A DNA stretch of 64,000 nucleotides from Paludibacter sp. GTDB lineage: Bacteria; Bacteroidota; Bacteroidia; Bacteroidales; Paludibacteraceae. The notes under the pieces are model-generated. The model had not been told where the DNA came from. It made no database searches and saw only the letters and a program-made list of their open reading frames with translations. Of the stretch, positions 1 through 64,000 are shown one piece after another; the stretch's first letter is position 1, and every line of letters begins with the position of its first letter. The translations under genes and the position numbers were made by a program. The stretch is from contig JAQTTH010000007.1 in the NCBI GenBank assembly GCA_028710895.1, positions 1-64,000 on the forward strand, read 5' to 3'.

Positions 1-544
1 ACCAGTTCCATTGTTCCGGCTGTTGATACGTCGCCTATTGGTCGAATGTTGACCTGTGCCATTGTTCCGGCTGTTAGATCGCTTGTCTATTGATTGAATG
101 TTGAGAAGTGCCATTTTTCCTGGTGCTGATCGTTTGCCTATTGGTTGAATGTTGACCAGTTCCATTGTTCCGGCTGTTTGATCGCTTGCCTATTGGTTGA
201 ATGTTGACCAGTGCAATTGTCCGGCTGTTGATAGGTCGCCTATTGGTCGAGTATTGACCAGTGCCATTGTCCGGGTGTTTGATGGTTGCCTATTGGTTGA
301 GTGTTGACCAGTTCAATTGTTCCGGCTGTTGATGGCTGCCTATTGGTCGAGTATTGACCAGTTCAATTGTTCCGGCTGTTAGATCGCTTGTCTATTGATT
401 GAATGTTGAGAAGTGCCATTGTTCCCGGTGCGGATCGTTTGCCTATTGGTTGAATGTTGACGAGTGCCATTGTTCCGGCTGTTAGATTGCATGTCTATTG
501 ATTGCATGTTGAGAAGTGCAATTGTCCGGCTGTTGATAGGTCGC
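1..544. repeat. Imperfect tandem repeat array, unit about 50-52 bp
   Basis: At least ten and a half diverged units can be read, each built like ACCAGTGCCATTGTTCCGGC, then a variable GAT-containing middle, then CTATTGGTTGAATGTTG. Unit length drifts between about 50 and 52 bp, so no reading frame is kept through the array. A variant unit with the middle GCTTGTCTATTGATTG recurs near 85, 390 and 490, so variants have been copied within the array. The array runs off the left edge. There are no unique spacers, so it is not a CRISPR. It lies just beyond the terminator of the last visible element gene and may mark a recombination-prone or structural part of the element. Confidence 0.85.
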
Positions 545-651
545 AAAAACTCTATTTTGTACCCGTTTTTGTACTGTTTTTGTACCCATTTATCTAAATG
601 CCTGAAAATAAGTATTTGTTTCAAGTCTTATAAAGACTAGCACACTAAAAA

Positions 652-681
652 ATACAAAAAACACGGTTTAAATTCCGTGTT
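652..681 (-). terminator. Intrinsic terminator overlapping the stop codon of the HNH-like gene
   Basis: The 7-bp stem AACACGG/CCGTGTT with an 8-nt loop (660-681) is followed on the minus strand by TTTTTTGTATTTTTT. The stop codon at 668-670 lies inside the loop. It ends the visible part of the element's minus-strand transcription. Confidence 0.75.
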
Positions 682-1498
682 CTTGTTTGGTGTTTTTAAA
701 TTCATTTGAAAACTTTTCGTAATCTCTCAAAATCTCTTTTTCGCTCTGTTTTCTCAATCTTACGGGGTTATGTCCGTTTTCTGTAAGATATTTGTTTACC
801 TGCTTTAATTCGTCCGTTTTTGTTGGTTGCTTTGGTTTGTATTCCAGTTCGTGTAAATATCCGTTTTTCAAATCTTGCAGAATTTCGCTTATAAGTGTAT
901 TTGTAAAGCTGTTTATTATAATTAAGCAATCACGGACGGGTAACCCGTGGGCGTTTGCTGTGTCTATAATGCTTTTTTGCTCAAAAATGTGTTTTCCTAA
1001 ATACGTCAAATAAACTTCAATGTGTTGTATTTTCTTATATTTGGCAAAAAATCCCCGTTTTTCAATGATATGTTGTAAATATAAACGGGTCTTAAAATTA
1101 TCTCTTATTTTGAAATTCTTGTCAACTTCAAAATAACAACGTAAAGCTGTCAATAAATCGGCTGCATTTACTTTGTTGTTTTGTTCAGAGGTAAATAAAC
1201 GGCTGTATTTAATGTTTTCTTTGCTTAAGTTCGTTTTATTACCGTCAATATAGACTATTTGCCCACTTTTGTACTGTTCGCCTTTAAAAGTCAGTAAAAC
1301 CAATTTCGGAACGCTCAAACATTCTTTTTCGATCCTTATGTAGTTCCCTGAAGTAGGTTTTATATATTTTGCCGTTTGTAAGTTGTAAACTTTGCCCGTT
1401 TCGTTTATCAATAAGCTTTCAAAACCTTGCACGGCTCTAAATCCGTCCTTTTTCAATTGCCTTGCTGTTTTCGGGTGTATGTATCTTTTTTGCTTCAT
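668..1498 (-). CDS. HNH-like (NUMOD/HNH_3 type) protein with a lost catalytic His
   Basis: The 276-residue protein has an N-terminal stretch organised like NUMOD4/HNH_3 homing-endonuclease proteins: an 'ETGKVYN' strand, then 'VPKLVLLTF' and 'YIDGNKTNLSKENIKYS' at about residues 35-100. In the family the last block normally reads xHIDGNxxNN; here Tyr83 stands where the His is expected, so nuclease activity is doubtful. The C-terminal 170 residues are Lys-rich and unassigned. I chose the Met at 1498 because the upstream Met at 1567 would overlap the preceding gene by 37 nt. It is the last gene before the terminator and repeat array. A DNA-binding role is inference only. Confidence 0.6.
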   Translation of the reverse strand: MKQKRYIHPKTARQLKKDGFRAVQGFESLLINETGKVYNLQTAKYIKPTSGNYIRIEKECLSVPKLVLLTFKGEQYKSGQIVYIDGNKTNLSKENIKYSRLFTSEQNNKVNAADLLTALRCYFEVDKNFKIRDNFKTRLYLQHIIEKRGFFAKYKKIQHIEVYLTYLGKHIFEQKSIIDTANAHGLPVRDCLIIINSFTNTLISEILQDLKNGYLHELEYKPKQPTKTDELKQVNKYLTENGHNPVRLRKQSEKEILRDYEKFSNEFKNTKQEHGI

Positions 1499-1530
1499 TT
1501 CTTCAAATTGGTTTTTTTGTTTTACTTGTT

Positions 1531-1854
1531 TTAGTCTGATTCGGTGGCATTTTTTATATATCTCCATGCTGTTACACGGCTTATTTTTAAAGTTTCGCTA
1601 ATTTCTTGCATCGTTCGACCTGCTTTTTTTAGCTCTAAAGCCCTTTGTTTTATAGGTTTACAGTTTTTTAAAGCCGTCCATTGTTCCACTGTTTGCCATT
1701 TTTCGAGGGTTCGCACTGGTAACCCGTCCATCAATTTACTAATTTCTTGCATGTTTAAACCCATTAAGTAATACTTTCGGGCTTTTTCCCGTTGGTCTGC
1801 TGAATAGCTGTTACGGGGCTTTAGTTTCTTTGCTTTGGGTACTGTTGAACTCAT
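1531..1854 (-). CDS. Double helix-turn-helix protein, small-terminase-like
   Basis: The 107-residue basic protein has two HTH units. The first (residues about 22-60, 'ARKYYLMGLNMQEISKLM' followed by 'TLEKWQTVEQW') has the layout of phage small terminase subunits of the gpP/PBSX type. The second (about 72-101, 'GRTMQEISETLKISRVTAW') is a resolvase/Hin-like HTH. A small terminase recognises packaging sites on DNA; in phage satellites a private small terminase redirects the helper's packaging motor. No large terminase is visible here. The alternative is a plain transcription or transposition accessory factor. Family assignment is by pattern only. Confidence 0.55.
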   Translation of the reverse strand: MSSTVPKAKKLKPRNSYSADQREKARKYYLMGLNMQEISKLMDGLPVRTLEKWQTVEQWTALKNCKPIKQRALELKKAGRTMQEISETLKISRVTAWRYIKNATESD

Positions 1855-2607
1855 ACGCTTTATTATTAAAATTGGATTAAAGTAATTACTATTTTTCGAG
1901 GGTGTTTTTTGTGTTGTTTTTTCTGAAACATTTTGTAATCAAACCCCCGTTTTAATTTCTTGTGCTATTTCGTTCCTGCAAAGGTTTAAAATAGGGCTTT
2001 TCGGGGTTTTTTAGTTCTTTTCGGGCTGTTTGTGCGCTCTAAGTACGCTTAACCTTCATTTTTTAATTATTTAATCGTATATTCTGAAACATTGTGTTTT
2101 TTTGCTTCAATTTTGGGTGGTTTTTACTTTAATTCTCATTTTTCAATTAAATCACATGCAAACTCCTTTTTTCGGGTGTAGGTAAGTTTCTGTTTATTTC
2201 ATTTTGTTGCATTGCCCTTGTTTCTGTTCTAATCCGTTCCCAAATATCAATGTGTTTTTGTTCTTTGCCGGGTGCGTTCCATAGTTGGGGCTGTGATCGG
2301 GTTCGTATGTGTCGTTTTTCCATGTTCTTACTTATACTTATATTTTAACACTGTGCCCGCTTTTAAATTCTCTCCGTTCATGCCTTACGGCGGGTGTAGT
2401 ACGAGCTGCCGGAAATTCGTTTTTTCGTGTCGGTTTTTGTGCTGTTTTTCGGTTTACGGCTGCGTATATAGCCGTAAAATGTTGTTTGTTCTCTTAATAA
2501 ATGTGTTTAAGTTCATTTTATATGTTCATTTATTGCCGTGCCGTGTTCTATTGTGTTTGTTTTTAAGGAAAAGCGAACACCTAAAAATTGACGTAAAGGG
2601 CATTTTA
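1855..2607. other. 750-bp non-coding stretch between the Rep and terminase-like genes
   Basis: I see no convincing gene. A plus-strand frame of 121 codons (2272-2637) is Cys/Phe-rich and low in complexity, and it overlaps the end of the Rep gene in antisense, so I left it out. The sequence is rich in T and G runs on the plus strand and has two copies of TCTGAAACATT (1922-1932 and 2083-2093). Its place directly downstream of a rolling-circle-type Rep gene makes it the natural place to look for a replication origin or packaging site, but no nick-site hairpin could be fixed by eye. Confidence 0.4.
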
Positions 2608-3594
2608 TTAAATGTCATTTATTTTACTGATTATTAGGTATTTAAACGTTTCGGATGTTTTTGAAATTTGTTTGTCTAATTTCATGTTTTTAGCTTCTAT
2701 TTCGTCAAATTGTTCTTTAAACCATCTATATTTTTTGTTTGAGATTGCGCCCATTTTTAAAAGTGCCTTTTGATTAATCAACGTTTGTTCAGCTCCTATT
2801 TTATCAATGCTTTTTATAATTTCATACTGAACGTTTGTAATATCCTTTGTTTTAAAATAGTGCGTTTCAAACTCCAAATCTTCAACAAAACGCTGTTTAA
2901 ATTCGTACTTTGTCATTTGCTGAAAATTCGGATCAAACAACTGTCTGAAGTAAACTTTTTCCGATGGGCGGTGCGTGTCCTTTTCTACCCTCAAAACATT
3001 GTCGGGGATGGTCTCCCTACGTTCTTTGTCTTTTAGTTTGCTTCGGGCTTCAAAGGTTTTGTTATAGAAAATATAAACAATGCGTTTATCCTTGTCTTTG
3101 TTGGTGCTGTATTGCTTGTATTCTTTGTAATGCAAATCTTCTAAAATCCGCATTTGTCGCCCGTTTACAGTTATTCGGTTTAATTCCCTCATATAGTGGT
3201 CGGGGTCTGTGGGTGTAATTATGTTTATACCAACTTCAAACGCTTTAACCAGTGCCGTACTTAGGTCTATTTTTAAAAAGTCGGTTAATAGTTGGTTTGC
3301 TTCGTTTGCGCTTTCAAAATTGAAGTCGTCGTAATTATATAAATCCCCATTTTTAACGGAATTATAGAACTTATGCAGTGAGAAAGATATTGAAAAACTG
3401 CCTTTTCTCCCGGATGTTGGTAGTTCTATTTTGATATAAAGCCCTTTGTTTTGCTTCATTCCCTCATATCCCTTATTGTGCAAAATTCCCTTTTTTTCGT
3501 CCTTTACGAATAAATTAAAACGGGTGCAAAACGTTTCCTGTTCGGGTTTGCTTGCAAATGGATAGGGCAATAAAAGTCGTATATTGTCGTACAT
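2608..3594 (-). CDS. Filamentous-phage/plasmid-type replication initiation protein (gene II/X-like)
   Basis: The 328-residue protein resembles the Phage_CRI/Phage_X replication initiators of inoviruses and related plasmids. It opens with 'MYDNIRLLLPYP', the usual start of that family, and has central blocks 'KAFEVGINI', 'ELNRITVNGRQMRI', 'YIFYNKTFEARSK' and 'VLRVEKDTHRPSEKVYF'. These proteins nick a double-strand origin and start rolling-circle replication. I chose the Met at 3594 because of the family-typical start; ten further codons are open upstream. The tail is a Lys-rich helix. It suggests that the integrated element can replicate as a circle after excision. No inovirus Zot or coat gene accompanies it here. 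Confidence 0.65.
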   Translation of the reverse strand: MYDNIRLLLPYPFASKPEQETFCTRFNLFVKDEKKGILHNKGYEGMKQNKGLYIKIELPTSGRKGSFSISFSLHKFYNSVKNGDLYNYDDFNFESANEANQLLTDFLKIDLSTALVKAFEVGINIITPTDPDHYMRELNRITVNGRQMRILEDLHYKEYKQYSTNKDKDKRIVYIFYNKTFEARSKLKDKERRETIPDNVLRVEKDTHRPSEKVYFRQLFDPNFQQMTKYEFKQRFVEDLEFETHYFKTKDITNVQYEIIKSIDKIGAEQTLINQKALLKMGAISNKKYRWFKEQFDEIEAKNMKLDKQISKTSETFKYLIISKINDI

Positions 3595-3721
3595 TAAAAG
3601 TCTTATTAATAATTTATTTTGCATTTTTTCCGTGTGTGCTTATAAATTACAATCTGTATTACTGTGCTTTACATAAAATACATGTGTTTTGTTCCAGGCC
3701 CATTGTGTAACCTTTACCCGG

Positions 3722-4087
3722 TCATAACTCCAAACTCATTTGCAGTTCCTTTGGGGCTTGTATTTCTGGCTTATTATAAACCAATAGTAAAAAGTCAAAC
3801 AATGCCGTTTTTAAGTTTATATTCTTGTACATACGTTGCAGCATGTTTATTGTTTGTTCTCGGTTGTAGCCTGTATCTAGGTAGCAAATGAAGTCGTTCA
3901 GTTGATCAATTCTCAATACTCGAACATCTTGTAGCGTTGCAGTTCCTTTGGGGTTGTCGTTTATCTCAATTTCGTACACATTGCCCACTTTGTATTTATT
4001 CGGGTTGTGTAGTCGTATGGTTGTAAAAGCCTTGTTTTGTAGCTTGTTATTCCAATTATACGAAAACTGAATTTTGTCCGTGTGCAT
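3722..4087 (-). CDS. Small phage-type protein, possible ASCH/PUA-like fold
   Basis: The 121-residue protein contains 'FTTIRLHNPNKYKVGNVYEI' followed by strands and 'YLDTGYNREQTINMLQRMY'. That order of a Thr-Ile-Arg strand, a 'G..YEI' strand and a late DTGY helix is like the small ASCH/PUA-like proteins of Bacteroidetes phages, which are thought to bind RNA or modified nucleotides. The fold is inferred from the pattern, not proven. It lies 11 nt downstream of the 73-residue gene and upstream of Rep, in the same orientation. Confidence 0.5.
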   Translation of the reverse strand: MHTDKIQFSYNWNNKLQNKAFTTIRLHNPNKYKVGNVYEIEINDNPKGTATLQDVRVLRIDQLNDFICYLDTGYNREQTINMLQRMYKNINLKTALFDFLLLVYNKPEIQAPKELQMSLEL

Positions 4088-4098
4088 ATCTTTTCAGT

Positions 4099-4320
4099 TT
4101 AGTAGGCTGTAACTCCTGTTACTTTTGCGCTCTCGGTGCAAAACCGTAATATTGTGTATTTATCCCGTTCTTTTGGGGCGATGTGTTTAAGTACATACGC
4201 CCGTAATCGCATACCCGGGGGCGTATCACTATCTAAAAAAATAATGTTTTTTACTGCTTGCTTTTCGCCCGTGGGAATGTGCTGAATAATAACACTCCCA
4301 AAATATATTTTTTGGTGCAT
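4099..4320 (-). CDS. Hypothetical small element protein (73 aa)
   Basis: I do not recognise this 73-residue protein. It is basic and begins with beta-like strands ('KIYFGSVIIQHI'), and it contains a 'DSDTPPGMRLRAYVLKHI' helix. It is the first gene downstream (minus strand) of the non-coding interval 4321-4703 and is followed after 11 nt by the ASCH-like gene, so the two are probably cotranscribed towards Rep. Its start lies only 12 nt from the -33 box of a plus-strand promoter, so the two transcription units are divergent. Confidence 0.5.
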   Translation of the reverse strand: MHQKIYFGSVIIQHIPTGEKQAVKNIIFLDSDTPPGMRLRAYVLKHIAPKERDKYTILRFCTESAKVTGVTAY

Positions 4321-4331
4321 AATGATAGAGT

Positions 4332-4363
4332 TTTGATATTTACAAAATACTTTCTATCTTTGC
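4332..4363 (+). promoter_or_regulatory. Bacteroidetes-type promoter for a plus-strand transcript
   Basis: The -33 box TTTG (4332-4335), a 19-nt spacer and the -7 box TATCTTTGC (4355-4363) match the consensus TTTG-N19-TAnnTTTGC exactly. It points away from every recognised protein gene of the element and no plus-strand gene follows it. Confidence 0.7.
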
Positions 4364-4367
4364 AGCT

Positions 4368-4597
4368 TATTGTTTTGCACTTCTTACCTGCAAAGCTTTA
4401 AATTGGTTTAAACCGTGTTCAACAAGTGAGTTGTACACGGTTTATTTTTTAGCTCTCTTACCTGCCTTTCAATTGGTTTAACCCGTTTTTCGTGTGTGTT
4501 ACTCTCTTTCTTTTTTTGAAAATAAAATCCGTCCGCCTGTCATTTTTTAGTATGAGCTTAAAAATGACAGTCAGAGAGTGGGCGGACGGCTTTTTTT
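4368..4597 (+). ncRNA. Putative small RNA with two candidate terminators
   Basis: Transcription from the promoter at 4332-4363 would start near 4368. The first hairpin (4409-4444; 15-bp stem with one mismatch, 6-nt loop) is followed by TTTTTTAG and would end an RNA of about 80 nt; a second, larger hairpin (4529-4589) with T7 would end one of about 230 nt. The segment beginning CTTACCTGC and running through AATTGGTTTAA is present twice (from 4384 and from 4458), so the RNA contains a tandem duplication. No start codon with a credible frame is seen. Existence of the RNA is inference from promoter plus terminator. Confidence 0.45.
4529..4597. repeat. Structured repeat, copy 1
   Basis: The outer stem CCGTCCGCC/GGCGGACGG (4529-4537, 4581-4589) encloses an inner stem TGTCATTTTT/AAAAATGACA (4538-4547, 4560-4569), with an unpaired 11-nt strand GTCAGAGAGTG only on the 3' side. 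It is followed on the plus strand by CTTTTTTT. Copy 2 at 6225-6292 has the same architecture. It can serve as a terminator in the plus direction and weakly in the minus direction. Confidence 0.75.
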
Positions 4598-4703
4598 AAT
4601 AGCGAAATTTGCAGTCGTAACCCGTTTTTTTGCTGCAAACTTCGCTAACTTCATTTAATGCCAATATGTGAAATGCCTTAAACATATCCAATGCATTAAA
4701 TTT

Positions 4704-5348
4704 TTATTTAAGTACTAATTTGTTTATAAAATCAGTTTCGCAAACCATTACAAACGGGCGGTGTCGGATGTGTTTTCCCTCCTGTTCGGGAAACTCTAGG
4801 CTTTCAATAGCGATTCTGTTTTCCCCAGTCATAAATAGTTCCGCATATGCATTGTTTAAGTATATTGGACTTTCATTTTTTGACATCTTGATTAACTTTA
4901 GAATATCAGTCTCCGGTAACTTTCTGTCTTTATCAATCAAAACCCCTTTTATTGTAAATATATAATCTCCCGTATTGAATTGCCTTTTTACAGTCCCTTG
5001 CCGTTCGGACAATGCTGTGCGAATAATCGTATTTTTAAAAGTAACCCTAATAGTTGCACAGTCAATTTTAAGTTTGTAGTCTCCTTTTGCATTTGTTAGC
5101 TCAACTGGCAAATAAACTTCAATGCCACTAGGGTGTCCCGGTAAATTACGTATTTCATTTATTTTTATTCCGTGCTTTGAATAATCCTCCATTATCGCAC
5201 CGTTATCCGATGCCATCCCTTTCCATTCATTTGGAATGCTATAATTAATAGCAATTTCTTTATTATTACTATCACTTTTTGCAATATGATAAGGGCGTTG
5301 AAAGTATGTATTGTAAACGTCTAATAAATCATTAGAAACATGTCCCAT
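4704..5348 (-). CDS. DUF6046-like phage tail/baseplate protein
   Basis: The 214-residue protein matches the general layout I know from DUF6046 proteins of Bacteroides phages: a 'GIEVYLPVELTNAKGDYKL' strand pair, 'TIRVTFKNTIIRT', then 'GTVKRQFNTGDYIFTIKGVL', and a closing 'IAIESLEFPEQEG' plus 'RPFVMVCETDF'. Members sit in tail or baseplate modules, and the 'G.VKE....DW.I.I.G' core looks like baseplate-wedge or LysM-associated tail proteins. Here it follows the 198-residue gene after 17 nt. A baseplate-type protein without the rest of a tail module is unusual and suggests either a decayed prophage or a protein that modifies a helper phage. The molecular role is inferred. Confidence 0.55.
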   Translation of the reverse strand: MGHVSNDLLDVYNTYFQRPYHIAKSDSNNKEIAINYSIPNEWKGMASDNGAIMEDYSKHGIKINEIRNLPGHPSGIEVYLPVELTNAKGDYKLKIDCATIRVTFKNTIIRTALSERQGTVKRQFNTGDYIFTIKGVLIDKDRKLPETDILKLIKMSKNESPIYLNNAYAELFMTGENRIAIESLEFPEQEGKHIRHRPFVMVCETDFINKLVLK

Positions 5349-5365
5349 AAGTCAAGCTATTTAAA

Positions 5366-5962
5366 TTAAAATCTCGATATATACCCTAAATCAACACTAT
5401 AACCTATTGTTTGCCCCTCAAACTTATATCCTCTTAAGTCAGGAAAACCCGGTTCCACGGTCAAAAAATACTTATTTAATCCGTCTAACATTCCGTCCAA
5501 AAATTTAAACATGTCGGCTTGTTTCTGATTCTGTGCGTATAATGTGAACTTTTCAGCAATTATGTTCTCATACCCGTCAACGGTGTTTATAACTCCGTCT
5601 GTAAGTTGTAAATACATTCCTATATCACTTCTTTGCAATTGTGGTTCTGTTCCGCACTCTTTAACCAGTTCAACAATGTTTTGGGGAGTGTCTAACATGT
5701 CTATTAGTTTGCTTCGGTTCATTGTTAGACTATTAACCGTCTGCATTTCGGTATTGTCAACAATCAAATCTTTAATCTTGTATTCAAGCCCGGAGCTTTG
5801 TCGGTTGGCTGAAACTAAGCTAAACATTTGGCTTATGGTTGGTTTAACTCCAATTTCATTAAAACCATTGTAAAGGTTTTGCAAGTCTTCAGCCGCCTTT
5901 TTGCAAAGTTCTATTTTTTCACTTATTGCTGTTTTGTCTATCGACATTATTACTTTTTCCAT
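5366..5962 (-). CDS. Hypothetical element protein (198 aa)
   Basis: I do not recognise this 198-residue protein. The N-terminal third is helical and acidic ('EKIELCKKAAEDLQNLYNGF'), the middle is mixed, and the C-terminus ends in small beta-like segments rich in Gly and Tyr ('YKFEGQTIGYSVDLGYISRF'). A second Met lies five codons in. It sits 14 nt downstream of a small protein gene and 17 nt upstream of the DUF6046-like gene, so the three form one transcription unit bounded by the two structured repeats. A structural role beside the tail-like protein is possible but is only inferred from position. Confidence 0.5.
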   Translation of the reverse strand: MEKVIMSIDKTAISEKIELCKKAAEDLQNLYNGFNEIGVKPTISQMFSLVSANRQSSGLEYKIKDLIVDNTEMQTVNSLTMNRSKLIDMLDTPQNIVELVKECGTEPQLQRSDIGMYLQLTDGVINTVDGYENIIAEKFTLYAQNQKQADMFKFLDGMLDGLNKYFLTVEPGFPDLRGYKFEGQTIGYSVDLGYISRF

Positions 5963-5976
5963 GTAATTTTATTTTT

Positions 5977-6198
5977 TTAATGTTCGTTATTCTTAAAAAT
6001 TTCTATCTGCTGTTCGGGTGTTTGAATGGTGAATAATAATAGTTGTTTTAGCACATTCAAATTTGGTTCTATCTCACAATCAATCTTTTCAAATATCAAT
6101 AGAGTATCTGCTAAAGCCTTTTGTATCTCTTTTAATACCTCTTTTGGCTTTTGGGTTGGTATCTCAATAATTAGACTGGTTTCAGTTTCTTTTATCAT
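5977..6198 (-). CDS. Small acidic protein, member 3 of an element-internal family
   Basis: The 73-residue protein begins 'MIKETETSLIIEIPTQKP', continues with 'EIQKALADTLLIFEKI' and ends with 'TIQTPEQQIEIFKN'. The same order (LIIEI strand, a Q.AL.(E/D) helix, then a T..EQQ motif) is seen in the two small proteins at 7595-7834 and 7849-8082, so the three are paralogues, this one the most diverged. Function is unknown. It leads the 198-aa/DUF6046 cassette, immediately after structured repeat copy 2. Confidence 0.55.
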   Translation of the reverse strand: MIKETETSLIIEIPTQKPKEVLKEIQKALADTLLIFEKIDCEIEPNLNVLKQLLLFTIQTPEQQIEIFKNNEH

Positions 6199-6224
6199 AA
6201 TCTTACTTTTGTTTAGTTCAAAAC

Positions 6225-6292
6225 AGCCGTCCGCCTATCATTTTTCCCCTGAGATAAAAAAACGATAAAGAGAGAGGACGGACGGCTTTTTT
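6225..6292. repeat. Structured repeat, copy 2
   Basis: The outer stem AGCCGTCCG/CGGACGGCT (6225-6233, 6279-6287) encloses an inner TATCATTTTT arm opposite AAAAACGATA, with the strand AAGAGAGAGGA unpaired on the 3' side, and is followed by TTTTTT on the plus strand. It is the same design as copy 1 at 4529-4597. TACTTTTG at 6204-6211 matches the -7 consensus just upstream on the plus strand, without a good -33 box. It also follows the stop of the prohead-protease-like gene on the minus strand and may terminate it. Confidence 0.7.
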
Positions 6293-6304
6293 GCGGTGAA
6301 CGGT

Positions 6305-7195
6305 TTATTTGTTTGTTTTGATAGTTTCGTAATATAATGGGTAATTTGTTTTTACGTCCTCCAATTCACCCGTTTTGTATAGATCGGAAAATGTTTTCCC
6401 TTTGTACTTTTCCGGCAATTCACGAACTTTTATAGAACTTATTAAGTCCTCTAGTCCTTTGGGGTTGTTTGCATACGTTTTGCGTAGTTTGTCGGCTAAG
6501 TCCTTAGTTAGTTTCTGTTCTGCACGTCCTTTATTGAGTATTTTATCAACCTCAATTCGGTTTAAATCTTCTAGGGCTTTTTCTGCTTTATTTACACGGT
6601 GGGCTTTGGCTCTTAAGTCCGTCAATGCAACTGTTATTTGTTTCGATGTTGCATTATCCTTAAGGTTTAGAGTGCTTTTAATTGTTAGGGTTGCACTAAA
6701 TACGGGCTTTTTTCCAATAATAGAATTAACGCCCTTATTTGTGTCGGATAAGTCCATTAGAACGTTATCTGTTTCGTCATAAATTTTCGCTAACGCGTTA
6801 TAGTTTCCGGGGATATCTACAATTGAAATATCACGGGGAAACCATTTAGTGACTGTTATTCCTGTTTGCCCCTCTAGTTTCATTGCCTTATCGTCACTCC
6901 ATTCCAGTGCAACAATTTTCCCACAGCTTGCAGCATCATAAAAACCGTCCTCAATTTGTTGTGCTAAGTCGGGGAATGCTGTTGTATTTACTACGGGCTT
7001 TGCATAAAGCTTATCACCGTCAAATCGGAAATCTTCCCAACGGACTGCAACTCCCTTTTCACGGTTATGCATTAAAAAACCTATTGCCGGTGTATATCTG
7101 TTTAGTTGTATTCCCTCGGTTAAACACCTATAACTGTACACATTTACCGAGTTGTCGGTTAAGCAATATTCTTTATTAATTTTTTGTTGAGCCAT
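6305..7195 (-). CDS. Prohead-protease-like protein (S78/HK97 type) with C-terminal extension
   Basis: The 296-residue protein has the S78 prohead-protease layout: 'LTDNSVNVYSYRCLTEGI' (about 12-29), 'IGFLMHNREKG' with the candidate catalytic His43, 'VRWEDFRFDGDKLYAKPV' (51-68), 'IEDGFYDAASCG' with the candidate Ser90, and 'WFPRDISIVDIPGNYNA' (118-134). In tailed phages this enzyme cuts scaffold and capsid delta domains. Residues about 150-296 form a Lys/Leu-rich helical extension that could be a scaffold part, as in fused protease-scaffold proteins. In phages the major capsid gene normally follows; here it does not. It starts 53 nt downstream of a 12-bp inverted repeat. Capsid protein may come from a helper, or the gene may be a relic. 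Confidence 0.65.
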   Translation of the reverse strand: MAQQKINKEYCLTDNSVNVYSYRCLTEGIQLNRYTPAIGFLMHNREKGVAVRWEDFRFDGDKLYAKPVVNTTAFPDLAQQIEDGFYDAASCGKIVALEWSDDKAMKLEGQTGITVTKWFPRDISIVDIPGNYNALAKIYDETDNVLMDLSDTNKGVNSIIGKKPVFSATLTIKSTLNLKDNATSKQITVALTDLRAKAHRVNKAEKALEDLNRIEVDKILNKGRAEQKLTKDLADKLRKTYANNPKGLEDLISSIKVRELPEKYKGKTFSDLYKTGELEDVKTNYPLYYETIKTNK

Positions 7196-7247
7196 TTTGT
7201 TTGGTTCTTTTAGTTTATAACTCTATTTGCTGCCCGTGCATGAGTTA

Positions 7248-7280
7248 TGCCACATTGTCAAAATACCTGACAATGTGGCA
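7248..7280. promoter_or_regulatory. Perfect 12-bp inverted repeat
   Basis: TGCCACATTGTC and GACAATGTGGCA are separated by 9 nt. Neither strand has a T-run after it, so it is a poor terminator. It lies between the HTH_17 gene and the start of the prohead-protease-like gene, a position that suits an operator or a recombination-protein site. Confidence 0.6.
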
Positions 7281-7286
7281 AAATAA

Positions 7287-7568
7287 CTAATCTTGTAAGT
7301 CTTTTAATAGTAGCTTTTCGGCTTCGATGCGTTCCACATATATTTTTCGTGCGCCCTGGGTGCGTACTACTTTCATTTGTCCGCTGTTTTTCAGTCGTTC
7401 AAATGTTGACCGTCCAATCTTTAATAAGCTGCAAACCTCTTTAGGGCTTAAAAGCTCTTTGTTTGGCTTGTTGGTCAACGATGTAAGCATTGTATTAATG
7501 CCGTGTATCATTTCCTTTGTTTCGTTCCATTCTTGTGCCGGAACTGTAATAACATTTATTGTATCCAT
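7287..7568 (-). CDS. HTH_17/MerR-like DNA-binding protein, Xis-like
   Basis: The 93-residue protein has an N-terminal helical part followed by 'LLSPKEVCSLLKIGRSTFER' and then 'GARKIYVERIEAEKLLLK'. This is the HTH_17 (excisionase/MerR) fold that almost every Bacteroidetes integrative element carries, used to bend DNA for excision or to switch transcription. In the element it lies three small genes downstream of the repressor and just before an inverted repeat. Whether it acts as excisionase or as an activator of the downstream structural-type genes cannot be decided from the sequence. Confidence 0.7.
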   Translation of the reverse strand: MDTINVITVPAQEWNETKEMIHGINTMLTSLTNKPNKELLSPKEVCSLLKIGRSTFERLKNSGQMKVVRTQGARKIYVERIEAEKLLLKDLQD

Positions 7569-7594
7569 ATCTTTAAATTGGTTTTTATTGCCGT

Positions 7595-7834
7595 TTAAAT
7601 GCTTTTTAATATTGCTTTTTGCTGTTCAAATGTTGGAAACGTTTCTTTCATTAATTGCAATAAAACAAATTGAAATTGTGGTTCGCCATACGTTTTGTAA
7701 TCATAGTATTGTATGGCTTCAATTAATGCGCTTTGAATTTCGTCTACTTTCCCGGCAGCTTTCTGTTCTATATTGTTCCCGGCTTCGCCTAATTCAATTT
7801 CAATAATTAGCTTGTTATCTTCTACTCTAATCAT
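7595..7834 (-). CDS. Small acidic protein, member 2 of an element-internal family
   Basis: The 79-residue protein reads 'MIRVEDNKLIIEIEL', 'DEIQSALIEAIQYYDYKTYG' and 'TFPTFEQQKAILK'. It is a clear paralogue of the neighbour at 7849-8082: the same N-terminal strand, the same (F/I)Q.AL.EAIQ helix and the same PT.EQQK motif. I took the internal Met at 7834 because it aligns with the neighbour's start; a frame open further upstream to 7933 would overlap that neighbour. Function unknown. Confidence 0.6.
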   Translation of the reverse strand: MIRVEDNKLIIEIELGEAGNNIEQKAAGKVDEIQSALIEAIQYYDYKTYGEPQFQFVLLQLMKETFPTFEQQKAILKSI

Positions 7835-7848
7835 GACGTTATTTGTTT

Positions 7849-8082
7849 TTAGTGGGTGGGTTGGTTGAATAATGATTTTTGCTGTTCCAGTGTTGGCAAA
7901 GTAGCATTTAAAAGCGCTACAAGCCTGTAACATGGGTTTTGTTCTCCAAAATCCTTGTAATTAAAGAACTGGATCGCTTCGGTTAACGCCCTTTGAAATT
8001 CTTGTAGCTCCTCGGCAGGGTTAAAGTAATTTCCCTCAATTTCAATCTCAATAATTAATTTGTTTGCTTCTGTTCTTACCAT
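7849..8082 (-). CDS. Small acidic protein, member 1 of an element-internal family
   Basis: The 77-residue protein reads 'MVRTEANKLIIEIEI', 'EFQRALTEAIQFFNYKDFGE' and 'TLPTLEQQKSLFNQ'. Together with 7595-7834 it is a tandem duplicate (stop to next start 14 nt), and 5977-6198 is a third, more distant copy. The size, acidity and position near the repressor would fit a small antagonist or adaptor protein, but that is speculation. Confidence 0.6.
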   Translation of the reverse strand: MVRTEANKLIIEIEIEGNYFNPAEELQEFQRALTEAIQFFNYKDFGEQNPCYRLVALLNATLPTLEQQKSLFNQPTH

Positions 8083-8118
8083 GACTTCAAATTGTTTGTA
8101 GTTATTATTATTTATTTA

Positions 8119-8325
8119 TCAATCTGTTTTTATTTTCATTAAACGCCAAAATGTGCGTTCGTCCATTGGATAAATTTTTTTTACATGAGTTTTATAAACC
8201 CATCTTTTGCACTTATCTTGTCTGCCCGCTTCGTAATGCTGTTTTACTATTGCTTGCACTAGCTTTGCCCGTTCGATGGTGCTTTTGTTCATACAGTAAG
8301 CGTTAAGCCATTTGTAAATGGCCAT
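8119..8325 (-). CDS. Small basic hypothetical protein (68 aa)
   Basis: The 68-residue Lys/Arg-rich protein has the pattern 'AIVKQHYEAGRQDKCKRWVYKTHVKK' split over about residues 25-50 (Gly-Arg-x-Asp-x-Cys-x-x-Trp-Val), then 'MDERTFWRLMK'. I have a loose memory of small proteins of this kind in other Bacteroidetes mobile elements, but I cannot name a family. Its start overlaps the end of the Xre gene by 23 nt, so the two are translationally coupled. It may bind nucleic acid. Confidence 0.5.
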   Translation of the reverse strand: MAIYKWLNAYCMNKSTIERAKLVQAIVKQHYEAGRQDKCKRWVYKTHVKKIYPMDERTFWRLMKIKTD

Positions 8326-8551
8326 TTAATACGGCTTTTGCCCGTTCATTTGCTTTGGTTTCGGCTGCCTGAATTTCTTCTAGGTATTCGGCAACTGCGT
8401 TTATTACTTTGGCTTTTTTATCGAACATTGGATTATGTCCATTTAAAACCCGGCTAATCAGCGAAATTTCTAAACCGCTTCTTTTGGCAATGGCTGTTAA
8501 CGCACCGCTTGGAAGTTTAGATTTTAGTTCTTTAAGTTCCTGTGTGGTCAT
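8303..8551 (-). CDS. Xre-family (Cro/CI-type) repressor
   Basis: The 82-residue protein has a Cro/CI HTH: 'LPSGALTAIAKRSGLEISLI' followed by 'SRVLNGHNP', with a C-terminal helix containing 'AVAEYLEEIQAAETKA'. I chose the Met at 8551 because the promoter and operator lie at 8594-8636, inside the longer open frame. The operator is a 15-bp inverted repeat over the promoter spacer, which is the usual arrangement for autorepression. Position next to the integrase region and upstream of the small early genes suggests it controls the lysogeny/excision switch of the element. Confidence 0.7.
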   Translation of the reverse strand: MTTQELKELKSKLPSGALTAIAKRSGLEISLISRVLNGHNPMFDKKAKVINAVAEYLEEIQAAETKANERAKAVLNGHLQMA

Positions 8552-8593
8552 TGGTTTGTTGTTTTTCCTATGTGATGAATTTTGATTGTCGAT

Positions 8594-8625
8594 GCAAAAA
8601 TATGATAATACTTTGGATAAACAAA
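8594..8625 (-). promoter_or_regulatory. Promoter of the Xre operon
   Basis: On the minus strand TTTG (rc of 8622-8625), a 19-nt spacer and TATTTTTGC (rc of 8594-8602) match the Bacteroidetes consensus exactly. Transcription would start near 8588, about 37 nt before the start codon at 8551. Confidence 0.75.
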
Positions 8626-8636
8626 GTGCTATCATA
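8601..8636. promoter_or_regulatory. Operator: 15-bp inverted repeat over the promoter
   Basis: TATGATAATACTTTG (8601-8615) and CAAAGTGCTATCATA (8622-8636) form an inverted repeat with 13 of 15 matching positions and a 6-nt centre. It covers the -33 box and spacer of the Xre promoter. The likely ligand is the Xre protein encoded just downstream. Confidence 0.65.
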
Positions 8637-8701
8637 AGTTTTGAGCAAAAAAAATAGGCTGCTAAACGCAACCTATTGTTATATAATTAATTATATCTAT
8701 G

Positions 8702-9526
8702 TTAAATATTTATATTGTATGTGTTTTTAACTAGCTCGGTATAGTTGTTTGAGTAAATAACGCTATCAATTATTGAAATGTATTTATTTATAATTTCGCT
8801 ATTAAATGTAAAATTTTCAGGTAAATAGTACTCTGATTTTCTTTTGTAAGTTCTCAAGAAATTAGAAAGTTCGTTTTGAATTTTATTATCTATCCAATCA
8901 ATATATGGAATATCGTATCCCGTTTTAATATTGTACGGTGCTAAAAAACTTTTTAACCGTTCACGTAATATTAAAAGTTCAATACTATCTACACTTAAAT
9001 TTTTCAACACAAATTCGGCTTCTTGAACTGGATTTTTATAATAAAAAAACTTTTTTGCCTCTTCTTGGTTTTTTAGACTGAAAACATTTGCTAATTTATT
9101 ATATATTTCGTTTTCTATTTTTTCATTGCAATAGTTCCAAATAACACCGAAAATAGAATCAGTATAAAAATCAATATACGCATTCAGTAAATTTATAAAG
9201 TCGTCTTTACTGTTGTAACCCTTTAGGCTTATATAAAGAAACTCCTTTTTAACGCTGTTTTCTTCAATGTCTTTTAGCAGTATCTTTATTGTTCTTGTAT
9301 ATATTTCCTGTTCATAGTCTATCAAACTTCTTAAATTATTACCTGTCAATGTTTTTCCTTTTTTCTCAAATTCCTTTTCAGAAACAACGTCGCAAATATG
9401 GCTTTTTCGTTGTATATTCTTACTGTTGACAATTATAGAAATATACACGGGATAATATAAATTCTTTCCGTCTATTTCCGGCTTTAACTTTTTGTTTAGA
9501 TAATGTTTTACAGTTATTTTTCCCAT
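8702..9526 (-). CDS. Hypothetical protein with integrase arm-binding-like N-terminus
   Basis: The 274-residue AT-rich protein starts 'MGKITVKHYLNKKLKP' and 'YYPVYISIIVNSKNIQRKSH', a pattern close to the arm-site DNA-binding domain that opens Bacteroidetes tyrosine recombinases. The rest (about residues 90-274) is helical, rich in Asn, Ile, Lys and Tyr, and has no catalytic Arg-His-Arg-Tyr set, so it is not a recombinase. A -7-like TATATTTGC (rc of 9568-9576) lies about 40 nt upstream of the start. It could bind the integrase arm sites and modulate recombination, or be an unrelated cargo gene. It looks richer in A and T than its neighbours. Confidence 0.5.
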   Translation of the reverse strand: MGKITVKHYLNKKLKPEIDGKNLYYPVYISIIVNSKNIQRKSHICDVVSEKEFEKKGKTLTGNNLRSLIDYEQEIYTRTIKILLKDIEENSVKKEFLYISLKGYNSKDDFINLLNAYIDFYTDSIFGVIWNYCNEKIENEIYNKLANVFSLKNQEEAKKFFYYKNPVQEAEFVLKNLSVDSIELLILRERLKSFLAPYNIKTGYDIPYIDWIDNKIQNELSNFLRTYKRKSEYYLPENFTFNSEIINKYISIIDSVIYSNNYTELVKNTYNINI

Positions 9527-9590
9527 TTGATTTGATGTGTAAAAAGGCGTTAATGTTCAAAGAATATGCAAATATAAGCAATTTTATTTG

Positions 9591-10850
9591 TCATTTTGTA
9601 CCCGTTTGTACCGGGTTAATTTCTTGCAAGTACTTTCTCATTCTCTTTGTTTCGATGGTTCGGGTTCGGGCTTTCGGCTTGTTTGTAAAGGTTACGGCCT
9701 TTAGTTCGTCTATTACTGTCATATCCATAACTTTTGCGTAAATCTGTGTCGTTGCTAGTTTCTTGTGTCCTAATAGCTTTTGCACGGTGGTAATGTTTAC
9801 GCCTTTGTATAGTAAATAGGTGGCTTGTGTGTGCCTGGCGGTGTGGAATGTCAACCGCTTTGTTATCTCGGCAAGCGTGGCAATTTCTTTTAAACAACGG
9901 TTTACGTATTGGTTTGATAGTTCGTCAAAAATATACTTTCTGTCGGGCTTAGTGTAGGTTTTTAGTATCTCTATTGGTTTGCCGTCAAACAGCAAATATA
10001 ATGGAATGCGTTGTGGTGCGCCTGTCTTAATGGTTGATTCTAAAACAATCCATGTTTTGCCGTCTATGATCTGTATTTGGTCGGTGCGTAATGCTGAAAT
10101 GTCCGAAAACCTTAAACCGCAATAACACGAAAACAAAAACAAATCCTTTACTTTTTGTAAATATGCGTTTTCTTTGGTGAAAGTCAATTTTTCAATTTCT
10201 TGCACCTCTTCAGGGCTTAAGTATTCCCGGTTTGTTTCCTCTAGCTTCATTTTGAACTTACGAAACGGGTAACGGTTCAAATCAAATAGTTCTTTGTCAA
10301 TGGCCAAATTTATAAACTTGCGGATGTGCCGAAAGTATTTGTTTACCGTATTTACTTTCAGTCCTTTGTTTAATAAGTGCTTTTCTAGTTCGGTCATTAG
10401 TTCAAAACCTATCTCATCAAAAAGGATGTTCTTTCTAAACTCACAAATCATGTTGAGTGTGATAGTTTGTTGTACTTTGGTGGATGCTGTGTTGTTTCGG
10501 TCGGTTGCTATTTCGTTACGCATGAACTGTGTAAAGCTGTCAATCTCTTTGCCGTTCATGCATTCTTGTAGAATTTCGAGCGTAAACGGTTTACTGGCGT
10601 TTCTCCTGTCTAGTTCTGTTTTTTCCATTTTTGCCACAAATTCGGATATTTGGCGGTTTATCCTTATGGCGTTGGGGTGGTTTTTTACTCTACTATGCTT
10701 TTTATCCCATTGGTCGGGCGTTACATAGATGTTTGTAGTGAAGTACTTATTTACTCCGTTTAGATAGGCTCTAATTTGAATTAGTGCGCTGCCGTCCGAC
10801 AACAGTTTTCCCTTACGGTTGTAAACTGCTGAAAAAATCGCTTTTTCCAT
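9591..10850 (-). CDS. Tyrosine recombinase/integrase of the element
   Basis: The 419-residue protein has an N-terminal arm-binding domain (about 1-85), a SAM-like core-binding domain (about 100-200) and a catalytic domain with all expected residues: Arg247 in 'CGLRFSD', Lys275, His336-x-x-Arg339 in 'FHTARHTQATYLL', His362 in 'LLGHKKLATTQIYAKV' and nucleophile Tyr371. I chose the Met at 10850 because a complete promoter lies at 10878-10908, inside the longer open frame. The gene sits 210 nt from the 3' end of tRNA-Gln(CTG), typical of an integrase next to its attachment site. It should integrate and excise the element. Confidence 0.92.
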   Translation of the reverse strand: MEKAIFSAVYNRKGKLLSDGSALIQIRAYLNGVNKYFTTNIYVTPDQWDKKHSRVKNHPNAIRINRQISEFVAKMEKTELDRRNASKPFTLEILQECMNGKEIDSFTQFMRNEIATDRNNTASTKVQQTITLNMICEFRKNILFDEIGFELMTELEKHLLNKGLKVNTVNKYFRHIRKFINLAIDKELFDLNRYPFRKFKMKLEETNREYLSPEEVQEIEKLTFTKENAYLQKVKDLFLFSCYCGLRFSDISALRTDQIQIIDGKTWIVLESTIKTGAPQRIPLYLLFDGKPIEILKTYTKPDRKYIFDELSNQYVNRCLKEIATLAEITKRLTFHTARHTQATYLLYKGVNITTVQKLLGHKKLATTQIYAKVMDMTVIDELKAVTFTNKPKARTRTIETKRMRKYLQEINPVQTGTK

Positions 10851-10877
10851 ACTCTGCAAAACTTTAAATTGGTACGG

Positions 10878-10908
10878 CAAAGTAAAACAAAAAAAACGAA
10901 ACAACAAA
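10878..10908 (-). promoter_or_regulatory. Integrase promoter
   Basis: On the minus strand TTTG (rc of 10905-10908), 19 nt, then TTACTTTG (rc of 10878-10885), one mismatch from TAnnTTTG. The start codon at 10850 follows at a suitable distance. Confidence 0.6.
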
Positions 10909-11030
10909 ACACTTTATTTAATTCGGGTACAACGTTGGTACAAAAAACGTGGTTATTTGGGGAAAATTGCATTTATCCAAAAATGGTTTTAAAATGCTGT
11001 TTTTCAATATAAATTCGAACTTTTGGACAC

Positions 11031-11058
11031 AAAAAAGCCGTCATAAATAACGGCTTTT
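11031..11058 (-). terminator. Terminator of tRNA-Gln(CTG)
   Basis: Directly after the tRNA 3' end on the minus strand, AAAAGCCGT and ACGGCTTTT form a stem followed by TTTTTTG. Confidence 0.8.
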
Positions 11059-11059
11059 G

Positions 11060-11130
11060 TTGTCTTACTAGGATTCGAACCTAGACAGGCAGATCCAGAA
11101 ACTGCAGTGCTACCATTACACCATAAGACA
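11060..11130 (-). tRNA. tRNA-Gln (anticodon CTG)
   Basis: The 71-nt cloverleaf has acceptor arms TGTCTTA/TAAGACA, the D-arm GTGTAATGGTAGCAC, the anticodon loop TTCTGGA and the T-arm CTAGGTTCGAATCCTAG. CCA is not encoded. The element's integrase lies off its 3' end, so its 3' half is the likely attachment site. Confidence 0.93.
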
Positions 11131-11232
11131 GGGTATTTTTTGAGAGTTTCACTTCAATATTCTGGTTGTTGAAGTGGTTTGCGTGTCAAAATTACAAAAA
11201 TATTTTTGTGCTGACAAATCAAAGATTGAAAA

Positions 11233-11266
11233 AACGGTTGAAATTCGTTTTAGAATTTCAACCGTT
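11233..11266 (-). terminator. Terminator of tRNA-Gln(TTG)
   Basis: A perfect 14-bp stem AACGGTTGAAATTC/GAATTTCAACCGTT with a 6-nt loop is followed by TTTT on the minus strand, ten bases after the tRNA end. Confidence 0.8.
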
Positions 11267-11275
11267 AAGGTTTTG

Positions 11276-11346
11276 TTGTCTCACAAGGACTCGAACCTTG
11301 TCAGGCAGAACCAAAAACTGCAGTGCTACCATTACACCATGAGACA
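11276..11346 (-). tRNA. tRNA-Gln (anticodon TTG)
   Basis: The 71-nt cloverleaf has acceptor arms TGTCTCA/TGAGACA, the anticodon loop TTTTGGT and the T-arm CAAGGTTCGAGTCCTTG. It differs from the neighbouring CTG isoacceptor mainly in acceptor, anticodon and T-arm bases. The two Gln tRNAs are in tandem, each with its own terminator. Confidence 0.93.
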
Positions 11347-11443
11347 ATCGTTGGGCTTCATTTCTAAAGCGGTGCAAAGATACGATTTTTTTCTTTTTGC
11401 CAAAAGCTTTTTGAAATATTATTCTGAATTTACCCGATTCTGC

Positions 11444-12736
11444 TTACTCAGCAGTCAATAAATAGTAGTTTTTCTTGCCTTTCTGCACCAATAAATATTT
11501 GTTGTTGAGCAGTTTTGAGGTGTTCACAATTTCATCCTGATTGTCGAGCTTCTCTTTGTTAATACTTACTCCGCCCGACTGTACAAGCTTACGCATTTCA
11601 CCTTTTGATGGAAAAACAGCAGCTGTTTCGGTTAATAAATCGATTGCTTTAACCCCTTCGGTAAGCGCAAAGCGCGAAATATTGAATTGTGGAACGCCAT
11701 CGAACACAGCTAATAGTGTTTCTTCGTCCAGTTTTTTTAATGCTTCCGACGTTGAATTTCCAAACAGAATATTCGAAGCTTCAACGGCTGCGTTGTAATC
11801 TTCTTCGGAGTGAACCATAACGGTCACTTCCTGTGCCAGTCGTTTTTGCAATGCACGTTGATGAGGGGCAGCAGCATGTTCTGCAATCAATGCATCAATT
11901 TCGGCTTTATCAATGGCGGTAAAGATTTTGATGTATTTTTCGGCATCAGCATCGCTTACGTTTAGCCAGAACTGGTAGAATTTGTAAGGCGACGTATAGC
12001 GACGATCCAACCATACATTACCACTTTCTGTTTTTCCGAATTTACCACCGTCGGCTTTTGTAATCAATGGACATACAAGGGCAAAAGCTTCACCACCCGT
12101 TTTACGACGAATAAGCTCTGTTCCGGTAGTGATATTCCCCCATTGATCTGAACCGCCCATTTGTAGTTTGCAGTTTTTATGTTGGTACAGGTGTAAAAAA
12201 TCATAGCCCTGAAGCAATTGGTAGGAAAATTCGGTGAACGACATACCCACGTTTGAATCGTTGGCAAGACGTTTTTTTACCGAGTCTTTGGCCATCATGT
12301 AGTTTACAGTGATGTGTTTTCCGATATCGCGAATAAAATTCAGGAACGAATAATCTTTCATCCAATCGTAGTTGTTGACAAGTTCGGCTGCATTGGGTGC
12401 CTCACTGTCGAAGTCGAGGAATTTTTTCAACTGGGTTTTGATGCATTCCTGGTTATGACGCAGAGCAGCTTCGTCCAGCAAATTGCGTTCGGCCGATTTG
12501 CCCGAAGGGTCACCAATCATGCCTGTAGCACCACCAACCAACGCAATTGGTTTGTGACCCGCACGCTGAAAATGTTTCAACATCATGACACTCACTAAGT
12601 GACCGATATGAAGCGAGTCGGCTGTTGGGTCGATACCCACGTAGGCTGCTGTCATTTCTTTGGCCAATTGTTCTTCGGTGCCCGGCATTTGGGTGTGTAT
12701 CATGCCTCTCCACTGCAATTCTTCGATAAAATTCAT
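11444..12736 (-). CDS. tyrS: Tyrosyl-tRNA synthetase
   Basis: The 430-residue class I enzyme charges tRNA-Tyr with tyrosine in the cytoplasm. The HIGH motif is complete (43-46, within '[12 protein letters not shown]'), the tyrosine-binding '[13 protein letters not shown]' lies at about 193-205, and the KMSKS equivalent is KFGKT (232-236). An S4-type RNA-binding domain closes the protein (about 365-428). The length is normal for the TyrS I family. It is separated from the tRNA-Gln pair by about 100 nt and is transcribed in the same direction; there is no sign of T-box control, as expected for this phylum. Confidence 0.96.
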
Positions 12737-12935
12737 CTTGTATGTCGTGTTTTTTATTTGTTATCTGCTGTTTTTTGAACGTGCAAAGATACTACTTTTT
12801 AGGTTTACGAACAAGAATGCGGATTGACTACTTAAGGTGGCATACATCCTCCGAATGAAATATCATGAAACTGTCATTCACGATTAATTATTTTTTACTA
12901 CTTTCGCTGCAATTCTATTTTAAAATTCAAGTCCG

Positions 12936-13691
12936 ATGAATCTCAATAAATTCTTTTTGTTGTCATTTTTTGTTGTTACTTTGATTTCGTGCAGCCCTAA
13001 AACATGGCAGATTGTCAATGCAACTTCGATAAAAATTCCTATTGACAGCGCAACGGAAAAGCTTGCCGATAAGTCTTACGTGGCTTACCTGCAGCCATAC
13101 AAACAAAAAATAGATGCCGGCATGAATGTGGTTATTGGTCAGGCTGCTGAAACAATGCGCGGACATGCTCCTGAGAGTTTGCTGTCCAACTTCAGCGCCG
13201 ATGTTTACCGACAAACAGCTTCCGGTTTTATAGGCGAAAAAGTGGATATAGCTGTTGTGAATCTGGGTGGTTTACGCACTGTTGTAAATGCAGGCGATAT
13301 AACGATTGGTAAGGTGTTTGAGCTTATGCCGTTCGAAAATGAATTGGTAGTTGTTTGGCTGCGGGGAGATAAGCTGGAAGAACTGCTTCAGTTTTTCGCA
13401 AAGGTTGGTGGCGAAGGTATTTCGGGATTGCGGATGGAAATAAACAACGGCAAGGCTCAGAATATTAGCATTGATGGAAATTCACTTGACAGAAATAAAC
13501 TTTACAGCATTGCCACAAATGACTATCTGGCTGCCGGAAATGATAAGATGGTTCAACTGGGTCAGAATGAGAAGCGATTGAATACCGGGATAAAAGTCCG
13601 TAATATGTTGCTTGACTACATAAAAGCTGAGACTCAGAAAGGAAATAAAATTGAGGCGAAGTTGGATGGACGAATAACAATTATCAAATAG
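12936..13691 (+). CDS. 5'-nucleotidase C-terminal domain lipoprotein
   Basis: The 251-residue protein has a lipoprotein signal peptide (lipobox LISC, Cys19) and then only the C-terminal, substrate-specificity domain of the UshA/5'-nucleotidase family: 'SNFSADVYRQ', 'DIAVVNLGGLRT', 'IGKVFELMPFENELVVV' and 'YSIATNDYLAAGNDKM'. The metal-binding phosphatase domain is encoded separately by the next gene, 26 nt downstream. Together they should form a cell-envelope nucleotidase that dephosphorylates external nucleotides. The two-gene split with the domain order reversed is seen in other Bacteroidales, so it is not a fresh frameshift. Confidence 0.85.
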   Translation: MNLNKFFLLSFFVVTLISCSPKTWQIVNATSIKIPIDSATEKLADKSYVAYLQPYKQKIDAGMNVVIGQAAETMRGHAPESLLSNFSADVYRQTASGFIGEKVDIAVVNLGGLRTVVNAGDITIGKVFELMPFENELVVVWLRGDKLEELLQFFAKVGGEGISGLRMEINNGKAQNISIDGNSLDRNKLYSIATNDYLAAGNDKMVQLGQNEKRLNTGIKVRNMLLDYIKAETQKGNKIEAKLDGRITIIK

Positions 13692-13717
13692 TCAATTCTC
13701 AATTAAATATAAGCACA

Positions 13718-14575
13718 ATGAATTTATACAATATTCAAAAGTTCAGAATGATTAGTTTGGTGTTGATTCTTTCAACGTCATTAGTTCTGGCAGGTCCCAA
13801 AGTAAAACTGGTCATCCTTCATACCAACGATACACATAGTCAGGTAGAGCCTACTGAAAAGTCAGCTTCAAAAACGGCTGATATGGGTGGATATGCCCGC
13901 CGAATGGGAGTAATTCAGAAGATACGCTCCGAAGAACGACAGGTGTTGTTGGTTGATGCGGGTGATTATTCTCAAGGAACGCCCTATTTTAATTTTTACA
14001 ACGGAAGAATTGAAATAGATGCTATGAACCGCATGAAGTATGATGCCGGAACGCTCGGTAATCATGAGTTTGATAATGGGATTGATACCTTGGCCATGGT
14101 TTTGAAAAATGCCCGATTTCCACTTCTTAGTGCTAATTACAATGTTGATAAAACGGCATTGAATGGCATGCTAAAACCTTATTTGATACTCAAACGTGGA
14201 GGTTTACGCATTGGTATAATGGCTTTGAATGTAAATCCTGAAAGTCTTATTTTTGAGAAGAACTACAAAGGCATGAAGTACGAAGACCCGATTGAAAAGG
14301 CGAACGAAGTTTCTACTTTGCTCAAAAAGAAAGAGAAATGCGATGTGATAATTTGCTTATCGCATCTGGGTGCTGATACCACAAAAATGGAAGTAAATGA
14401 TTTTGAAATTGCTCATAAAACCCGATACATTGATGTAATTATTGGTGGTCACTCGCATAGTATGATAACCAATACCACCGAAAAGAATGCTGCCGGAAAG
14501 CTGATTGTTATTGCCCAAATGGCGAAAAGCGGATTGTACCTGGGGCGTGTGGATTTGGAATTGGAGAAAAAATAG
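13718..14575 (+). CDS. Metallophosphatase domain protein (5'-nucleotidase N-terminal half)
   Basis: The 285-residue protein has a signal peptide ending near 'LVLAG' and the full calcineurin-like metal-binding set of the UshA N-terminal domain: 'HTNDTHSQ', 'DAGDYSQGTPYF', 'GTLGNHEFDNG', 'CLSHLG' and 'GGHSHS'. It lacks the nucleotide-binding C-terminal domain, which is the preceding gene in the same operon. It is probably periplasmic and works as a pair with the lipoprotein. Substrate (AMP, UDP-sugar or another phosphate ester) cannot be told from sequence. Confidence 0.87.
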   Translation: MNLYNIQKFRMISLVLILSTSLVLAGPKVKLVILHTNDTHSQVEPTEKSASKTADMGGYARRMGVIQKIRSEERQVLLVDAGDYSQGTPYFNFYNGRIEIDAMNRMKYDAGTLGNHEFDNGIDTLAMVLKNARFPLLSANYNVDKTALNGMLKPYLILKRGGLRIGIMALNVNPESLIFEKNYKGMKYEDPIEKANEVSTLLKKKEKCDVIICLSHLGADTTKMEVNDFEIAHKTRYIDVIIGGHSHSMITNTTEKNAAGKLIVIAQMAKSGLYLGRVDLELEKK

Positions 14576-14584
14576 ATAGAGTAA

Positions 14585-15568
14585 CTAGTTGGAACGAAGT
14601 ACTAATGCCGATCCAACCAGCATGGGGATGACGAAATTGACCAGCCAAATGCATAATCCGGCTAAGGCAATGCCTACAATTTGTCCGGAAAATGCTCCGA
14701 TAACAAGAACAGCATAGGAGCTCCGGATAGCCGCTTCGGAAAAAGCAAACGAAGGGGTGAAAGTGACGAATAAATAAGTTGTAGGAATGGCTATCAGTGC
14801 TTCGATGGGAGTGAGATTGATTTCGAAAAAATACAACATAAAACCAAACTGCAGGCTGAAAACTACATACCGAATGAAAGAAACCAGCATTATCTCTGAT
14901 AATTGTATCGCTGAGAATTCTGTCAGGCAAGTTGTAAAGGGTATTATTTTATCGGCAAATTTAGTTGTTGCTAACTTTCTGCTGATGCGCGGTAGGGCAA
15001 TGTAAACGAGTGCAAGTACAACCACGCAAACAATTGTCCACCCAACATACCACATTAAATCAGATGGACTTCCTTTGCCTGCATGACTGAAAAACAACAT
15101 ACAGGCCGGAATTCCGCATAGTGCCATGACTAAGTTTTGTGTCAGGCTGTTTACAGCACTTAATGTTACACCGGCTTTTTTGTTTTCGGGTTTTAAATAT
15201 AATAATCTGCCTACAAATTCTCCAACCCGGTTTGGCGTGAAAAATCCGGTTGAAATTCCAGCCAGTACAGCTTTTGCAGCCTGCGTAATACTAATTTGCT
15301 GAATATTGGCAGTCAGCATTTTCCATTTCGAAGCCTCCAATAGCCAATTGAGTGGGAGTAAGGTGAATATTGCTAATAACCAGCCGAAATGACTGAATGA
15401 CATATTCTGCCAGGCTGAAAATAGTTCGTTGTATTGATTGAAAGTGAAAAGTTTGTAGGCCAAAAAACCGTAAGCACCAAGCATAAGCACCCATTTCGAA
15501 ACCCAAGTCCAACTTTTTCCCATTGGTCTGAGGTGTGTCAGTGAGGTTATGTGTTGTCTGTTGAGCAT
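14585..15568 (-). CDS. Flippase-like integral membrane protein (UPF0104/LPG synthase TM family)
   Basis: The 327-residue protein has about eight membrane segments and the family marker 'GFFTPNRVGEFVGRLLYLKP', followed by 'SLTQNLVMALCGI' and, near the C-terminus, 'TFTPSFAFSEAAIRSSYAV'. Members are related to the flippase half of MprF and are thought to move lipid-linked molecules across the membrane. I used the Met at 15568 because the longer frame overlaps the upstream GtrA-like gene; another Met is 15 codons further in. It is transcribed with GtrA, which supports a role in envelope glycolipid handling. It converges on the nucleotidase pair with only 9 nt between stops. Confidence 0.75.
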   Translation of the reverse strand: MLNRQHITSLTHLRPMGKSWTWVSKWVLMLGAYGFLAYKLFTFNQYNELFSAWQNMSFSHFGWLLAIFTLLPLNWLLEASKWKMLTANIQQISITQAAKAVLAGISTGFFTPNRVGEFVGRLLYLKPENKKAGVTLSAVNSLTQNLVMALCGIPACMLFFSHAGKGSPSDLMWYVGWTIVCVVVLALVYIALPRISRKLATTKFADKIIPFTTCLTEFSAIQLSEIMLVSFIRYVVFSLQFGFMLYFFEINLTPIEALIAIPTTYLFVTFTPSFAFSEAAIRSSYAVLVIGAFSGQIVGIALAGLCIWLVNFVIPMLVGSALVLRSN

Positions 15569-15591
15569 GGGTGAGGCCTGATTGCCGGTAA

Positions 15592-16098
15592 TTAGACTAC
15601 CTTGGTTGATTGATTTTTGAACGTAAACTTCTTTTGTGAGAAATAGCTGACCAAAATACAAAAGAAAGTGGCTGCTATTTGTGAAGGTGTTGTCCAGAAA
15701 TGAAATACTTCTACCAATAATTTCAAAATTATAGCATTAATACCTAAGTTGATAAACACAACGATAAAGTATCGGTAAAGTTGTACGTGTCCACGGAGCT
15801 CCGATTCGGTAAACGTGACGTATTTTTGTAGCAGGAATCCAAAGAAGTTTGAGAATGGAAATGAAATTACAAGTGCTGCAATGTGAGAACTTAACGTAAA
15901 GAATCCCAAAGGCAACATGTGCTGACGCAAAATGTAGGTATAAACCACAAAATAAATGACAATTGAAACGGCAACATTTGTTGCTCCGGTAAAGCCATAT
16001 CTGAAAAACTGCAAGGTCATATACTTGCGAAATGGTGGATAAAAGAAATCGATAAATCTGCTTATCCGGTTGCCGGTTGTTTTAAGTGTATTTCTCAT
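15592..16098 (-). CDS. GtrA-family membrane protein
   Basis: The 168-residue protein has four membrane segments and the GtrA pattern 'FFRYGFTGATNVAVSIVIYF' near the N-terminus and 'FLLQKYVTF' in the middle, ending 'FSQKKFTFKN'. GtrA proteins are thought to help translocate polyprenyl-phosphate-linked sugars for cell-surface glycan modification. It lies just upstream of the flippase-like gene, in one transcription unit. The specific lipid is unknown. Confidence 0.85.
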   Translation of the reverse strand: MRNTLKTTGNRISRFIDFFYPPFRKYMTLQFFRYGFTGATNVAVSIVIYFVVYTYILRQHMLPLGFFTLSSHIAALVISFPFSNFFGFLLQKYVTFTESELRGHVQLYRYFIVVFINLGINAIILKLLVEVFHFWTTPSQIAATFFCILVSYFSQKKFTFKNQSTKVV

Positions 16099-16316
16099 GT
16101 AGAAACTGTGAATTAGACCATTAACGGTGTTAGGTGTCTAAAAGTATATTAATCGAAATTATTTTGTTACTTTTGTACTCCCCCGAAAAAAAAGGGTCTT
16201 GTTGTGTGATGATGCAAAGATACAATTTCTGAATTGACTATTAACGGTTGATAATTGATAATTTGTTGATGTTTAACATTGGGCCTGCCAAAACTATTCC
16301 GAAGAACAAATAACTT

Positions 16317-17099
16317 ATGACACAAGTACGCGCAAAAAAATATTTAGGACAACATTTTCTTAAGGATATGGACGTTGCACGTCGTATTGCCGATAGTCTG
16401 ACGATTGATGGTCCTACATCGGTGCTTGAAATTGGTCCGGGTATGGGTGTACTGACTCAGTTTCTGTTGCAAAACCCACTGATTGATTTAACGGCGGTGG
16501 AGCTTGATGGCGAATCGGTAGTTTATTTACACGAGCATTATCCGCAGTTGAAAGTCATTGAAGCCGATTTCCTTAAAATGGATTTAAAGAGCTTTTTTCC
16601 TGATAAATTCTGCATTATTGGAAACTTTCCGTATAATATTTCAAGTCAGATTTTCTTTAAAATGCTCGATAATAAGGATTCGATACCTTGTTTGGCAGGT
16701 ATGATACAAAAAGAAGTGGCCGAACGTATTGCTGCACCTGCCGGAAGTAAAACCTACGGTATTTTGAGTGTGTTGATGCAGGCATATTACAAGATTGAAT
16801 ACCTTTTTACAGTGCATGAGCACGTTTTTGACCCTCCTCCCAAGGTCAAATCGGCTGTTATTCGCTTTACCCGTAACGATGTGGCGCAAATTGATTGCGA
16901 TGACCAGTTGTTTAAAACGGTAGTGAAAACAGCCTTCAACCAACGCCGCAAAACCCTGCGTAATTCTCTTCTTCCATTGGTGGAGAAAGGACACCCCATG
17001 TTTGCCGATCCGCTATTCGACTTGCGTCCTGAACGGCTGGATGTGGCTGCATTCATTGACCTCACCAAACGTGTTGAAACAGCAATAAAAAAGTCGTAG
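16317..17099 (+). CDS. rsmA: 16S rRNA (adenine1518/1519-N6)-dimethyltransferase
   Basis: The 260-residue enzyme (KsgA/RsmA) dimethylates two adenines in helix 45 of 16S rRNA during small-subunit assembly. The N-terminal 'KYLGQHFLKD', the SAM motif 'VLEIGPGMGVLT', the 'IGNFPYNISS' catalytic motif and the C-terminal 'AFNQRRKTLRNSL' are all present. The length is typical. It stands upstream of corA in the same direction, with 170 nt between them. Confidence 0.96.
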   Translation: MTQVRAKKYLGQHFLKDMDVARRIADSLTIDGPTSVLEIGPGMGVLTQFLLQNPLIDLTAVELDGESVVYLHEHYPQLKVIEADFLKMDLKSFFPDKFCIIGNFPYNISSQIFFKMLDNKDSIPCLAGMIQKEVAERIAAPAGSKTYGILSVLMQAYYKIEYLFTVHEHVFDPPPKVKSAVIRFTRNDVAQIDCDDQLFKTVVKTAFNQRRKTLRNSLLPLVEKGHPMFADPLFDLRPERLDVAAFIDLTKRVETAIKKS

Positions 17100-17269
17100 A
17101 TTTACGCATTAGTTACTTTGAAAGTTGTCGGCAAAATTCTATTTGTTGTTGAAAATAACAAGAATATACAGGCTCTGGATGAACATATCTGTGGTCGGTG
17201 CATTATAATGCGTGGGTTGTAGGGTGACGCTTTATAGCTGGTGAAAAACACAAGAAAGGAAACAATTTT

Positions 17270-18217
17270 ATGTCAGAATTAAGGCTGTTTTACCACGAAG
17301 ATGGTAAACTCAAAATATCAAAAAATCTTGATACGCTCAAAAAAGTAAATCTGAAAGATTTGATCTGGATTGACTTAAACGATGTGTCGGATGCAATTGA
17401 AACGGAATTGGAACAATTCCTGAAAATTTATATTCAGGAAGATGAAGAGATTGAAGAAATTGAGATGAGTTCGCGCTATATGCAAACTGACGACAGCATT
17501 GTTGCAAACTCCAATTTTTTACTCGATAACTATACGCTGGAGCCCGTTTCGTTTATTCTGAAAAATGGTATTCTGGTTTCCGTTCGTAATGTCGACCTGA
17601 AATCCTTCAATGAAACCATTAAGAAAATATATGCAAACACGCGTAATTTTCCTACCGGATATCATGTGCTGATAACTTTGCTCGAAACCCGTGTGGAATA
17701 TGATGCGGATATGATTGAAGAAATAACCGATCAGATTACGGGATTAAGTAAGACGCTGAATACGGAAGACGACCTGGATCAGGATATTTTGATTCGTATT
17801 AAGGATTTACAGGAAAAGGTGATGATTATCCGTCAGAATATTATGGATAAGCAACGTGTGGTGTCGAACATGTTGAAGTGTGATTTCTTTCCTGCTGAGT
17901 TGCTGCCTCGTATGACAATGATTATAAAAGATATCAATTCGCTGTTTGAATACACACGTTTTGGCTTCGATCGGTTGGACTACCTTCAGGATACTTTTCT
18001 GGGTTTGGTTAACCTGCAACAGAATAAAATCATAAAGATTTTTACGGTGGTTTCGGTTATTTTCATGCCACCAACACTCATTGCCAGTATTTATGGAATG
18101 AACTTCAGGCATCTACCGGAGCTTGATTGGAAACTGGGTTATCCTATTTCCATTTTCATGATGGTGGCGTTTTCAGGAGCCGTGCTTATTTATTTCCGAC
18201 GAAAAAAATGGCTATAA
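17270..18217 (+). CDS. corA: CorA-type magnesium transporter
   Basis: The 315-residue protein has a large soluble N-terminal funnel domain, a long helix, and two C-terminal membrane helices with the signature YGMNF (GMN at 276-278) between them and a basic tail 'FRRKKWL'. It forms pentameric channels for Mg2+ (also Co2+ or Ni2+) in the inner membrane. The periplasmic loop after GMN is 'FRHLPELDW', in keeping with a CorA subfamily common in Bacteroidetes. A bidirectional terminator follows. Confidence 0.92.
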   Translation: MSELRLFYHEDGKLKISKNLDTLKKVNLKDLIWIDLNDVSDAIETELEQFLKIYIQEDEEIEEIEMSSRYMQTDDSIVANSNFLLDNYTLEPVSFILKNGILVSVRNVDLKSFNETIKKIYANTRNFPTGYHVLITLLETRVEYDADMIEEITDQITGLSKTLNTEDDLDQDILIRIKDLQEKVMIIRQNIMDKQRVVSNMLKCDFFPAELLPRMTMIIKDINSLFEYTRFGFDRLDYLQDTFLGLVNLQQNKIIKIFTVVSVIFMPPTLIASIYGMNFRHLPELDWKLGYPISIFMMVAFSGAVLIYFRRKKWL

Positions 18218-18231
18218 GCAAGACCCATTGT

Positions 18232-18280
18232 ATAATAAAATAGGGAAAGCAGATATTGTCTGTTCTCCCTATTTTATTAT
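18232..18280. terminator. Bidirectional terminator between corA and ansA
   Basis: ATAATAAAATAGGGA and TCCCTATTTTATTAT form a stem around a central AGCAGATATTGTCTGTTC hairpin. A- and T-rich arms serve both convergent genes. Confidence 0.75.
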
Positions 18281-18301
18281 GTTTATGTTATAAACCGGTT
18301 G

Positions 18302-19384
18302 CTAAATCACTGTCATTTCGCCGCACATGCTTACGCTGAGTCTGTGTTTTACGTCGTCCAGCGATGTGTATTCGCCAAGCAAATACATAAGCTTGGTTAC
18401 AATAGCTTCGGTAGTACAGTCGAAAGCGCTCATCACTCCGGCAGTCATTAGGTTCAGACTCGTTTCATACCTTCCCATTTCCACAGAACCGGTACTACAC
18501 TGGGTTTTGTTGACTATTAAAATGCCACGATCGGTTGCTTCTTTTAATGAGTTGTAAAACCAGGTGCGGCGGGGAGCATTTCCTGCGCCAAAACTCTCAA
18601 GAACAACAGCTTTCAGATTAGGAATATTCAGAATAGCATTAACCGTATGCTCTGTAATTCCCGGAAATAATTTCAGAATGGCAATGTTCTGGTCAATGTT
18701 TGTGCGAACCCGCAGCTGTGACCCTGCCGAAGGATAATGAATGTAGGAACGGAAGTATTTGATATGAACACCGGCTTTTGCCAGTGCCGGATAGTTGTAT
18801 GAATTGAAGGCGCTGAAATGCTCAGCATTTTTCTTTGTTGTGCGATTGCCGCGGAAAAGTGTGTCTTCAAAGAATATACAAACTTCGGGTACTATTGTCT
18901 GGCCGTTTTCTTTCGCAGTTGCAATTTCAATGGCAGTAAGTAAATTTTCCTTTGCGTCCGAGCGCATCATGCCAATTGGCAATTGTGCTCCGGTGAAAAT
19001 AACCGGTTTCGATAGATTTTCGAGCATAAAACTCAATGCCGATGCCGAATATGCCATTGTGTCAGTTCCGTGAAGCACTACAAAACCGTCAAAATCGTCG
19101 TAATTTTCTTTGATAATGAGTGCAATCCGCTCCCATACAGGTGGATGCACATCCGATGAATCAATTAATGGTAAAAAGGGGATGCTTTTAATCCGAATGC
19201 CGGTTTGTTTAAGCTCAGGCATCAATTCCTGTAGTCGGTCAAAATCAATAGGGCGCAAAGCGCCTGTTGCGGGATCTTCTGACATACTGATTGTTCCACC
19301 CGTAAAAAGTAATAATACAGCACTTTCTTTTTCCACTGACGATTTTCGTAAAAATTTATGTGCAAAGTTAGCATAAAAATTCAT
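18302..19384 (-). CDS. ansA: Type I (cytoplasmic) L-asparaginase
   Basis: The 360-residue enzyme hydrolyses asparagine to aspartate and ammonia. The two catalytic-Thr motifs are visible: 'FTGGTISM' (Thr31) and 'HGTDTMAYSASAL' (104-116), as is 'IVNKTQCSTGSVEMGRYE' in the C-terminal part. There is no signal peptide; the N-terminal 20 residues precede the first strand. The length and lack of export signal fit the type I family rather than the periplasmic type II. It is convergent with corA and diverges from aroK. Confidence 0.92.
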   Translation of the reverse strand: MNFYANFAHKFLRKSSVEKESAVLLLFTGGTISMSEDPATGALRPIDFDRLQELMPELKQTGIRIKSIPFLPLIDSSDVHPPVWERIALIIKENYDDFDGFVVLHGTDTMAYSASALSFMLENLSKPVIFTGAQLPIGMMRSDAKENLLTAIEIATAKENGQTIVPEVCIFFEDTLFRGNRTTKKNAEHFSAFNSYNYPALAKAGVHIKYFRSYIHYPSAGSQLRVRTNIDQNIAILKLFPGITEHTVNAILNIPNLKAVVLESFGAGNAPRRTWFYNSLKEATDRGILIVNKTQCSTGSVEMGRYETSLNLMTAGVMSAFDCTTEAIVTKLMYLLGEYTSLDDVKHRLSVSMCGEMTVI

Positions 19385-19527
19385 GTTTGTTTCCGGAGTT
19401 TGTCATTTAGAAATCAAAATTGTTTTTTTTATTTTCAAAAAGGAATCCTCTTGATAAATTATTACTATTTTTGCTATGTTTAAATCGAAAATATAAGTAT
19501 TTGATTTAAAAAGCAATACATTAAAAC

Positions 19528-20043
19528 ATGAATAGAATTTTTTTGATCGGATATATGGGTTCAGGTAAAACTACCATCGGAAAACTGGTGGCGGCAAAGC
19601 TTGGTTATGGTTTTGTAGACATGGATACTCATATTGAAAATAAGCTGTTTAAAAGTGTTTCACAAATTTTTGCCGATAAAGGTGAAGCTGAATTTCGTCG
19701 ACTTGAGCAGTCTTGTTTGCATGAGGTGGCAGAATTTGACGATGTGATAATTGCCACCGGTGGCGGAGCGCCCTGTTTTTTCGATAACATGGATTATATG
19801 AACTCACATGGGTTGACTGTTTATCTCAAGCTTACGGCCGAGGAACTTGCTGAGCGGTTGGAGGCAATTGGAGGGAATAAGCGTCCATTACTTGCCAATA
19901 GAAAAGGGGAGGAGCTTCGGCAGTTTATTGCCGAGGGTCTTGCAGGGCGTGAGCCGTTCTACGAAAAGGCCGCCTATTCGCTTTCAGGTAGCATTGAAGA
20001 TACGGTTGAAGAAATTTGTGAACTGATTTTAAAAGCAAACTAA
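19528..20043 (+). CDS. aroK: Shikimate kinase
   Basis: The 171-residue kinase phosphorylates shikimate in the chorismate pathway. It has the P-loop GYMGSGKT (8-15), the substrate-binding 'FVDMDTHIE' and 'EAEFRRLE', the 'IATGGGAPC' motif and the lid 'KRPLL'. The length is typical. It is a single gene with no other aro genes nearby. Confidence 0.94.
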   Translation: MNRIFLIGYMGSGKTTIGKLVAAKLGYGFVDMDTHIENKLFKSVSQIFADKGEAEFRRLEQSCLHEVAEFDDVIIATGGGAPCFFDNMDYMNSHGLTVYLKLTAEELAERLEAIGGNKRPLLANRKGEELRQFIAEGLAGREPFYEKAAYSLSGSIEDTVEEICELILKAN

Positions 20044-20484
20044 AGCTTTTTTAATCATGTTCTGTCTTTATTCCCCAACCATATTATCTGCCCTTATTTA
20101 TATTTTCTTGTCTGATTTCTCTCAAATTTTTTATTCTTTCTCTAAAATACCTCAAGTTCTTCATTCAAATTTATACTGACACAAGCTGTTGGTTCTTATT
20201 GTGTTGTAGTAATATTTCTTATTGTTTTGTCGTAAATTCGATATGAATCCCCTCTTTTTGAAAATGTGGATATAAGTTAGCAAGAAAATATCCCAAAACT
20301 GATTAACATTAAGTTTTTTTTATATCTTTGAACTTTAAAAATGCATTTTGTTTTTATCGAGTAATGTTAGATTACGACAATTTTGTAGCTTGTTGAAGTT
20401 TGAAGGAAATAATCTTGTGATGATTTGATAATTTTTTTGTAATAAATTCGGTTTTATTGAAACTACAAATCAAATAGCTAAAAT
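20044..20484. other. 440-bp intergenic leader of the exopolysaccharide operon
   Basis: No gene is seen. TATCTTTG (20323-20330) matches the -7 consensus but lacks a good -33 box. If used, it gives a leader of about 150 nt before the kinase gene. No riboswitch could be recognised by eye. Confidence 0.4.
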
Positions 20485-22374
20485 ATGCAAAAGAGTGAAC
20501 TCGACATATTTAAAAATGCACTAAATGAAGTTGCGCATGTATTTATTACAGACGGAAATGGGGATATTACCTACGTAAACGATAAATATTGCAGACTGTC
20601 TAAATACACTTTCGAAGAATTAATAGGGAAGAATAATCGGATATTCAAATCAGGATACCATTCTCGTGAGTTTTACTCAAACATGTACGCTGAGCTAAAT
20701 CAGGGTAAAACATTTAAAACGAAATTTAAAAACAGGGCAAAAGATGGTTCTATTTATTGGGTTGAGGCCACAATAATCCCATTTTTAGATGAGAATTCAA
20801 TACCTTATCAATTCCTGACTGTGCAGTTTGATATCACGGATAAAATTCATGAGGCGGAATTGAAAGAGCAGTTTCTGGGGGATGTGAGTCATGAAATACG
20901 AACTCCGTTGCACGGTTTGCAAAGTTTTATCAGTTTTTTGTCGGAAAGCGATCTGAGTATAGAACAAGTTGGCTATATGAGTCATATTGAGGAGATCGCT
21001 GATCATTTGGGCGGACTAATCGGCGATTTACTTGACTTCTACAAAATAGATTCGTCCAAACTGAAGTTAGAACAAACGTCCCTAGATATTAAACAGATTG
21101 TCAATTCGTTGGTTGAAATGTTTACGGTAAAAGAACGAATCAGGCAGATTGATTTTGATTGTACAATAGACGATAACATAAGTAATTTGCTGTTAGGTGA
21201 TTCAATGCGATTGCGGCAGACGTTATTTAATTTGTTGGATAATATTTTGAAATACAAAGATGTTGGACTTGTAACAGTTAGGGTGAAATTGTCAGGTGAG
21301 ACATCTGAATTTCAAACAATTGAATTTCATGTTTTGAATTCAGGAACGGGAAATCTGAATCAAGAACAAAATCAGATTTTAGATAATGGAAGTCAATCGT
21401 TGGCTGATAACATTGGTATGCAAACCGATGCCGGCCTTGGAATGACGATTGTGAAGAGATTGATCGAGCTCCAAAAAGGAAGCATATTGATAGATGGGGT
21501 AGATGGGCGAGATGGAAATATTGTGTTTTCAATTCCATTTAAAAAAGAATTGACTTCGAATAATATGCCAGTAAATCAGTCAATTAAATCCGAAACCAGT
21601 GTGGCAAATAATTATAATATACTGATTGCTGAGGATGATAAAATTAATCAAATGATATTTGAGAAGCAAATGCAGCGGTTTAATTACAGCTGTCGTGTTG
21701 CAGATAATGGATTTGATGCTTTGAAATTGCTGAACGAAGAAAACTTTGATTTGATGCTGCTTGACATGCAAATGCCAGGGATGCATGGGGATGAAGTGTT
21801 GAGAAAAATTCGGAAAGAGTTTGTTGGAGAAATGAAGGAAATTCCGGTAATTTGTGTTTCTGCAACTGTACACCCGAAACTTATCGAAACAATTATGGAG
21901 GCCGGAGCTAATGGTTATTTGTCGAAGCCCTATAAGGAGCAGGAATTAAAGGACATTATTGATGCGACGCTGTCCGGGAAAAACAAATTGCATGAAGATG
22001 AGAATTTAGAGAGCCAATCGACTAGGGCGTATGTGAATTTGGATTTATTGAACCAGATTGCTGATGGTGAAACGGAGTTTGTAATAGAACTTCTTGAATA
22101 TTTTAGGTCAACTGCACCTGATGAATTGGAACGGATGCAGCAAAACTACGCTAATCAGAACATTGATTTGGCTTCACAATTACACAAATACAGATCGCAG
22201 GTTTCACTATTGGGGCATGAAGAGTTGACTGGTCTTACATTGGAGCTGGAAAATAAACTGATTGAGTCTGCCAATTTTGAGGGCTGCCGTACCGACTTCG
22301 CAAAACTGGTTTTATTGACGCATAAATTGGTTGCCGAAGTTACAAACTTGATTGTAAAACTTAAAACCGCATAA
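20485..22374 (+). CDS. Hybrid sensor histidine kinase (PAS-HisKA-HATPase-REC-Hpt)
   Basis: The 629-residue protein has no membrane segment. Order: PAS (about 10-125), HisKA with His136 in 'DVSHEIRTPLHG', HATPase with the N box around Asn253 and 'DAGLGMTIVKRLIEL' as the G box, REC with acceptor Asp427 in 'LMLLDMQMPGMHG', and a C-terminal Hpt with His567 in 'LHKYRSQ', where the usual H.LKG has Arg and Ser. It therefore holds a complete internal phosphorelay and can pass phosphate to the single-domain regulator encoded 4 nt downstream. It heads a six-gene operon for an envelope polysaccharide, so it is probably the cytoplasmic sensor controlling it. The signal is unknown. Confidence 0.88.
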   Translation: MQKSELDIFKNALNEVAHVFITDGNGDITYVNDKYCRLSKYTFEELIGKNNRIFKSGYHSREFYSNMYAELNQGKTFKTKFKNRAKDGSIYWVEATIIPFLDENSIPYQFLTVQFDITDKIHEAELKEQFLGDVSHEIRTPLHGLQSFISFLSESDLSIEQVGYMSHIEEIADHLGGLIGDLLDFYKIDSSKLKLEQTSLDIKQIVNSLVEMFTVKERIRQIDFDCTIDDNISNLLLGDSMRLRQTLFNLLDNILKYKDVGLVTVRVKLSGETSEFQTIEFHVLNSGTGNLNQEQNQILDNGSQSLADNIGMQTDAGLGMTIVKRLIELQKGSILIDGVDGRDGNIVFSIPFKKELTSNNMPVNQSIKSETSVANNYNILIAEDDKINQMIFEKQMQRFNYSCRVADNGFDALKLLNEENFDLMLLDMQMPGMHGDEVLRKIRKEFVGEMKEIPVICVSATVHPKLIETIMEAGANGYLSKPYKEQELKDIIDATLSGKNKLHEDENLESQSTRAYVNLDLLNQIADGETEFVIELLEYFRSTAPDELERMQQNYANQNIDLASQLHKYRSQVSLLGHEELTGLTLELENKLIESANFEGCRTDFAKLVLLTHKLVAEVTNLIVKLKTA

Positions 22375-22378
22375 ACTT

Positions 22379-22738
22379 ATGAGAGTACTTGTTATTGAAG
22401 ATGAAATAATGGTGCTTAAATCCATTGAATTCAAATTGAAAAAAGAAGGATTCGAAGTGATAACTGCGCCAGACGGTAAGGCAGCACACGATTTACTGTT
22501 AAGTGATAAGTTTGATATCATACTTACCGACTTAATGATACCCTATTATAGTGGTTTGGAGTTGATTAATTTTGTGCGGAACGAGTTGAAGAGTAAAGTG
22601 CCAATCATTGTACTCTCTTCAATTGGTCAGGAAGCATCCATCATGGAGGCATTTAAGCTTGGGGCAAATGATTATATGACAAAGCCGTTTATCCCAAATG
22701 AATTAATAATTCGTATTCGTAAAGAAGCACTTAGATAA
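22379..22738 (+). CDS. Single-domain response regulator
   Basis: The 119-residue protein is a bare receiver domain: acidic pocket 'VIEDE', phospho-acceptor Asp51 in 'IILTDLMIPYYSG', switch residues 'IVLSS' and Lys102 in 'YMTKPF'. It has no output domain, so it acts by protein contact, like CheY, or as the last relay step. It lies 4 nt after the hybrid kinase and 1 nt before the beta-barrel gene. A plausible partner is the cytoplasmic side of the synthase or the HEAT protein of the same operon; that is inference. Confidence 0.9.
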   Translation: MRVLVIEDEIMVLKSIEFKLKKEGFEVITAPDGKAAHDLLLSDKFDIILTDLMIPYYSGLELINFVRNELKSKVPIIVLSSIGQEASIMEAFKLGANDYMTKPFIPNELIIRIRKEALR

Positions 22739-22739
22739 T

Positions 22740-23963
22740 ATGAGGATAAAATACATTTTTACAACATGTGTGTTGTTATTCATTGTGGTTATTAGTAGCT
22801 TTGGACAGACAGATTCGCTTATGAGTGTTGCCAAAGATCTGATAAAGCAAGACAAATATGTCGATGCCGAAAAAATATACGTCGATTTGTTGGCAAAAGA
22901 TTCAACAAATTCCGATGTGCGTTTTGCATTGGGTTTAATGTATTCCTGGTCAAAACAATATGATAAAGCACGAACTGTTTTGGCTAAGGTTTTGGCTGCA
23001 AGACCAACAAGTAAAGAAGTTTATATCGCTGCTTTAAATAATGAACTTTGGGCCGAAAAATACGAGCTGGCATTAGCCCTTGCTGATACTGCAAATAAAG
23101 TTCTTCCTGATGATGCAGATATTATACTACGTAAAGCTAAAGCATTAAACTATTTACAAAGAAGTGATGATGCTAAGACTGTTTTGAATAGTTGTCTCGA
23201 AAAGGCTAAAACCAATAAAGAGCTTGAAGATCTGCTTGAATCAATTAAGAGTAGTAAAAAGTTAAATAGCGTAGGGGTTAGCTATACATTGGATTATTTC
23301 GATAATTCTAATCCATGGCATTGGGCTTACATTCAATATAAGCATAAAACAAGTCTTGGGGCTGTTATCGGTCGTGTAAATTATGCCAGCAGATTTGGAT
23401 TACAAGGATATCAAATGGAGGTTGATGCGTATCCAACCTTATCTAAAATGAGTTATGCCTATGTAAATATTGGATATTCACCAACCACATTGTTTCCGGT
23501 TTTCAGATTAGGAATGGATTATAACCGCAAACTTCCAAGTGCATTTGAGGCTTCGCTAGGTTTCCGATACCTCAACTTTGGAACATCGAATGTTACAATT
23601 TTTACAGGTCATGTGGGTAAATATCTTGGTAATTATTGGTTCTCATTCCGACCATATGTAACTCCCGGTAATAACGATGTGTCTGTTTCAGGATTTTTTG
23701 TAACCCGCCGATACTTTTCGAGTGCTGAAAACTATGTTGGGCTGCAACTTGGCTATGGAACTTCACCCGATGATAGATCCCGCTTACTTACAGGCGAGAA
23801 CAATCTCCGCCTGGCAGGCTATAACACAAAGCTATCATATAATCACATATTTCTTAAATGTTTAGTTTTGAATGTAAGTGGTGCGTACGCTTACGAGGAA
23901 TACAGAACTTCACTTTTTCATTCAAAAACAACATTTGATATAGCGGTTAATTATATATTCTGA
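22740..23963 (+). CDS. TPR plus YaiO-family outer-membrane beta-barrel protein
   Basis: The 407-residue protein has a signal peptide ending near 'VISSFGQ', about four TPR units (residues about 25-175, for example 'LIKQDKYVDAEKIYVDLLAK' and 'SWSKQYDKARTVLAKVL'), and then a C-terminal barrel (about 185-407) of alternating strands ending in 'FDIAVNYIF' with the usual terminal Phe. This is the YaiO layout. The TPR-plus-barrel design parallels PgaA and BcsC, the outer-membrane exporters of PNAG and cellulose, though the barrel is smaller. It is coupled to neighbours with 1-nt gaps. Likely role: guiding the polymer through the outer membrane. Confidence 0.8.
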   Translation: MRIKYIFTTCVLLFIVVISSFGQTDSLMSVAKDLIKQDKYVDAEKIYVDLLAKDSTNSDVRFALGLMYSWSKQYDKARTVLAKVLAARPTSKEVYIAALNNELWAEKYELALALADTANKVLPDDADIILRKAKALNYLQRSDDAKTVLNSCLEKAKTNKELEDLLESIKSSKKLNSVGVSYTLDYFDNSNPWHWAYIQYKHKTSLGAVIGRVNYASRFGLQGYQMEVDAYPTLSKMSYAYVNIGYSPTTLFPVFRLGMDYNRKLPSAFEASLGFRYLNFGTSNVTIFTGHVGKYLGNYWFSFRPYVTPGNNDVSVSGFFVTRRYFSSAENYVGLQLGYGTSPDDRSRLLTGENNLRLAGYNTKLSYNHIFLKCLVLNVSGAYAYEEYRTSLFHSKTTFDIAVNYIF

Positions 23964-23964
23964 T

Positions 23965-25980
23965 ATGGACTTACTTAAGCAATTTACAAAGAAGTTTACT
24001 GATAGCGGTAATGATTTCATAAAAAAATCATTCCTGTTTGTGCTGCTTTTTATATTGGCCCGCGTTGTTGAAATTGTGTGGGTTAGTAGTTTGAAAACGC
24101 AATCAGCTGGGATGGGTTTACAATTTTATGGAATGCTGTACGATGTGCTTTTTGCGCTTCAGATAGTTGGATACCTCTTTTTGCCCTATTTGGGATTAAG
24201 TTTTATCAAGCGTTCTATTGCAAATGCCTTCTATATCATTCTTACAGGGCTAATGCTTATTTTTTATCTTGGATTGATTGCTTATTTTCAAAGTACTTCA
24301 ATTCCGCTGGGGGCTGATTTGTTTGCATATGATTTTACGGAAATTATTCATATAGTTCAGGCAGCTAATATATCAATAGCCTGGTTTAGTGTGATATTTA
24401 TAGTTATTTTTGGGTTGATTGTTCTCTTGTATCAACTTACAGCCAGTATTCGTCTGAATAATAACGTGCAAACAATTTCTTTTGTAATTATACTGATATC
24501 ACTCTTTTTTTCTGGAGCTAAAGCGGATACAAAATATTTTAAAAGTGAGTATGATTCATACCTGGAAGAAAATAAACTCAATTTCTTTTTGACCAGCAAT
24601 TTAAACTATTTCGAGAATAAATTACAGTTAGAAAGCCTGGAACATGAAAAGATAGAACGATTGGCTAATGACACAACGCTGATAGATCACACTATTCCAG
24701 ATGAAACCTATCCATTCTTTCACAAAGATGAAACGCCGGATGTATTGGGCCCGTTCCTGAAAGTAAACCAATCGAAAAGGCCGAATATTATTTTCATTAT
24801 AGTCGAAAGTCTTGGTACAGCCTATTCCGGACCGGCTAATTATATGGGTAGTTTCACTCCGTTTCTTGATTCACTTGCTTCAAAGAGTCTTTATTGGAAA
24901 GATTTTGTAAGTAGCTCTGGTAGAACTTTTGAAGTGTTGCCAACTATGTTGGGATCATTGCCTTTTGGTAAATCGGGATTTGCCGATTTAAAAGGGAGAG
25001 ATGTGCCAAACCACCTTACACTCCCCAGAATATTGAAAGAGGAGGGATATGCAACTGCTTTCTTTTATGGTGGAGAGGCTAATTTCGACAATATGGATAT
25101 TTTTCTGAAGAATCAAAAACTGGACCATATTATTGATAATAAGAGCTTTAATAAAGAGCTTGTGAAAATGCCCTCTAATGATAAAGGATTTTCATGGGGT
25201 TATGGAGACCAAGAGTTGTTTAAACAATACCTTAGCTTCGCAATTAAGGAACAGCGGACAAAACCTGTTTTTGATGTATTGCTTACGCTTTCCATGCATT
25301 CACCATTTTTGCTAAACGATCAACCTGTATATGCAAAAAAAGTTGATGAACGTATTAAGCAATTAAAACTTACAAATGAACAGTGTGATTTTGTGAAGAC
25401 ATATAAAGACCAATTTACATCAATAATGTATTTTGACGAATCACTCAGACAGTTCTTTAATGTAATTTCTAAACGTCCATCTTTTAAAAATACAATCTTT
25501 GTCATAACGGGAGATCACAGAATGCCGGAAATTCCAATTTCAAATCAGATTGACAGGTTTCATGTTCCGCTCATTGTGTATTCTCCAATGCTGAAAAGAG
25601 CGAAAACCATTGAAGCTGTATCTAGCCAGTTCGATGTTACCCCTACATTTGTTTCTTTGCTTCGTAATTCATACAAAATGAAACTTCCGGCTTATTGTCA
25701 CTGGATCGGTTTTGATCTTGATACCACTGCCAATTTCAGAAACAGACATGTTTATACTATGATGCGTAATAAGAATGAATTTATTGATATATTGGTAGGT
25801 AACACCTATTTGTCTATGAACAATTCATATACAATAAACAGTGCGTTTGATATGAAACAAATTAATAACGCAGGTACTACACAAAAACTGATGATCAGAC
25901 TGAAGCAATTTAAGCAAATGAATATTCAGGCATGCCGTAATAACAAATTAATCCCTGATTCCATCTATTCCAAATGGTAA
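23965..25980 (+). CDS. LtaS-like membrane sulfatase-fold transferase
   Basis: The 671-residue protein has five N-terminal membrane segments (about 22-190) and a large periplasmic alkaline-phosphatase-superfamily domain (about 272-600). Key residues are visible: Glu281 in 'IFIIVESLG', the nucleophile candidate Thr321 in 'SSSGRTFEVLP', His446 in 'LSMHSPF' and Asp517-His518 in 'VITGDHRMPE'. This is the LtaS/EptA/OpgB architecture, whose members transfer phosphoglycerol or phosphoethanolamine from phospholipids to a glycan or lipid. In the same operon as a GT2 synthase and an exporter, it is the counterpart of BcsG, which decorates cellulose. The last 7 nt overlap the next gene. Confidence 0.82.
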   Translation: MDLLKQFTKKFTDSGNDFIKKSFLFVLLFILARVVEIVWVSSLKTQSAGMGLQFYGMLYDVLFALQIVGYLFLPYLGLSFIKRSIANAFYIILTGLMLIFYLGLIAYFQSTSIPLGADLFAYDFTEIIHIVQAANISIAWFSVIFIVIFGLIVLLYQLTASIRLNNNVQTISFVIILISLFFSGAKADTKYFKSEYDSYLEENKLNFFLTSNLNYFENKLQLESLEHEKIERLANDTTLIDHTIPDETYPFFHKDETPDVLGPFLKVNQSKRPNIIFIIVESLGTAYSGPANYMGSFTPFLDSLASKSLYWKDFVSSSGRTFEVLPTMLGSLPFGKSGFADLKGRDVPNHLTLPRILKEEGYATAFFYGGEANFDNMDIFLKNQKLDHIIDNKSFNKELVKMPSNDKGFSWGYGDQELFKQYLSFAIKEQRTKPVFDVLLTLSMHSPFLLNDQPVYAKKVDERIKQLKLTNEQCDFVKTYKDQFTSIMYFDESLRQFFNVISKRPSFKNTIFVITGDHRMPEIPISNQIDRFHVPLIVYSPMLKRAKTIEAVSSQFDVTPTFVSLLRNSYKMKLPAYCHWIGFDLDTTANFRNRHVYTMMRNKNEFIDILVGNTYLSMNNSYTINSAFDMKQINNAGTTQKLMIRLKQFKQMNIQACRNNKLIPDSIYSKW

Positions 25981-27479
25981 ACAGCCTTAATACATACTTG
26001 ACAATTATTCTGATAGTAACTGTGCTGATAATAAGTCTGCAAGTGTTACTGTCGACAAAACTGGTGTCTAAAGCAGCAATCTTATATAAAACGACTGGCT
26101 GGTTCAAGTCTGTTTTCTGGTTGCTATTGCTACTCATTTTGGGCTTTGTTCTATTTCAAGTTGGAGGTGGAAAATTAATTGTCTTTTTGTTGATTCTTGG
26201 GCCGGAGTATAAACATTTGACAGTGGTTGCGATTTTGACATTTTTACTTTTGGTATATGTTAGAAAGCGGAGCTTGTATGAGCATCTGGAAATTTTCGGA
26301 TCGGTTTTGCTCATTTGCTGGGCAGGTGTTTTTGGAATAATAACATTCATTCATTTTGTCATTCATTTTCAGCTTTTACAAGCAGGGATAGGGCTGTTTA
26401 TTCGTGTAAATAATATTATGTGGGGAGGTTATAAAGTTATTCCGTATCTTATTATTCTCACGACTCTGGTAGATATTTATTTGTTGATTGATATTGCAGT
26501 TCGGAAAGTTCGGAGGATTCTGATTGACTATCTGGAGAAGAAAATAAGAATTTCATATCAGGGAAAAATTATTGAGTTAATCTACGATGATATAGCTGAT
26601 AATGTTTTGATGATTAAAGAGCAGGGCTACTTCAAAAGAGTAAAACGATTATTTTTTACCCGACAGATTTTTACTGAAGAATTGCTGAGAATGCACGAAG
26701 TTGTTTTAGGGCAATTGCACGACAGAATTAATTTTGTATTTAATATGTTGCTGCTGTCGAATGATTCTTATAACTATTTACATCATCGGCGTTGGTACTA
26801 TAAGGTAAACGGACTCCGTATTTATGCGCAATTGGGTAACAGGAAAGATATTTCGTACATTCGAAAGTTGGCAAATACGGGTAATAGTGTGCTCCGTTCT
26901 GAGGCTCAGTTAGCATTAGCAAGATTAAGTGAGGATGAAAATCCATTTGGATATTTAAAAGATACACGTAAGAAACTAACCGACTGGGAGCAGATAAACC
27001 TCATACATTACTATACTCATCATCAAAAGCCGGTGGGTGATTTGTCTGAGTTATTGCTGTCCGAAAATGATAGTGTTGTTCTGTTTGGACTAAATTGCAT
27101 TCGTGCATTTAATAAATTTGATTACCGCGATAAGATTATAGAATTTACAAAACACAGAGATCTCAGGGTTAAAAATACTGCTATTGAATTGTTGGAGATG
27201 TTTGATGAACCCGAGGTTGCCAATTTTGTTATGAGTTGCTACGATGACAATCTTCCTGTTTCTACCCGAATGAGAATTGTTCGTACATTGGGAAAAATAG
27301 GAAATGAAGAGACGATTGATTTTCTGAAGCAGCAAATTGTTTTGGAGTCGACTTTGGATATCAGTATTGAACTGTTGAGAGCCCTAAATAGCATAGCTCC
27401 TCAGGCAGCATTAGATATTGCGAATTCTGATAGTACCAATAGACTACAGAGAATTTTCGATCATATTATAGATAATTAA
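25974..27479 (+). CDS. Membrane protein with cytoplasmic HEAT-repeat domain
   Basis: The 501-residue protein has about six membrane helices in residues 5-190, a basic linker ('IAVRKVRRILIDYLEKK') and then a soluble C-terminal region made of HEAT-like helix pairs ('DISYIRKLANTGNSVLRSEA', 'HRDLRVKNTAIELLEMF', 'STRMRIVRTLGKIGNEETID'). No enzyme motif is seen. HEAT solenoids bind proteins, so this may scaffold the synthase or receive the signal from the response regulator. It overlaps the transferase gene by 7 nt and is 6 nt from the synthase gene. I know no named family for the whole protein. Confidence 0.7.
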   Translation: MVNSLNTYLTIILIVTVLIISLQVLLSTKLVSKAAILYKTTGWFKSVFWLLLLLILGFVLFQVGGGKLIVFLLILGPEYKHLTVVAILTFLLLVYVRKRSLYEHLEIFGSVLLICWAGVFGIITFIHFVIHFQLLQAGIGLFIRVNNIMWGGYKVIPYLIILTTLVDIYLLIDIAVRKVRRILIDYLEKKIRISYQGKIIELIYDDIADNVLMIKEQGYFKRVKRLFFTRQIFTEELLRMHEVVLGQLHDRINFVFNMLLLSNDSYNYLHHRRWYYKVNGLRIYAQLGNRKDISYIRKLANTGNSVLRSEAQLALARLSEDENPFGYLKDTRKKLTDWEQINLIHYYTHHQKPVGDLSELLLSENDSVVLFGLNCIRAFNKFDYRDKIIEFTKHRDLRVKNTAIELLEMFDEPEVANFVMSCYDDNLPVSTRMRIVRTLGKIGNEETIDFLKQQIVLESTLDISIELLRALNSIAPQAALDIANSDSTNRLQRIFDHIIDN

Positions 27480-27485
27480 AAAACG

Positions 27486-28916
27486 ATGGAAATACTTAAA
27501 TTTATATTCAGATTCGTTGACTCAATAATATTTGTTTTTGGGATTGTCATTATGCTTTCGTACATCGTACTTGCAATATTCTCTGCAATTGCTTTGTATT
27601 ATTATATGCACAAGAATAAGTTTATTGATTATACAACTATTCTGTCAAGTAGTATTGCTCCATCGGTAACAATTTTAGCGCCTGCTTATAACGAAGGTGT
27701 AACAGTTGTAGACAATGTGCGTTCGTTGATGTCGCTTCACTACGTAAATCTTGAAATAATCATTATCAATGATGGAAGCAAGGATGATACACTGGAGAAA
27801 TTAATTGAAAGCTATCAACTCAAGCAGGTTCGATTTGAAATTGATTATAAAATTCCATGTAATCGCGTTCGTGGTGTTTACAGATCAGAAAATCAAGCAT
27901 TCCAGAAATTAATTGTCGTAGATAAAGAAAATGGAGGAAAAGCCGATGCGTTGAATGCCGGCATTAATATAGCTTCGAATGAGTTGATTACCTCTATTGA
28001 TGTTGATTGTATTTTAGAGAGCGATGCTATTCTTAAAATGGTCAAACCGTTCGTAGAAGAAACTGATAAAAAGGTGATTGCATCTGGTGGAGTGATACGG
28101 GTAGCAAACAACTGTGATGTTGGTATCGGAAAGATTAATAAAGTTCGGTTTCCAAATAAATTGCTTGCCGGATTTCAGGTGTTGGAATATTCCCGTGCGT
28201 TTATTTTGGGAAGAATGGCCTGGAGCAGAATTAATGGTTTAATGTTGATTTCAGGAGCCTTCGGAATGTTCGATAAAGACCTTGTTATTAAGGTTGGTGG
28301 CTATGATAAAAGCACAGTGGGCGAAGATATGGAGCTTGTGGTACGCATGCGAAGATATATGCATGATATGAAGCAAGGTGGTTATATTGTAAGTTTTATT
28401 CCTGATCCATTGTGCTGGACTGAAGTACCTGACACATTGAAAGTTTTAGGCAGACAAAGGGATAGGTGGACCAGAGGTACTATGGATACTTTGTTTATGC
28501 ATAAGGTTATGTTTTTTAATCCGAAATACAATCTGTTGGGCATGCTCAGTTATCCCTATTGGTTCTTCTTTGAGTGGCTTGCTCCTTATGTAGAGTTGTT
28601 CGGGCTTATCTATTTTGGGATTTTGGTTTATCTTGGACTTGTAAACTGGCTTTTCTTTGGCACATTGTTGACTCTCGTATATGCTTTTGCATTTATGTTG
28701 ACATTGTTCTCTGTCTACTTTGAAGAATCCACTTTTAATACCTATAAGCGTAAAGTTGATATTCTAAAGATGATTGGTCTGGCCTTGTTGGAGCCATTTA
28801 TTTATCATCCTATGGTTGTGTATTGGGCGATAAAAGGTAATATATCCTATTTTAAAGGAGAGAAAGGTTGGGGTAAGATAGAAAGAACGGGATTTTCTAC
28901 CAGAAAAAGCAAATAA
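27486..28916 (+). CDS. Processive family-2 glycosyltransferase (exopolysaccharide synthase)
   Basis: The 476-residue protein has one N-terminal and about four C-terminal membrane helices around a GT-A domain. All signatures of processive synthases are present: 'APAYNE', Asp96 in 'INDGSKDD', 'NGGKADALNAG', DVD (172-174), the catalytic 'GEDME' (279-283) and QRDRW (324-328), the Q.xRW motif of cellulose, hyaluronan and PNAG synthases. It should polymerise an activated sugar and push the chain through the inner membrane. No PilZ domain is present, so cyclic-di-GMP control of the BcsA kind is not evident; the operon's kinase and regulator may take that place. The last gene of the operon, followed by a terminator. 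Confidence 0.88.
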   Translation: MEILKFIFRFVDSIIFVFGIVIMLSYIVLAIFSAIALYYYMHKNKFIDYTTILSSSIAPSVTILAPAYNEGVTVVDNVRSLMSLHYVNLEIIIINDGSKDDTLEKLIESYQLKQVRFEIDYKIPCNRVRGVYRSENQAFQKLIVVDKENGGKADALNAGINIASNELITSIDVDCILESDAILKMVKPFVEETDKKVIASGGVIRVANNCDVGIGKINKVRFPNKLLAGFQVLEYSRAFILGRMAWSRINGLMLISGAFGMFDKDLVIKVGGYDKSTVGEDMELVVRMRRYMHDMKQGGYIVSFIPDPLCWTEVPDTLKVLGRQRDRWTRGTMDTLFMHKVMFFNPKYNLLGMLSYPYWFFFEWLAPYVELFGLIYFGILVYLGLVNWLFFGTLLTLVYAFAFMLTLFSVYFEESTFNTYKRKVDILKMIGLALLEPFIYHPMVVYWAIKGNISYFKGEKGWGKIERTGFSTRKSK

Positions 28917-28940
28917 TTATTTAATGTGGAAATACTTTTA

Positions 28941-28983
28941 GGAATCGATTCGTTAGTTTGTCTAACAAATTGATTCCTTTTTA
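28941..28983 (+). terminator. Terminator of the exopolysaccharide operon
   Basis: GGAATCGATTCGTTAG and CTAACAAATTGATTCC form a 16-bp stem with two imperfect positions, followed by TTTTTAT. Confidence 0.8.
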
Positions 28984-29181
28984 TATACTGCTATTTCAAT
29001 TTAACTGACTGAATACGTGTCTGCTGTTTGCGTATTTAAGTTGATATTCCTGTTTGATTTCAAAATTGTCAATAACTTCCATTCGATTATTTCTCCTCAT
29101 TTCGAAAAATGCAGTATCTTTAGCAGCGCAAAAATAATTTATTTGCCCTGTTTATAAGTTTCAAGAAAATAGCCACTTAAC

Positions 29182-32100
29182 ATGAGTTCCTTCGTTCATT
29201 TACATGTCCATTCCCACTATTCAGTATTGGATGGCATGTCATCCATTTCTAATTTAGTAGATAAAGCAGCCAAGAGTGGCATGCATGCAGTAGCGCTTAC
29301 CGATCATGGAAACATGTTTGGTGTAAAGGAGTTTTTCAATTACACAAAAAAGAAAAACGGCAAGGTAAAAGGGGAGATTGCCGGTCTGCAAAAACAACTT
29401 AAAGCGGAGGGAGTTTCAGAAGAGGAGAAAATTGAAATCCAAAAACAAATTGAAACTGCAAAAGAGAAGTTGTTTAAACCAATTATTGGTTGTGAAGCTT
29501 ACGTAGCCCGCAGGGGAAGGACCTCAAAAGACGGAACCGAGGACAGAAGCGGATATCATTTGGTATTACTTGCGAAGAACAAAATTGGATACCAAAATTT
29601 GTGCAAACTCGTTTCAATGTCCTGGATTGATGGGATGTACTATCGCCCACGTATTGACCATGAGATTTTGGAAAAATACAGCGAAGGATTGATCGCATCT
29701 TCAGCTTGTTTGGGCGGTGAGATTCATAAGAAAGTGGAAAAAGGTGATTTGGAAGATGCCGAAAAATCTGTTTTATGGTATAAGCGTGTTTTTGGAGACG
29801 ATTATTATATCGAACTACAACGACACAAAACCGATAAACCAAATGCCGATTATGAGTGCTACAATAAGCAAATGCGTCAGAATGAAGAATTAATCAAACT
29901 GGCCCGGAAAACAAATACAAACCTCGTGGTTACAAACGATGTTCACTTTGTGGAAGAAGAACACGGAGAAGCCCACGAACGACTAATATGCTTAAGTACA
30001 GGTAAGGACTTGGATGATCCAAGTCGAATGCGCTATACCAAGCAGGAATGGCTCAAATCGCCCGATCAAATGTGGCAGATTTTTGCCGACATACCCGAGG
30101 CACTCGAAAATACAGTGAAAATTGCCGAGAAGGTTGAATTCTACGATATCGATTCCGATGCGTTGATGCCTGTTTTTCCAATTCCGGAAAGTTTTGCCAC
30201 AGAAGAACAATATCGAAGTAAGTTCACCGAAGAAATGCTTCGCGCAGAGTTTACTGACGGATATGATCGCTTGGGTGGATACGACAAAGTGGTTCGTGTA
30301 AAGCTCGAAGCTGATTATCTGGCAAAATTGGCCTACGAAGGCGCCACTGTACGTTATGGTTCTGAGCTTACTCCCGAACAAACTGAACGTATTGACTTTG
30401 AGCTGCATGTAATGAAAACCATGGGTTTCCCGGGATACTTCCTTATTGTACAGGATTTTATCAACGCTGCTCGCAGCATGAAGGTTTCAGTAGGACCGGG
30501 CCGTGGTTCGGCTGCCGGGTCGGTGGTTGCTTACTGTTTGCGCATTACCGATATTGATCCGTTGAAATACGATTTGCTGTTTGAGCGTTTCCTCAATCCC
30601 GATCGTATTTCTATGCCCGATATTGATATCGACTTTGATGATGATGGTCGTGGGCAGGTATTACGTTGGGTGACAGAAAAATATGGTAAAGAACGTGTTG
30701 CTCATATCATTACCTATGGGACGATGGCTACTAAATCGTCTATCAAGGATGTGGCACGTGTTCAGCGATTACCTCTTTCGGAAGCCGATCGTCTGACTAA
30801 ACTTATTCCGGATAAATTTCCCGAAGGACCAGATGGAAAAGCTCCAAAAGTAAATATTGCGAACTGTCTGAAATATGTTCCCGAACTTCAACAGGCGCGA
30901 AACTCTTCAGATCTGAATTTATCCAATACACTTCGGTATGCCGAAATGTTGGAAGGTACTGTTCGCCAGACCGGTGTGCATGCGTGTGGTGTTATTATTG
31001 GTTCCGATGATTTACGGAACTTAGTGCCGCTGAGCACCGCCATGGACAAGGAAACCAACGAAGAAATGTTGGTGACTCAATACGAAGGTTCTGTAATTGA
31101 GGAAATTGGCTTGATTAAAATGGACTTCCTTGGGTTGAAGACCCTGTCTATTATCAAAGAAGCACTGTCCAATATCAAGAAATCAAAAGGGATTGATTTG
31201 GATATCGATGCAATTCCAATCGATGATACAAAAACATACGAACTCTTTAGTAAAGGGCTGACTGTAGGAACATTCCAGTTTGAGTCGGCCGGTATGCAAA
31301 AGCACCTTATCAATCTTCAGCCAACGCAATTTGAAGATCTAATTGCCATGAATGCCCTTTACAGACCGGGTCCAATGCAATATATTCCACAATTCGTGAA
31401 CCGAAAACATGGACGCGAAAAGATTGAATATCCTTTCCCGATTATGGAAAAGCGTTTGCAGGATACGTATGGTATTACTGTATATCAGGAGCAGGTCATG
31501 CTTCTGAGTCGCGATTTGGCTGGGTTTACCCGTGGTCAGTCCGACGAACTTCGTAAGGCGATGGGGAAAAAACTCATCGACAAGATGGAGGCCCTGAAAG
31601 TGAAATTCATGGAGGGTTGCGAAAAAAATGGTTTTGGACCGAAAGCTAAGTTGGAACAAATCTGGAGCGACTGGGCTGAATTTGCCAAATATGCTTTCAA
31701 TAAATCGCATGCAACATGTTATTCGTGGATAGCTTATCAAACGGCCTATCTGAAAGCGCATTATCCGGCAGAGTTTATGGCTGCCAACTTAACGCGCAAT
31801 AAAGATGATATTACCGAGGTTGGAAAATTCATGGATGAATGTAAAAACCTTGGCATGAGCGTTATGGGACCTGATGTAAACGAAAGTGATTTGACTTTCA
31901 CTGTGAATGCAGAGGGAAATATCCGTTTTGGACTGGGAGGAGTAAAAGGAGTAGGTGAGGGCGCAGTAGAAGCCATTGTGAATGAGCGAAAAGCAAATGG
32001 AAAATACAAGAGTATGTTCGATTTGATTGAGCGTGTGAACCTTACAGCTTGTAATAAGCGTGCGATGGAAAGTCTGGCTTTGTCTGGTGCTTTCGATAGT

Positions 32101-32976
32101 TTTTCGGATATTAAACGCGAACAGCTTTTTATAGAAAATAGCAAAGGTGAGCAGGTGTTGGAATCGATTCTGCGTTATGGAAATAAATTTCAAACGGATA
32201 TGGCCATGACCAAAAATTCACTTTTTGGTGGTCTCGATTCTATTGAAATTACAAAACCCGAAACTCCGTATGCGCCTGAGTGGTCGCCCTTGGAACGTCT
32301 CAATAAAGAGCGTGATTTGATTGGAATGTACCTTTCTGCACATCCACTGGACGAATTTGAATTTGAGATTAATCATATTTGCAATACGACTACGGTGGAT
32401 TTGAAAGATTTGTCGGCATTGCAAGGAAAACCACTCAAAATTGGTGGCATGGTTACCGGATTCAGACATGGAACTTCGAAAGCCGGAAACCCATACGGTA
32501 TTTTCACCCTCGAAGATTATGTTGGTGCTTTTGAATTCCCTTTGTTTGGAAAAAACTACATTGAATTTGGAAAGTATATGATAAAAGATTTATATTTGTA
32601 TATCAATGCTATAGTTCAGGAACGTGGTGCTGATTACAAATATAAGAAGACCGAAACAAATCCGGATATACCCAAAGAGCTGGAATTGAAAATTCAGAAA
32701 ATAGAGGTATTCAACGATGTAAAGGATAAATTGGTCAATACGCTGACTCTGACAATCCGACTTCAACAACTTACAATGGACTTTGCAGAGGAACTGAACG
32801 ATTTGATTTTAAAAAACAAAGGTAATGTTAATCTATACGTCAATGTGGTTGATGAACTTTCACCCAATAAAGTCAAACTGTTCTCGCGTCAGCATAGATT
32901 CCAAATGAATACTGAAGTGTATCATAGTCTGAAAAGAGCTCAACAAGAGGAGATATTGGAATTTCAGGTGCAATAG
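29182..32976 (+). CDS. dnaE: DNA polymerase III alpha subunit
   Basis: The 1264-residue replicative polymerase has an N-terminal PHP domain ('HLHVHSHYSVLDG'), a palm with the catalytic aspartates in 'PDIDIDFDDD', a helix-hairpin-helix region and a C-terminal OB-fold. A Lys/Glu-rich coiled insert ('GLQKQLKAEGVSEEEK') interrupts the PHP domain near residue 75, as in other Bacteroidetes DnaE proteins. The gene is a single unit; dnaN and a DnaQ-like gene lie only a few kilobases away. It makes the leading and lagging strands at the fork. Confidence 0.97.
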   Translation: MSSFVHLHVHSHYSVLDGMSSISNLVDKAAKSGMHAVALTDHGNMFGVKEFFNYTKKKNGKVKGEIAGLQKQLKAEGVSEEEKIEIQKQIETAKEKLFKPIIGCEAYVARRGRTSKDGTEDRSGYHLVLLAKNKIGYQNLCKLVSMSWIDGMYYRPRIDHEILEKYSEGLIASSACLGGEIHKKVEKGDLEDAEKSVLWYKRVFGDDYYIELQRHKTDKPNADYECYNKQMRQNEELIKLARKTNTNLVVTNDVHFVEEEHGEAHERLICLSTGKDLDDPSRMRYTKQEWLKSPDQMWQIFADIPEALENTVKIAEKVEFYDIDSDALMPVFPIPESFATEEQYRSKFTEEMLRAEFTDGYDRLGGYDKVVRVKLEADYLAKLAYEGATVRYGSELTPEQTERIDFELHVMKTMGFPGYFLIVQDFINAARSMKVSVGPGRGSAAGSVVAYCLRITDIDPLKYDLLFERFLNPDRISMPDIDIDFDDDGRGQVLRWVTEKYGKERVAHIITYGTMATKSSIKDVARVQRLPLSEADRLTKLIPDKFPEGPDGKAPKVNIANCLKYVPELQQARNSSDLNLSNTLRYAEMLEGTVRQTGVHACGVIIGSDDLRNLVPLSTAMDKETNEEMLVTQYEGSVIEEIGLIKMDFLGLKTLSIIKEALSNIKKSKGIDLDIDAIPIDDTKTYELFSKGLTVGTFQFESAGMQKHLINLQPTQFEDLIAMNALYRPGPMQYIPQFVNRKHGREKIEYPFPIMEKRLQDTYGITVYQEQVMLLSRDLAGFTRGQSDELRKAMGKKLIDKMEALKVKFMEGCEKNGFGPKAKLEQIWSDWAEFAKYAFNKSHATCYSWIAYQTAYLKAHYPAEFMAANLTRNKDDITEVGKFMDECKNLGMSVMGPDVNESDLTFTVNAEGNIRFGLGGVKGVGEGAVEAIVNERKANGKYKSMFDLIERVNLTACNKRAMESLALSGAFDSFSDIKREQLFIENSKGEQVLESILRYGNKFQTDMAMTKNSLFGGLDSIEITKPETPYAPEWSPLERLNKERDLIGMYLSAHPLDEFEFEINHICNTTTVDLKDLSALQGKPLKIGGMVTGFRHGTSKAGNPYGIFTLEDYVGAFEFPLFGKNYIEFGKYMIKDLYLYINAIVQERGADYKYKKTETNPDIPKELELKIQKIEVFNDVKDKLVNTLTLTIRLQQLTMDFAEELNDLILKNKGNVNLYVNVVDELSPNKVKLFSRQHRFQMNTEVYHSLKRAQQEEILEFQVQ

Positions 32977-33097
32977 AAATATCCAGGTGACTGATATAGA
33001 TTTTATAAATAAGCATATTTTGCAATAAGGAAAAACATTTTGGAGTAGAAGATGTTTTACATGCATTAATTAGAAAACAATTTAAAACTTAAATATT

Positions 33098-33412
33098 ATG
33101 GCTTTAGAATTTACTGATGAGAACATCAATGAAATTATCAACAGTGGTAAACCGGTAGTAATTGACTTTTGGGCAGAGTGGTGTGGACCATGCCGTATGG
33201 TTGGACCTGTAGTTGAAGAATTGGCAAAAGAATATGATGGAAAAGTAGTTATCGGGAAAATGGATGTGGATAATAATGTTGATACTCCAAACGTATATGG
33301 AATTCGCAATATCCCGACTATTCTTTTCTTTAAAGATGGTCAATTGGTTGATAAACAGGTTGGTGCAGCTCAAAAAGCTGTTTTGGCAGCTAAAGTAGAG
33401 GCTTTATTGTAA
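33098..33412 (+). CDS. trxA: Thioredoxin
   Basis: The 104-residue protein has the thioredoxin fold with the active site WCGPC (Cys29, Cys32) in 'DFWAEWCGPCRM' and the cis-proline loop 'IRNIPTILFFKDG'. It reduces protein disulfides in the cytoplasm and could supply electrons to the thioredoxin-type arsenate reductase encoded at 37743. No signal peptide. A terminator follows. Confidence 0.96.
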   Translation: MALEFTDENINEIINSGKPVVIDFWAEWCGPCRMVGPVVEELAKEYDGKVVIGKMDVDNNVDTPNVYGIRNIPTILFFKDGQLVDKQVGAAQKAVLAAKVEALL

Positions 33413-33433
33413 TCTGACAAAAGTAGTTTTAGA

Positions 33434-33482
33434 AAATAGCAATTCGTTTTATCATTTTGATGGACGGATTGCTATTTTTTTG
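33434..33482 (+). terminator. Terminator of trxA
   Basis: AAATAGCAAT and ATTGCTATTT form a stem followed by a run of T. Confidence 0.75.
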
Positions 33483-33492
33483 TCTCTGATTC

Positions 33493-34206
33493 TTATAGCT
33501 TGAGGTAGAAATCTTTTGCAAGTGCAGTAAATTCAGGTGAATAATGATGTCTGATATCTGATTCGATTCTTAACTCAGAGATTTCTTTTGGTACAAATTC
33601 CTTGCTAAATTCAATCAATACTCTTTTTGCCTGCACATTTGGTTTTGGGAAAACAAGTACCAGTTTAGCACAAAATAGCCCTTTGCTCTCACCATAGGAA
33701 ATGCATTCCAGCCCTTCGGCAACAGGCAGAATAATACATAACTTTCCGGTAGGTGCAAGCAGACGCATAGCCTGTTCAATTAATTCCTGGTGGGTCAATG
33801 TATCTGTATGTCGTGCTGTGTTCCTACCTTCTTCGGGGGCTTTAGTTGAATTGACGAAATAGGGAGGATTAGAAACGATTAAGTCAAACTTATCGGTTGT
33901 AGATTCTGTGTATTTCTGAAGTGAAATTTGCTGAACATTAATCTGTTTGTTCCAGGGCGAATTTGCGATGTTCTCTAAAGCCTGAATGATCGCAGATTCT
34001 TCGATGTCAATTCCTTGAATTCCGGCATTGCAACGTTGAGCAATCATTAAAGCAATTAGCCCGGTTCCGGTTCCTATATCAAGGATTTTCTGTGCATTTG
34101 TAATGTCTGTCCATGCGCCCAGCAAAACACCGTCTATGCCCACTTTCATAGCACATTTGTCGTGATATATGGTGAATTGTTTAAAGCTGAAATAAGGATT
34201 TGGCAT
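33493..34206 (-). CDS. trmN6: tRNA1(Val) (adenine37-N6)-methyltransferase
   Basis: The 237-residue SAM-dependent enzyme has 'ILDIGTGTGLIALM' (motif I), 'GIDIEESAI' and the N6-adenine signature NPPYFVNS in 'DLIVSNPPYF'. The start 'FSFKQFTIYHDKCAMKVG..G.LLGAW' is characteristic of the YfiC/TrmN6 family, which modifies A37 of a valine tRNA. The length is typical. It begins 5 nt after the secreted protein gene ends. Confidence 0.9.
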   Translation of the reverse strand: MPNPYFSFKQFTIYHDKCAMKVGIDGVLLGAWTDITNAQKILDIGTGTGLIALMIAQRCNAGIQGIDIEESAIIQALENIANSPWNKQINVQQISLQKYTESTTDKFDLIVSNPPYFVNSTKAPEEGRNTARHTDTLTHQELIEQAMRLLAPTGKLCIILPVAEGLECISYGESKGLFCAKLVLVFPKPNVQAKRVLIEFSKEFVPKEISELRIESDIRHHYSPEFTALAKDFYLKL

Positions 34207-34211
34207 AGTAC

Positions 34212-34883
34212 TTATCTTCTTCCGGCGGCCGAATTTTGTGTGCGCGTATTGCTGCTGTTTGTTGAGCCTGAACTGCTTGAACGTGTTGCAGGTTGGCTTT
34301 GAGTTTGCGTTGAACGAGCTGCCGGTGCTGCCTGAGGAGGCGTTGATGAAGGTGTTGCAGCAGGTTGAGTGCTTCTGCGGACTGCTTGAGGTGCCTGTGA
34401 CCCATTTTGTTGTGGCATGGTGGAGCGATAGCTGCTACGCATATTCATATCCGTTGAGGGCATGTGTGTAGTAGGTGCTTGTCGATATTCTGTGGGTGCT
34501 CGGTATCCCGTCGACATTGCAGGCTGATTCCTGGTTGTCGGTGAGGATTCCTGTGTTGTACGTTCGTAACGTTTGCTTTGCAGGCGGTTATTTTGTTCCG
34601 GATTTAAAATGCGCTGGATTTCATTATTCTTATTTTTCATCCGCTCCATAGCCTCGCTTCTCGTATTCGAAATTTGACGCTCACGGGCATAGCGCAGGTT
34701 TATTTCATAAATTTGTTTTGCTTGTTCTGCAGAAAGATTCAGTTCTTGCTGAAGTTTTTCTGTTTGTTTTGTAGCCTCTTGTTCCGGTGTTCGTTGGGGT
34801 GTAACAGTGTTGTCCTGAGCATGCAAAGGCATAATCAGAGAAAATAACAGAAGGATAAAAGGAATAAATTTAAACGTTTTCAT
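34212..34883 (-). CDS. Secreted Gln/Ser/Thr-rich protein with Spy-like helices
   Basis: The 223-residue protein has a signal peptide (cleavage near 'LHAQD'). Residues about 35-110 are helical with 'QELNLSAEQAKQIYEINLRY' and 'RMKNKNNEIQRILNPEQ', a pattern common to small periplasmic Spy/CpxP-like and DUF4890-type proteins of Bacteroidetes. Residues about 115-223 are disordered and rich in Thr, Ser, Gln, Pro and Ala. It may be a periplasmic chaperone or metal-stress protein; I do not recognise a named family. Probably cotranscribed with trmN6. Confidence 0.65.
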   Translation of the reverse strand: MKTFKFIPFILLLFSLIMPLHAQDNTVTPQRTPEQEATKQTEKLQQELNLSAEQAKQIYEINLRYARERQISNTRSEAMERMKNKNNEIQRILNPEQNNRLQSKRYERTTQESSPTTRNQPAMSTGYRAPTEYRQAPTTHMPSTDMNMRSSYRSTMPQQNGSQAPQAVRRSTQPAATPSSTPPQAAPAARSTQTQSQPATRSSSSGSTNSSNTRTQNSAAGRR

Positions 34884-35087
34884 ATAGGGTTTATCTCAAA
34901 GGAGCAAAGTAAATTGCTGCAATGACCATGCCAAATGAAACAATTTAGCCATTCGAAAGTGTTATTTAATAGCTTGTAATCAAACGAGTTGCTAAATGCT
35001 AAAGACAAAAATAATAATAAAATCAGAAGTTATAGACTATATTGTTATGTTTGTCAAATAATTAAGTTTTAGTCGGTATTTGCCAAT

Positions 35088-35129
35088 AATCAAAAAGGGT
35101 AAAAGCATAGTACTTTCACCCTTTTGATT
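35088..35129 (-). terminator. Terminator of the DnaQ-like gene
   Basis: AATCAAAAAGGGT and ACCCTTTTGATT (plus-strand reading) form a stem just beyond the minus-strand stop at 35143. Confidence 0.75.
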
Positions 35130-35142
35130 TATAACTCAGAGA

Positions 35143-35910
35143 TTATTTATTGAAGTCCCTTAATTTGATATTGGTAAGTACCTTCTTGGTATGTAGCGAG
35201 AAATCACTATTCATCATCCACCCATAATACCCAAAGTCATTCTTCAAAACATCAACAACTTTTTGTCCTTTATACTTTCCAAAGTTAATTATCTCCTCGC
35301 CCTTATCATTATAAATTATACGACCGGCAAAGTCGACATTGTTGTTTTGTGTAGTGAATTTTGAGAGAAATTCAATATCGTTTTGGAGTTCAGGGTAACG
35401 ATCCAGTTGTGCCTGCAGTACTTCATATGTTGCAAGGGTGTCTGCTTCAGCTCCATGAGCTCCAATCAAATCTTTGTCGCAATAGAACTTGTAGGCAGCA
35501 CCAAGCGTGCGTTGTTCCATTTTGTGGAAAACTACCTGAACATCCACAAATTTACGCTTAGATAAGTCGATATCTACGTCAGCACGTAGTAATTCTTCGG
35601 CTAAAACAGGAATATCAAACCGGTTGGAGTTATACCCGGCCAAATCGCATCCTTCAATGTCTCTTGCAATTTCTTTTGCTACAGCTTTAAATGTAGGGCA
35701 ATCGGCTACATCGGCGTCGGTAATTCCGTGAATATCCGATGCGCTTTGTGGTATTGGCATTTCGGGATTTACGCGAATAGTTTTAGTCTCTTCTCGTCCG
35801 TTTGGAGACACTTTATGATAGGAAATTTCAACAATTCTGTCGGTAACTGTATTTGTGCCGGTTGTTTCGAGGTCGAAAAAAACGATGGGATTCTTGAGAT
35901 TTAATTTCAT
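35143..35910 (-). CDS. DnaQ-like 3'-5' exonuclease with C-terminal DUF3820-like domain
   Basis: The 255-residue protein has the DEDDh exonuclease motifs: 'VFFDLETTGTN' (Exo I), 'AGYNSNRFDIPVL' (Exo II) and 'GAHGAEADTLATYEV' (Exo III, His and Asp). The C-terminal 60 residues ('IINFGKYKGQKVVDVLKND' and 'YYGWMMNSDFS') match the small DUF3820 domain. It lies next to dnaN and near dnaE in the same neighbourhood, so a proofreading epsilon role is plausible, although other DEDDh proteins act in repair or RNA turnover. I leave the symbol empty for that reason. Confidence 0.85.
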   Translation of the reverse strand: MKLNLKNPIVFFDLETTGTNTVTDRIVEISYHKVSPNGREETKTIRVNPEMPIPQSASDIHGITDADVADCPTFKAVAKEIARDIEGCDLAGYNSNRFDIPVLAEELLRADVDIDLSKRKFVDVQVVFHKMEQRTLGAAYKFYCDKDLIGAHGAEADTLATYEVLQAQLDRYPELQNDIEFLSKFTTQNNNVDFAGRIIYNDKGEEIINFGKYKGQKVVDVLKNDFGYYGWMMNSDFSLHTKKVLTNIKLRDFNK

Positions 35911-35975
35911 TTTAAAAATTCTGGAGTCAGTGGATTAAGTTCTAATGACTTTGGTAAATAATTTGTGTTTAAAGA

Positions 35976-36018
35976 AAGTCAAAGGTCAAACATCATAGAC
36001 ATTTGACCTTTGACTTTT
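35976..36018 (-). terminator. Hairpin terminator after dnaN
   Basis: A perfect 16-bp stem AAAGTCAAAGGTCAAA/TTTGACCTTTGACTTT lies just after the dnaN stop on the minus strand; the T-rich tract after it on that strand is short. Confidence 0.7.
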
Positions 36019-36034
36019 TATATATGACGGTTTT

Positions 36035-37171
36035 TTAATCGTTGAGTAGCATTGGCATCAATAGCATTAGGATTTCTTCGTTTTTTTCGTTTTCGAAAGG
36101 AAGTATTAATCCTGCACGAGAGGCATCTGATAGTTCAAAAACAATATCGGTTGCATTGATATTGCCCAAAATTTCAATCAGGAACGAAGATTTGAAACCG
36201 ATTTTAATTGGCTCGCCTTCAAATTGGCAACTGATAGTTTCTTCGGCTGATATTGAAAAGTCGATATCTTGTGCTGATATGTGAATTTGATTTCCACCAA
36301 AAGCAAGTTTTACAAGATTGCTTGCCTGATTTGCAAACACCGAAACGCGCTTCAATCCATTTAGCAATGTAACACGATCGATGATGATTTTGTATGGATT
36401 TGTTTTTGGAATTACGCCGTTGTAGTTTGGAAAACGACCTTCAACCTGGCGGCATATCATTGTGTAATTTGCCAATTTGAAATAAGCGTTCTTATTATCG
36501 AAGTTGATTTCCACTTCACCACTCTCTTTCGGCAGAATGTTTTTAAGCATTGTAGCCGGTTTCTTTGGCAGGATGAAGTTGACAGTTTCTTCGGCTTCAA
36601 CTGAGGCTGAAGTATGTGATGTTTTGTAACGAACCAACTTGTGTGCATCGGTTGCTACCAAAGTCAGACTTGATGCTGTAATATCAAAGAAAACGCCATT
36701 CATTACAGGGCGTAATTCGTCGTCGGCAGTACAAAACAAAGTTTTAGAAATTCCTGCAGACAAAGTGCTTACAGGCAATGTAAGCTTGCGTGCATCGTCT
36801 TGCAATTGAGGCATGCGTGGATATTCATCACCGTTTTGTCCAATAAAATTATATGATCCATTAGCAGAGGTAATTACCATTGCCAAATTTGAATCGTTGA
36901 TGCTAAATGTAAGGGGTTGTTCCGAGAATTCGCGCAGTGTATCGAGTAATAAGCGGGATGCAACAGCTACTTTTCCACTTCCTTCAACAGTTTCCACTTC
37001 CATTGAAGTTATCAATGTTGTTTCTATGTCTGAAGCGGTCATCGTGAGTGTTGTACCTTCGAGCTGAAGTAAAAAATTGTCTAGGATTGGCAATGAATTT
37101 TTGCTGTTTATTACACGACTAATGGCTTGTAGGTGGCTCAAAAGATCGGTGCTTGATACAATGAATTTCAT
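36035..37171 (-). CDS. dnaN: DNA polymerase III beta subunit (sliding clamp)
   Basis: The 378-residue clamp has three DNA-clamp repeats. Recognisable parts are the N-terminal 'LSHLQAISRVINSKNSLPIL', 'DNFLLQLEGTTLTMTASDIE', 'LVATDAHKLVRY' and the C-terminal 'LILPFENEKNEEILMLLMPM'. The length is typical. It tethers the polymerase to DNA. It lies upstream of the DnaQ-like gene and divergent from the arsenic operon. Confidence 0.97.
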   Translation of the reverse strand: MKFIVSSTDLLSHLQAISRVINSKNSLPILDNFLLQLEGTTLTMTASDIETTLITSMEVETVEGSGKVAVASRLLLDTLREFSEQPLTFSINDSNLAMVITSANGSYNFIGQNGDEYPRMPQLQDDARKLTLPVSTLSAGISKTLFCTADDELRPVMNGVFFDITASSLTLVATDAHKLVRYKTSHTSASVEAEETVNFILPKKPATMLKNILPKESGEVEINFDNKNAYFKLANYTMICRQVEGRFPNYNGVIPKTNPYKIIIDRVTLLNGLKRVSVFANQASNLVKLAFGGNQIHISAQDIDFSISAEETISCQFEGEPIKIGFKSSFLIEILGNINATDIVFELSDASRAGLILPFENEKNEEILMLLMPMLLND

Positions 37172-37333
37172 ATCTTCAGTATTATGATGGATTTACGTTT
37201 ATAAATAATTTAGCAAATGTAGTGAATATTTTAAATACTAAAAAATAATAGACTTGAATTTGACTTAATTTTCAACGAAATATAACTGTTTACAGAGTAT
37301 TTTTTATTTTTTCAAATCTTTTTCGGAAAAATA

Positions 37334-37365
37334 GTTGGAAATTCCAATAATGTTCGTAATTTTGC
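37334..37365 (+). promoter_or_regulatory. Promoter of the arsenic operon
   Basis: TTG (37335-37337), 19 nt and TAATTTTGC (37357-37365) match the Bacteroidetes consensus. It fixes the arsR start at 37395. Confidence 0.75.
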
Positions 37366-37370
37366 GAACA
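37351..37370. promoter_or_regulatory. ArsR-type operator
   Basis: TGTTCG and CGAACA form a perfect inverted repeat with an 8-nt centre that contains the -7 box; a further ACGAACA follows at 37371. The overlap with the promoter suits ArsR repression relieved by arsenite. Confidence 0.65.
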
Positions 37371-37394
37371 ACGAACAACAAAATATTTATTCAA

Positions 37395-37724
37395 ATGAAT
37401 TGCTGCGAAAATAAAGACTACACGATTGACAACGAACAGCTTGCACGCTTTGCAAAAGCTATGGGACATCCGGCACGTATTGCTATCCTGAATTTTTTGG
37501 CAAAGCTTGATAGTTGTTATTTTGGTGATATCCACAATGAGCTTCCAATTGCAAAAGCCACCGTTTCTCAACACCTGAAAGAATTGAAAGATGCTGGTCT
37601 TATTCATGGAGAAATTGAAACTCCTAAAGTGAAGTACTGTATAAATCTTGAAAATTGGGATAAAGCACAAAAGTCATTTGAACTGTTTTTCGCAGACTGT
37701 AAATCAAAAATTGAATGTTGCTAA
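37395..37724 (+). CDS. arsR: ArsR/SmtB-family repressor
   Basis: The 109-residue protein has a winged-helix core: '[17 protein letters not shown]', '[20 protein letters not shown]' (recognition helix) and the wing '[14 protein letters not shown]'. Cysteines occur at both ends ('NCCEN' and 'IECC') and in 'LDSCYFGD', which could bind As(III). I chose the Met at 37395 because the promoter and operator lie immediately upstream, within the longer frame from 37335. It starts the arsenic operon and should repress it by binding 37351-37370. Confidence 0.88.
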
Positions 37725-37742
37725 TCTTTAAAATAAAATAAT

Positions 37743-38168
37743 ATGAAAGTACTTATCCTTTGTACCGGAAACTCATGCCGCAGCCAGATGGCACACGGCT
37801 TTTTACAATCGTTCGACCAAAGCCTTACCGTTTGCTCGGCAGGAACTGAAGCCAGCGGAAAACTTAACATCAAAGCCGTGAAGGCCATGGCTGAAGCAGG
37901 TCTTGATATCAGCAATCACACTTCGGATTCGGTTTCGAAATATCTCGGTGAAGAATGGGATTATGTAATTACCGTTTGTGGTGGAGCAAACGAAGCTTGC
38001 CCGGCGTTTATTGGCAAAGTAAAACATCGTTTGCATATTGGTTTCGACGACCCAAGTCATGCTGTTGGATCAGAAGAATTTATCTGGAGCGAGTTTATTC
38101 GTGTTCGGGATGAAATTAAAGATGGTTTTTATAAATTTTATGTAGAACAAATCAAACCACAGTTATGA
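37743..38168 (+). CDS. arsC: Arsenate reductase, thioredoxin-coupled type
   Basis: The 141-residue protein belongs to the low-molecular-weight phosphatase-like arsenate reductases. The P-loop 'LCTGNSCRSQMAHG' has Cys7 and Arg13 (CX5R), and the second pair of redox Cys is in 'VCGGANEAC'. It reduces arsenate to arsenite with electrons from thioredoxin. Its stop overlaps the arsM start by 4 nt, so translation is coupled. Confidence 0.9.
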   Translation: MKVLILCTGNSCRSQMAHGFLQSFDQSLTVCSAGTEASGKLNIKAVKAMAEAGLDISNHTSDSVSKYLGEEWDYVITVCGGANEACPAFIGKVKHRLHIGFDDPSHAVGSEEFIWSEFIRVRDEIKDGFYKFYVEQIKPQL

Positions 38169-38968
38169 AGGCTGAAGATTTAAAATATGTGGTGAAAGAC
38201 CGCTATTCACAGATTGCCAATCAATCAAAAATACAAAACGAAACTTCGTGTTGCGGGGTAGGTGGGTGTTGTACCATCGATTATGCCGTTTTTGCTGAAA
38301 GTTACGACAAAGAAAAAGGGTACAATGCCGATGCTGATCTGGGTTTAGGATGCGGTATTCCTACTCAATTTGCATCCATCAAAGAAGGCGATTCAGTGTT
38401 GGATCTGGGCAGTGGTGCCGGAAACGATTGCTTTGTAGCCCGTGCCATTGTGGGCGAAACGGGCAAAGTCACAGGGCTTGATTTTACTGATGCCATGCTC
38501 GAAAAAGCACGTAAAAATGTTGCCAAACTTGGTTTCACAAACGTAGAATTTGTAAAAGGCGATATAGAAGAAATGCCTTTGGCCGACAATCAGTTTGATG
38601 TGATTGTTTCTAATTGCGTATTGAATCTGGTACCCGATAAAACAAAAGCATTCGCTGAAATTATGCGGGTTCTGATGCCCGGAGGGCATTTTTGCGTATC
38701 GGATGTGGTTATAAAAGGCGAATTGCCCGAGAAACTCAAGCAAGACGCTGAGATGTACGCTGGCTGCGTATCGGGTGCAATTGAAATGGATACTTATGTG
38801 GGTATTATCCATCAACAGGGATTTCAGGAGGTGGAAATACACAAACAAAAGGAAATTGTAATACCAGTAGAAATTCTCAAAGAATACCTGACAGATGAAG
38901 AAATTTTACAGTTCGAAAAGAAAGAAATTGGCATTTTTAGTATTACAATTTCTGGAGAAAAGAGCTAA
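38165..38968 (+). CDS. arsM: Arsenite S-adenosylmethionine methyltransferase
   Basis: The 267-residue enzyme methylates As(III). It has the N-terminal Cys cluster 'SCCGVGGCC' (29-36), the SAM-binding 'VLDLGSGAGNDCFVA' with the family-specific GAGND, and 'VIVSNCVLNLVPDK' carrying the conserved As-binding Cys. A later Cys in 'MYAGCVSGA' is also typical of ArsM. It is embedded between arsC and arsN2. Confidence 0.92.
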   Translation: MKAEDLKYVVKDRYSQIANQSKIQNETSCCGVGGCCTIDYAVFAESYDKEKGYNADADLGLGCGIPTQFASIKEGDSVLDLGSGAGNDCFVARAIVGETGKVTGLDFTDAMLEKARKNVAKLGFTNVEFVKGDIEEMPLADNQFDVIVSNCVLNLVPDKTKAFAEIMRVLMPGGHFCVSDVVIKGELPEKLKQDAEMYAGCVSGAIEMDTYVGIIHQQGFQEVEIHKQKEIVIPVEILKEYLTDEEILQFEKKEIGIFSITISGEKS

Positions 38969-38991
38969 AACCTCATAAAGATATAGCCGTT

Positions 38992-39585
38992 ATGGAGGAA
39001 GATGAATCAAAAAAATCATTGTTGGAACAATATACCGAACTGACGAAGAATAGCTTAGTTAAAGTGCAATTCTCTTGTGGTGGAAACTCGACGAGCATTG
39101 ATGAGCCAGAAGCAATTCCGATTGTTCCCGAATCATACGTTCCCGAAAGTGTTGTAACCTATGCAATGGCAAGTGATGAAGATGTGGATGCAATTGTAAC
39201 GCTGCTTAAAACCAACAACTTGCCAATAAGCGACCTCGGCACCGGACAACGAATGTTTCTGGTAGCACGTTATAAGAATAAAACTGTAGGTTGTGTGGCT
39301 GTCGAATTATATGGAGATAGTGGATTGTTGCGTTCATTGGCAGTAAACACGGATTTTCAGGGAAAAGGTATTGGACAAAAGCTGGTGGCTGAAGCCGAAA
39401 ACTGGAGTCGCGATAACGAATTGAAAAACCTGTACCTGCTCACCACCACTGCTGCCGCATTTTTCCCAAAAATAGGTTGGAGTAGCTCAGACAGAAATGC
39501 TGTGCCGGATAGTATTTTACAATCCAGTGAATTTGCTTCTGTATGCCCTACAACAGCCATTTGTATGATAAAAAAATTAGATTGA
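38992..39585 (+). CDS. arsN2: GNAT acetyltransferase of the ArsN2 type, with N-terminal extension
   Basis: The 197-residue protein has a GNAT fold in residues about 55-197: 'NNLPISDLG', 'LLRSLAVNTDFQGKGIGQKL' (acetyl-CoA site), 'NLYLLTTTAAAFFPKIGW' and 'SEFASVCPTTAICMIKKLD'. This is the ArsN2 pattern, found only in arsenic operons; related ArsN1 enzymes acetylate organoarsenic antibiotics. The first 50 residues are additional and include 'VQFSCGGNS', reminiscent of the short Cys region at the start of ArsM. The stop directly precedes the transporter start. Confidence 0.82.
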   Translation: MEEDESKKSLLEQYTELTKNSLVKVQFSCGGNSTSIDEPEAIPIVPESYVPESVVTYAMASDEDVDAIVTLLKTNNLPISDLGTGQRMFLVARYKNKTVGCVAVELYGDSGLLRSLAVNTDFQGKGIGQKLVAEAENWSRDNELKNLYLLTTTAAAFFPKIGWSSSDRNAVPDSILQSSEFASVCPTTAICMIKKLD

Positions 39586-40641
39586 ATGAAAACAAGACTC
39601 AAATTTTTAGATAGATTTCTTACTCTTTGGATTTTCCTTGCCATGTTTATTGGTGTATTTTCAGGTTGGCTTTTTCCTTCAGTTGCAGGATTCTGGAATA
39701 GTATGTCATCTGGAACAACCAATATTCCAATAGCTATTGGATTGATTGTTATGATGTATCCACCATTAGCAAAAGTCAAATATGAAGAATTAGGCGAAGT
39801 GTTTCGTAATACCAAAATACTTACTTTATCCCTTGTTCAAAACTGGATTGTAGGACCCGTGTTGATGTTCACATTAGCGATTTTGCTGTTTAAATTCTTT
39901 CCGGGAGAAAATAATGCAAACTTGCCGTATGTCTATGGTATAATCATGATTGGTTTGGCGCGTTGCATTGCCATGGTGATTGTGTGGAACGACCTGGCTA
40001 AGGGTGATACGCAATATGCTGCAGGATTGGTGGCATTCAACAGTATTTTCCAGGTGCTGTTCTTTTCGGTATATGCCTGGTTTTTTATCGCCATTGCTCC
40101 GGCCTGGTTTGGCATTCCTACCAGTGATGCGGTTTCAAAAATTACGATTGGGCAGATTGCCGAAAGCGTATTTATTTACCTTGGGATTCCGTTTATTGCC
40201 GGTTTTCTGACCCGCTTTATTCTTATTCGGCTGAAAAGCAAACAATGGTATCATACTAAATTTATCCCGAAAATATCACCATTGACACTTATTGCGTTGC
40301 TTTTCACCATCGTTGTAATGTTCTCATTAAAAGGTGAATACATTGTAAAGATACCGTTGGATGTAGTTTTGATTGCTGTTCCGTTGCTTATTTACTTTAT
40401 TATCATGTTTGTTGGTTCGTTTTTTATGAGCAAAAAAGCCGGTGCTACATACGAACAATCAACTACTTTGTCGTTTACAGCTGCCAGTAATAATTTTGAA
40501 TTAGCTATTGCGGTGGCCATTGCCGTTTTTGGAATAAATTCCGGCGAAGCTTTTACAGCTGTTATCGGTCCACTCGTTGAAGTGCCGGTAATGATAGCAT
40601 TGGTAAATGTGGCGTTGTGGTTTAAGAAAAGGTGGTTCTGA
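39586..40641 (+). CDS. acr3: ACR3-family arsenite efflux permease
   Basis: The 351-residue protein has ten predicted membrane segments and the ACR3 signature '[19 protein letters not shown]', containing the conserved Cys, plus '[21 protein letters not shown]' in the C-terminal half. It exports As(III) (as As(OH)3 or arsenite) from the cytoplasm by proton exchange. It is the last gene of the operon and converges with the DUF2141 gene, with 4 nt between stops. Confidence 0.93.
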
Positions 40642-40645
40642 TAAT

Positions 40646-41086
40646 TTAGAAATACTTCATTACGACTGTTATAGTTTTGATTTCATTCTTTTCAACAACA
40701 AAACTGAAATCATCAAATATTGGTTTCCGTATTCCTTTTTGTATATAATCCGAAAAACCAAACCCTTCGCGGGGAATACCAAACAGCCGATATTCCATTT
40801 TGCCCGATTCGTTTATATCGTCGAGAACTGAGAGGCCATATTTGCCGGGTTTCATGGGGATTTTTAGTTGAAGATCTCCATGAACCACCAATTCTTTTTT
40901 GTATTTTGATTCCCACACCGTTTTTTCTGCCTCAAAACCCGCTTCGTTGGCAAAAACTGCCACGCATAGCTGACCCTCCAATTCCCGTATATTTTTGATG
41001 TGAACATCCAGCATTTGTGCTGATAAGAGCGGAAGAATTGAAGTAAATAAAATGCATATAATCAATAACTTTCTCATATTTTTCAT
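40646..41086 (-). CDS. DUF2141 secreted protein
   Basis: The 146-residue protein has a signal peptide (to about 'LLSAQ') and a single beta-sandwich-like DUF2141 domain: 'LDVHIKNIRELEGQLCVAVF', 'GKYGLSVLDDINESGKME' and 'REGFGFSD'. DUF2141 proteins are small periplasmic or surface proteins of unknown function, widespread in Bacteroidetes. It directly follows the epimerase gene (1 nt apart) and may be cotranscribed. Confidence 0.85.
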   Translation of the reverse strand: MKNMRKLLIICILFTSILPLLSAQMLDVHIKNIRELEGQLCVAVFANEAGFEAEKTVWESKYKKELVVHGDLQLKIPMKPGKYGLSVLDDINESGKMEYRLFGIPREGFGFSDYIQKGIRKPIFDDFSFVVEKNEIKTITVVMKYF

Positions 41087-42133
41087 TTACGAATGCAGTA
41101 CCGATACCGGATTCTTTTTTGGAAAGAAAAACAGGTTCATCTTGTTCTCATTTTTCGATTTAAATGCTTTCAGCGGTTCTGATTGGTTCAGGAGTATTTG
41201 TTTGATAATGGAGCTGAACATTGAGCTAAGAAACCATTTTGTGAATGATATTGATCGACTTACATCGATAAAATAACTATCAATTGTGTCATTTCTGAAA
41301 TGCACTATGTCTTCCAGCATATTGCCATCGGTGTAAATTCCGCAATGAAAATTTCGTTCGGCAAAAGCATGATCGGGAAAATTCACGGCACCCAGGCCAA
41401 ACAAGTGAAACGACCTTTCAAGAAATTCGCGATAGCTAATGCAACAACGCTCACCACCACCCAGATTAAATATCCGCCCGGATAATTCTGAACGATGTTT
41501 GAGCCCTTCCGTGAATGCTCTGGCGGTATCACGAGGTGTGCAAATCTCCATTCGGGTTGACAGGGGCATGTGAAACATCAATTTAGTCATTTTGTGATTC
41601 TTCATAATAGCTGTAAGCCTGAAGATGGACCAACTGAGAGTTGAATGTTGAATTAAGTTCTCCGATTCAATTTTAGTTTGTGCATAAATATCTTCCGTTC
41701 TGGCATTGAGAGGGTCGGTTACTGAGATATACGGATTTTGAATATGGTCGCCATACACGGCTACCGAGGAACTGTAAAGTAGAAATGCTTCAGGAGAAGT
41801 GTTCTGAAGATGTTGAATAATATTTCGTGTTCCAATGATATTGACTTTTCGGGCTAATTCGGGTTTTGCGTCTGCCAGAGGTGGTATAATTGCTGCCAGG
41901 TGAATAGCTGCATCCAATTTAGCCGGAATTCTGCTGACATCTTCCTCGTTGGAAATATCACCCCAAACGATGTTTATTTGATTTTTATAGGGTGCAAAGA
42001 GCTTTTTGGTTCTGGCATTTTTTACGTCAAACACGGTTAGCCGGATATGCTCTAACTGTATCAGTTGCTGCAATACCTCTGTTCCGATTGTTCCTGATGC
42101 TCCTGTTAGAAGCACGTTCATACTGGTTTTCAT
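41087..42133 (-). CDS. NAD-dependent epimerase/dehydratase
   Basis: The 348-residue protein has an extended short-chain-dehydrogenase fold with the NAD motif 'VLLTGASGTIGTEVL', 'DAAIHLAAIIPP' and the catalytic 'YAQTK' (Tyr-x-x-x-Lys) near residue 155. Substrate is probably a nucleotide sugar or a related alcohol, but it is not determined. The C-terminus carries an extra basic tail ('KSKNENKMNLFFFPKK'). No other sugar genes lie next to it. Confidence 0.8.
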   Translation of the reverse strand: MKTSMNVLLTGASGTIGTEVLQQLIQLEHIRLTVFDVKNARTKKLFAPYKNQINIVWGDISNEEDVSRIPAKLDAAIHLAAIIPPLADAKPELARKVNIIGTRNIIQHLQNTSPEAFLLYSSSVAVYGDHIQNPYISVTDPLNARTEDIYAQTKIESENLIQHSTLSWSIFRLTAIMKNHKMTKLMFHMPLSTRMEICTPRDTARAFTEGLKHRSELSGRIFNLGGGERCCISYREFLERSFHLFGLGAVNFPDHAFAERNFHCGIYTDGNMLEDIVHFRNDTIDSYFIDVSRSISFTKWFLSSMFSSIIKQILLNQSEPLKAFKSKNENKMNLFFFPKKNPVSVLHS

Positions 42134-42234
42134 ACTTGTAAGTTTAAAAAGTTTTACGCTACAAGTATAGTATTATTGATTTTAAATTTGGTCTTTGTTT
42201 TAAAACTCGGACAACAAGTTTCTTCGGAATAATT

Positions 42235-43320
42235 TTATTCTCTTGGTGAAATTGAGTTGCGGAAGGAAACGGGAGTCTCACCTGTCATACTTTTGAAAAC
42301 CGTGTAGAATGATGATTTACTTGAGAAGCCACAATCGTACCCAATTGCCTCGATAGAATATTTATTGTTTGAATCCGATAGCATGGCCTTTACGGCTTCC
42401 ACCCGGTATTGGTTGACAAACTGATAAAAGCTTTTGCCTATCTCGATATTTAGAACCTCTGTGATTTGATATTTAGGAATCTTCAATGATTCGGAAACTA
42501 TCGTCATATTTAGTTCGGGATTCAGATAAGCCTTCTCGTTTTCGAAGTAATTGATAATTTTCTTCTTTATACTTTCTTTTGTCTCAATGCTTAAGTTCGA
42601 GTTTTTGTATGGTACATCTTGAGGTTCGTTTAAGTGCATGAGTTGCGAAACCGCTTTTTGACGAAGTCCATAAAAGCTCGTGCAATAAATCAGAATTAAA
42701 AGTGCGATGTAGTTGTAAATATGTGGTGTAGCCGGATTCAGTTTTGCATAAAAAGCTACTACAGTTATCAATAAAGCCAGTATGCAATAGACAACGTAGA
42801 ATATACCTACGGCAAGCACCCAACCCAGATTTTCGTTTCTTTCAATTGTAGACATTTCGTTGCGCAGGTTCATGCGATGTTTATGCACAAGTACCAGGCT
42901 CAATGGATTGTAAATACACCACGAAATGATGGTGGCAGATCCTACAAATAGTCTGAAAATAAAGTTGTGATCGGGTAAAAAGAAGGTGGTGAGTGAAAAC
43001 GACTGCTTTATTATGTACATATAGGTTTCAAAAAACAGGAATGGTAATAAATGCAGTAGTTGCAACCATTTTACTCTGAATCTCGGATTCGTAAGTGATT
43101 TGATGTATAAATATAAAGCGGGATTAAAAAGGAGAAACGAGCTTGTAAGCATAGGCCGCTTAAAAATCTCGTAATTTAAAGCACATGAGATAAAGTCGAT
43201 GGAAAGCAGCACCAGCCAGATGCTCAAAATAGTGTCAGAGGCAGAGCGGTTTCGTTTAGAAAACAGCAAAATAGCCGCAAACAAGCTTTGGCAGAATCCT
43301 ATCCAAACAAGCGTATTCAT
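42235..43320 (-). CDS. AraC-family regulator with membrane domain
   Basis: The 361-residue protein has about seven membrane helices in residues 1-225 and an AraC DNA-binding domain at the C-terminus (about 255-355): 'NMTIVSESLKIPKYQITEVL', 'YSIEAIGYDCGFSSKSSFYT' and 'FKSMTGETPVSFR'. Such 7TM-AraC proteins are common in Bacteroidetes and seem to sense signals in the membrane. The target is unknown; the divergent neighbourhood suggests no clear partner. Confidence 0.85.
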   Translation of the reverse strand: MNTLVWIGFCQSLFAAILLFSKRNRSASDTILSIWLVLLSIDFISCALNYEIFKRPMLTSSFLLFNPALYLYIKSLTNPRFRVKWLQLLHLLPFLFFETYMYIIKQSFSLTTFFLPDHNFIFRLFVGSATIISWCIYNPLSLVLVHKHRMNLRNEMSTIERNENLGWVLAVGIFYVVYCILALLITVVAFYAKLNPATPHIYNYIALLILIYCTSFYGLRQKAVSQLMHLNEPQDVPYKNSNLSIETKESIKKKIINYFENEKAYLNPELNMTIVSESLKIPKYQITEVLNIEIGKSFYQFVNQYRVEAVKAMLSDSNNKYSIEAIGYDCGFSSKSSFYTVFKSMTGETPVSFRNSISPRE

Positions 43321-43365
43321 ACAAACCAGGATATGTCAGTTTTTCTAGTAGGAGGTATTTTTAAC

Positions 43366-45780
43366 TTAGCCTTTACTTATTATATAAGGCATCTCAATCA
43401 ATAAGATTGTCCCTTGTCCGGGATGTCCGGTTATTGAGAGTTTCCCATCAAGCAAGTAAACACGTTCTTTCATCCCAATTAAGCCATAAGAATCGCTCCG
43501 CATTTTTTTATGTTTATCAAAGCCAATTCCATTGTCCGATATTCTCATAATCAGTTTGTTGTCGGTAATAGTAAGCGAAACTTCTACTTCGGTGGCTTTG
43601 GCATGTTTGGCAATATTAGTTAATGCCTCCTGAAGTATTCGGAACAATGCAATTGATTGCTGTGAATCTATATTTATGTCGGTAGCTGTACTTTCAAAAG
43701 TGCAGTCAATTTGGTATCGTTCTGTAAATTCAAGTATATACAATTGGGCCGATTCCTTGAACCCGAGGAGTTCGAGTACTTCCGGCCTCAAACCGGTCAT
43801 TATTTTTCGGGTTGTTGTTATTGTATTGTCAATAAGTTTGCTTATTTGTTCGAATTTTGAATTGATATCCTCAATTATTTTCTTATCAACTGCCTTGATA
43901 ACATGTTGTTTAATCATGCCAATATCAATTTTCAACGCAATCAGAATCTGTCCAAGTTCATCGTGAATTTCTCTGGCCAGCAATACACGTTCTTCTTCTC
44001 TCACAAATTGAAGATGAGCAGCAAAATTTTTGAGTTGCTCTTGCGAACTTTTGAGCTCAGCTTCTACCTTCTTTCGTTGGGTAATATTTCGTACCATGGC
44101 AATAACTTTCGTGTCGCCAAAGGGCACAATAAAACATTCATAATCATTTTTCTTTTCAGATATATCAATTTGATATTCAACCGACGAAGCTGTATGTGTT
44201 TGAATCACATAGTCAATTTTTTCTTTGAGTAAACGGGCCGGAGTTTCAGGTAAAACATCAAACACACTTTTATTTAAAAATATATCTTCAGGTAGGGCTA
44301 AATCTTGCTGATTTCCTGTTTTAAAGTCGAGGTAAACTCCATTTGAATCAAAAATAAAAATCAAATCCGGTATGGCTTTTAAAATAGAATTTGTGTAGCT
44401 TTCGCTTTCAGTCAGTGCTTGTTCGGCTAGCTTACGCTCTGTAATGTCTATCGACAGACCGAATGTTCCTATAATTTCTCCAGCAGAATTTCGTAAGGGC
44501 ATTTTGTTTGCAATGCCCCATTTGTTAACTCCGTTCTTAGATTGCCCGAATTCTTCGCCATGATATAGATTTCCGGTTCTGATAATTTCTTGTTCAATGT
44601 TATAAGATTTGGTTGCGAATTCCACATCGTAGAAATCGAAATCCGATTTCCCGATAACATCTTCTCTGTTGTTGCAGCCCAGGTTGCTCGCTGCGACTTG
44701 ATTTACCCGAATGAATTTGCTGTCCAGATCTTTAAAGTAAATAGCTTCCGGTGTAAAATTCATCAGAGAATCAAGCAAAAGGCGCTCATAAGCCAGTAGT
44801 AACTCCCTCTGTTTTCTATCTGAAATGTCTTTGTGCGTGCCAATACAGCGTAGTGGATTGTTGTTTTTATCGCGAACCAGAACCTTACCTTTGGCCAGTA
44901 TCCATTTGTAAGAGCCATCTTTGCATAACAACCGATATTCTGCTTCGTACAAATCAATTTCATTCGAGATTAATTTTTCGACCTGAGTCAATGTTTTATT
45001 TCTGTCATCAGGATGAATAAGATTTTCCCAGGAGGCAAATACATTTGTAATCTCATTCTCACTGTAGCCAAGCATGTTTTTCCATTTTTTTGAATAGAAT
45101 ACTTCGTTGGTTTGTGTATTCCAGTCCCACACGCCATCTCCAGCTCCCTCAAGAGCAAACTGCCAGCGTTTCTCACTTATATCTAAAGCATTGATGTTCT
45201 CCCAGTTTTGTGACTGTCTGATCATTAATTTTCCGAGTAAAACAGTTGCGATGGGGTATATAATTAATACCGGAAACAGGATGTTTTCTAATGTATCTTT
45301 TCTAACTTCGCTTGGTAGTAATATTGTACAACAAAGCATGAGTATATGAACAAGAACTCCCAACCCTATAAGTTCTGAAAGTTGATTTTTCTTTTCCCAA
45401 TCAGGTCGGAATAGCCTCCATAAAATGCCGGTAGTACCGGATAATATAATTACAGCCACTCCCATAACCATGCCCTGCCCGGCAAGTGTAATACGATAAA
45501 TGCTGACAATAATCATAGCAACTAAAGAAGGTACAAATCCAAAGAACAAGCCTGCAATAGCAAGAACAATAGACCTGGTGTCAAAAATAATTCCGGTTTT
45601 ATACGTCCATGGTGTTAATATGAGTATTATTCCAATTCCACCTGTAATTATTCCTGCTCCCAGCTTATAAAAGATGTTTTGGGTGTTTTTGCCGGGTGCC
45701 CAAAAATAATTATAAAGCATACTGAATGTGAGCAGTATTGCAATGTTCTGAAATAAATCAAGAAGAATAGAATTATTCAT
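43366..45780 (-). CDS. Membrane sensor histidine kinase with 5TMR-LYT and PAS domains (HisKA_3)
   Basis: The 804-residue protein starts with about six helices containing the 5TMR-LYT pattern 'FDTRSIVLAIAGLFFG' and 'IYRITLAGQG', then three PAS domains (about 205-325, 330-450, 460-575), a short coiled linker, HisKA_3 with the phospho-His in 'LLAREIHDELGQILIALK' (about 604) and a NarX/DesK-type ATPase ('LTNIAKHAKA', 'GIGFDKHKK', 'GLIGMKERV'). It has no receiver. The cognate LuxR-type regulator is not in the neighbourhood. Signal unknown. Confidence 0.88.
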   Translation of the reverse strand: MNNSILLDLFQNIAILLTFSMLYNYFWAPGKNTQNIFYKLGAGIITGGIGIILILTPWTYKTGIIFDTRSIVLAIAGLFFGFVPSLVAMIIVSIYRITLAGQGMVMGVAVIILSGTTGILWRLFRPDWEKKNQLSELIGLGVLVHILMLCCTILLPSEVRKDTLENILFPVLIIYPIATVLLGKLMIRQSQNWENINALDISEKRWQFALEGAGDGVWDWNTQTNEVFYSKKWKNMLGYSENEITNVFASWENLIHPDDRNKTLTQVEKLISNEIDLYEAEYRLLCKDGSYKWILAKGKVLVRDKNNNPLRCIGTHKDISDRKQRELLLAYERLLLDSLMNFTPEAIYFKDLDSKFIRVNQVAASNLGCNNREDVIGKSDFDFYDVEFATKSYNIEQEIIRTGNLYHGEEFGQSKNGVNKWGIANKMPLRNSAGEIIGTFGLSIDITERKLAEQALTESESYTNSILKAIPDLIFIFDSNGVYLDFKTGNQQDLALPEDIFLNKSVFDVLPETPARLLKEKIDYVIQTHTASSVEYQIDISEKKNDYECFIVPFGDTKVIAMVRNITQRKKVEAELKSSQEQLKNFAAHLQFVREEERVLLAREIHDELGQILIALKIDIGMIKQHVIKAVDKKIIEDINSKFEQISKLIDNTITTTRKIMTGLRPEVLELLGFKESAQLYILEFTERYQIDCTFESTATDINIDSQQSIALFRILQEALTNIAKHAKATEVEVSLTITDNKLIMRISDNGIGFDKHKKMRSDSYGLIGMKERVYLLDGKLSITGHPGQGTILLIEMPYIISKG

Positions 45781-45937
45781 TTCTGAATGACGCTTTTATT
45801 GTGTTTCATGTGCTAAAGTAGTCAAATTCTTGACATTAGAAATGGTTGGGACGTATTTTACCAGTTTTCTTTGAATATTTATATTAAAATCAATTATAGA
45901 GAACTTAATATGTAAAATATCAAACTCATATATAAAA

Positions 45938-45975
45938 AAACAGGCTGATTTATAGTTAAATAAATCGGCCTGTTT
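45938..45975 (-). terminator. Terminator of the OstA/LptA-like gene
   Basis: AAACAGGCTGATTTA and TAAATCGGCCTGTTT form a stem followed on the minus strand by TTTTATA. Confidence 0.75.
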
Positions 45976-45992
45976 CAATGAGTTTAATGGTA

Positions 45993-47840
45993 TTATTTCA
46001 TCGAATTTCCTGTTGGACGGTTGACATTTTTTCGTTGAGAATTTTGGTTTTGTTTATTGGCTGAGTTAGTTCCGCTTTTATTTGCAGCACTGGCATTGCT
46101 ACTTGCCACTTTATCCATCAAACTACTTGTTCCAATTTTCTCTCTTGGTGTTTTCGGAAAAATAAGAAACAAATCCTTTTTATTTTTTGGGCGCTGCTTA
46201 TCCAACCAGAAGAAATTTTTGAGGTACAAATCCCCACCGGATAATTGCCCCATCGGGTACATAATTCCGGTAGTGGCCGATGTCATTACAATCCGGTCGG
46301 CTTTTTTATTTTTCAGATACATAACCACATAACTACTTTGCGTTTTGTTTAATCCAACTATGGTTGAATCTTTCTCATCGACAGGGTAGTAAATTGTTTC
46401 TGCATTTCCGTTTACATTTACCTTTTTCAATTGACCGCTATCGACATGTGCAATGATTTCTTTTCCGGCTAGCTGATTGTAGCAATTTGAATCCTGACGT
46501 TGAATAGCAATAGCTTCCCGTTGAATATTGATTTTATATACCTTTTTATTTTTTGTCAGAGCCTGAATAAATTGACCTGCCAGTTGATTCTCATCCGACC
46601 AAACAACCGGTTCGCCATGCATATTGAGTATAGAATCACGGGAAGAATAGGTAAGCGAATCGCAAAGTCCCTGAATGTCATTTCGGTAAAAGCGCACATG
46701 ATAATAGCCCCTAACAACATCGTAAATTGAATCTTTTGATTTGAATAAAGTATCGGCATGGACGTACATAGTGTCCTTGCTCGACCAATCCATTAGTAAG
46801 GCCGAATCGGAGGCCATACCGAGTTTGGTTTTTTCGGAATAGTAACTGTAATTACCAAAAAGGGTTGATTTCTGAACTGTGTCATTCATAACAACATGGG
46901 TAAACCCTTCGCCAAATTTTTGTTTTTTATCGTAGAAAATAGTGTCGCCAATTAAGGTTTTTCCATCTTTGTGAACTACTTTCGACCGATCGAGCAGCAT
47001 CATGCGCTCCGTATTGGTATTGTACCAGCCCCGTTTACTGTAGATATCCGTTTCTTTATCATACACAATATGCGATGGACTGATCAGGTTGGCAATATGC
47101 GTCTTCGTGTTGTAACGCAGCGAGTCAGCATCTAATATAAAGCTCTTATTGACAAGATGCACCGACTTCTTAAAAAGAGAATTGTTATTTGTTGTCGAAT
47201 ATTGGCCCCAAATGGATGTCAGCGTATTTTCAGTATCAACAATTTTACCACCTGTGTAATAATAGGCCAAATTGGTCATACGATCGTAGTTTAAGCTGTC
47301 AGTTGTGAGGGTTGTCTTGCGGTTAACCATGCGCACATTTTGGCGCAATCGTGCCAGTTTGATATTGCCATCGTAGTACAGCATATCACCATACACAAAC
47401 AAGGTGTCGCCCTGTACGATTCTCACATTCCCAAATGCATCAAGCGAATTCGCTTTGTTGTAAAAATAAGCACTATCGCAAAACATGAGAGCATTATCGT
47501 GTCTGAACCTTACATTTCCTTTCAGTACCTGTATGTCCGGGTTCATATTCTTGTCGAAAGTCATTGTTTCCGAATTCTCGAGGTAAACAAGCGTCGCTCC
47601 TTTAATGTCGAGCGGACTAATGATAGGAGCAAGCGGTTTAAATTGAGGAAGAACTTTAGAATTTACTCTTTTTTTTGTCGTTTTTGGATTTGGCTTTGCC
47701 GGAGTCTGACTTTGCAATACTTCCTGACGTAGCAGTTTGGGCTGAAACTGTGCTTGTAGTGCAGCCATAAACAAACACAGCACACCGAAAAGAACGATGT
47801 GCCTGTGCTTTATTGTAGAATAATTAGTTGTAGATTTCAA
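45993..47840 (-). CDS. OstA/LptA-like lipopolysaccharide transport protein
   Basis: The 615-residue protein has a signal peptide (to about 'MAALQAQ') and repeated beta-jellyroll strands with the OstA pattern: 'ATLVYLENSETMTFDKN', 'DIQVLKGNVRFRHDNALMFC', 'LDAFGNVRIVQGDTLFVYGD' and 'YYDGNIKLARLRQNVRM'. OstA_2/LptA domains bind lipid A in the periplasm and carry it to the outer membrane. The C-terminal 50 residues are low-complexity Ser/Asn/Lys. It is the neighbour of a SurA-like gene, which fits an envelope-biogenesis operon. It is longer than E. coli LptA. Confidence 0.85.
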   Translation of the reverse strand: MKSTTNYSTIKHRHIVLFGVLCLFMAALQAQFQPKLLRQEVLQSQTPAKPNPKTTKKRVNSKVLPQFKPLAPIISPLDIKGATLVYLENSETMTFDKNMNPDIQVLKGNVRFRHDNALMFCDSAYFYNKANSLDAFGNVRIVQGDTLFVYGDMLYYDGNIKLARLRQNVRMVNRKTTLTTDSLNYDRMTNLAYYYTGGKIVDTENTLTSIWGQYSTTNNNSLFKKSVHLVNKSFILDADSLRYNTKTHIANLISPSHIVYDKETDIYSKRGWYNTNTERMMLLDRSKVVHKDGKTLIGDTIFYDKKQKFGEGFTHVVMNDTVQKSTLFGNYSYYSEKTKLGMASDSALLMDWSSKDTMYVHADTLFKSKDSIYDVVRGYYHVRFYRNDIQGLCDSLTYSSRDSILNMHGEPVVWSDENQLAGQFIQALTKNKKVYKINIQREAIAIQRQDSNCYNQLAGKEIIAHVDSGQLKKVNVNGNAETIYYPVDEKDSTIVGLNKTQSSYVVMYLKNKKADRIVMTSATTGIMYPMGQLSGGDLYLKNFFWLDKQRPKNKKDLFLIFPKTPREKIGTSSLMDKVASSNASAANKSGTNSANKQNQNSQRKNVNRPTGNSMK

Positions 47841-47900
47841 TGAGATTTAATTGAAAAATTCGGTTTGTGTGACTGTCTATCACTATCGGCAGTCAATTCA

Positions 47901-49256
47901 TTAGTTTTTAATCCATCCCGGATACTGGAATTTGCAATTTTGCCATGCAGGATCGATACTGATATAGGTTTCTTTTTGTTTCTTGATAATCCAGTTTTTG
48001 ATAAACTCTTGTTTTTTGCTATTTTCGTAAAACAAACGAAGCATTTGATAATCATCGGCTAAGTTGGCTTTGTGATTCTCTACTTTCGATTTCACTTTTA
48101 CTACTGCTACCACTTCTTTGTTAGTTGTCTGGCTTATCATTGTAAATGGTTTCGAAACTTCGCCTACATTCATTCCGTAAACCACCTTGGCTACTTCGGC
48201 GGGTAAATCCTGATATTCAAATTTCGAGGTTCCACTTTTTTCATTTAGCATTAATCCGGCGTTCATAGCCGAGTTTTTATCCTGCGAGAAACTCATTACC
48301 GCTTGTTCGAAAGTGATTTTATTCTCGCGAATCGAACCGGCAATGGAATCTAAAACATGGATAGCTTTTTCCTTTTCGTCAAGCGATACGCGTGGCTTCA
48401 GCAATATGTGTCGGCAATTGATACGGTCACCACGTTTTTCTATCAATTGAATGATATGAAAACCAAATTCTGTTTGAACAATACGTGATACTTTTTTGGG
48501 GTCCAATAAGTTGAATGCTACTGCAGCAAATTCAGGAACCAATTGACCACGACCCATGAACCCAAGTTCACCACCCCGTTTTGCGCTTTCTGTATCTTCT
48601 GAATATAGGCGAGCCAATACAGCAAAATCACTGGTCCCACTATTGATACGCTCAGTAAAGTCGCGAAGACGTTCTTTGATACGGGTTGTTTCTTCGATAG
48701 GCACTGGTGGTTCGAAGCTCACAATCTGTAATTCTACCTGAGCCGGAATTGTTGGAATGCTATCTGTTGGTAGTTGGTTGTAAAACCGACGAATATCTGC
48801 CGGAGTAGACTTTATATTTCCTACCAGTTTCTGACGCATCTGTTCAATGATATTGTTGTCACGAACCATGTCACGTAATTTCTCTCTTAAAGCATTTGTG
48901 CTCATCTTGAAGTACTCTTCCATCTTTTCTTTCGAGCCGATTTGCGAAACGTAATAATTCAAACGTCTTTCAACATCGGCCATTACGGTTGACTCGTTGG
49001 CCACAATACTATCCAGCGTTGCCTGATGTAAAAAAAGCTTGTTGATGGCTATTTGCTCGGGTATCACGCAATAAGGATCGCCGGGAAGTTCGGTGCCTTC
49101 ATATTGAGCACGAATGCGTTCCTGCTCAACTTCAGATTTTAGAATTGATTCATCGCCAATCACCCAAATTACTTCATCAATGATGTTTTTTTGCGCCAAC
49201 ATTTTTATAGGAACAATACTTATAAGAAAGAGAAGTGAAATAATTAGTTTTTTCAT
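47901..49256 (-). CDS. SurA-like peptidylprolyl isomerase
   Basis: The 451-residue protein has a signal peptide, a SurA N-terminal chaperone part and two parvulin (PpiC) domains: about 170-275 ('SEDTESAKRGGELGFMGRGQ') and about 280-380 ('INCRHILLKPRVSLDEKEKA'). It assists folding of outer-membrane proteins in the periplasm. The second domain is more diverged. It lies just upstream of the OstA-like gene. I keep the symbol empty as Bacteroidetes have several paralogues. Confidence 0.88.
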   Translation of the reverse strand: MKKLIISLLFLISIVPIKMLAQKNIIDEVIWVIGDESILKSEVEQERIRAQYEGTELPGDPYCVIPEQIAINKLFLHQATLDSIVANESTVMADVERRLNYYVSQIGSKEKMEEYFKMSTNALREKLRDMVRDNNIIEQMRQKLVGNIKSTPADIRRFYNQLPTDSIPTIPAQVELQIVSFEPPVPIEETTRIKERLRDFTERINSGTSDFAVLARLYSEDTESAKRGGELGFMGRGQLVPEFAAVAFNLLDPKKVSRIVQTEFGFHIIQLIEKRGDRINCRHILLKPRVSLDEKEKAIHVLDSIAGSIRENKITFEQAVMSFSQDKNSAMNAGLMLNEKSGTSKFEYQDLPAEVAKVVYGMNVGEVSKPFTMISQTTNKEVVAVVKVKSKVENHKANLADDYQMLRLFYENSKKQEFIKNWIIKKQKETYISIDPAWQNCKFQYPGWIKN

Positions 49257-49662
49257 ATTTAAATTGTTGACAATGAATTAAATTTATTTGCCTTTTGAGG
49301 CTAATACAAACTTTTCTTTTGGAAATTAGCTCACAAATTTACGTATTATTTATGAGTGACGAAACACCGGTTGACCAAAAATAGCTTTAATTGGGTTGAT
49401 TTTGAAGTATTTTGTAGATTTGATTGTAATTAAGCCATTTAATTGAGGAATTTTAAGAGTTTCTGTTCAGAGTTGAAATTAAAAATGGATTTCATACCAT
49501 AACTTAAACTCATTTCACTTTCTGTGGCTTTTTTAGATATACGCTTTTGTGATTTTTTTGAAGTAGTTGATAATTGATAATGATTGACAGGGATGCTTTT
49601 ACACGGTGCTTGCAATGTGCAAGCCTGTACGCTCATTGTGTGAAAGCTTCTATGATGATGAA

Positions 49663-49731
49663 GTGAGAGCCCCGTTGCACACAAGGTGAGTACCCCGGTG
49701 CATACTATGTGAGAGCCCCTGTGCATTGAAC
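49663..49731. repeat. Three tandem 23-bp repeats
   Basis: Units start at 49663, 49686 and 49709, each beginning GTGAG and sharing CCCC..TGCA. Each differs from the others in a few positions. The upstream GTGTGAAAGC may be a fourth, degenerate unit. Confidence 0.7.
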
Positions 49732-49759
49732 AGGCACCGTACCTAAAATAGTATTCACT

Positions 49760-49801
49760 AAATCAAAGCCTTTTACCAGTAGTGGTAAAAGGCTTTGATT
49801 T
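49760..49801 (-). terminator. Terminator of the DUF4469 gene
   Basis: A perfect 19-bp stem (49760-49778 with 49783-49801) with loop GTAG lies 3 nt after the stop; T-rich sequence follows on the minus strand. Confidence 0.8.
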
Positions 49802-49804
49802 AAT

Positions 49805-50539
49805 TTACACATTCAAAATGTAATCGAATGTACATGTACGTGGATCTTTCAGTAATGTGCTTGGCGAAGTAAATTGCGTTGTAATGCTCAATTTGTAATC
49901 ACCTTTAGGCAAAGTAGCAGGTACAACAAAACTAACCTTTGAAGGGTCGTTGGTAAGAATCGCATTCAATGCAATAACTGTTGCTTCGCTTGTTGCCTGG
50001 TTTGTTAAGATGATGCCATTAGCAGGATTATCACCAGCAATTCTTATTTTACTACCAACAAGGTTTACACCTCCACCCGGGGTGAGACGGGTGTTTACTT
50101 CACCTGAAGTAACATCGGTTACCGAGTTGATAACTGTTCCTATTTCGGCCATACCGCGAACATCTACCACGGCAGCATTTACAGCTGTACGCAAGTCGGC
50201 AGTGGGTGTAACCCTCACCGATAAGCTGTGTTTACTACTATCCCAATGATCGTTATCGCCAATAAATACTCCGTTTACAGCCATGTTGAAATATCCCAAC
50301 CCAAATGCAACCGATGCACCATTGGCAATTTGCTCTTTGGCAATGTCTTTGAGAAGTTCCATCGAAGCCCGTAAGCTGGCAGGATTTAAATCAGTTCGAC
50401 GGGAAACGGCGATATTAATCAAATCGTTTTCGTTCATCGATTTTGTTGTTACTACACGACCGAAACGATCGTCTTTTCTCTCGGTGAGCGTTAAGTCATA
50501 AAGCTCAACAATCACACTGTTTTTGTCAGTTGATGCCAT
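49805..50539 (-). CDS. HU-like DNA-binding protein with C-terminal DUF4469 domain
   Basis: The 244-residue protein begins with an HU/IHF-like half (about 1-120: 'NDLINIAVSRRTDLNPASLR', 'LLKDIAKEQIANGASVAFGL', then 'FNMAVNGVFIGDNDHWD'), which is the HU-like family specific to Bacteroidetes, and ends in a DUF4469-type Ig domain (about 130-240: 'GGGVNLVGSKIRIAGDN', 'YKLSITTQFT'). The DNA-binding half suggests a nucleoid or regulatory role. No signal peptide. It follows a 36-nt gap from the DUF3244 gene and may be in the same transcription unit. Confidence 0.8.
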   Translation of the reverse strand: MASTDKNSVIVELYDLTLTERKDDRFGRVVTTKSMNENDLINIAVSRRTDLNPASLRASMELLKDIAKEQIANGASVAFGLGYFNMAVNGVFIGDNDHWDSSKHSLSVRVTPTADLRTAVNAAVVDVRGMAEIGTVINSVTDVTSGEVNTRLTPGGGVNLVGSKIRIAGDNPANGIILTNQATSEATVIALNAILTNDPSKVSFVVPATLPKGDYKLSITTQFTSPSTLLKDPRTCTFDYILNV

Positions 50540-50575
50540 TTTTTTTTTGCTTTAAAGATGAATAATATTGATTAT

Positions 50576-50959
50576 TTAAAGTTTGAACTCCCCGATTAAA
50601 TGAGTTGTTCCGTAAGTAATTTTAATTGTGTAGTCACCACTTTCCCAACTATCAACAGATATTATTTCTTCCATAGTCGAATACGTATCTGTTATCCCTT
50701 GATAAACAATCTGATTCTGTGCATCGTAGACGGTGATTGTGGCATTGCCTAGCGACCAGTCAAAAAAGACTGCCAGGGTTGCGTCATTTACTGTTGCCGA
50801 CACAGGTATCATCATAACCGGACCGTGTGTTGTTGCCGGTACTGGTGATGGATCATCATCCTTTCGAATAATTACGTCGGTGGCAAACAGCATTTGTGCT
50901 GAGAAAATAAAACCTGCGACAAGGCAGATTTTTGAAAGCTTCGATTTCGAAATCTTCAT
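50576..50959 (-). CDS. DUF3244 secreted protein
   Basis: The 127-residue protein has a signal peptide (to about 'MLFATD') and one beta-sandwich DUF3244 domain: 'VNDATLAVFFDWSLGNATIT', 'YDAQNQIVYQGI' and 'GDYTIKITYGTTHLIGEFKL'. This domain resembles T9SS-type C-terminal folds but lacks a clear cargo. Such genes often lie next to TPR-type regulators in Bacteroides; the TPR gene at 51366-52970 is just upstream on the same strand. Confidence 0.78.
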   Translation of the reverse strand: MKISKSKLSKICLVAGFIFSAQMLFATDVIIRKDDDPSPVPATTHGPVMMIPVSATVNDATLAVFFDWSLGNATITVYDAQNQIVYQGITDTYSTMEEIISVDSWESGDYTIKITYGTTHLIGEFKL

Positions 50960-51365
50960 ACGCGAATAATTTTTAGTTACTCACACCGTATGAGATTCAC
51001 CTAAACCTCTTTCACGCTCATGAATCGTTTCCGACTTTTAAATTTATCCCATAAGTGCTTTCAGTTTTAAATTTTGTACTTGAGAATTTTCGATCGATCG
51101 AGGTGCTAAATTATGATAGTTAAAGCCTTTCGTCCAAATTTTCAGCCTCATATTCACCGGACATATCCAAGCAAAACAGCACTACTAATCAGCTAGTTAA
51201 AGTGTCGGATTTCCATTTTTACCGGACATGGAATTTTTTAGTCGAGTTTTCGGGTGGAAAAACAGCAAAAAGCGGGTAGGTAAAACAACAAAAGAGCCGA
51301 ACAAATGAATATTTGTCCGGCTCTTCGCTAATTGGGAAAAAATGATTTTAGGGGGGAACAGAAAA
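50960..51365. other. 405-bp gap between the DUF3244 and TPR genes
   Basis: Apart from the terminator at 51293-51324, the only pattern seen is a direct repeat ACCGGACAT (51156-51164 and 51221-51229). No gene is visible. The DUF3244 promoter must lie here but no good match to the consensus was found. Confidence 0.4.
51285..51324 (-). terminator. Terminator of the TPR lipoprotein gene
   Basis: AGAGCCGAACAAAT (51293-51306) and ATTTGTCCGGCTCT (51311-51324) form a 14-bp stem with one mismatch; TTTTGTTG follows on the minus strand. Confidence 0.7.
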
Positions 51366-52970
51366 TTAATCTTCCGAAAGAATATCTTGTAGAAAACACA
51401 TTAATTCGGATGCATACTGGAGCTGAAATTTCTTTGCCAGACGGGCCTTCATTTTGTCCTGTGTTTCTAATTTATACTGAAGTAAAAGAAGTATATCACG
51501 CAACGGTACGTTTAGTAAACTAAGGCAACACCAACAAATTTCACGGTCGGACACCTCTTTGTAGCGTTCTTTAATTTTGCTCATAAGATTATTCATATTG
51601 GCATCCATGAGCTTGAAAAAATAAACTGTATCGCTGAAATGGAGTATATCGTCGTACAGTTTTTTGTCGAGTGCATCTTTCTCGGCCGGTAACAGTTGCT
51701 TACGGACAGCTGTTTGTGATGCTTTTGTTTTTGCAATTTTATGTACCAGGGCCTCCCGATGCCTTTGCATGGCTGCTTTCTGATAGGCTGTCTTCTGATT
51801 TTTATGCTGCTCCTTTGTTTCAGTCAGCTGCTTCTCCTTTCGCTTATGTAATCGTGAATATGAAAACAGACTTAGCCCTATAACAAGCAAAATAAGCCCT
51901 GCAAGGTACCACAACCAATGCTTTGTTTTTACAACTTCCATTCGGGTTGTATGCATTGTTTCAATATAGCTTCCTTTTGTTTGTGTATCAATCTTTTTTA
52001 TGGAGTCCGAACAATCCTGATAAAGCTTCATGTACTTTTTTATTTTGGCCATCTTGCCCGGACCTGTACTACTGTTTACAAGGATGCGACAACAATTCTT
52101 CTTTGTCCGGATATCGTGATTAAATGATAGGGCTCGTTTTGCACACCTGAATGCCTGCTCTGTCTGATTCAGATCATAATACAAATCGGCGAGCATCATG
52201 TACCGAATCGCTTTGTTATTTTCGAGATAAGGATAGTCAATTACTTCCTGCAAGCAGACAAGCGCCTTAGGGTACTGTTTTGCATCGTAATAATTCAATC
52301 CCAGCTCCTGCAAAACGGCTCCCCGCAGGAGTGAATCCTTACTCATTGGAAGCATTCTAGTATAAAAACTCAACGCACAGGTATATTCCTTTGACTCGTG
52401 ATAGGTTCTCCCAATGTATAACATGGAATAGAAGGCCTGCTTGTCCGCTTTGCCATTCTTAAAGCAACGATAAGCCTGCGTAAATTCCTTCCTCGCCGGG
52501 GAATAATCTCTTTGTGTACTGTGAATCTCACCTAAGTCGAAATGAATGCGACCCAACAACAAACTGTTCTGTGAATTTTCTGTGCAATCCAATGCTTTCA
52601 GCAAAAATGTCACAGCTTGTTCGTACTGAAAGCTGTATTTCAATGCTCTCCCTTTGAGCCAATAACAGGTTGCCAGTCTATCGCCCTCCGGATGATTCTG
52701 ATAATACTGTATGGAGAAATCAAGCAATGAATCGGGTTTCAACGATAGGTTTTTCTTGTCCTGCACCTGTATCCATACCATCCAGAATAGTGCTTTGTTG
52801 CGGTCTGTTGCTCGTTTTGTTGAGGGAAAATGGAGTAAAATTTTCATCGCTGAATCGGGCTTTGTTTCAATCAGCGATTCGGCCCGGTTGAGTTCTGTAG
52901 GCACCTGTAAACAGGTAGTAAAAAGCAGGCAAAACATGAGAAAAGAAAAGATTCGGGAAAGTTGTTTCAT
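51366..52970 (-). CDS. TPR lipoprotein with transmembrane and C-terminal regulator-like domain
   Basis: The 534-residue protein has a lipoprotein-type signal (Cys20 in 'LLFTTCLQV'), a series of TPR units (about 60-310, for example 'KEYTCALSFYTRML' and 'YYDAKQYPKALVCLQEVIDY'), one membrane helix (about 352-373, 'WYLAGLILLVIGLSLF'), a long Lys/Gln-rich coiled coil and a cytoplasmic C-terminal domain (about 430-534) with an HTH-like end ('VSDREICWCCLSLLNVPLRD'). This is the layout of Bacteroidetes one-component membrane regulators. It is divergent from the giant secreted protein gene at 53298 and upstream of DUF3244, so it may control one of them. That is inference. Confidence 0.78.
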   Translation of the reverse strand: MKQLSRIFSFLMFCLLFTTCLQVPTELNRAESLIETKPDSAMKILLHFPSTKRATDRNKALFWMVWIQVQDKKNLSLKPDSLLDFSIQYYQNHPEGDRLATCYWLKGRALKYSFQYEQAVTFLLKALDCTENSQNSLLLGRIHFDLGEIHSTQRDYSPARKEFTQAYRCFKNGKADKQAFYSMLYIGRTYHESKEYTCALSFYTRMLPMSKDSLLRGAVLQELGLNYYDAKQYPKALVCLQEVIDYPYLENNKAIRYMMLADLYYDLNQTEQAFRCAKRALSFNHDIRTKKNCCRILVNSSTGPGKMAKIKKYMKLYQDCSDSIKKIDTQTKGSYIETMHTTRMEVVKTKHWLWYLAGLILLVIGLSLFSYSRLHKRKEKQLTETKEQHKNQKTAYQKAAMQRHREALVHKIAKTKASQTAVRKQLLPAEKDALDKKLYDDILHFSDTVYFFKLMDANMNNLMSKIKERYKEVSDREICWCCLSLLNVPLRDILLLLQYKLETQDKMKARLAKKFQLQYASELMCFLQDILSED

Positions 52971-53297
52971 CGCGTCAAACGGTTAAATTAACGGGTGGCA
53001 AAAATAGGAAAAAGAATTGAAACAGTGGACAACTGATAATTGTTAATCTTCATGTAATCCTGAATTTTTTCGAAGGTATAAATTGAAATAATTGAACAAC
53101 ATAGCCTCAACTTACAATTCATATTATTCAATTTGCTCATAGAAAGGGACCATTTTATAAAATGGTCCCTTTCTGTATTGTTTCTATTCGTGTTATAACA
53201 ATCACATATGTTTATTTTGCCACATTATGTGTAGCAATATCTACAGAGTTAGTATTTTATCAGTATAAGAATATTAATCACTAAACATATTTATATC
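52971..53297. other. Divergent intergenic region with a palindrome
   Basis: The region separates the TPR regulator from the first giant secreted protein. It holds a 30-bp perfect palindrome (53143-53172). A TTATTTTGC at about 53214-53222 resembles a -7 box for the plus-strand gene, without a clear -33 box. Nothing else is recognised. Confidence 0.45.
53143..53172. repeat. 30-bp perfect palindrome
   Basis: AAAGGGACCATTTTA is followed at once by its complement TAAAATGGTCCCTTT. A related but imperfect hairpin (AGGAACCA ... TGGTTCCT) lies at 58523-58548 before the second giant gene; both share TATAAAATGGT. No gene ends just upstream on the plus strand, so a plain terminator role is unclear. Confidence 0.75.
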
Positions 53298-56200
53298 ATG
53301 AAACACAAAAAATTACAAAATCTAAAAGGCCAGTTTTTGGTCTTAATTTGTCTTTTGTATGCTATAGGCATACAGGCTCAGACATGGACTGCTCCTACTT
53401 TAACGGGAAGTACGCTCACAACAGGCACAACCTATTATGTGTATAATGTGGGTTCAAATGGCTATTTAAATCGTGGGGGATACTGGAGAACGGCGGCTGT
53501 TGTAACAGCATCACCATCTGCTAATGCTGCCCCTGCAACAATTATTAAATGGACTGCGACCAATACAAGCGGTATAATTTGGACATTTCAGTACAATAGT
53601 GCTGGCGCAAATGTTTCTAATAATTTTTTATTTGGAGGTAGTACCACTGATGGATCTCTTTTTACTGACAATTCCACCAATAATACATGGAATGTTGTTC
53701 AGACGGATGCAGTAAACAACATTTATTCGATTCAGGCTTTAAGTACTTATGGTGGTTATGCGGCGGCATCTCAATATTTAGGGAGTGCTGCAACACCTGA
53801 GGTGGCAAATCTTACAACTCAAACAGGTAATACTGGAACTTTTAATGCTGTGAGATCTAATAGAAACGCAAGTAGCTATACTCAATGGAAGTTTGTTACT
53901 CAGGCTGATTTAGACCTTTACAATGCCAGAGTTTTGCTTGACAGGTATATGAAATATGCAAAAGCGGGTGGAACTATTGATTTGACTTCATATATTAGTG
54001 ATTATAATGCAGGTGTCACTGCTACTGTTAATTCAGATGCTGCAACATTATTGACAGCCCTTTCAAGAATTGATGTAACTTCTTCTATTACTAACCCAAG
54101 TTTTGAAACTACACCGTTGTCTAGTTGGACAAACTCAGGCAGTTTTGCCAGTCAAAGCAACGTACCCGGTCAGGGCTGGACAAAAGCCGGCACCTATTAC
54201 GCTGAAAAATATACCAGTAGTGCATATGGCACAAATGGAAATGGCGTAAAAGGGTATTTAGGTGTAGGTACAATTACACAAACACTTGCCATACCTAATG
54301 GGTTGTATGGTATGATTGTTTCCGCGCATGCAATTCAGCAAGCGGGAGCCAATCCTCTTAAAACCGGAGCATTTATTACTGCCGGATCTAAATCTACTGA
54401 GGTTGCAGCAGGTCAAGATTATTATATTGATAGCATTAGTGTTAATAACGGATCATTAGCTATTGGTTATGCACTACAAGGTACTGTTCAGGTAAACTGG
54501 ACTGGATTTGACAACTTCAGATTGTATCGTTATGTAACTTATTCGACACCTTCATTGGCTGCTTCAGTTTCAGCTCTGCGATATGATAATATATACAATA
54601 CATCTTCATTCACTGTAGTTGGAGCTAACCTTTCAAGTGACATAACCATTACAGTACCTTCAGGCATAACACTTTCCGGTGCAAATATAACAGGTGGGAG
54701 TGGAAGTTATAGTATCTCTGCAGGAAATGTGAATGCAACTAGCACAATAACAGTTACATATGATGGCTCAACAGTTGTCAACGGCTCGATTTCGTTAAAC
54801 GCTAGTGGTAGCCAAGCAGTATCAAGTTCTGTTACTGTTGTTGGTTCTTCAAATGCCAGTTGTTATACACCAGTTTATTCACAGGGTAACATGATTGCCG
54901 ACCCGACCTTTAGTGCTGTTGATCTAACAACCGGAGGTTATGTTGGCTGGGGTAGCAAGGGAGTTGATATTAATTTTCCGTATTGCGGTAGGGGTAGTGG
55001 TTATGTAGTAGGCGGAAACACAGGATCCTTAGACCGCACATTATCTGCTGCAAATGGTAATGCGTTAATTCCAAATACTCAGTATCGTTTACGCACATTG
55101 TACCGGACTAAAATTGCAAATTCAAACAAATATCAGATTCAAATTGATGGATATAGCGCAGCAACAAGCTTATTTTATTTTTTGACACAAAACACCAACT
55201 GGACTCAATTCGATCAGATCTTTACAACGGGTTCAACAGTAACAACAGGAAGAGGTGTTTATATTAACTCATACAATACTGGTAGTGTGCCTTCTTCATC
55301 TGATACTTTGTTTATTGATAACTACGAATTATATCCGGTTCCAAAAACATATAGTTCATCATCATCGTTGACATTTCTTGGTGCCGGTATAACGCAAAAA
55401 GTAGCGGTAAGAGCTTCGAATCTAACACAGGATATTACTATTTCTGTTCCTGCAAGTTTCTCGATAGACAAAACCAGTATGCTAAAAACGGTTAGTGGAA
55501 GCACCAGCGATTCATTAGCTATCACCTTTAATGGACCCAACAGCGCAAGTGGATATGTTCATTTCATCAGTGGGAGTATAAATGATAGTATATTGGTGAC
55601 TGGTACAGTGGCTCCTACAATTGTTTTAAGTTCTAGCAATTTAGCATTTGATGATTTGAATTCAACCAGTACATTCAATGCTACATGTGGAAATCTTGTA
55701 AGTGACTTGACAATGACAGCCCCAAGTGGAATTACCTTGAGTGGTACTAACGTAACAGGAACCTGGCCTACTTACACTATTGTCGTAGCAAATGCTAATG
55801 CAACACATGTGATAAATGTGACTTATGATGCGTTAGCGGCTTTAAGCGGGAACATAACCTTATCAAGTGCAGGTGCAACTTCACAAACAGTAAGTGTTTC
55901 GGGGATTAGGAATGCTGACTGTTTTACTCCACTTCATGCAATTGGTAATTTGATTTCAGATCCATACTTAAACAGTTTGACGGACTATACATTTTCGTGG
56001 GGTGTTGGAACAGGTGCTGTCATAAACACAGATGTTTCAAAAGTGTATTGTGGACTAAAAAGTGGAAAAGTTACCGGACAAAGAGCAGGAGGAATTCTTT
56101 ATCCTCTATCCGGTAAATGGGCAATAAATTCAGGATATAGAGTGCGTGCAAAAATACTTGTAGAGTCTGGAACTTTCCAGGTAAATGTTGCCGGAGGACC

Positions 56201-58136
56201 AAATGTAACTGCACCTACCTTTACCACTTCCGCATCATGGCAAACAACAGACTTTAAATTTGCTACAGGAGCAACTTTAAATGCCACTGCTTCAAATCAA
56301 TTTCTTTACTTTGATAACTATGCAAGTAATGCTGCAGGTACTGGTTATATAGATAATCTGGAAATGTACAACATTCCATTGATTTCCGCTACAGCTGGTA
56401 CAGGTGGTACAGTTTCCGGTGCAGGACCATTTGATATTGGTGAAAGCGTTTCACTTATTGCGACTCCAACTACCGGATATCACTTTGTTAACTGGACGGA
56501 AGGCGCAACTGAAGTTTCAACAAGTGCCACTTATACATTTAGCGCTTCTGCAAACAGAACTTTGGTGGCAAATTTTGCTTCAAACACAGTTTCAGTAACT
56601 TCAGATACAAATGCTTCAACATTAGTTAACTGTGCTGCTTGCAATGTTACTGTGGCTACTGGTGCAACATTGACTATTGATGCTACAAAAACACTAAACA
56701 GCATTACCATTGCAAGTGGTGGAAAGGTGTCTAATTCGGTAGGTAGTACTCTGACTGTTGCAACTCTTACTATTAATAGTGACGCTACCGGTACCGGAAC
56801 ATTTGTTGATAATGGCTCATCAGCTATAACTACAGCTAATGTGAATCAATACATTACTTCCGGTCGTAACTGGTACGTTTCAAGTCCGGTAGCAGCAGCT
56901 TCTGTTAGCACCATAAATACAGCCACAGGAAGCTCAATAGTAGGTTACGATGAAGTGAATGGAACTTCAGCCCCATGGGTAACAGAGACAACAACTCTTA
57001 CTCCTGTAAAAGGTTACATTGTAGTATCTCCTATAAATACAAACCCAACAATCACTTTTAGCGGTACATTAAACACAGGAAATCTATCTGTCGGTCTAAC
57101 TCGCACTGCCGGTCAAACTAAGGAAGGTTTTAATTTGGTAGGAAACCCATATCCATCATTTGTGAATGGTCGTACAGCTATCAATAGTAATCCAAATCTT
57201 GATAAAACAATTTGGTATCGCACAAAGAATATTGGCAACACTGCTTATTTCTTCGATACTTATAATACAACTTCTGAGATTGGAACCAATAATAATGGCT
57301 ACCGCGATGTAACTGGCACAATTCCTCCTATGCAAGCGGTGTGGGTGCGCGTGTCGGCAGGTCAAACCAGTACGACTTTGAACTTCGATAATAGCTTGCG
57401 TTCGCATAAAAATGATACAATCAATCCATTGAAGGTTCGTTCAACGGTAAATGCTAATCAACAAATATTGCGTTTGCAAGTGTCAAATGGTACTAACAGC
57501 GATGAAGCAGTAATTTATTTTAACTCGAATGCTTCAGATGGTTATGATGTTTATGATTCTCCGAAGATGACGAATGTGAATGCTGCTATTCCTGAAATAT
57601 ATACTGTTGCGGGAGTAGAGAAATTAGCTATTAACGGATTGAACTGTGTTACTCCGAACGAAGAGGTACCATTGGGATTCACTACCGGTCAATCAAATAT
57701 GTTTACAATCAAGGCTACTCAATTCAGTAACTTTGATGCTGCAACAAAAGTGTATTTGAGAGACAATTTATTGAATACAGAACAGGAGTTGAATGACGTT
57801 ACAGCCTACGACTTTACTTCGGACGTTGCTTCAACCAACACACGTTTCAGACTAATATTCAAATCTATAGGTCTAACTACCGGATTGAATAATGCTGATA
57901 TCGACCAGGTAGCTTTGATTTATAAGAATGTAAACAATCAGATCTCGATTACTTGCAAAGGAGATATAAGTTCTGATGCGATTGTATCGGTTTACAATGT
58001 GGTAGGTCAAAAATTGCAGACTAAACAAATCATGAGTACCAGCACGGTTATTGGCAGTGGTTTCGCTTCTGGTGTTTATGTCGTAACTGTAAACAATGGC
58101 GGGAAAAGTATAACACAAAAAGTAGCACTTAATTAA
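53298..58136 (+). CDS. Giant secreted multi-domain protein with T9SS C-terminal domain
   Basis: The 1612-residue protein has a signal peptide (to 'AIGIQAQ'). Residues about 30-240 look like a ricin/lectin-type region ('YYVYNVGSNGYLNRGGYW'). Then come carbohydrate-binding-like sandwiches and at least two copies of an Ig-like module with the core 'PSGITLSG.N(I/V)TG', near 430-510 and 780-865. A bacterial InlB-type repeat follows ('GTGGTVSGAGPFDIGESVSL' and 'GYHFVNWTEGA', about 1030-1095). The C-terminal 80 residues ('SVYNVVGQKLQTK', 'GSGFASGVYVVTV') are a type A T9SS sorting domain, so it is probably exported by T9SS and anchored on the surface. The enzymatic part, if any, is not recognised. 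Adhesion or polysaccharide binding is likely. Confidence 0.82.
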   Translation: MKHKKLQNLKGQFLVLICLLYAIGIQAQTWTAPTLTGSTLTTGTTYYVYNVGSNGYLNRGGYWRTAAVVTASPSANAAPATIIKWTATNTSGIIWTFQYNSAGANVSNNFLFGGSTTDGSLFTDNSTNNTWNVVQTDAVNNIYSIQALSTYGGYAAASQYLGSAATPEVANLTTQTGNTGTFNAVRSNRNASSYTQWKFVTQADLDLYNARVLLDRYMKYAKAGGTIDLTSYISDYNAGVTATVNSDAATLLTALSRIDVTSSITNPSFETTPLSSWTNSGSFASQSNVPGQGWTKAGTYYAEKYTSSAYGTNGNGVKGYLGVGTITQTLAIPNGLYGMIVSAHAIQQAGANPLKTGAFITAGSKSTEVAAGQDYYIDSISVNNGSLAIGYALQGTVQVNWTGFDNFRLYRYVTYSTPSLAASVSALRYDNIYNTSSFTVVGANLSSDITITVPSGITLSGANITGGSGSYSISAGNVNATSTITVTYDGSTVVNGSISLNASGSQAVSSSVTVVGSSNASCYTPVYSQGNMIADPTFSAVDLTTGGYVGWGSKGVDINFPYCGRGSGYVVGGNTGSLDRTLSAANGNALIPNTQYRLRTLYRTKIANSNKYQIQIDGYSAATSLFYFLTQNTNWTQFDQIFTTGSTVTTGRGVYINSYNTGSVPSSSDTLFIDNYELYPVPKTYSSSSSLTFLGAGITQKVAVRASNLTQDITISVPASFSIDKTSMLKTVSGSTSDSLAITFNGPNSASGYVHFISGSINDSILVTGTVAPTIVLSSSNLAFDDLNSTSTFNATCGNLVSDLTMTAPSGITLSGTNVTGTWPTYTIVVANANATHVINVTYDALAALSGNITLSSAGATSQTVSVSGIRNADCFTPLHAIGNLISDPYLNSLTDYTFSWGVGTGAVINTDVSKVYCGLKSGKVTGQRAGGILYPLSGKWAINSGYRVRAKILVESGTFQVNVAGGPNVTAPTFTTSASWQTTDFKFATGATLNATASNQFLYFDNYASNAAGTGYIDNLEMYNIPLISATAGTGGTVSGAGPFDIGESVSLIATPTTGYHFVNWTEGATEVSTSATYTFSASANRTLVANFASNTVSVTSDTNASTLVNCAACNVTVATGATLTIDATKTLNSITIASGGKVSNSVGSTLTVATLTINSDATGTGTFVDNGSSAITTANVNQYITSGRNWYVSSPVAAASVSTINTATGSSIVGYDEVNGTSAPWVTETTTLTPVKGYIVVSPINTNPTITFSGTLNTGNLSVGLTRTAGQTKEGFNLVGNPYPSFVNGRTAINSNPNLDKTIWYRTKNIGNTAYFFDTYNTTSEIGTNNNGYRDVTGTIPPMQAVWVRVSAGQTSTTLNFDNSLRSHKNDTINPLKVRSTVNANQQILRLQVSNGTNSDEAVIYFNSNASDGYDVYDSPKMTNVNAAIPEIYTVAGVEKLAINGLNCVTPNEEVPLGFTTGQSNMFTIKATQFSNFDAATKVYLRDNLLNTEQELNDVTAYDFTSDVASTNTRFRLIFKSIGLTTGLNNADIDQVALIYKNVNNQISITCKGDISSDAIVSVYNVVGQKLQTKQIMSTSTVIGSGFASGVYVVTVNNGGKSITQKVALN

Positions 58137-58203
58137 AATTCAATTTTTTATTTTCCCTCTACTTTAAAGAAGAGGGAGAATGAAATCCAAATCATACAAA
58201 TAT

Positions 58204-58389
58204 ATGAAAACGAATAACGAAAATATTCAAAAAAAACGTACGTACTGTGTGCCGCAAATAATGCAAATAAAACTTGATAATGAAATCTCATTAGCACTTG
58301 AGTCCTCACCAGCTTTTGGCCCCGGAGAAAGTTTATCACAAGCTCCTGAGTATTTCAATAACGATCCATTTAAAGCGGATGCAGTTTAA
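58204..58389 (+). CDS. Small conserved-looking protein with LDNEISLALES motif
   Basis: The 61-residue protein reads 'MKTNNENIQKKRTYCVPQIM', then 'QIKLDNEISLALESS', 'PAFGPGESLSQAPEYFNNDP' and 'FKADAV'. The pattern Y-x-V-P-x-(I)-x-x-I-x-LDNEISLxLxS-xPxxGPxE is familiar to me from many short genes next to secreted-protein genes of Bacteroidales. It has no signal peptide, a basic N-terminus and a Pro/Gly/Asn-rich C-terminus, a leader-plus-core look. I used the Met at 58204; a Met eight codons upstream (58180) is also open and is preceded by AGAGGGAGA. It sits between two T9SS cargo genes with its own terminator. Function unknown. Confidence 0.6.
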   Translation: MKTNNENIQKKRTYCVPQIMQIKLDNEISLALESSPAFGPGESLSQAPEYFNNDPFKADAV

Positions 58390-58412
58390 AAGCGGTTAGT
58401 AATTAAAGCAAG

Positions 58413-58456
58413 TTCCTACTTAATTGAATGCATTAATAGCACTAATTAAGTAGGAA
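58413..58456 (+). terminator. Terminator of the small protein gene
   Basis: TTCCTACTTAATT and AATTAAGTAGGAA form a perfect 13-bp stem followed by TTTATATG. Confidence 0.7.
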
Positions 58457-58522
58457 TTTATATGGTTAAATGGTTTTAGTAGTTTTCAAATTACCCTTTC
58501 CCATTGAGAATAAATCTATATC

Positions 58523-58548
58523 AGGAACCAGATTATAAAATGGTTCCT
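58523..58548. repeat. Hairpin upstream of the second secreted-protein gene
   Basis: AGGAACCA and TGGTTCCT enclose GATTATAAAA. It resembles the palindrome at 53143-53172 in position and in the TATAAAATGGT core. It lies before the likely promoter (TATATTTGC at 58590-58598). Confidence 0.6.
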
Positions 58549-58589
58549 ATCTCGCAAGTTATTTGTCTGATGAAAAAAACATTACTAAC

Positions 58590-58598
58590 TATATTTGC
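58590..58598 (+). promoter_or_regulatory. -7 box before the second secreted-protein gene
   Basis: TATATTTGC is an exact match to TAnnTTTGC. The -33 box is weak. The gene starts 75 nt downstream. Confidence 0.5.
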
Positions 58599-58672
58599 TG
58601 TATCAATTATATAGAACTTAAAGACAAATTATTACTTAAATCAAATTCTTACAAACCAAAAATATTTTTATC

Positions 58673-61600
58673 ATGAAGACTAAAAATTACTTTTTTAAAA
58701 TGACGGGAATAGGACGAATTTTTCTCCTATCCGCATCGATGTTTATTGCAACATCAGTTATGGCAACAGACATCACCACAGGTCTCGTTGTACATTACGA
58801 TTTTGATGCCGTTTCAGGAACAACAGTTCCAGATGTATCAGGGAATAACCTAGTTGGATCTTTAGTAGGTGCACCAACTGTAACCACTGGTCAGGCAGGC
58901 AGTGGAGTTAATTTCCCAACTGTTACAGACTATATGACCTTACCAACAGGGATTGTTAGTACGTTGACCGATTTTACTATTTCAACTTGGGTAAATATCA
59001 GCACGATGAATACCTGGTCACGTATTTTCGATTTTGGAACAGGCACTTCGTATTATATGTTTTTATGTCCAAGAGCAGCAAGTGCAACGGGTACTGTAAG
59101 ATTTGCATTTAAAAATGGTGGTGCAGAACAAGTAATCAATGGTAAGAGTGCTTTGCCAACTGGTAGGTGGGTACATGTGGCTGTAACTTTTAGTTGGAAT
59201 GCTACCACATCAATTGGTGTAGGTAAATTATATGTTGATGGGAATCTCGTAGGAACCAACGCCGCTATGACAATCAATCCTTCTCTTTTACCTTCTACTA
59301 CTCAAAATTATATTGCTAAATCACAATGGCCGGATCCAACTTTGGCCGGTTCGATTGATGATTTTAGAATCTATAGCAGAGCATTAGGCACTACTGATGT
59401 GCTAACACTGGCAGGTACTCCTTCGGAATTAATCGCTGAATACGAAAAACTGACAGCAACTACTTTGAAAGCCGACGGAGATTTGACAAATGTAACATCG
59501 AATATGACATTACCTTCCACTTTGGCTACCCCGGGCGTTTCTATCAGTTGGGCTTCTACATTGCCTGCCACTGTTGGAACAGATGGTACCGTTACCCAGC
59601 CCGACAAATATGATGCAACTGTGAAACTCACAGCGACTTTCACCGAAACGATAAACGGAACAGTTTATACACTGGCAAAAGATTTCATGGTTACAGTGAA
59701 AGCACGCAATGTTGCTGCAGAACAATTGGCACAATGGAATTTTGGCACAAGCAATATTTACGTCGAAGGTGGTGCTGTAAAAGTGAAGGATGCAACCGGA
59801 AGTGCTTTTGTTGGAACATTAATGAATGAAGCCCGCATCCGCACCATTGGTGGAACAACCAATGGGAAAATAAATGTACTTGACTTGGGAAATGGTACCG
59901 GATATTTCGATATGGGAACAGAAATTGGTAAAGCTATTTATTCATTAAACAATTATACCATTTGTGGTTTCTTCCGTATCGATGATACCTATGCAGCTCT
60001 AAATACGAATGGTAACTTTTATTGGAATTTTTCTAACTCGGCTAATATTCCGGTAGATCAGAATGGTTACATTATTGGAAGTTTAAAAGCGCAAGGACAA
60101 AATGTAACAACTAACTGGTATGCTTCTGGTGATCAGGCAGTGAGTCTAGGTACAAATGCTGCTAAAGGGGGATGGCATCATTTGGCCTTTACTCAGAATG
60201 GAACTGTTGGAACTATTTATATTGATGGTGTTCAGGTTGCTCAAAATGGAGCCATGACCAATGTACCTGCGATAGCATTACCAAAAGCTGGTATGATTGG
60301 TACATTGTACAACTGGTTAGGTCGTTCTTGTTATCCAGGTGATGTGTATCTGCGTCAAACATTATTGTATGACTTTCAATTGCTGAGTATACCTTTGAGT
60401 GCTGATGACCTGACTAACTATATCTCTGTAGGAGATTCAATCACAAAACTAAATAATGCTTATACCGAAAATCCGGATATTATACTTCCAGAATTGATTG
60501 CCGAGCAAGCAGCGCTCGATTTAGGTGATTTGTCAGCTATTTCATCTAATATCGCATTGCCAGTTCATGGTTCAATTGACAACAGTGTTGCTATCTCATG
60601 GACTTCATCGGATGCCTCTATTATTTCGTCATCGGGTATTGTTACACCTCCGAATTATTTCAATAAAAGCATAGTATTAACTGCTATTCTAACTAAGAAT
60701 GGTCAAAAACTGACAAAAGCGTTTACTGCTAATGTGTTACTTGATCCGACAACTAAATTTACAAGTGATTTGTTGTTGAAATATGATTTCTCAACTGTAT
60801 CGTCTGATTCAATTGTGACTGATGCCGCAGAAAAACATTTTATTGGCATTGCAAGAAACAAAGCTGTTGTACAATCAATTGGTTCTGCTAAGAAATTCAA
60901 CGTGTTGAACCTTGGAAATGGTACAGGTTACTTTGACATGGGTACAGAAATAGGAAAAGTTGTTACAAGCCTTACTGATTTTACAATGTCTTGTTATTAT
61001 CGCATAAACGAAGCTTATACAAGTATAGCATCAAATGGAAATTTCATTTGGAACTTCTCTAATACTAACAATGCGATGGGAACGGCAACAGGTTATATTA
61101 TTGCTTCATTGAAAGAACAGGGTGTAAGTATAACTCCGGGGAATTATACTGCTGCAAGTGGCAACCAATCTGTAAGTTTTGCAAATTCTGCATTGTTGGG
61201 AGGTTTTCATAACCTTACTTATACACAGAGTGGCTTAATTGGAACTGTTTATGTAGATGGTATGCCGGTAGCAACCAGTGCAATTACCAATCTTCTGAAT
61301 TCTACTCTAACTAAAAATGGACTTACGGGTACGCTATATAATTGGATTGGTCGTTCATGTTATACAGGCGATGTTTATTTGAGCCAAACACTGGTTTTCG
61401 ATTTCAGGTTGTATAGCAAGGCCTTATCCGATAATGAAATTCAAACCGATGTATTGAATGTTGGTACAGTTGTAGAACAATTAAATCAGGCTTACAACGA
61501 AAGTTTAAGTGGTGTGCAAGCTATTCAGAACTCTCCATATAGAGTAATACCTACTAACGGTGCTATCCAGATTACAGGATTGACCGGCAATGAAAAGGTA

Positions 61601-61720
61601 TCGGTTTTTGATATTACCGGACGTCGGATGAATGTTGTGAATGTAAACAGAATTACTGTCAGTACAGGTATTTACTTTGTAAAAGTAGATAACTATGTTG
61701 CCAAGGTAATTGTGAAATGA
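58673..61720 (+). CDS. Secreted LamG-domain protein with internal duplication and T9SS C-terminal domain
   Basis: The 1015-residue protein has a signal peptide (to 'SVMAT') and three LamG/concanavalin-like domains: about 35-245, 345-595 and 690-945. The second and third are recent duplicates ('NGTGYFDMGTEIGK', 'TLYNW(L/I)GRSCY.GDVYL' in both). Between them are Ig-like domains of the atrophied bacterial Ig type ('VSISWASTLPATVGTDGTVT' and 'VAISWTSSDASIISSSGIVT'). The C-terminus 'SVFDITGRRMNVVNVNR' and 'VSTGIYFVKVDNYVAKVIVK' is a T9SS sorting domain. The combination is common around glycoside hydrolases, but no catalytic domain is seen. It probably binds glycans on the cell surface. Confidence 0.85.
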   Translation: MKTKNYFFKMTGIGRIFLLSASMFIATSVMATDITTGLVVHYDFDAVSGTTVPDVSGNNLVGSLVGAPTVTTGQAGSGVNFPTVTDYMTLPTGIVSTLTDFTISTWVNISTMNTWSRIFDFGTGTSYYMFLCPRAASATGTVRFAFKNGGAEQVINGKSALPTGRWVHVAVTFSWNATTSIGVGKLYVDGNLVGTNAAMTINPSLLPSTTQNYIAKSQWPDPTLAGSIDDFRIYSRALGTTDVLTLAGTPSELIAEYEKLTATTLKADGDLTNVTSNMTLPSTLATPGVSISWASTLPATVGTDGTVTQPDKYDATVKLTATFTETINGTVYTLAKDFMVTVKARNVAAEQLAQWNFGTSNIYVEGGAVKVKDATGSAFVGTLMNEARIRTIGGTTNGKINVLDLGNGTGYFDMGTEIGKAIYSLNNYTICGFFRIDDTYAALNTNGNFYWNFSNSANIPVDQNGYIIGSLKAQGQNVTTNWYASGDQAVSLGTNAAKGGWHHLAFTQNGTVGTIYIDGVQVAQNGAMTNVPAIALPKAGMIGTLYNWLGRSCYPGDVYLRQTLLYDFQLLSIPLSADDLTNYISVGDSITKLNNAYTENPDIILPELIAEQAALDLGDLSAISSNIALPVHGSIDNSVAISWTSSDASIISSSGIVTPPNYFNKSIVLTAILTKNGQKLTKAFTANVLLDPTTKFTSDLLLKYDFSTVSSDSIVTDAAEKHFIGIARNKAVVQSIGSAKKFNVLNLGNGTGYFDMGTEIGKVVTSLTDFTMSCYYRINEAYTSIASNGNFIWNFSNTNNAMGTATGYIIASLKEQGVSITPGNYTAASGNQSVSFANSALLGGFHNLTYTQSGLIGTVYVDGMPVATSAITNLLNSTLTKNGLTGTLYNWIGRSCYTGDVYLSQTLVFDFRLYSKALSDNEIQTDVLNVGTVVEQLNQAYNESLSGVQAIQNSPYRVIPTNGAIQITGLTGNEKVSVFDITGRRMNVVNVNRITVSTGIYFVKVDNYVAKVIVK

Positions 61721-61728
61721 AACTTCAA

Positions 61729-61771
61729 AGTAAGAGGGAATTTACTATAATTCCTTCTTACTCTTCTTTTT
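61729..61771 (+). terminator. Terminator of the LamG gene
   Basis: AGTAAGAGGGAATT and AATTCCTTCTTACT form an almost perfect stem followed by CTTCTTTTTG. Confidence 0.75.
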
Positions 61772-61809
61772 GTATCAATTGAAAATATAATTATTTAAAT
61801 CAATAATTC

Positions 61810-64000
61810 ATGAATAAATCATTACTAAAACAGTTTAAACTGATCTCTTTAGGATTAGGTCTGTCCTTTCTTTCGGGCTTAAATGCACAAACATTGAAGC
61901 ACTCGTATACATTTGAAAACGGTACCGTAACGGGTACTACCGTAACCGATGTAGCCGGTACAGCACTTGGAAATCCGGCTAACGGAACTATAAATGGTAG
62001 TAACTGGGAAGTGAAAAATGGCTATTTCTACAATCATAACAGTCTTCAGGCAGCAGGTACCACCATGGGGGCCTATATCTCATTTGATGGAACTGCTCTG
62101 GCATTAAATACCTACTCGGCCATCACTATTGAAGCTTATATTACTACCAGCAACGACCAGAACAATCCGAATAAATGGTCTTGTTTAGCTTATTTCGGCG
62201 GTGCAGCGGGAGCAAATAGTTTTATGTTGCAACCAGAAATCAGTGGGTCGAGCACCAAAGCCGGATTAAATAATGCAGTATTTGCTATCGGAACTGAAGC
62301 CGGAGCAAAACAAACTCATCATTATGTAGCGGTATTGACTCCTGCAACTGCCACTGTTGCCGGAAGTATTGCTTTGTATTACGATGGAACATTGCTTCAA
62401 TCAACAGCTTTGGCAGCTAATAATGCAACTTATATGGCTGCAGTTTCAGCTTTGGCTACCACCAATGCCTTTTTGGGCAAAGGAGGATGGACAGATGCTT
62501 TGTTTACGCAGCCTATTCATGAATTTAATATCTATGATGGTTCCATGGACGCCGCTACAGTAGCTACCCGGTATGCAACTATGAATTCAAAACTGGCAAC
62601 TCTGATAGTGAGTTCCGGTTCACTTTCACCAGTATTTGATGGCAATATCTATAACTATGGTGTAGTTCTTCCTGCCGGAACGACTTCGCTGACTATTGGT
62701 GCAACTCCTGCAAGTACGGCATACAGCACAGTAGACGCTGCAACTACTTATGATGTTTCAGGTGCCGAATATGGTACGATTATATTGAAAGCCAGTGTAA
62801 CAGGTGTTCCTTATCTGGTCAACTGGAGAAAAGAGGTAACTACTCCGGTATTGACCCACTCGTATACTTTTGCTGATGGAACAGCAAAAGATATGGTTGG
62901 AACTGCAGATGGAACAATTATGGGAGCGGGAACAATTGCAAATGGCATTTATACCACCACAGCCAGAACAAACTTTACGAGTGGAACCAGTCAGTATATT
63001 TCATTGCCTGCTTCGGCTTTAGGAATTACCCAATATCCAACAGTTACTTTAGAAAGCACTTTCAAAACTTCAGTTGCGAACTTCCCTGTTTATCTGGGAA
63101 ACCAGACTTTGCAAAATGGTACAGATTATCTGTTTATGCATACAACCGATTTTGCTTCAAGTTGTAATATCAATCATCAGCCCTGGGTAGGTGGTTCTTC
63201 GGCCTCCGGAGCAAACATGGCTGACGGTAAGGCCCACCATGTGGTTGGTATTATGACCATGGATTCTTTGATTGTATACCAGGATGGCGTTTATAAAACA
63301 AAAACGGCCCTGAGTAATGTAAACCGTTTGTTTAATTTAAGTACGAATGTTGCTTATCTGGGTCGTTCAGGTTATCCGGGAGATTTAAATATGGTAGGCT
63401 CAATTGGTGAAGTAGATATTTACAAAGGCAGATTAAGTGCGGCAACTATTGCTTCGCGTGCGGCCTCGCTTGTAAAAGATGCTACTTTATCAGGAATTAC
63501 TTTGTCTGTAGGCTCGCTGACATTTGATCCGGCCACCACCACTTATAATGTGAATGTTCCTGCGGGAACAACTTCTGTAACCGTTGGTGCAACTGCTAAT
63601 AAAGAATTTGCAACAGTAAGCGGCACTGGTGTTATCGCTCTTAATCCGGGTGGAATTGCAAGCCTTGTGGTAACTTCGGGTGATGGAAGTACAACAAAAA
63701 CCTACACAGTGAATCTGATTCCACCGGTTCCTGCAATTAGTGTAGCTCAGTCGGCACTAAGTTTTAATAGTGAAATCACAGGAGCACAAACCTTAACCGT
63801 ATCAGGTGCAAATCTTACCGGCGATATTGCAATTTCTGCTCCTGCAGGAATCACCGTGAATCCAACGAGCTTACCTGCCAACTCTAATAGCGCAACAGTA
63901 ACTGTTACTTATGATGGAACAACTGCGGTAAGCGGAAACATCACTATTGCTAGTACCGGTGCAACTACTCAAAACGTAAGTATTTCCGGAACAAGCTATG
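61810..64000 (+). CDS. Secreted LamG/cadherin-like protein, 3' end outside the window
   Basis: An open frame of 730 codons starts at 61810 and has no stop before the window end, so the gene is partial. Signal peptide to about 'SGLNAQ'. Two LamG-like domains (about 28-255 and 345-555: 'TLKHSYTFENGTVTG', 'VLTHSYTFADGTAKD') alternate with cadherin-like beta-sandwich modules ('VSSGSLSPVFDGNIYNYGVV' and 'LSVGSLTFDPATTTYNVNVP'). The last 90 residues are an Ig-like module close to those of the giant protein at 53298 ('LTVSGANLTGDIAI', 'VTVTYDGTTAVSGNITI'). A T9SS domain is expected beyond the edge. It forms a set with the two preceding genes. Confidence 0.8.
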   Translation, partial: MNKSLLKQFKLISLGLGLSFLSGLNAQTLKHSYTFENGTVTGTTVTDVAGTALGNPANGTINGSNWEVKNGYFYNHNSLQAAGTTMGAYISFDGTALALNTYSAITIEAYITTSNDQNNPNKWSCLAYFGGAAGANSFMLQPEISGSSTKAGLNNAVFAIGTEAGAKQTHHYVAVLTPATATVAGSIALYYDGTLLQSTALAANNATYMAAVSALATTNAFLGKGGWTDALFTQPIHEFNIYDGSMDAATVATRYATMNSKLATLIVSSGSLSPVFDGNIYNYGVVLPAGTTSLTIGATPASTAYSTVDAATTYDVSGAEYGTIILKASVTGVPYLVNWRKEVTTPVLTHSYTFADGTAKDMVGTADGTIMGAGTIANGIYTTTARTNFTSGTSQYISLPASALGITQYPTVTLESTFKTSVANFPVYLGNQTLQNGTDYLFMHTTDFASSCNINHQPWVGGSSASGANMADGKAHHVVGIMTMDSLIVYQDGVYKTKTALSNVNRLFNLSTNVAYLGRSGYPGDLNMVGSIGEVDIYKGRLSAATIASRAASLVKDATLSGITLSVGSLTFDPATTTYNVNVPAGTTSVTVGATANKEFATVSGTGVIALNPGGIASLVVTSGDGSTTKTYTVNLIPPVPAISVAQSALSFNSEITGAQTLTVSGANLTGDIAISAPAGITVNPTSLPANSNSATVTVTYDGTTAVSGNITIASTGATTQNVSISGTSY

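Follow-up and report, generated by a model that had tools for sequence, protein, structure and literature searches.

A small integrative element of Paludibacter sp. with homologues of Mu-like phage assembly genes, probably a phage satellite

Position and gene content

The element spans positions 668-10908 of the window, meaning the whole 64,000-nucleotide stretch that was analysed, and it adjoins tRNA-Gln(CTG). A preliminary description of this DNA had its genes as apparently intact and on one strand, and the listed open reading frames are indeed present, open and similarly directed. Likely starts of four genes were placed by reference to their relatives (integrase 10850, Xre-like gene 8551, Rep 3594, last ORF 1498). 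The features, with strand in brackets, are as follows.

4..541 (.) array of 5.3 tandem copies with a 103-bp period, truncated at the contig end
555..585 (.) three TTTTGTAC sites adjoining the array
668..1498 (-) last ORF, with HNH-like N-terminal part; ORF open to 1567
1531..1854 (-) double-HTH protein conserved throughout the element family; possibly small-terminase-like
2608..3594 (-) Rep-like protein distantly related to Phage_CRI/G2P; ORF open to 3624
3722..4087 (-) 121-aa protein, ASCH-like below the cut-off (0.01); 83% to L041
4099..4320 (-) 73-aa conserved small protein; 76% to L041
4704..5348 (-) slot gene 3, DUF6046 tail protein
5366..5962 (-) slot gene 2, orf198; relatives occur in a Mu-like phage fragment (L091) as well as in other elements
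5977..6198 (-) small acidic protein in the slot, paralogue 3; E 7e-4 to paralogue 1
6305..7195 (-) slot gene 1, prohead protease of Mu-like type that includes a scaffold half
7287..7568 (-) HTH_17 protein, excisionase-like, bounding the variable slot on one side
7595..7933 (-) small acidic protein, paralogue 2
7849..8082 (-) small acidic protein, paralogue 1
8119..8325 (-) 68-aa protein; relatives in Mu-like phages
8303..8551 (-) Xre-like HTH protein, presumed repressor; ORF open to 8671
8653..8677 (-) terminator-like hairpin separating the 274-aa and Xre-like genes
8702..9526 (-) MGKI, 274-aa protein with the N-terminus MGKITVKHYLN
9591..10850 (-) tyrosine integrase; ORF open to 10907
11033..11058 (.) terminator-like hairpin behind the tRNA, just inside the element
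~11057-11071 attL core CTAGTAAGACAACAA, overlapping tRNA-Gln(CTG)
11059..11130 (-) tRNA-Gln(CTG), the target gene (ARAGORN, Rfam)

Borders and attachment sites

The 3' end of tRNA-Gln(CTG) is the insertion point, and the second attachment site lies on a separate contig. The left edge of the window is a contig end that falls inside the tandem array, which has no second copy in the same genome, and the left end of the element does lie outside the window, as had been said. The second core was located on contig C11 (C11:163732-163747, 491 bp from the contig end, one mismatch in 16, with 15 bp common to the tRNA and C11 copies), but a gap remains between C4 and C11, which gives an assembled length of about 11.6 kb plus that gap. 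The last 130 bp of C11 are the end of an insertion sequence common to several contig ends. A hairpin past the C11 core (L137 ~8689-8722) would be the original hairpin.

The TTTTGTAC 8-mer is found near both attachment sites as well as beside the array, with six copies in 11 kb of element (four at the ends, two within genes) against three in 52 kb of chromosome. Paired TTTTGTAC (GTAC) sites lie about 71 and 60 bp from the C11 core, whose position for this spacing was taken by eye from the printed sequence, and in the complete relative L041 the pair lies 69 and 58 bp from the core. An integrase of its own and attachment sites, one general criterion for a phage satellite, are both found here.

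Integrase, regulators and replication genes

The integrase matches Phage_integrase (PF00589, 2.5e-24) together with Arm and SAM domains, is 80% identical to that of L041, and has R266, K294, H355, R358, H381 and Y390, which we take to be the catalytic residues, invariant across the window and eight relatives, bearing out the claim of a catalytically complete integrase beside the tRNA. The HTH_17 protein (84% to L041) is excisionase-like, but its matches fall slightly under both curated cut-offs (PF12728 5e-5, TIGR01764 3.4e-6). An Xre repressor with a promoter-operator had also been proposed. The presumed repressor has weak HTH profile matches (0.0077 for the best HTH-named PHROG family), no structure match, and 73% identity to an 82-aa protein of L041, and its assignment is based on likeness among relatives. 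The promoter-operator found no support, there being 38 promoter-like sites in positions 1-11200 against 34.4 in shuffles, and none on the strand of the gene at 8551-8700.

The N-terminal family of the MGKI protein is common to the element group and to a Mu-like phage fragment. The idea that the protein is a free integrase arm domain found no support (hhalign probability 0.1; an Arm-DNA-bind_5 match in one of nine members, 0.046). It also failed as a marker of the elements: matches occur in 19 of 393 genomes, and in 15 of the 17 stretches fetched, which exclude the genome studied here and G420 (the genome of L072), no further match to the element gene set was seen. Two MGKI loci, L126 and L127, have a weak HTH_17 or integrase match alongside.

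The Rep had been described as Phage_X-type. Neither Pfam nor NCBIfam gives it a noteworthy direct match, but its family profile aligns with a protein of the same genome that belongs to Phage_CRI (93.6%, E 2e-7), which suggests a distant relation; distant relatives occur once in phage records and once in plasmid records. Viral contigs yielded no relatives when searched with the Rep sequence or with either profile (Rep, HTH). The double-HTH protein exceeds the cut-off of Terminase_5 (9.5e-5), in keeping with its description as small-terminase-like, but HTH_23 scores better (2.7e-8), which leaves that assignment a tentative one. The last ORF matches phrog_959 (2.7e-8).

The variable slot

Between HTH_17 and Rep lies a slot of variable content, which in the window holds the protease, orf198 and DUF6046 genes. 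The first had been called an S78-like prohead protease and does belong to the Mu-like protease family (phrog_11321, 2.6e-32), but has no solved-structure match of note. Among the best 120 of 560 matches the closest homologues are 66% identical, and in all 120 aligned the catalytic H43 and S90 are kept. A methionine at the junction of the protease and scaffold halves, probably a start, is present in 118 of these 120 and absent in the window and in P0099. The scaffold half is not unusually diverged, the window ranking only 24 of 120. The DUF6046 tail protein was recovered as described (7.1e-20); no paper on DUF6046 turned up among those searched. Searching the genome gave neither the protease nor the DUF6046 gene a second time, and hence no resident helper of this type.

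A family of elements

The preliminary description had proposed that related genomes be searched for the same gene set, and integrase, MGKI, HTH_17, Rep, HTH and last ORF do occur in identical order in seven loci (the window, L041, L042, L043, L045, L072 and L083), the last ORF having relatives in all six of the others. L041 (9.8 kb) and L083 (10.8 kb) are the closest similar complete relatives, each complete between repeats. Every ORF of at least 200 aa in these two and in the window element could be assigned to core or slot, except an antisense ORF in the L041 repeat array, and L041 and L083 have none of that size spare for a portal, large terminase or major capsid. In 8 of the 12 loci examined, a tRNA or tmRNA gene is overlapped by direct repeats (13-43 bp); repeats away from a tRNA measure 14 bp in L045 and are longer in L077 and L088, and the 13-bp terminal repeats of L045 and L077 are near chance length.

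It is apparent that the slot differs between members. L041 has neither protease nor DUF6046 at that position, and L083 has orf198 with a baseplate hub (phrog_4930, 2.7e-52; homologues annotated 'protein D' or 'baseplate hub'). A 117-aa protein of L083 has weak scaffold-tail similarity (E 0.06 among 6530 ORFs, against 0.62 for the best reversed control). Structural genes were recognised in two of the seven core loci and in none of the other five, and orf198 is found in four of the seven, weakly in L042. The orf198 profile hit 5 of 386 genomes, its own and four others (E 1e-10 to 3e-5 per genome); two of the four have a tape measure gene beside or near orf198 and one has an adjacent TerS (PF03592, 2.8e-39). 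L139, an element of the orf198 type of 13.4 kb, has TerS and tape measure. No capsid gene was recognised in the other orf198 elements.

Links to Mu-like phages

A Mu-like prophage in the same genus (G024:C124) has tape measure, DUF6046 and baseplate hub genes consecutively, and L139, the window and L083 each match one of this trio. Comparison of the protease and DUF6046 with prophages, as proposed earlier, found no further copy in their own genome, but homologues in this prophage (62% for the protease, 55% for DUF6046); there the two genes lie 7.4 kb apart and the window order with orf198 between them is not seen. The 68-aa protein is 39% identical to the G024 prophage and 46% to L091. L091 is a Mu-like phage fragment with a transposase (phrog_310, 1.8e-44) and a transposition protein (phrog_296, 4e-29), and has in common with the element orf198 (E 3e-20, 27%), the 68-aa gene (8e-16), the MGKI N-terminus (1e-8) and, as a weak match, an acidic paralogue (0.002). 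It is the only relative of orf198 among the viral contigs. Phage records gave no match to the window HTH protein or to L091 orf198, and no near-identical element DNA.

Portal, large terminase and capsid had not been seen, and positions 1-11073 of the window contain none of these and no transposase, the four genes expected of a Mu-like prophage, with the C4-C11 gap remaining. Relatives of the G024 capsid, portal and TerL are absent from the window element, L041 and L083.

Comparison with known satellites

The best-known phage satellites come from Proteobacteria and Firmicutes, and they seldom carry tail genes. cfPICIs are defined by a major capsid and head genes of their own; no such gene was found in the window element, L041 or L083, with the C4-C11 gap remaining. 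P4-type genes were not found among the element proteins scanned by general profile searches. The element is set apart from the Mu-like phages of Bacteroidota by its tyrosine integrase and Rep; its assembled part lacks a transposase and any head or packaging module.

The likeness to PICIs and SaPIs lies in a size near 10-15 kb, a terminal integrase, a replication gene and chromosomal att sites; the differences are that no common gene was recognised, that the host belongs to Bacteroidota and that the element carries structural-gene homologues. According to PMC6092414, PICIs of ~12-15 kb conserve an integrase, a replication module and a master regulator, of which the element has the first clearly, the second by distant homology and for the third a weak candidate. 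The same paper gives the absence of structural-gene homologues as a criterion, and because the protease and DUF6046 are present the element is not classed as a PICI. A further PICI criterion is an att site that prophages never occupy, to which the G017 element described below relates. SaPIbov5 Ccm is a satellite-encoded homologue of a helper assembly gene (PMC8569155); the element too encodes such homologues, but they are protease-scaffold and tail genes, with no capsid gene seen. The Sid scaffold of the P4 satellite redirects the capsid (PMC7552001), an action that the scaffold half in the element may have too. No Bacteroidota or Bacteroidales satellite of such type was found by title or abstract opening in the papers searched; PMC12324425, on a new mobile element, concerns the marine Charybdis elements.

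Interpretation

The element is probably an integrative Bacteroidota satellite, dependent on a helper and exploiting temperate phages of the Mu-like (contractile-tail) kind. This reading is the best-supported one because the family is conserved and has attachment sites, because complete members have no head or packaging set, because Mu-like genes occupy the slot and because orf198 is common to this element, to others in which no capsid gene was recognised and to a Mu-like phage fragment. The satellite proposed at the outset has gained a conserved family, att sites and a variable slot, but departs from PICIs in one criterion and is not closed between C4 and C11.

Helper infection or induction may lift repression, upon which the element would excise and replicate through Rep. 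The helper would supply capsid, large terminase and most tail proteins, with the slot proteins steering assembly. The protease-scaffold copy might join or compete with the helper scaffold, as does CpmB of SaPI1, a capsid-remodelling scaffold competitor (PMC5644958), and DUF6046 might do likewise in tail or baseplate assembly. The HTH protein at 1531-1854 is a candidate for picking out the element's DNA when particles are filled.

A decayed or truncated prophage that retained integrase, protease and one tail gene, the alternative named in the preliminary description, is very improbable. In its favour, the protease and DUF6046 belong to the Mu-like phage type and the element is not closed in the assembly, but seven loci have an identically ordered core with differing slots, L041 and L083 leave no room for a head module in ORFs of at least 200 aa between their terminal repeats, no broken gene was noticed among the ORFs compared with relatives, and pN was below pS in the 10 element genes compared (orf198 excluded; pS near saturation in phage comparisons). 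Because of the C4-C11 gap it is the relatives, rather than a closed sequence, that counter this explanation. It is also very improbable that a cryptic integrative element came together by chance with a recently inserted piece of Mu-like prophage, as the lack of protease and DUF6046 at this place in L041 might suggest, since in L083 the slot pairs a member of the orf198 family with another tail gene and orf198 separates protease from DUF6046, unlike the arrangement in the G024 prophage.

Rather unlikely, yet deserving more weight, is an integrative plasmid-like element with no fixed phage link, whose slot would gather phage-derived genes as anti-phage decoys, divergent proteins spoiling the assembly of heads or tails by Mu-like phages that infect. 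The five core loci without recognised structural genes would fit, as would L080, another small int-Rep element of this genome in which none was recognised, and tail-assembly inhibitors (cf. Tai) are known in satellites and prophages (PMC11364771). Against this, the protease keeps its catalytic residues, TerS and tape measure in orf198 elements are packaging and assembly functions rather than evident decoys, and PADLOC had no match among the 10 element proteins scanned.

If the satellite reading is true, the element family offers complete examples, a gene that may serve as its marker and a defined set of assembly genes, with Mu-like phages named as likely helpers. A tentative extension, on balance doubtful, is that orf198 marks a superfamily of Bacteroidales satellites with exchangeable Mu-like slots (tape measure, DUF6046, hub, protease-scaffold), in which the window protease-scaffold, having lost the internal start by which phages would produce the scaffold on its own, would act only as a fused and self-cleaving protein that redirects helper capsid size.

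The tRNA locus in the genus

Among 43 other genomes carrying the tyrosyl-tRNA synthetase gene, 29 loci of the genus were compared in flanks of at most 1.5 kb. The chromosomal genes of C11 were not found beside the synthetase in these, so that no empty site was seen. tRNA-Gln(CTG) lies beside it in 12 of the 29, and in G017 a different integrase-bearing element occupies the neighbouring tRNA-Gln(TTG).

Position and gene order

The genome of this Paludibacter sp. is in 41 contigs and the window comprises bases 1-64000 of contig C4, the end of which is the window's left edge. The putative satellite is arranged from the tRNA inwards as follows:

integrase, beside tRNA-Gln(CTG)
8702..9526 (-), 274-aa protein, here called MGKI
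Xre-like protein
68-aa protein
two small acidic paralogues
HTH_17 protein
prohead protease
third small acidic paralogue
5366..5962 (-), here called orf198
DUF6046 protein
two small proteins
Rep-like protein
double-HTH protein
HNH-like ORF
GTAC sites
4-541, tandem array

None of the 10 element proteins scanned with PADLOC gave a match. The N-terminal KITVKHYLN domain of MGKI is shared with proteins of ~290 aa at loci L111-L125 in many Bacteroidales, where they sit amid apparently chromosomal genes.

A conserved core around a variable slot

Rep has 80 matches in the protein database, the window's own included, and 7 loci were found when genome contigs were scanned. The Rep profile was found in 11 of 393 genomes of the order, 4 of 48 of the genus and 11 of 300 of the family, sets which overlap and each include the genome under study. 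Integrase, MGKI, HTH_17, Rep, HTH and the last ORF keep one order in seven loci (the window, L041, L042, L043, L045, L072 and L083), a count that leaves aside Rep loci that are partial, more divergent, or belong to other elements or phages (L044, L046, L047, L071, L073-L080, L084-L090) and the duplicates L081 (of L041) and L082 (of L046). The distant Rep relatives in L084-L087 adjoin large phage-like genes, thus the family may also serve true phages.

It is the stretch between HTH_17 and Rep that varies, and each sense ORF of at least 200 aa in the window element, L041 and L083 was assigned to core or slot.

Slot contents of the core loci
Window: protease, small paralogue, orf198, DUF6046
L041: orf198 relative
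L042: weak orf198 relative, unknown 164-aa gene
L083: 117-aa protein, orf198, hub
L043, L045, L072: none of the genes above

The L083 hub matches phrog_4930 (2.7e-52) and 19 phage records, some annotated as protein D or baseplate hub. For the 117-aa protein of L083, similarity to the protease-scaffold family is confined to that family's C-terminal tail (54% over 24 residues; 0.0055 against phrog_11321). Among 6530 ORFs it comes 14th, the 13 ahead of it all being proteases (E 0.06). The likeness in sequence is suggestive of relationship to that tail.

Tandem repeats of dissimilar sequence lie near the right end of the window element (4-541), L041 (12938-13833), L043 (14712-15292) and L045 (8947-9017, only 2.2 copies of 32 bp), possibly acting as an origin, a packaging site or in recombination.

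The orf198 family

In the protein database orf198 has only one close relative (88%), and its profile found four other genomes among 386 (E 1e-10 to 3e-5 per genome); L139 and L140 gave no match to the orf198 set by pairwise BLAST. L139, from a one-contig genome, is an element of 13.4 kb (1329-14776) with an integrase and 43-bp repeats at tRNA-Pro, in which TerS adjoins the orf198-like gene, with a tape measure of 1556 aa also present (phrog_9959, 3.6e-230). No capsid gene was recognised in this compact element, which is possibly a satellite that brings a tail-length gene of its own. In L141 a neighbour of orf198 is another kind of tape measure (PhageMin_Tail, 6e-16), and the fetched stretch has neither integrase nor terminal repeat. 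L138 and L140 have integrases; beside orf198 the former has a DUF5681 protein (2.6e-7), the latter a small protein similar to that of L138 but with no noteworthy Pfam match. In L088 a weaker relative (E 2e-4) lies near a DUF5681 protein, and the viral fragment L091 carries orf198 together with a transposase of Mu type and a transposition protein.

Mu-like phages as likely helpers

The Mu-like prophage of genome G024 (contig C124) has Portal_Mu (1.6e-62), a large terminase and a major head protein, with tape measure, DUF6046 and hub consecutive. Its protease is 62% and its DUF6046 protein 55% identical to those of the window; matches of the window protease to Porphyromonas phage prohead proteases are at 32-34%. 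Of 100 relatives, 12 have the protease and 7 have DUF6046, the present genome counted in both. Each gene is single-copy in this genome, therefore no resident helper of the G024 type is seen. When all picked ORFs of 13 elements were compared with 8 genes of the G024 prophage (family searches covering only part of the relatives' ORFs), matches were confined to the window (DUF6046, protease), L083 (hub) and L139 (tape measure).

H43, S90 and G92 are invariant in the window protease and 119 homologues among the matches listed. A junction Met, which would be the scaffold start, is present in 118 of these 120 sequences and absent from the window protease, in which the linker ahead of the C-terminal tail is also the shortest among the matches listed (9, median 19); divergence of its whole scaffold half is not unusual. 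Phage KS10, like many others, has a scaffold gene in frame within the protease gene (PMC2628397).

Mechanism and class

The satellite model has its footing in anatomy, and induction, packaging and remodelling are presumed. SaPI1 CpmB vies with the helper scaffold via a shared C-terminal motif (PMC5644958), a precedent for a scaffold encoded by a satellite. The slot genes might instead be decoys against phage assembly, and for tail interference the Tai proteins (PMC11364771) are a precedent. The satellite model is preferred. The element is not classed as a PICI, because PMC6092414 gives 'absence of structural genes' as a criterion and structural-gene homologues are present here. No word beginning with 'Bacteroid' occurs in the main text of that paper, and no Bacteroidota satellite was found by title or abstract start in a literature search mostly outside subscription papers.

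Ends of the element

Direct repeats of 13-43 bp overlap a tRNA or tmRNA gene in 8 of 12 loci tested (L041 18 bp, L045 13, L077 13, L080 27, L083 16, L088 17, L139 43, L140 17), those of 13 bp being near chance length; none was found in L043, L072, L138 and L141. The repeats are 9.8 kb apart in L041 and 10.8 kb in L083. A second int-HTH-Rep element of the window's genome (G000:C25:76752-82814; L080 5753-11815) is 6.1 kb, overlaps the tmRNA gene and has 27-bp repeats and a Phage_CRI Rep (6e-20), with no phage structural genes recognised. A different int-Rep element with 17-bp repeats occupies the neighbouring tRNA-Gln(TTG) in G017, of the same genus (L088 365-6794).

The tRNA 3' end has one further copy in the genome, on contig C11, with 1/16 mismatch and 491 bp from the contig end; the core common to both att sites is CTAGTAAGACAACAA. 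On its chromosome side a hairpin comes next, as after tRNA-Gln in 9 other genomes (by eye, 9 sequences inspected). Towards the element the core is accompanied by a pair of TTTTGTAC sites, spaced 11 bp, at distances of ~71 and ~60 bp, the equivalent L041 sites being at 69 and 58 bp. After ~360 bp C11 enters an insertion-sequence end common to several contig ends, thus the element runs along C4 from ~11071 to 1, across a gap and over ~0.5 kb of C11. A 291-aa transposase follows the IS end at C37:68743-69618, and the insertion sequence is presumably IS982-like. Several IS copies seem to break the assembly; copies of the IS end are found at contig ends such as C11 164104-164238, C40 and C17.
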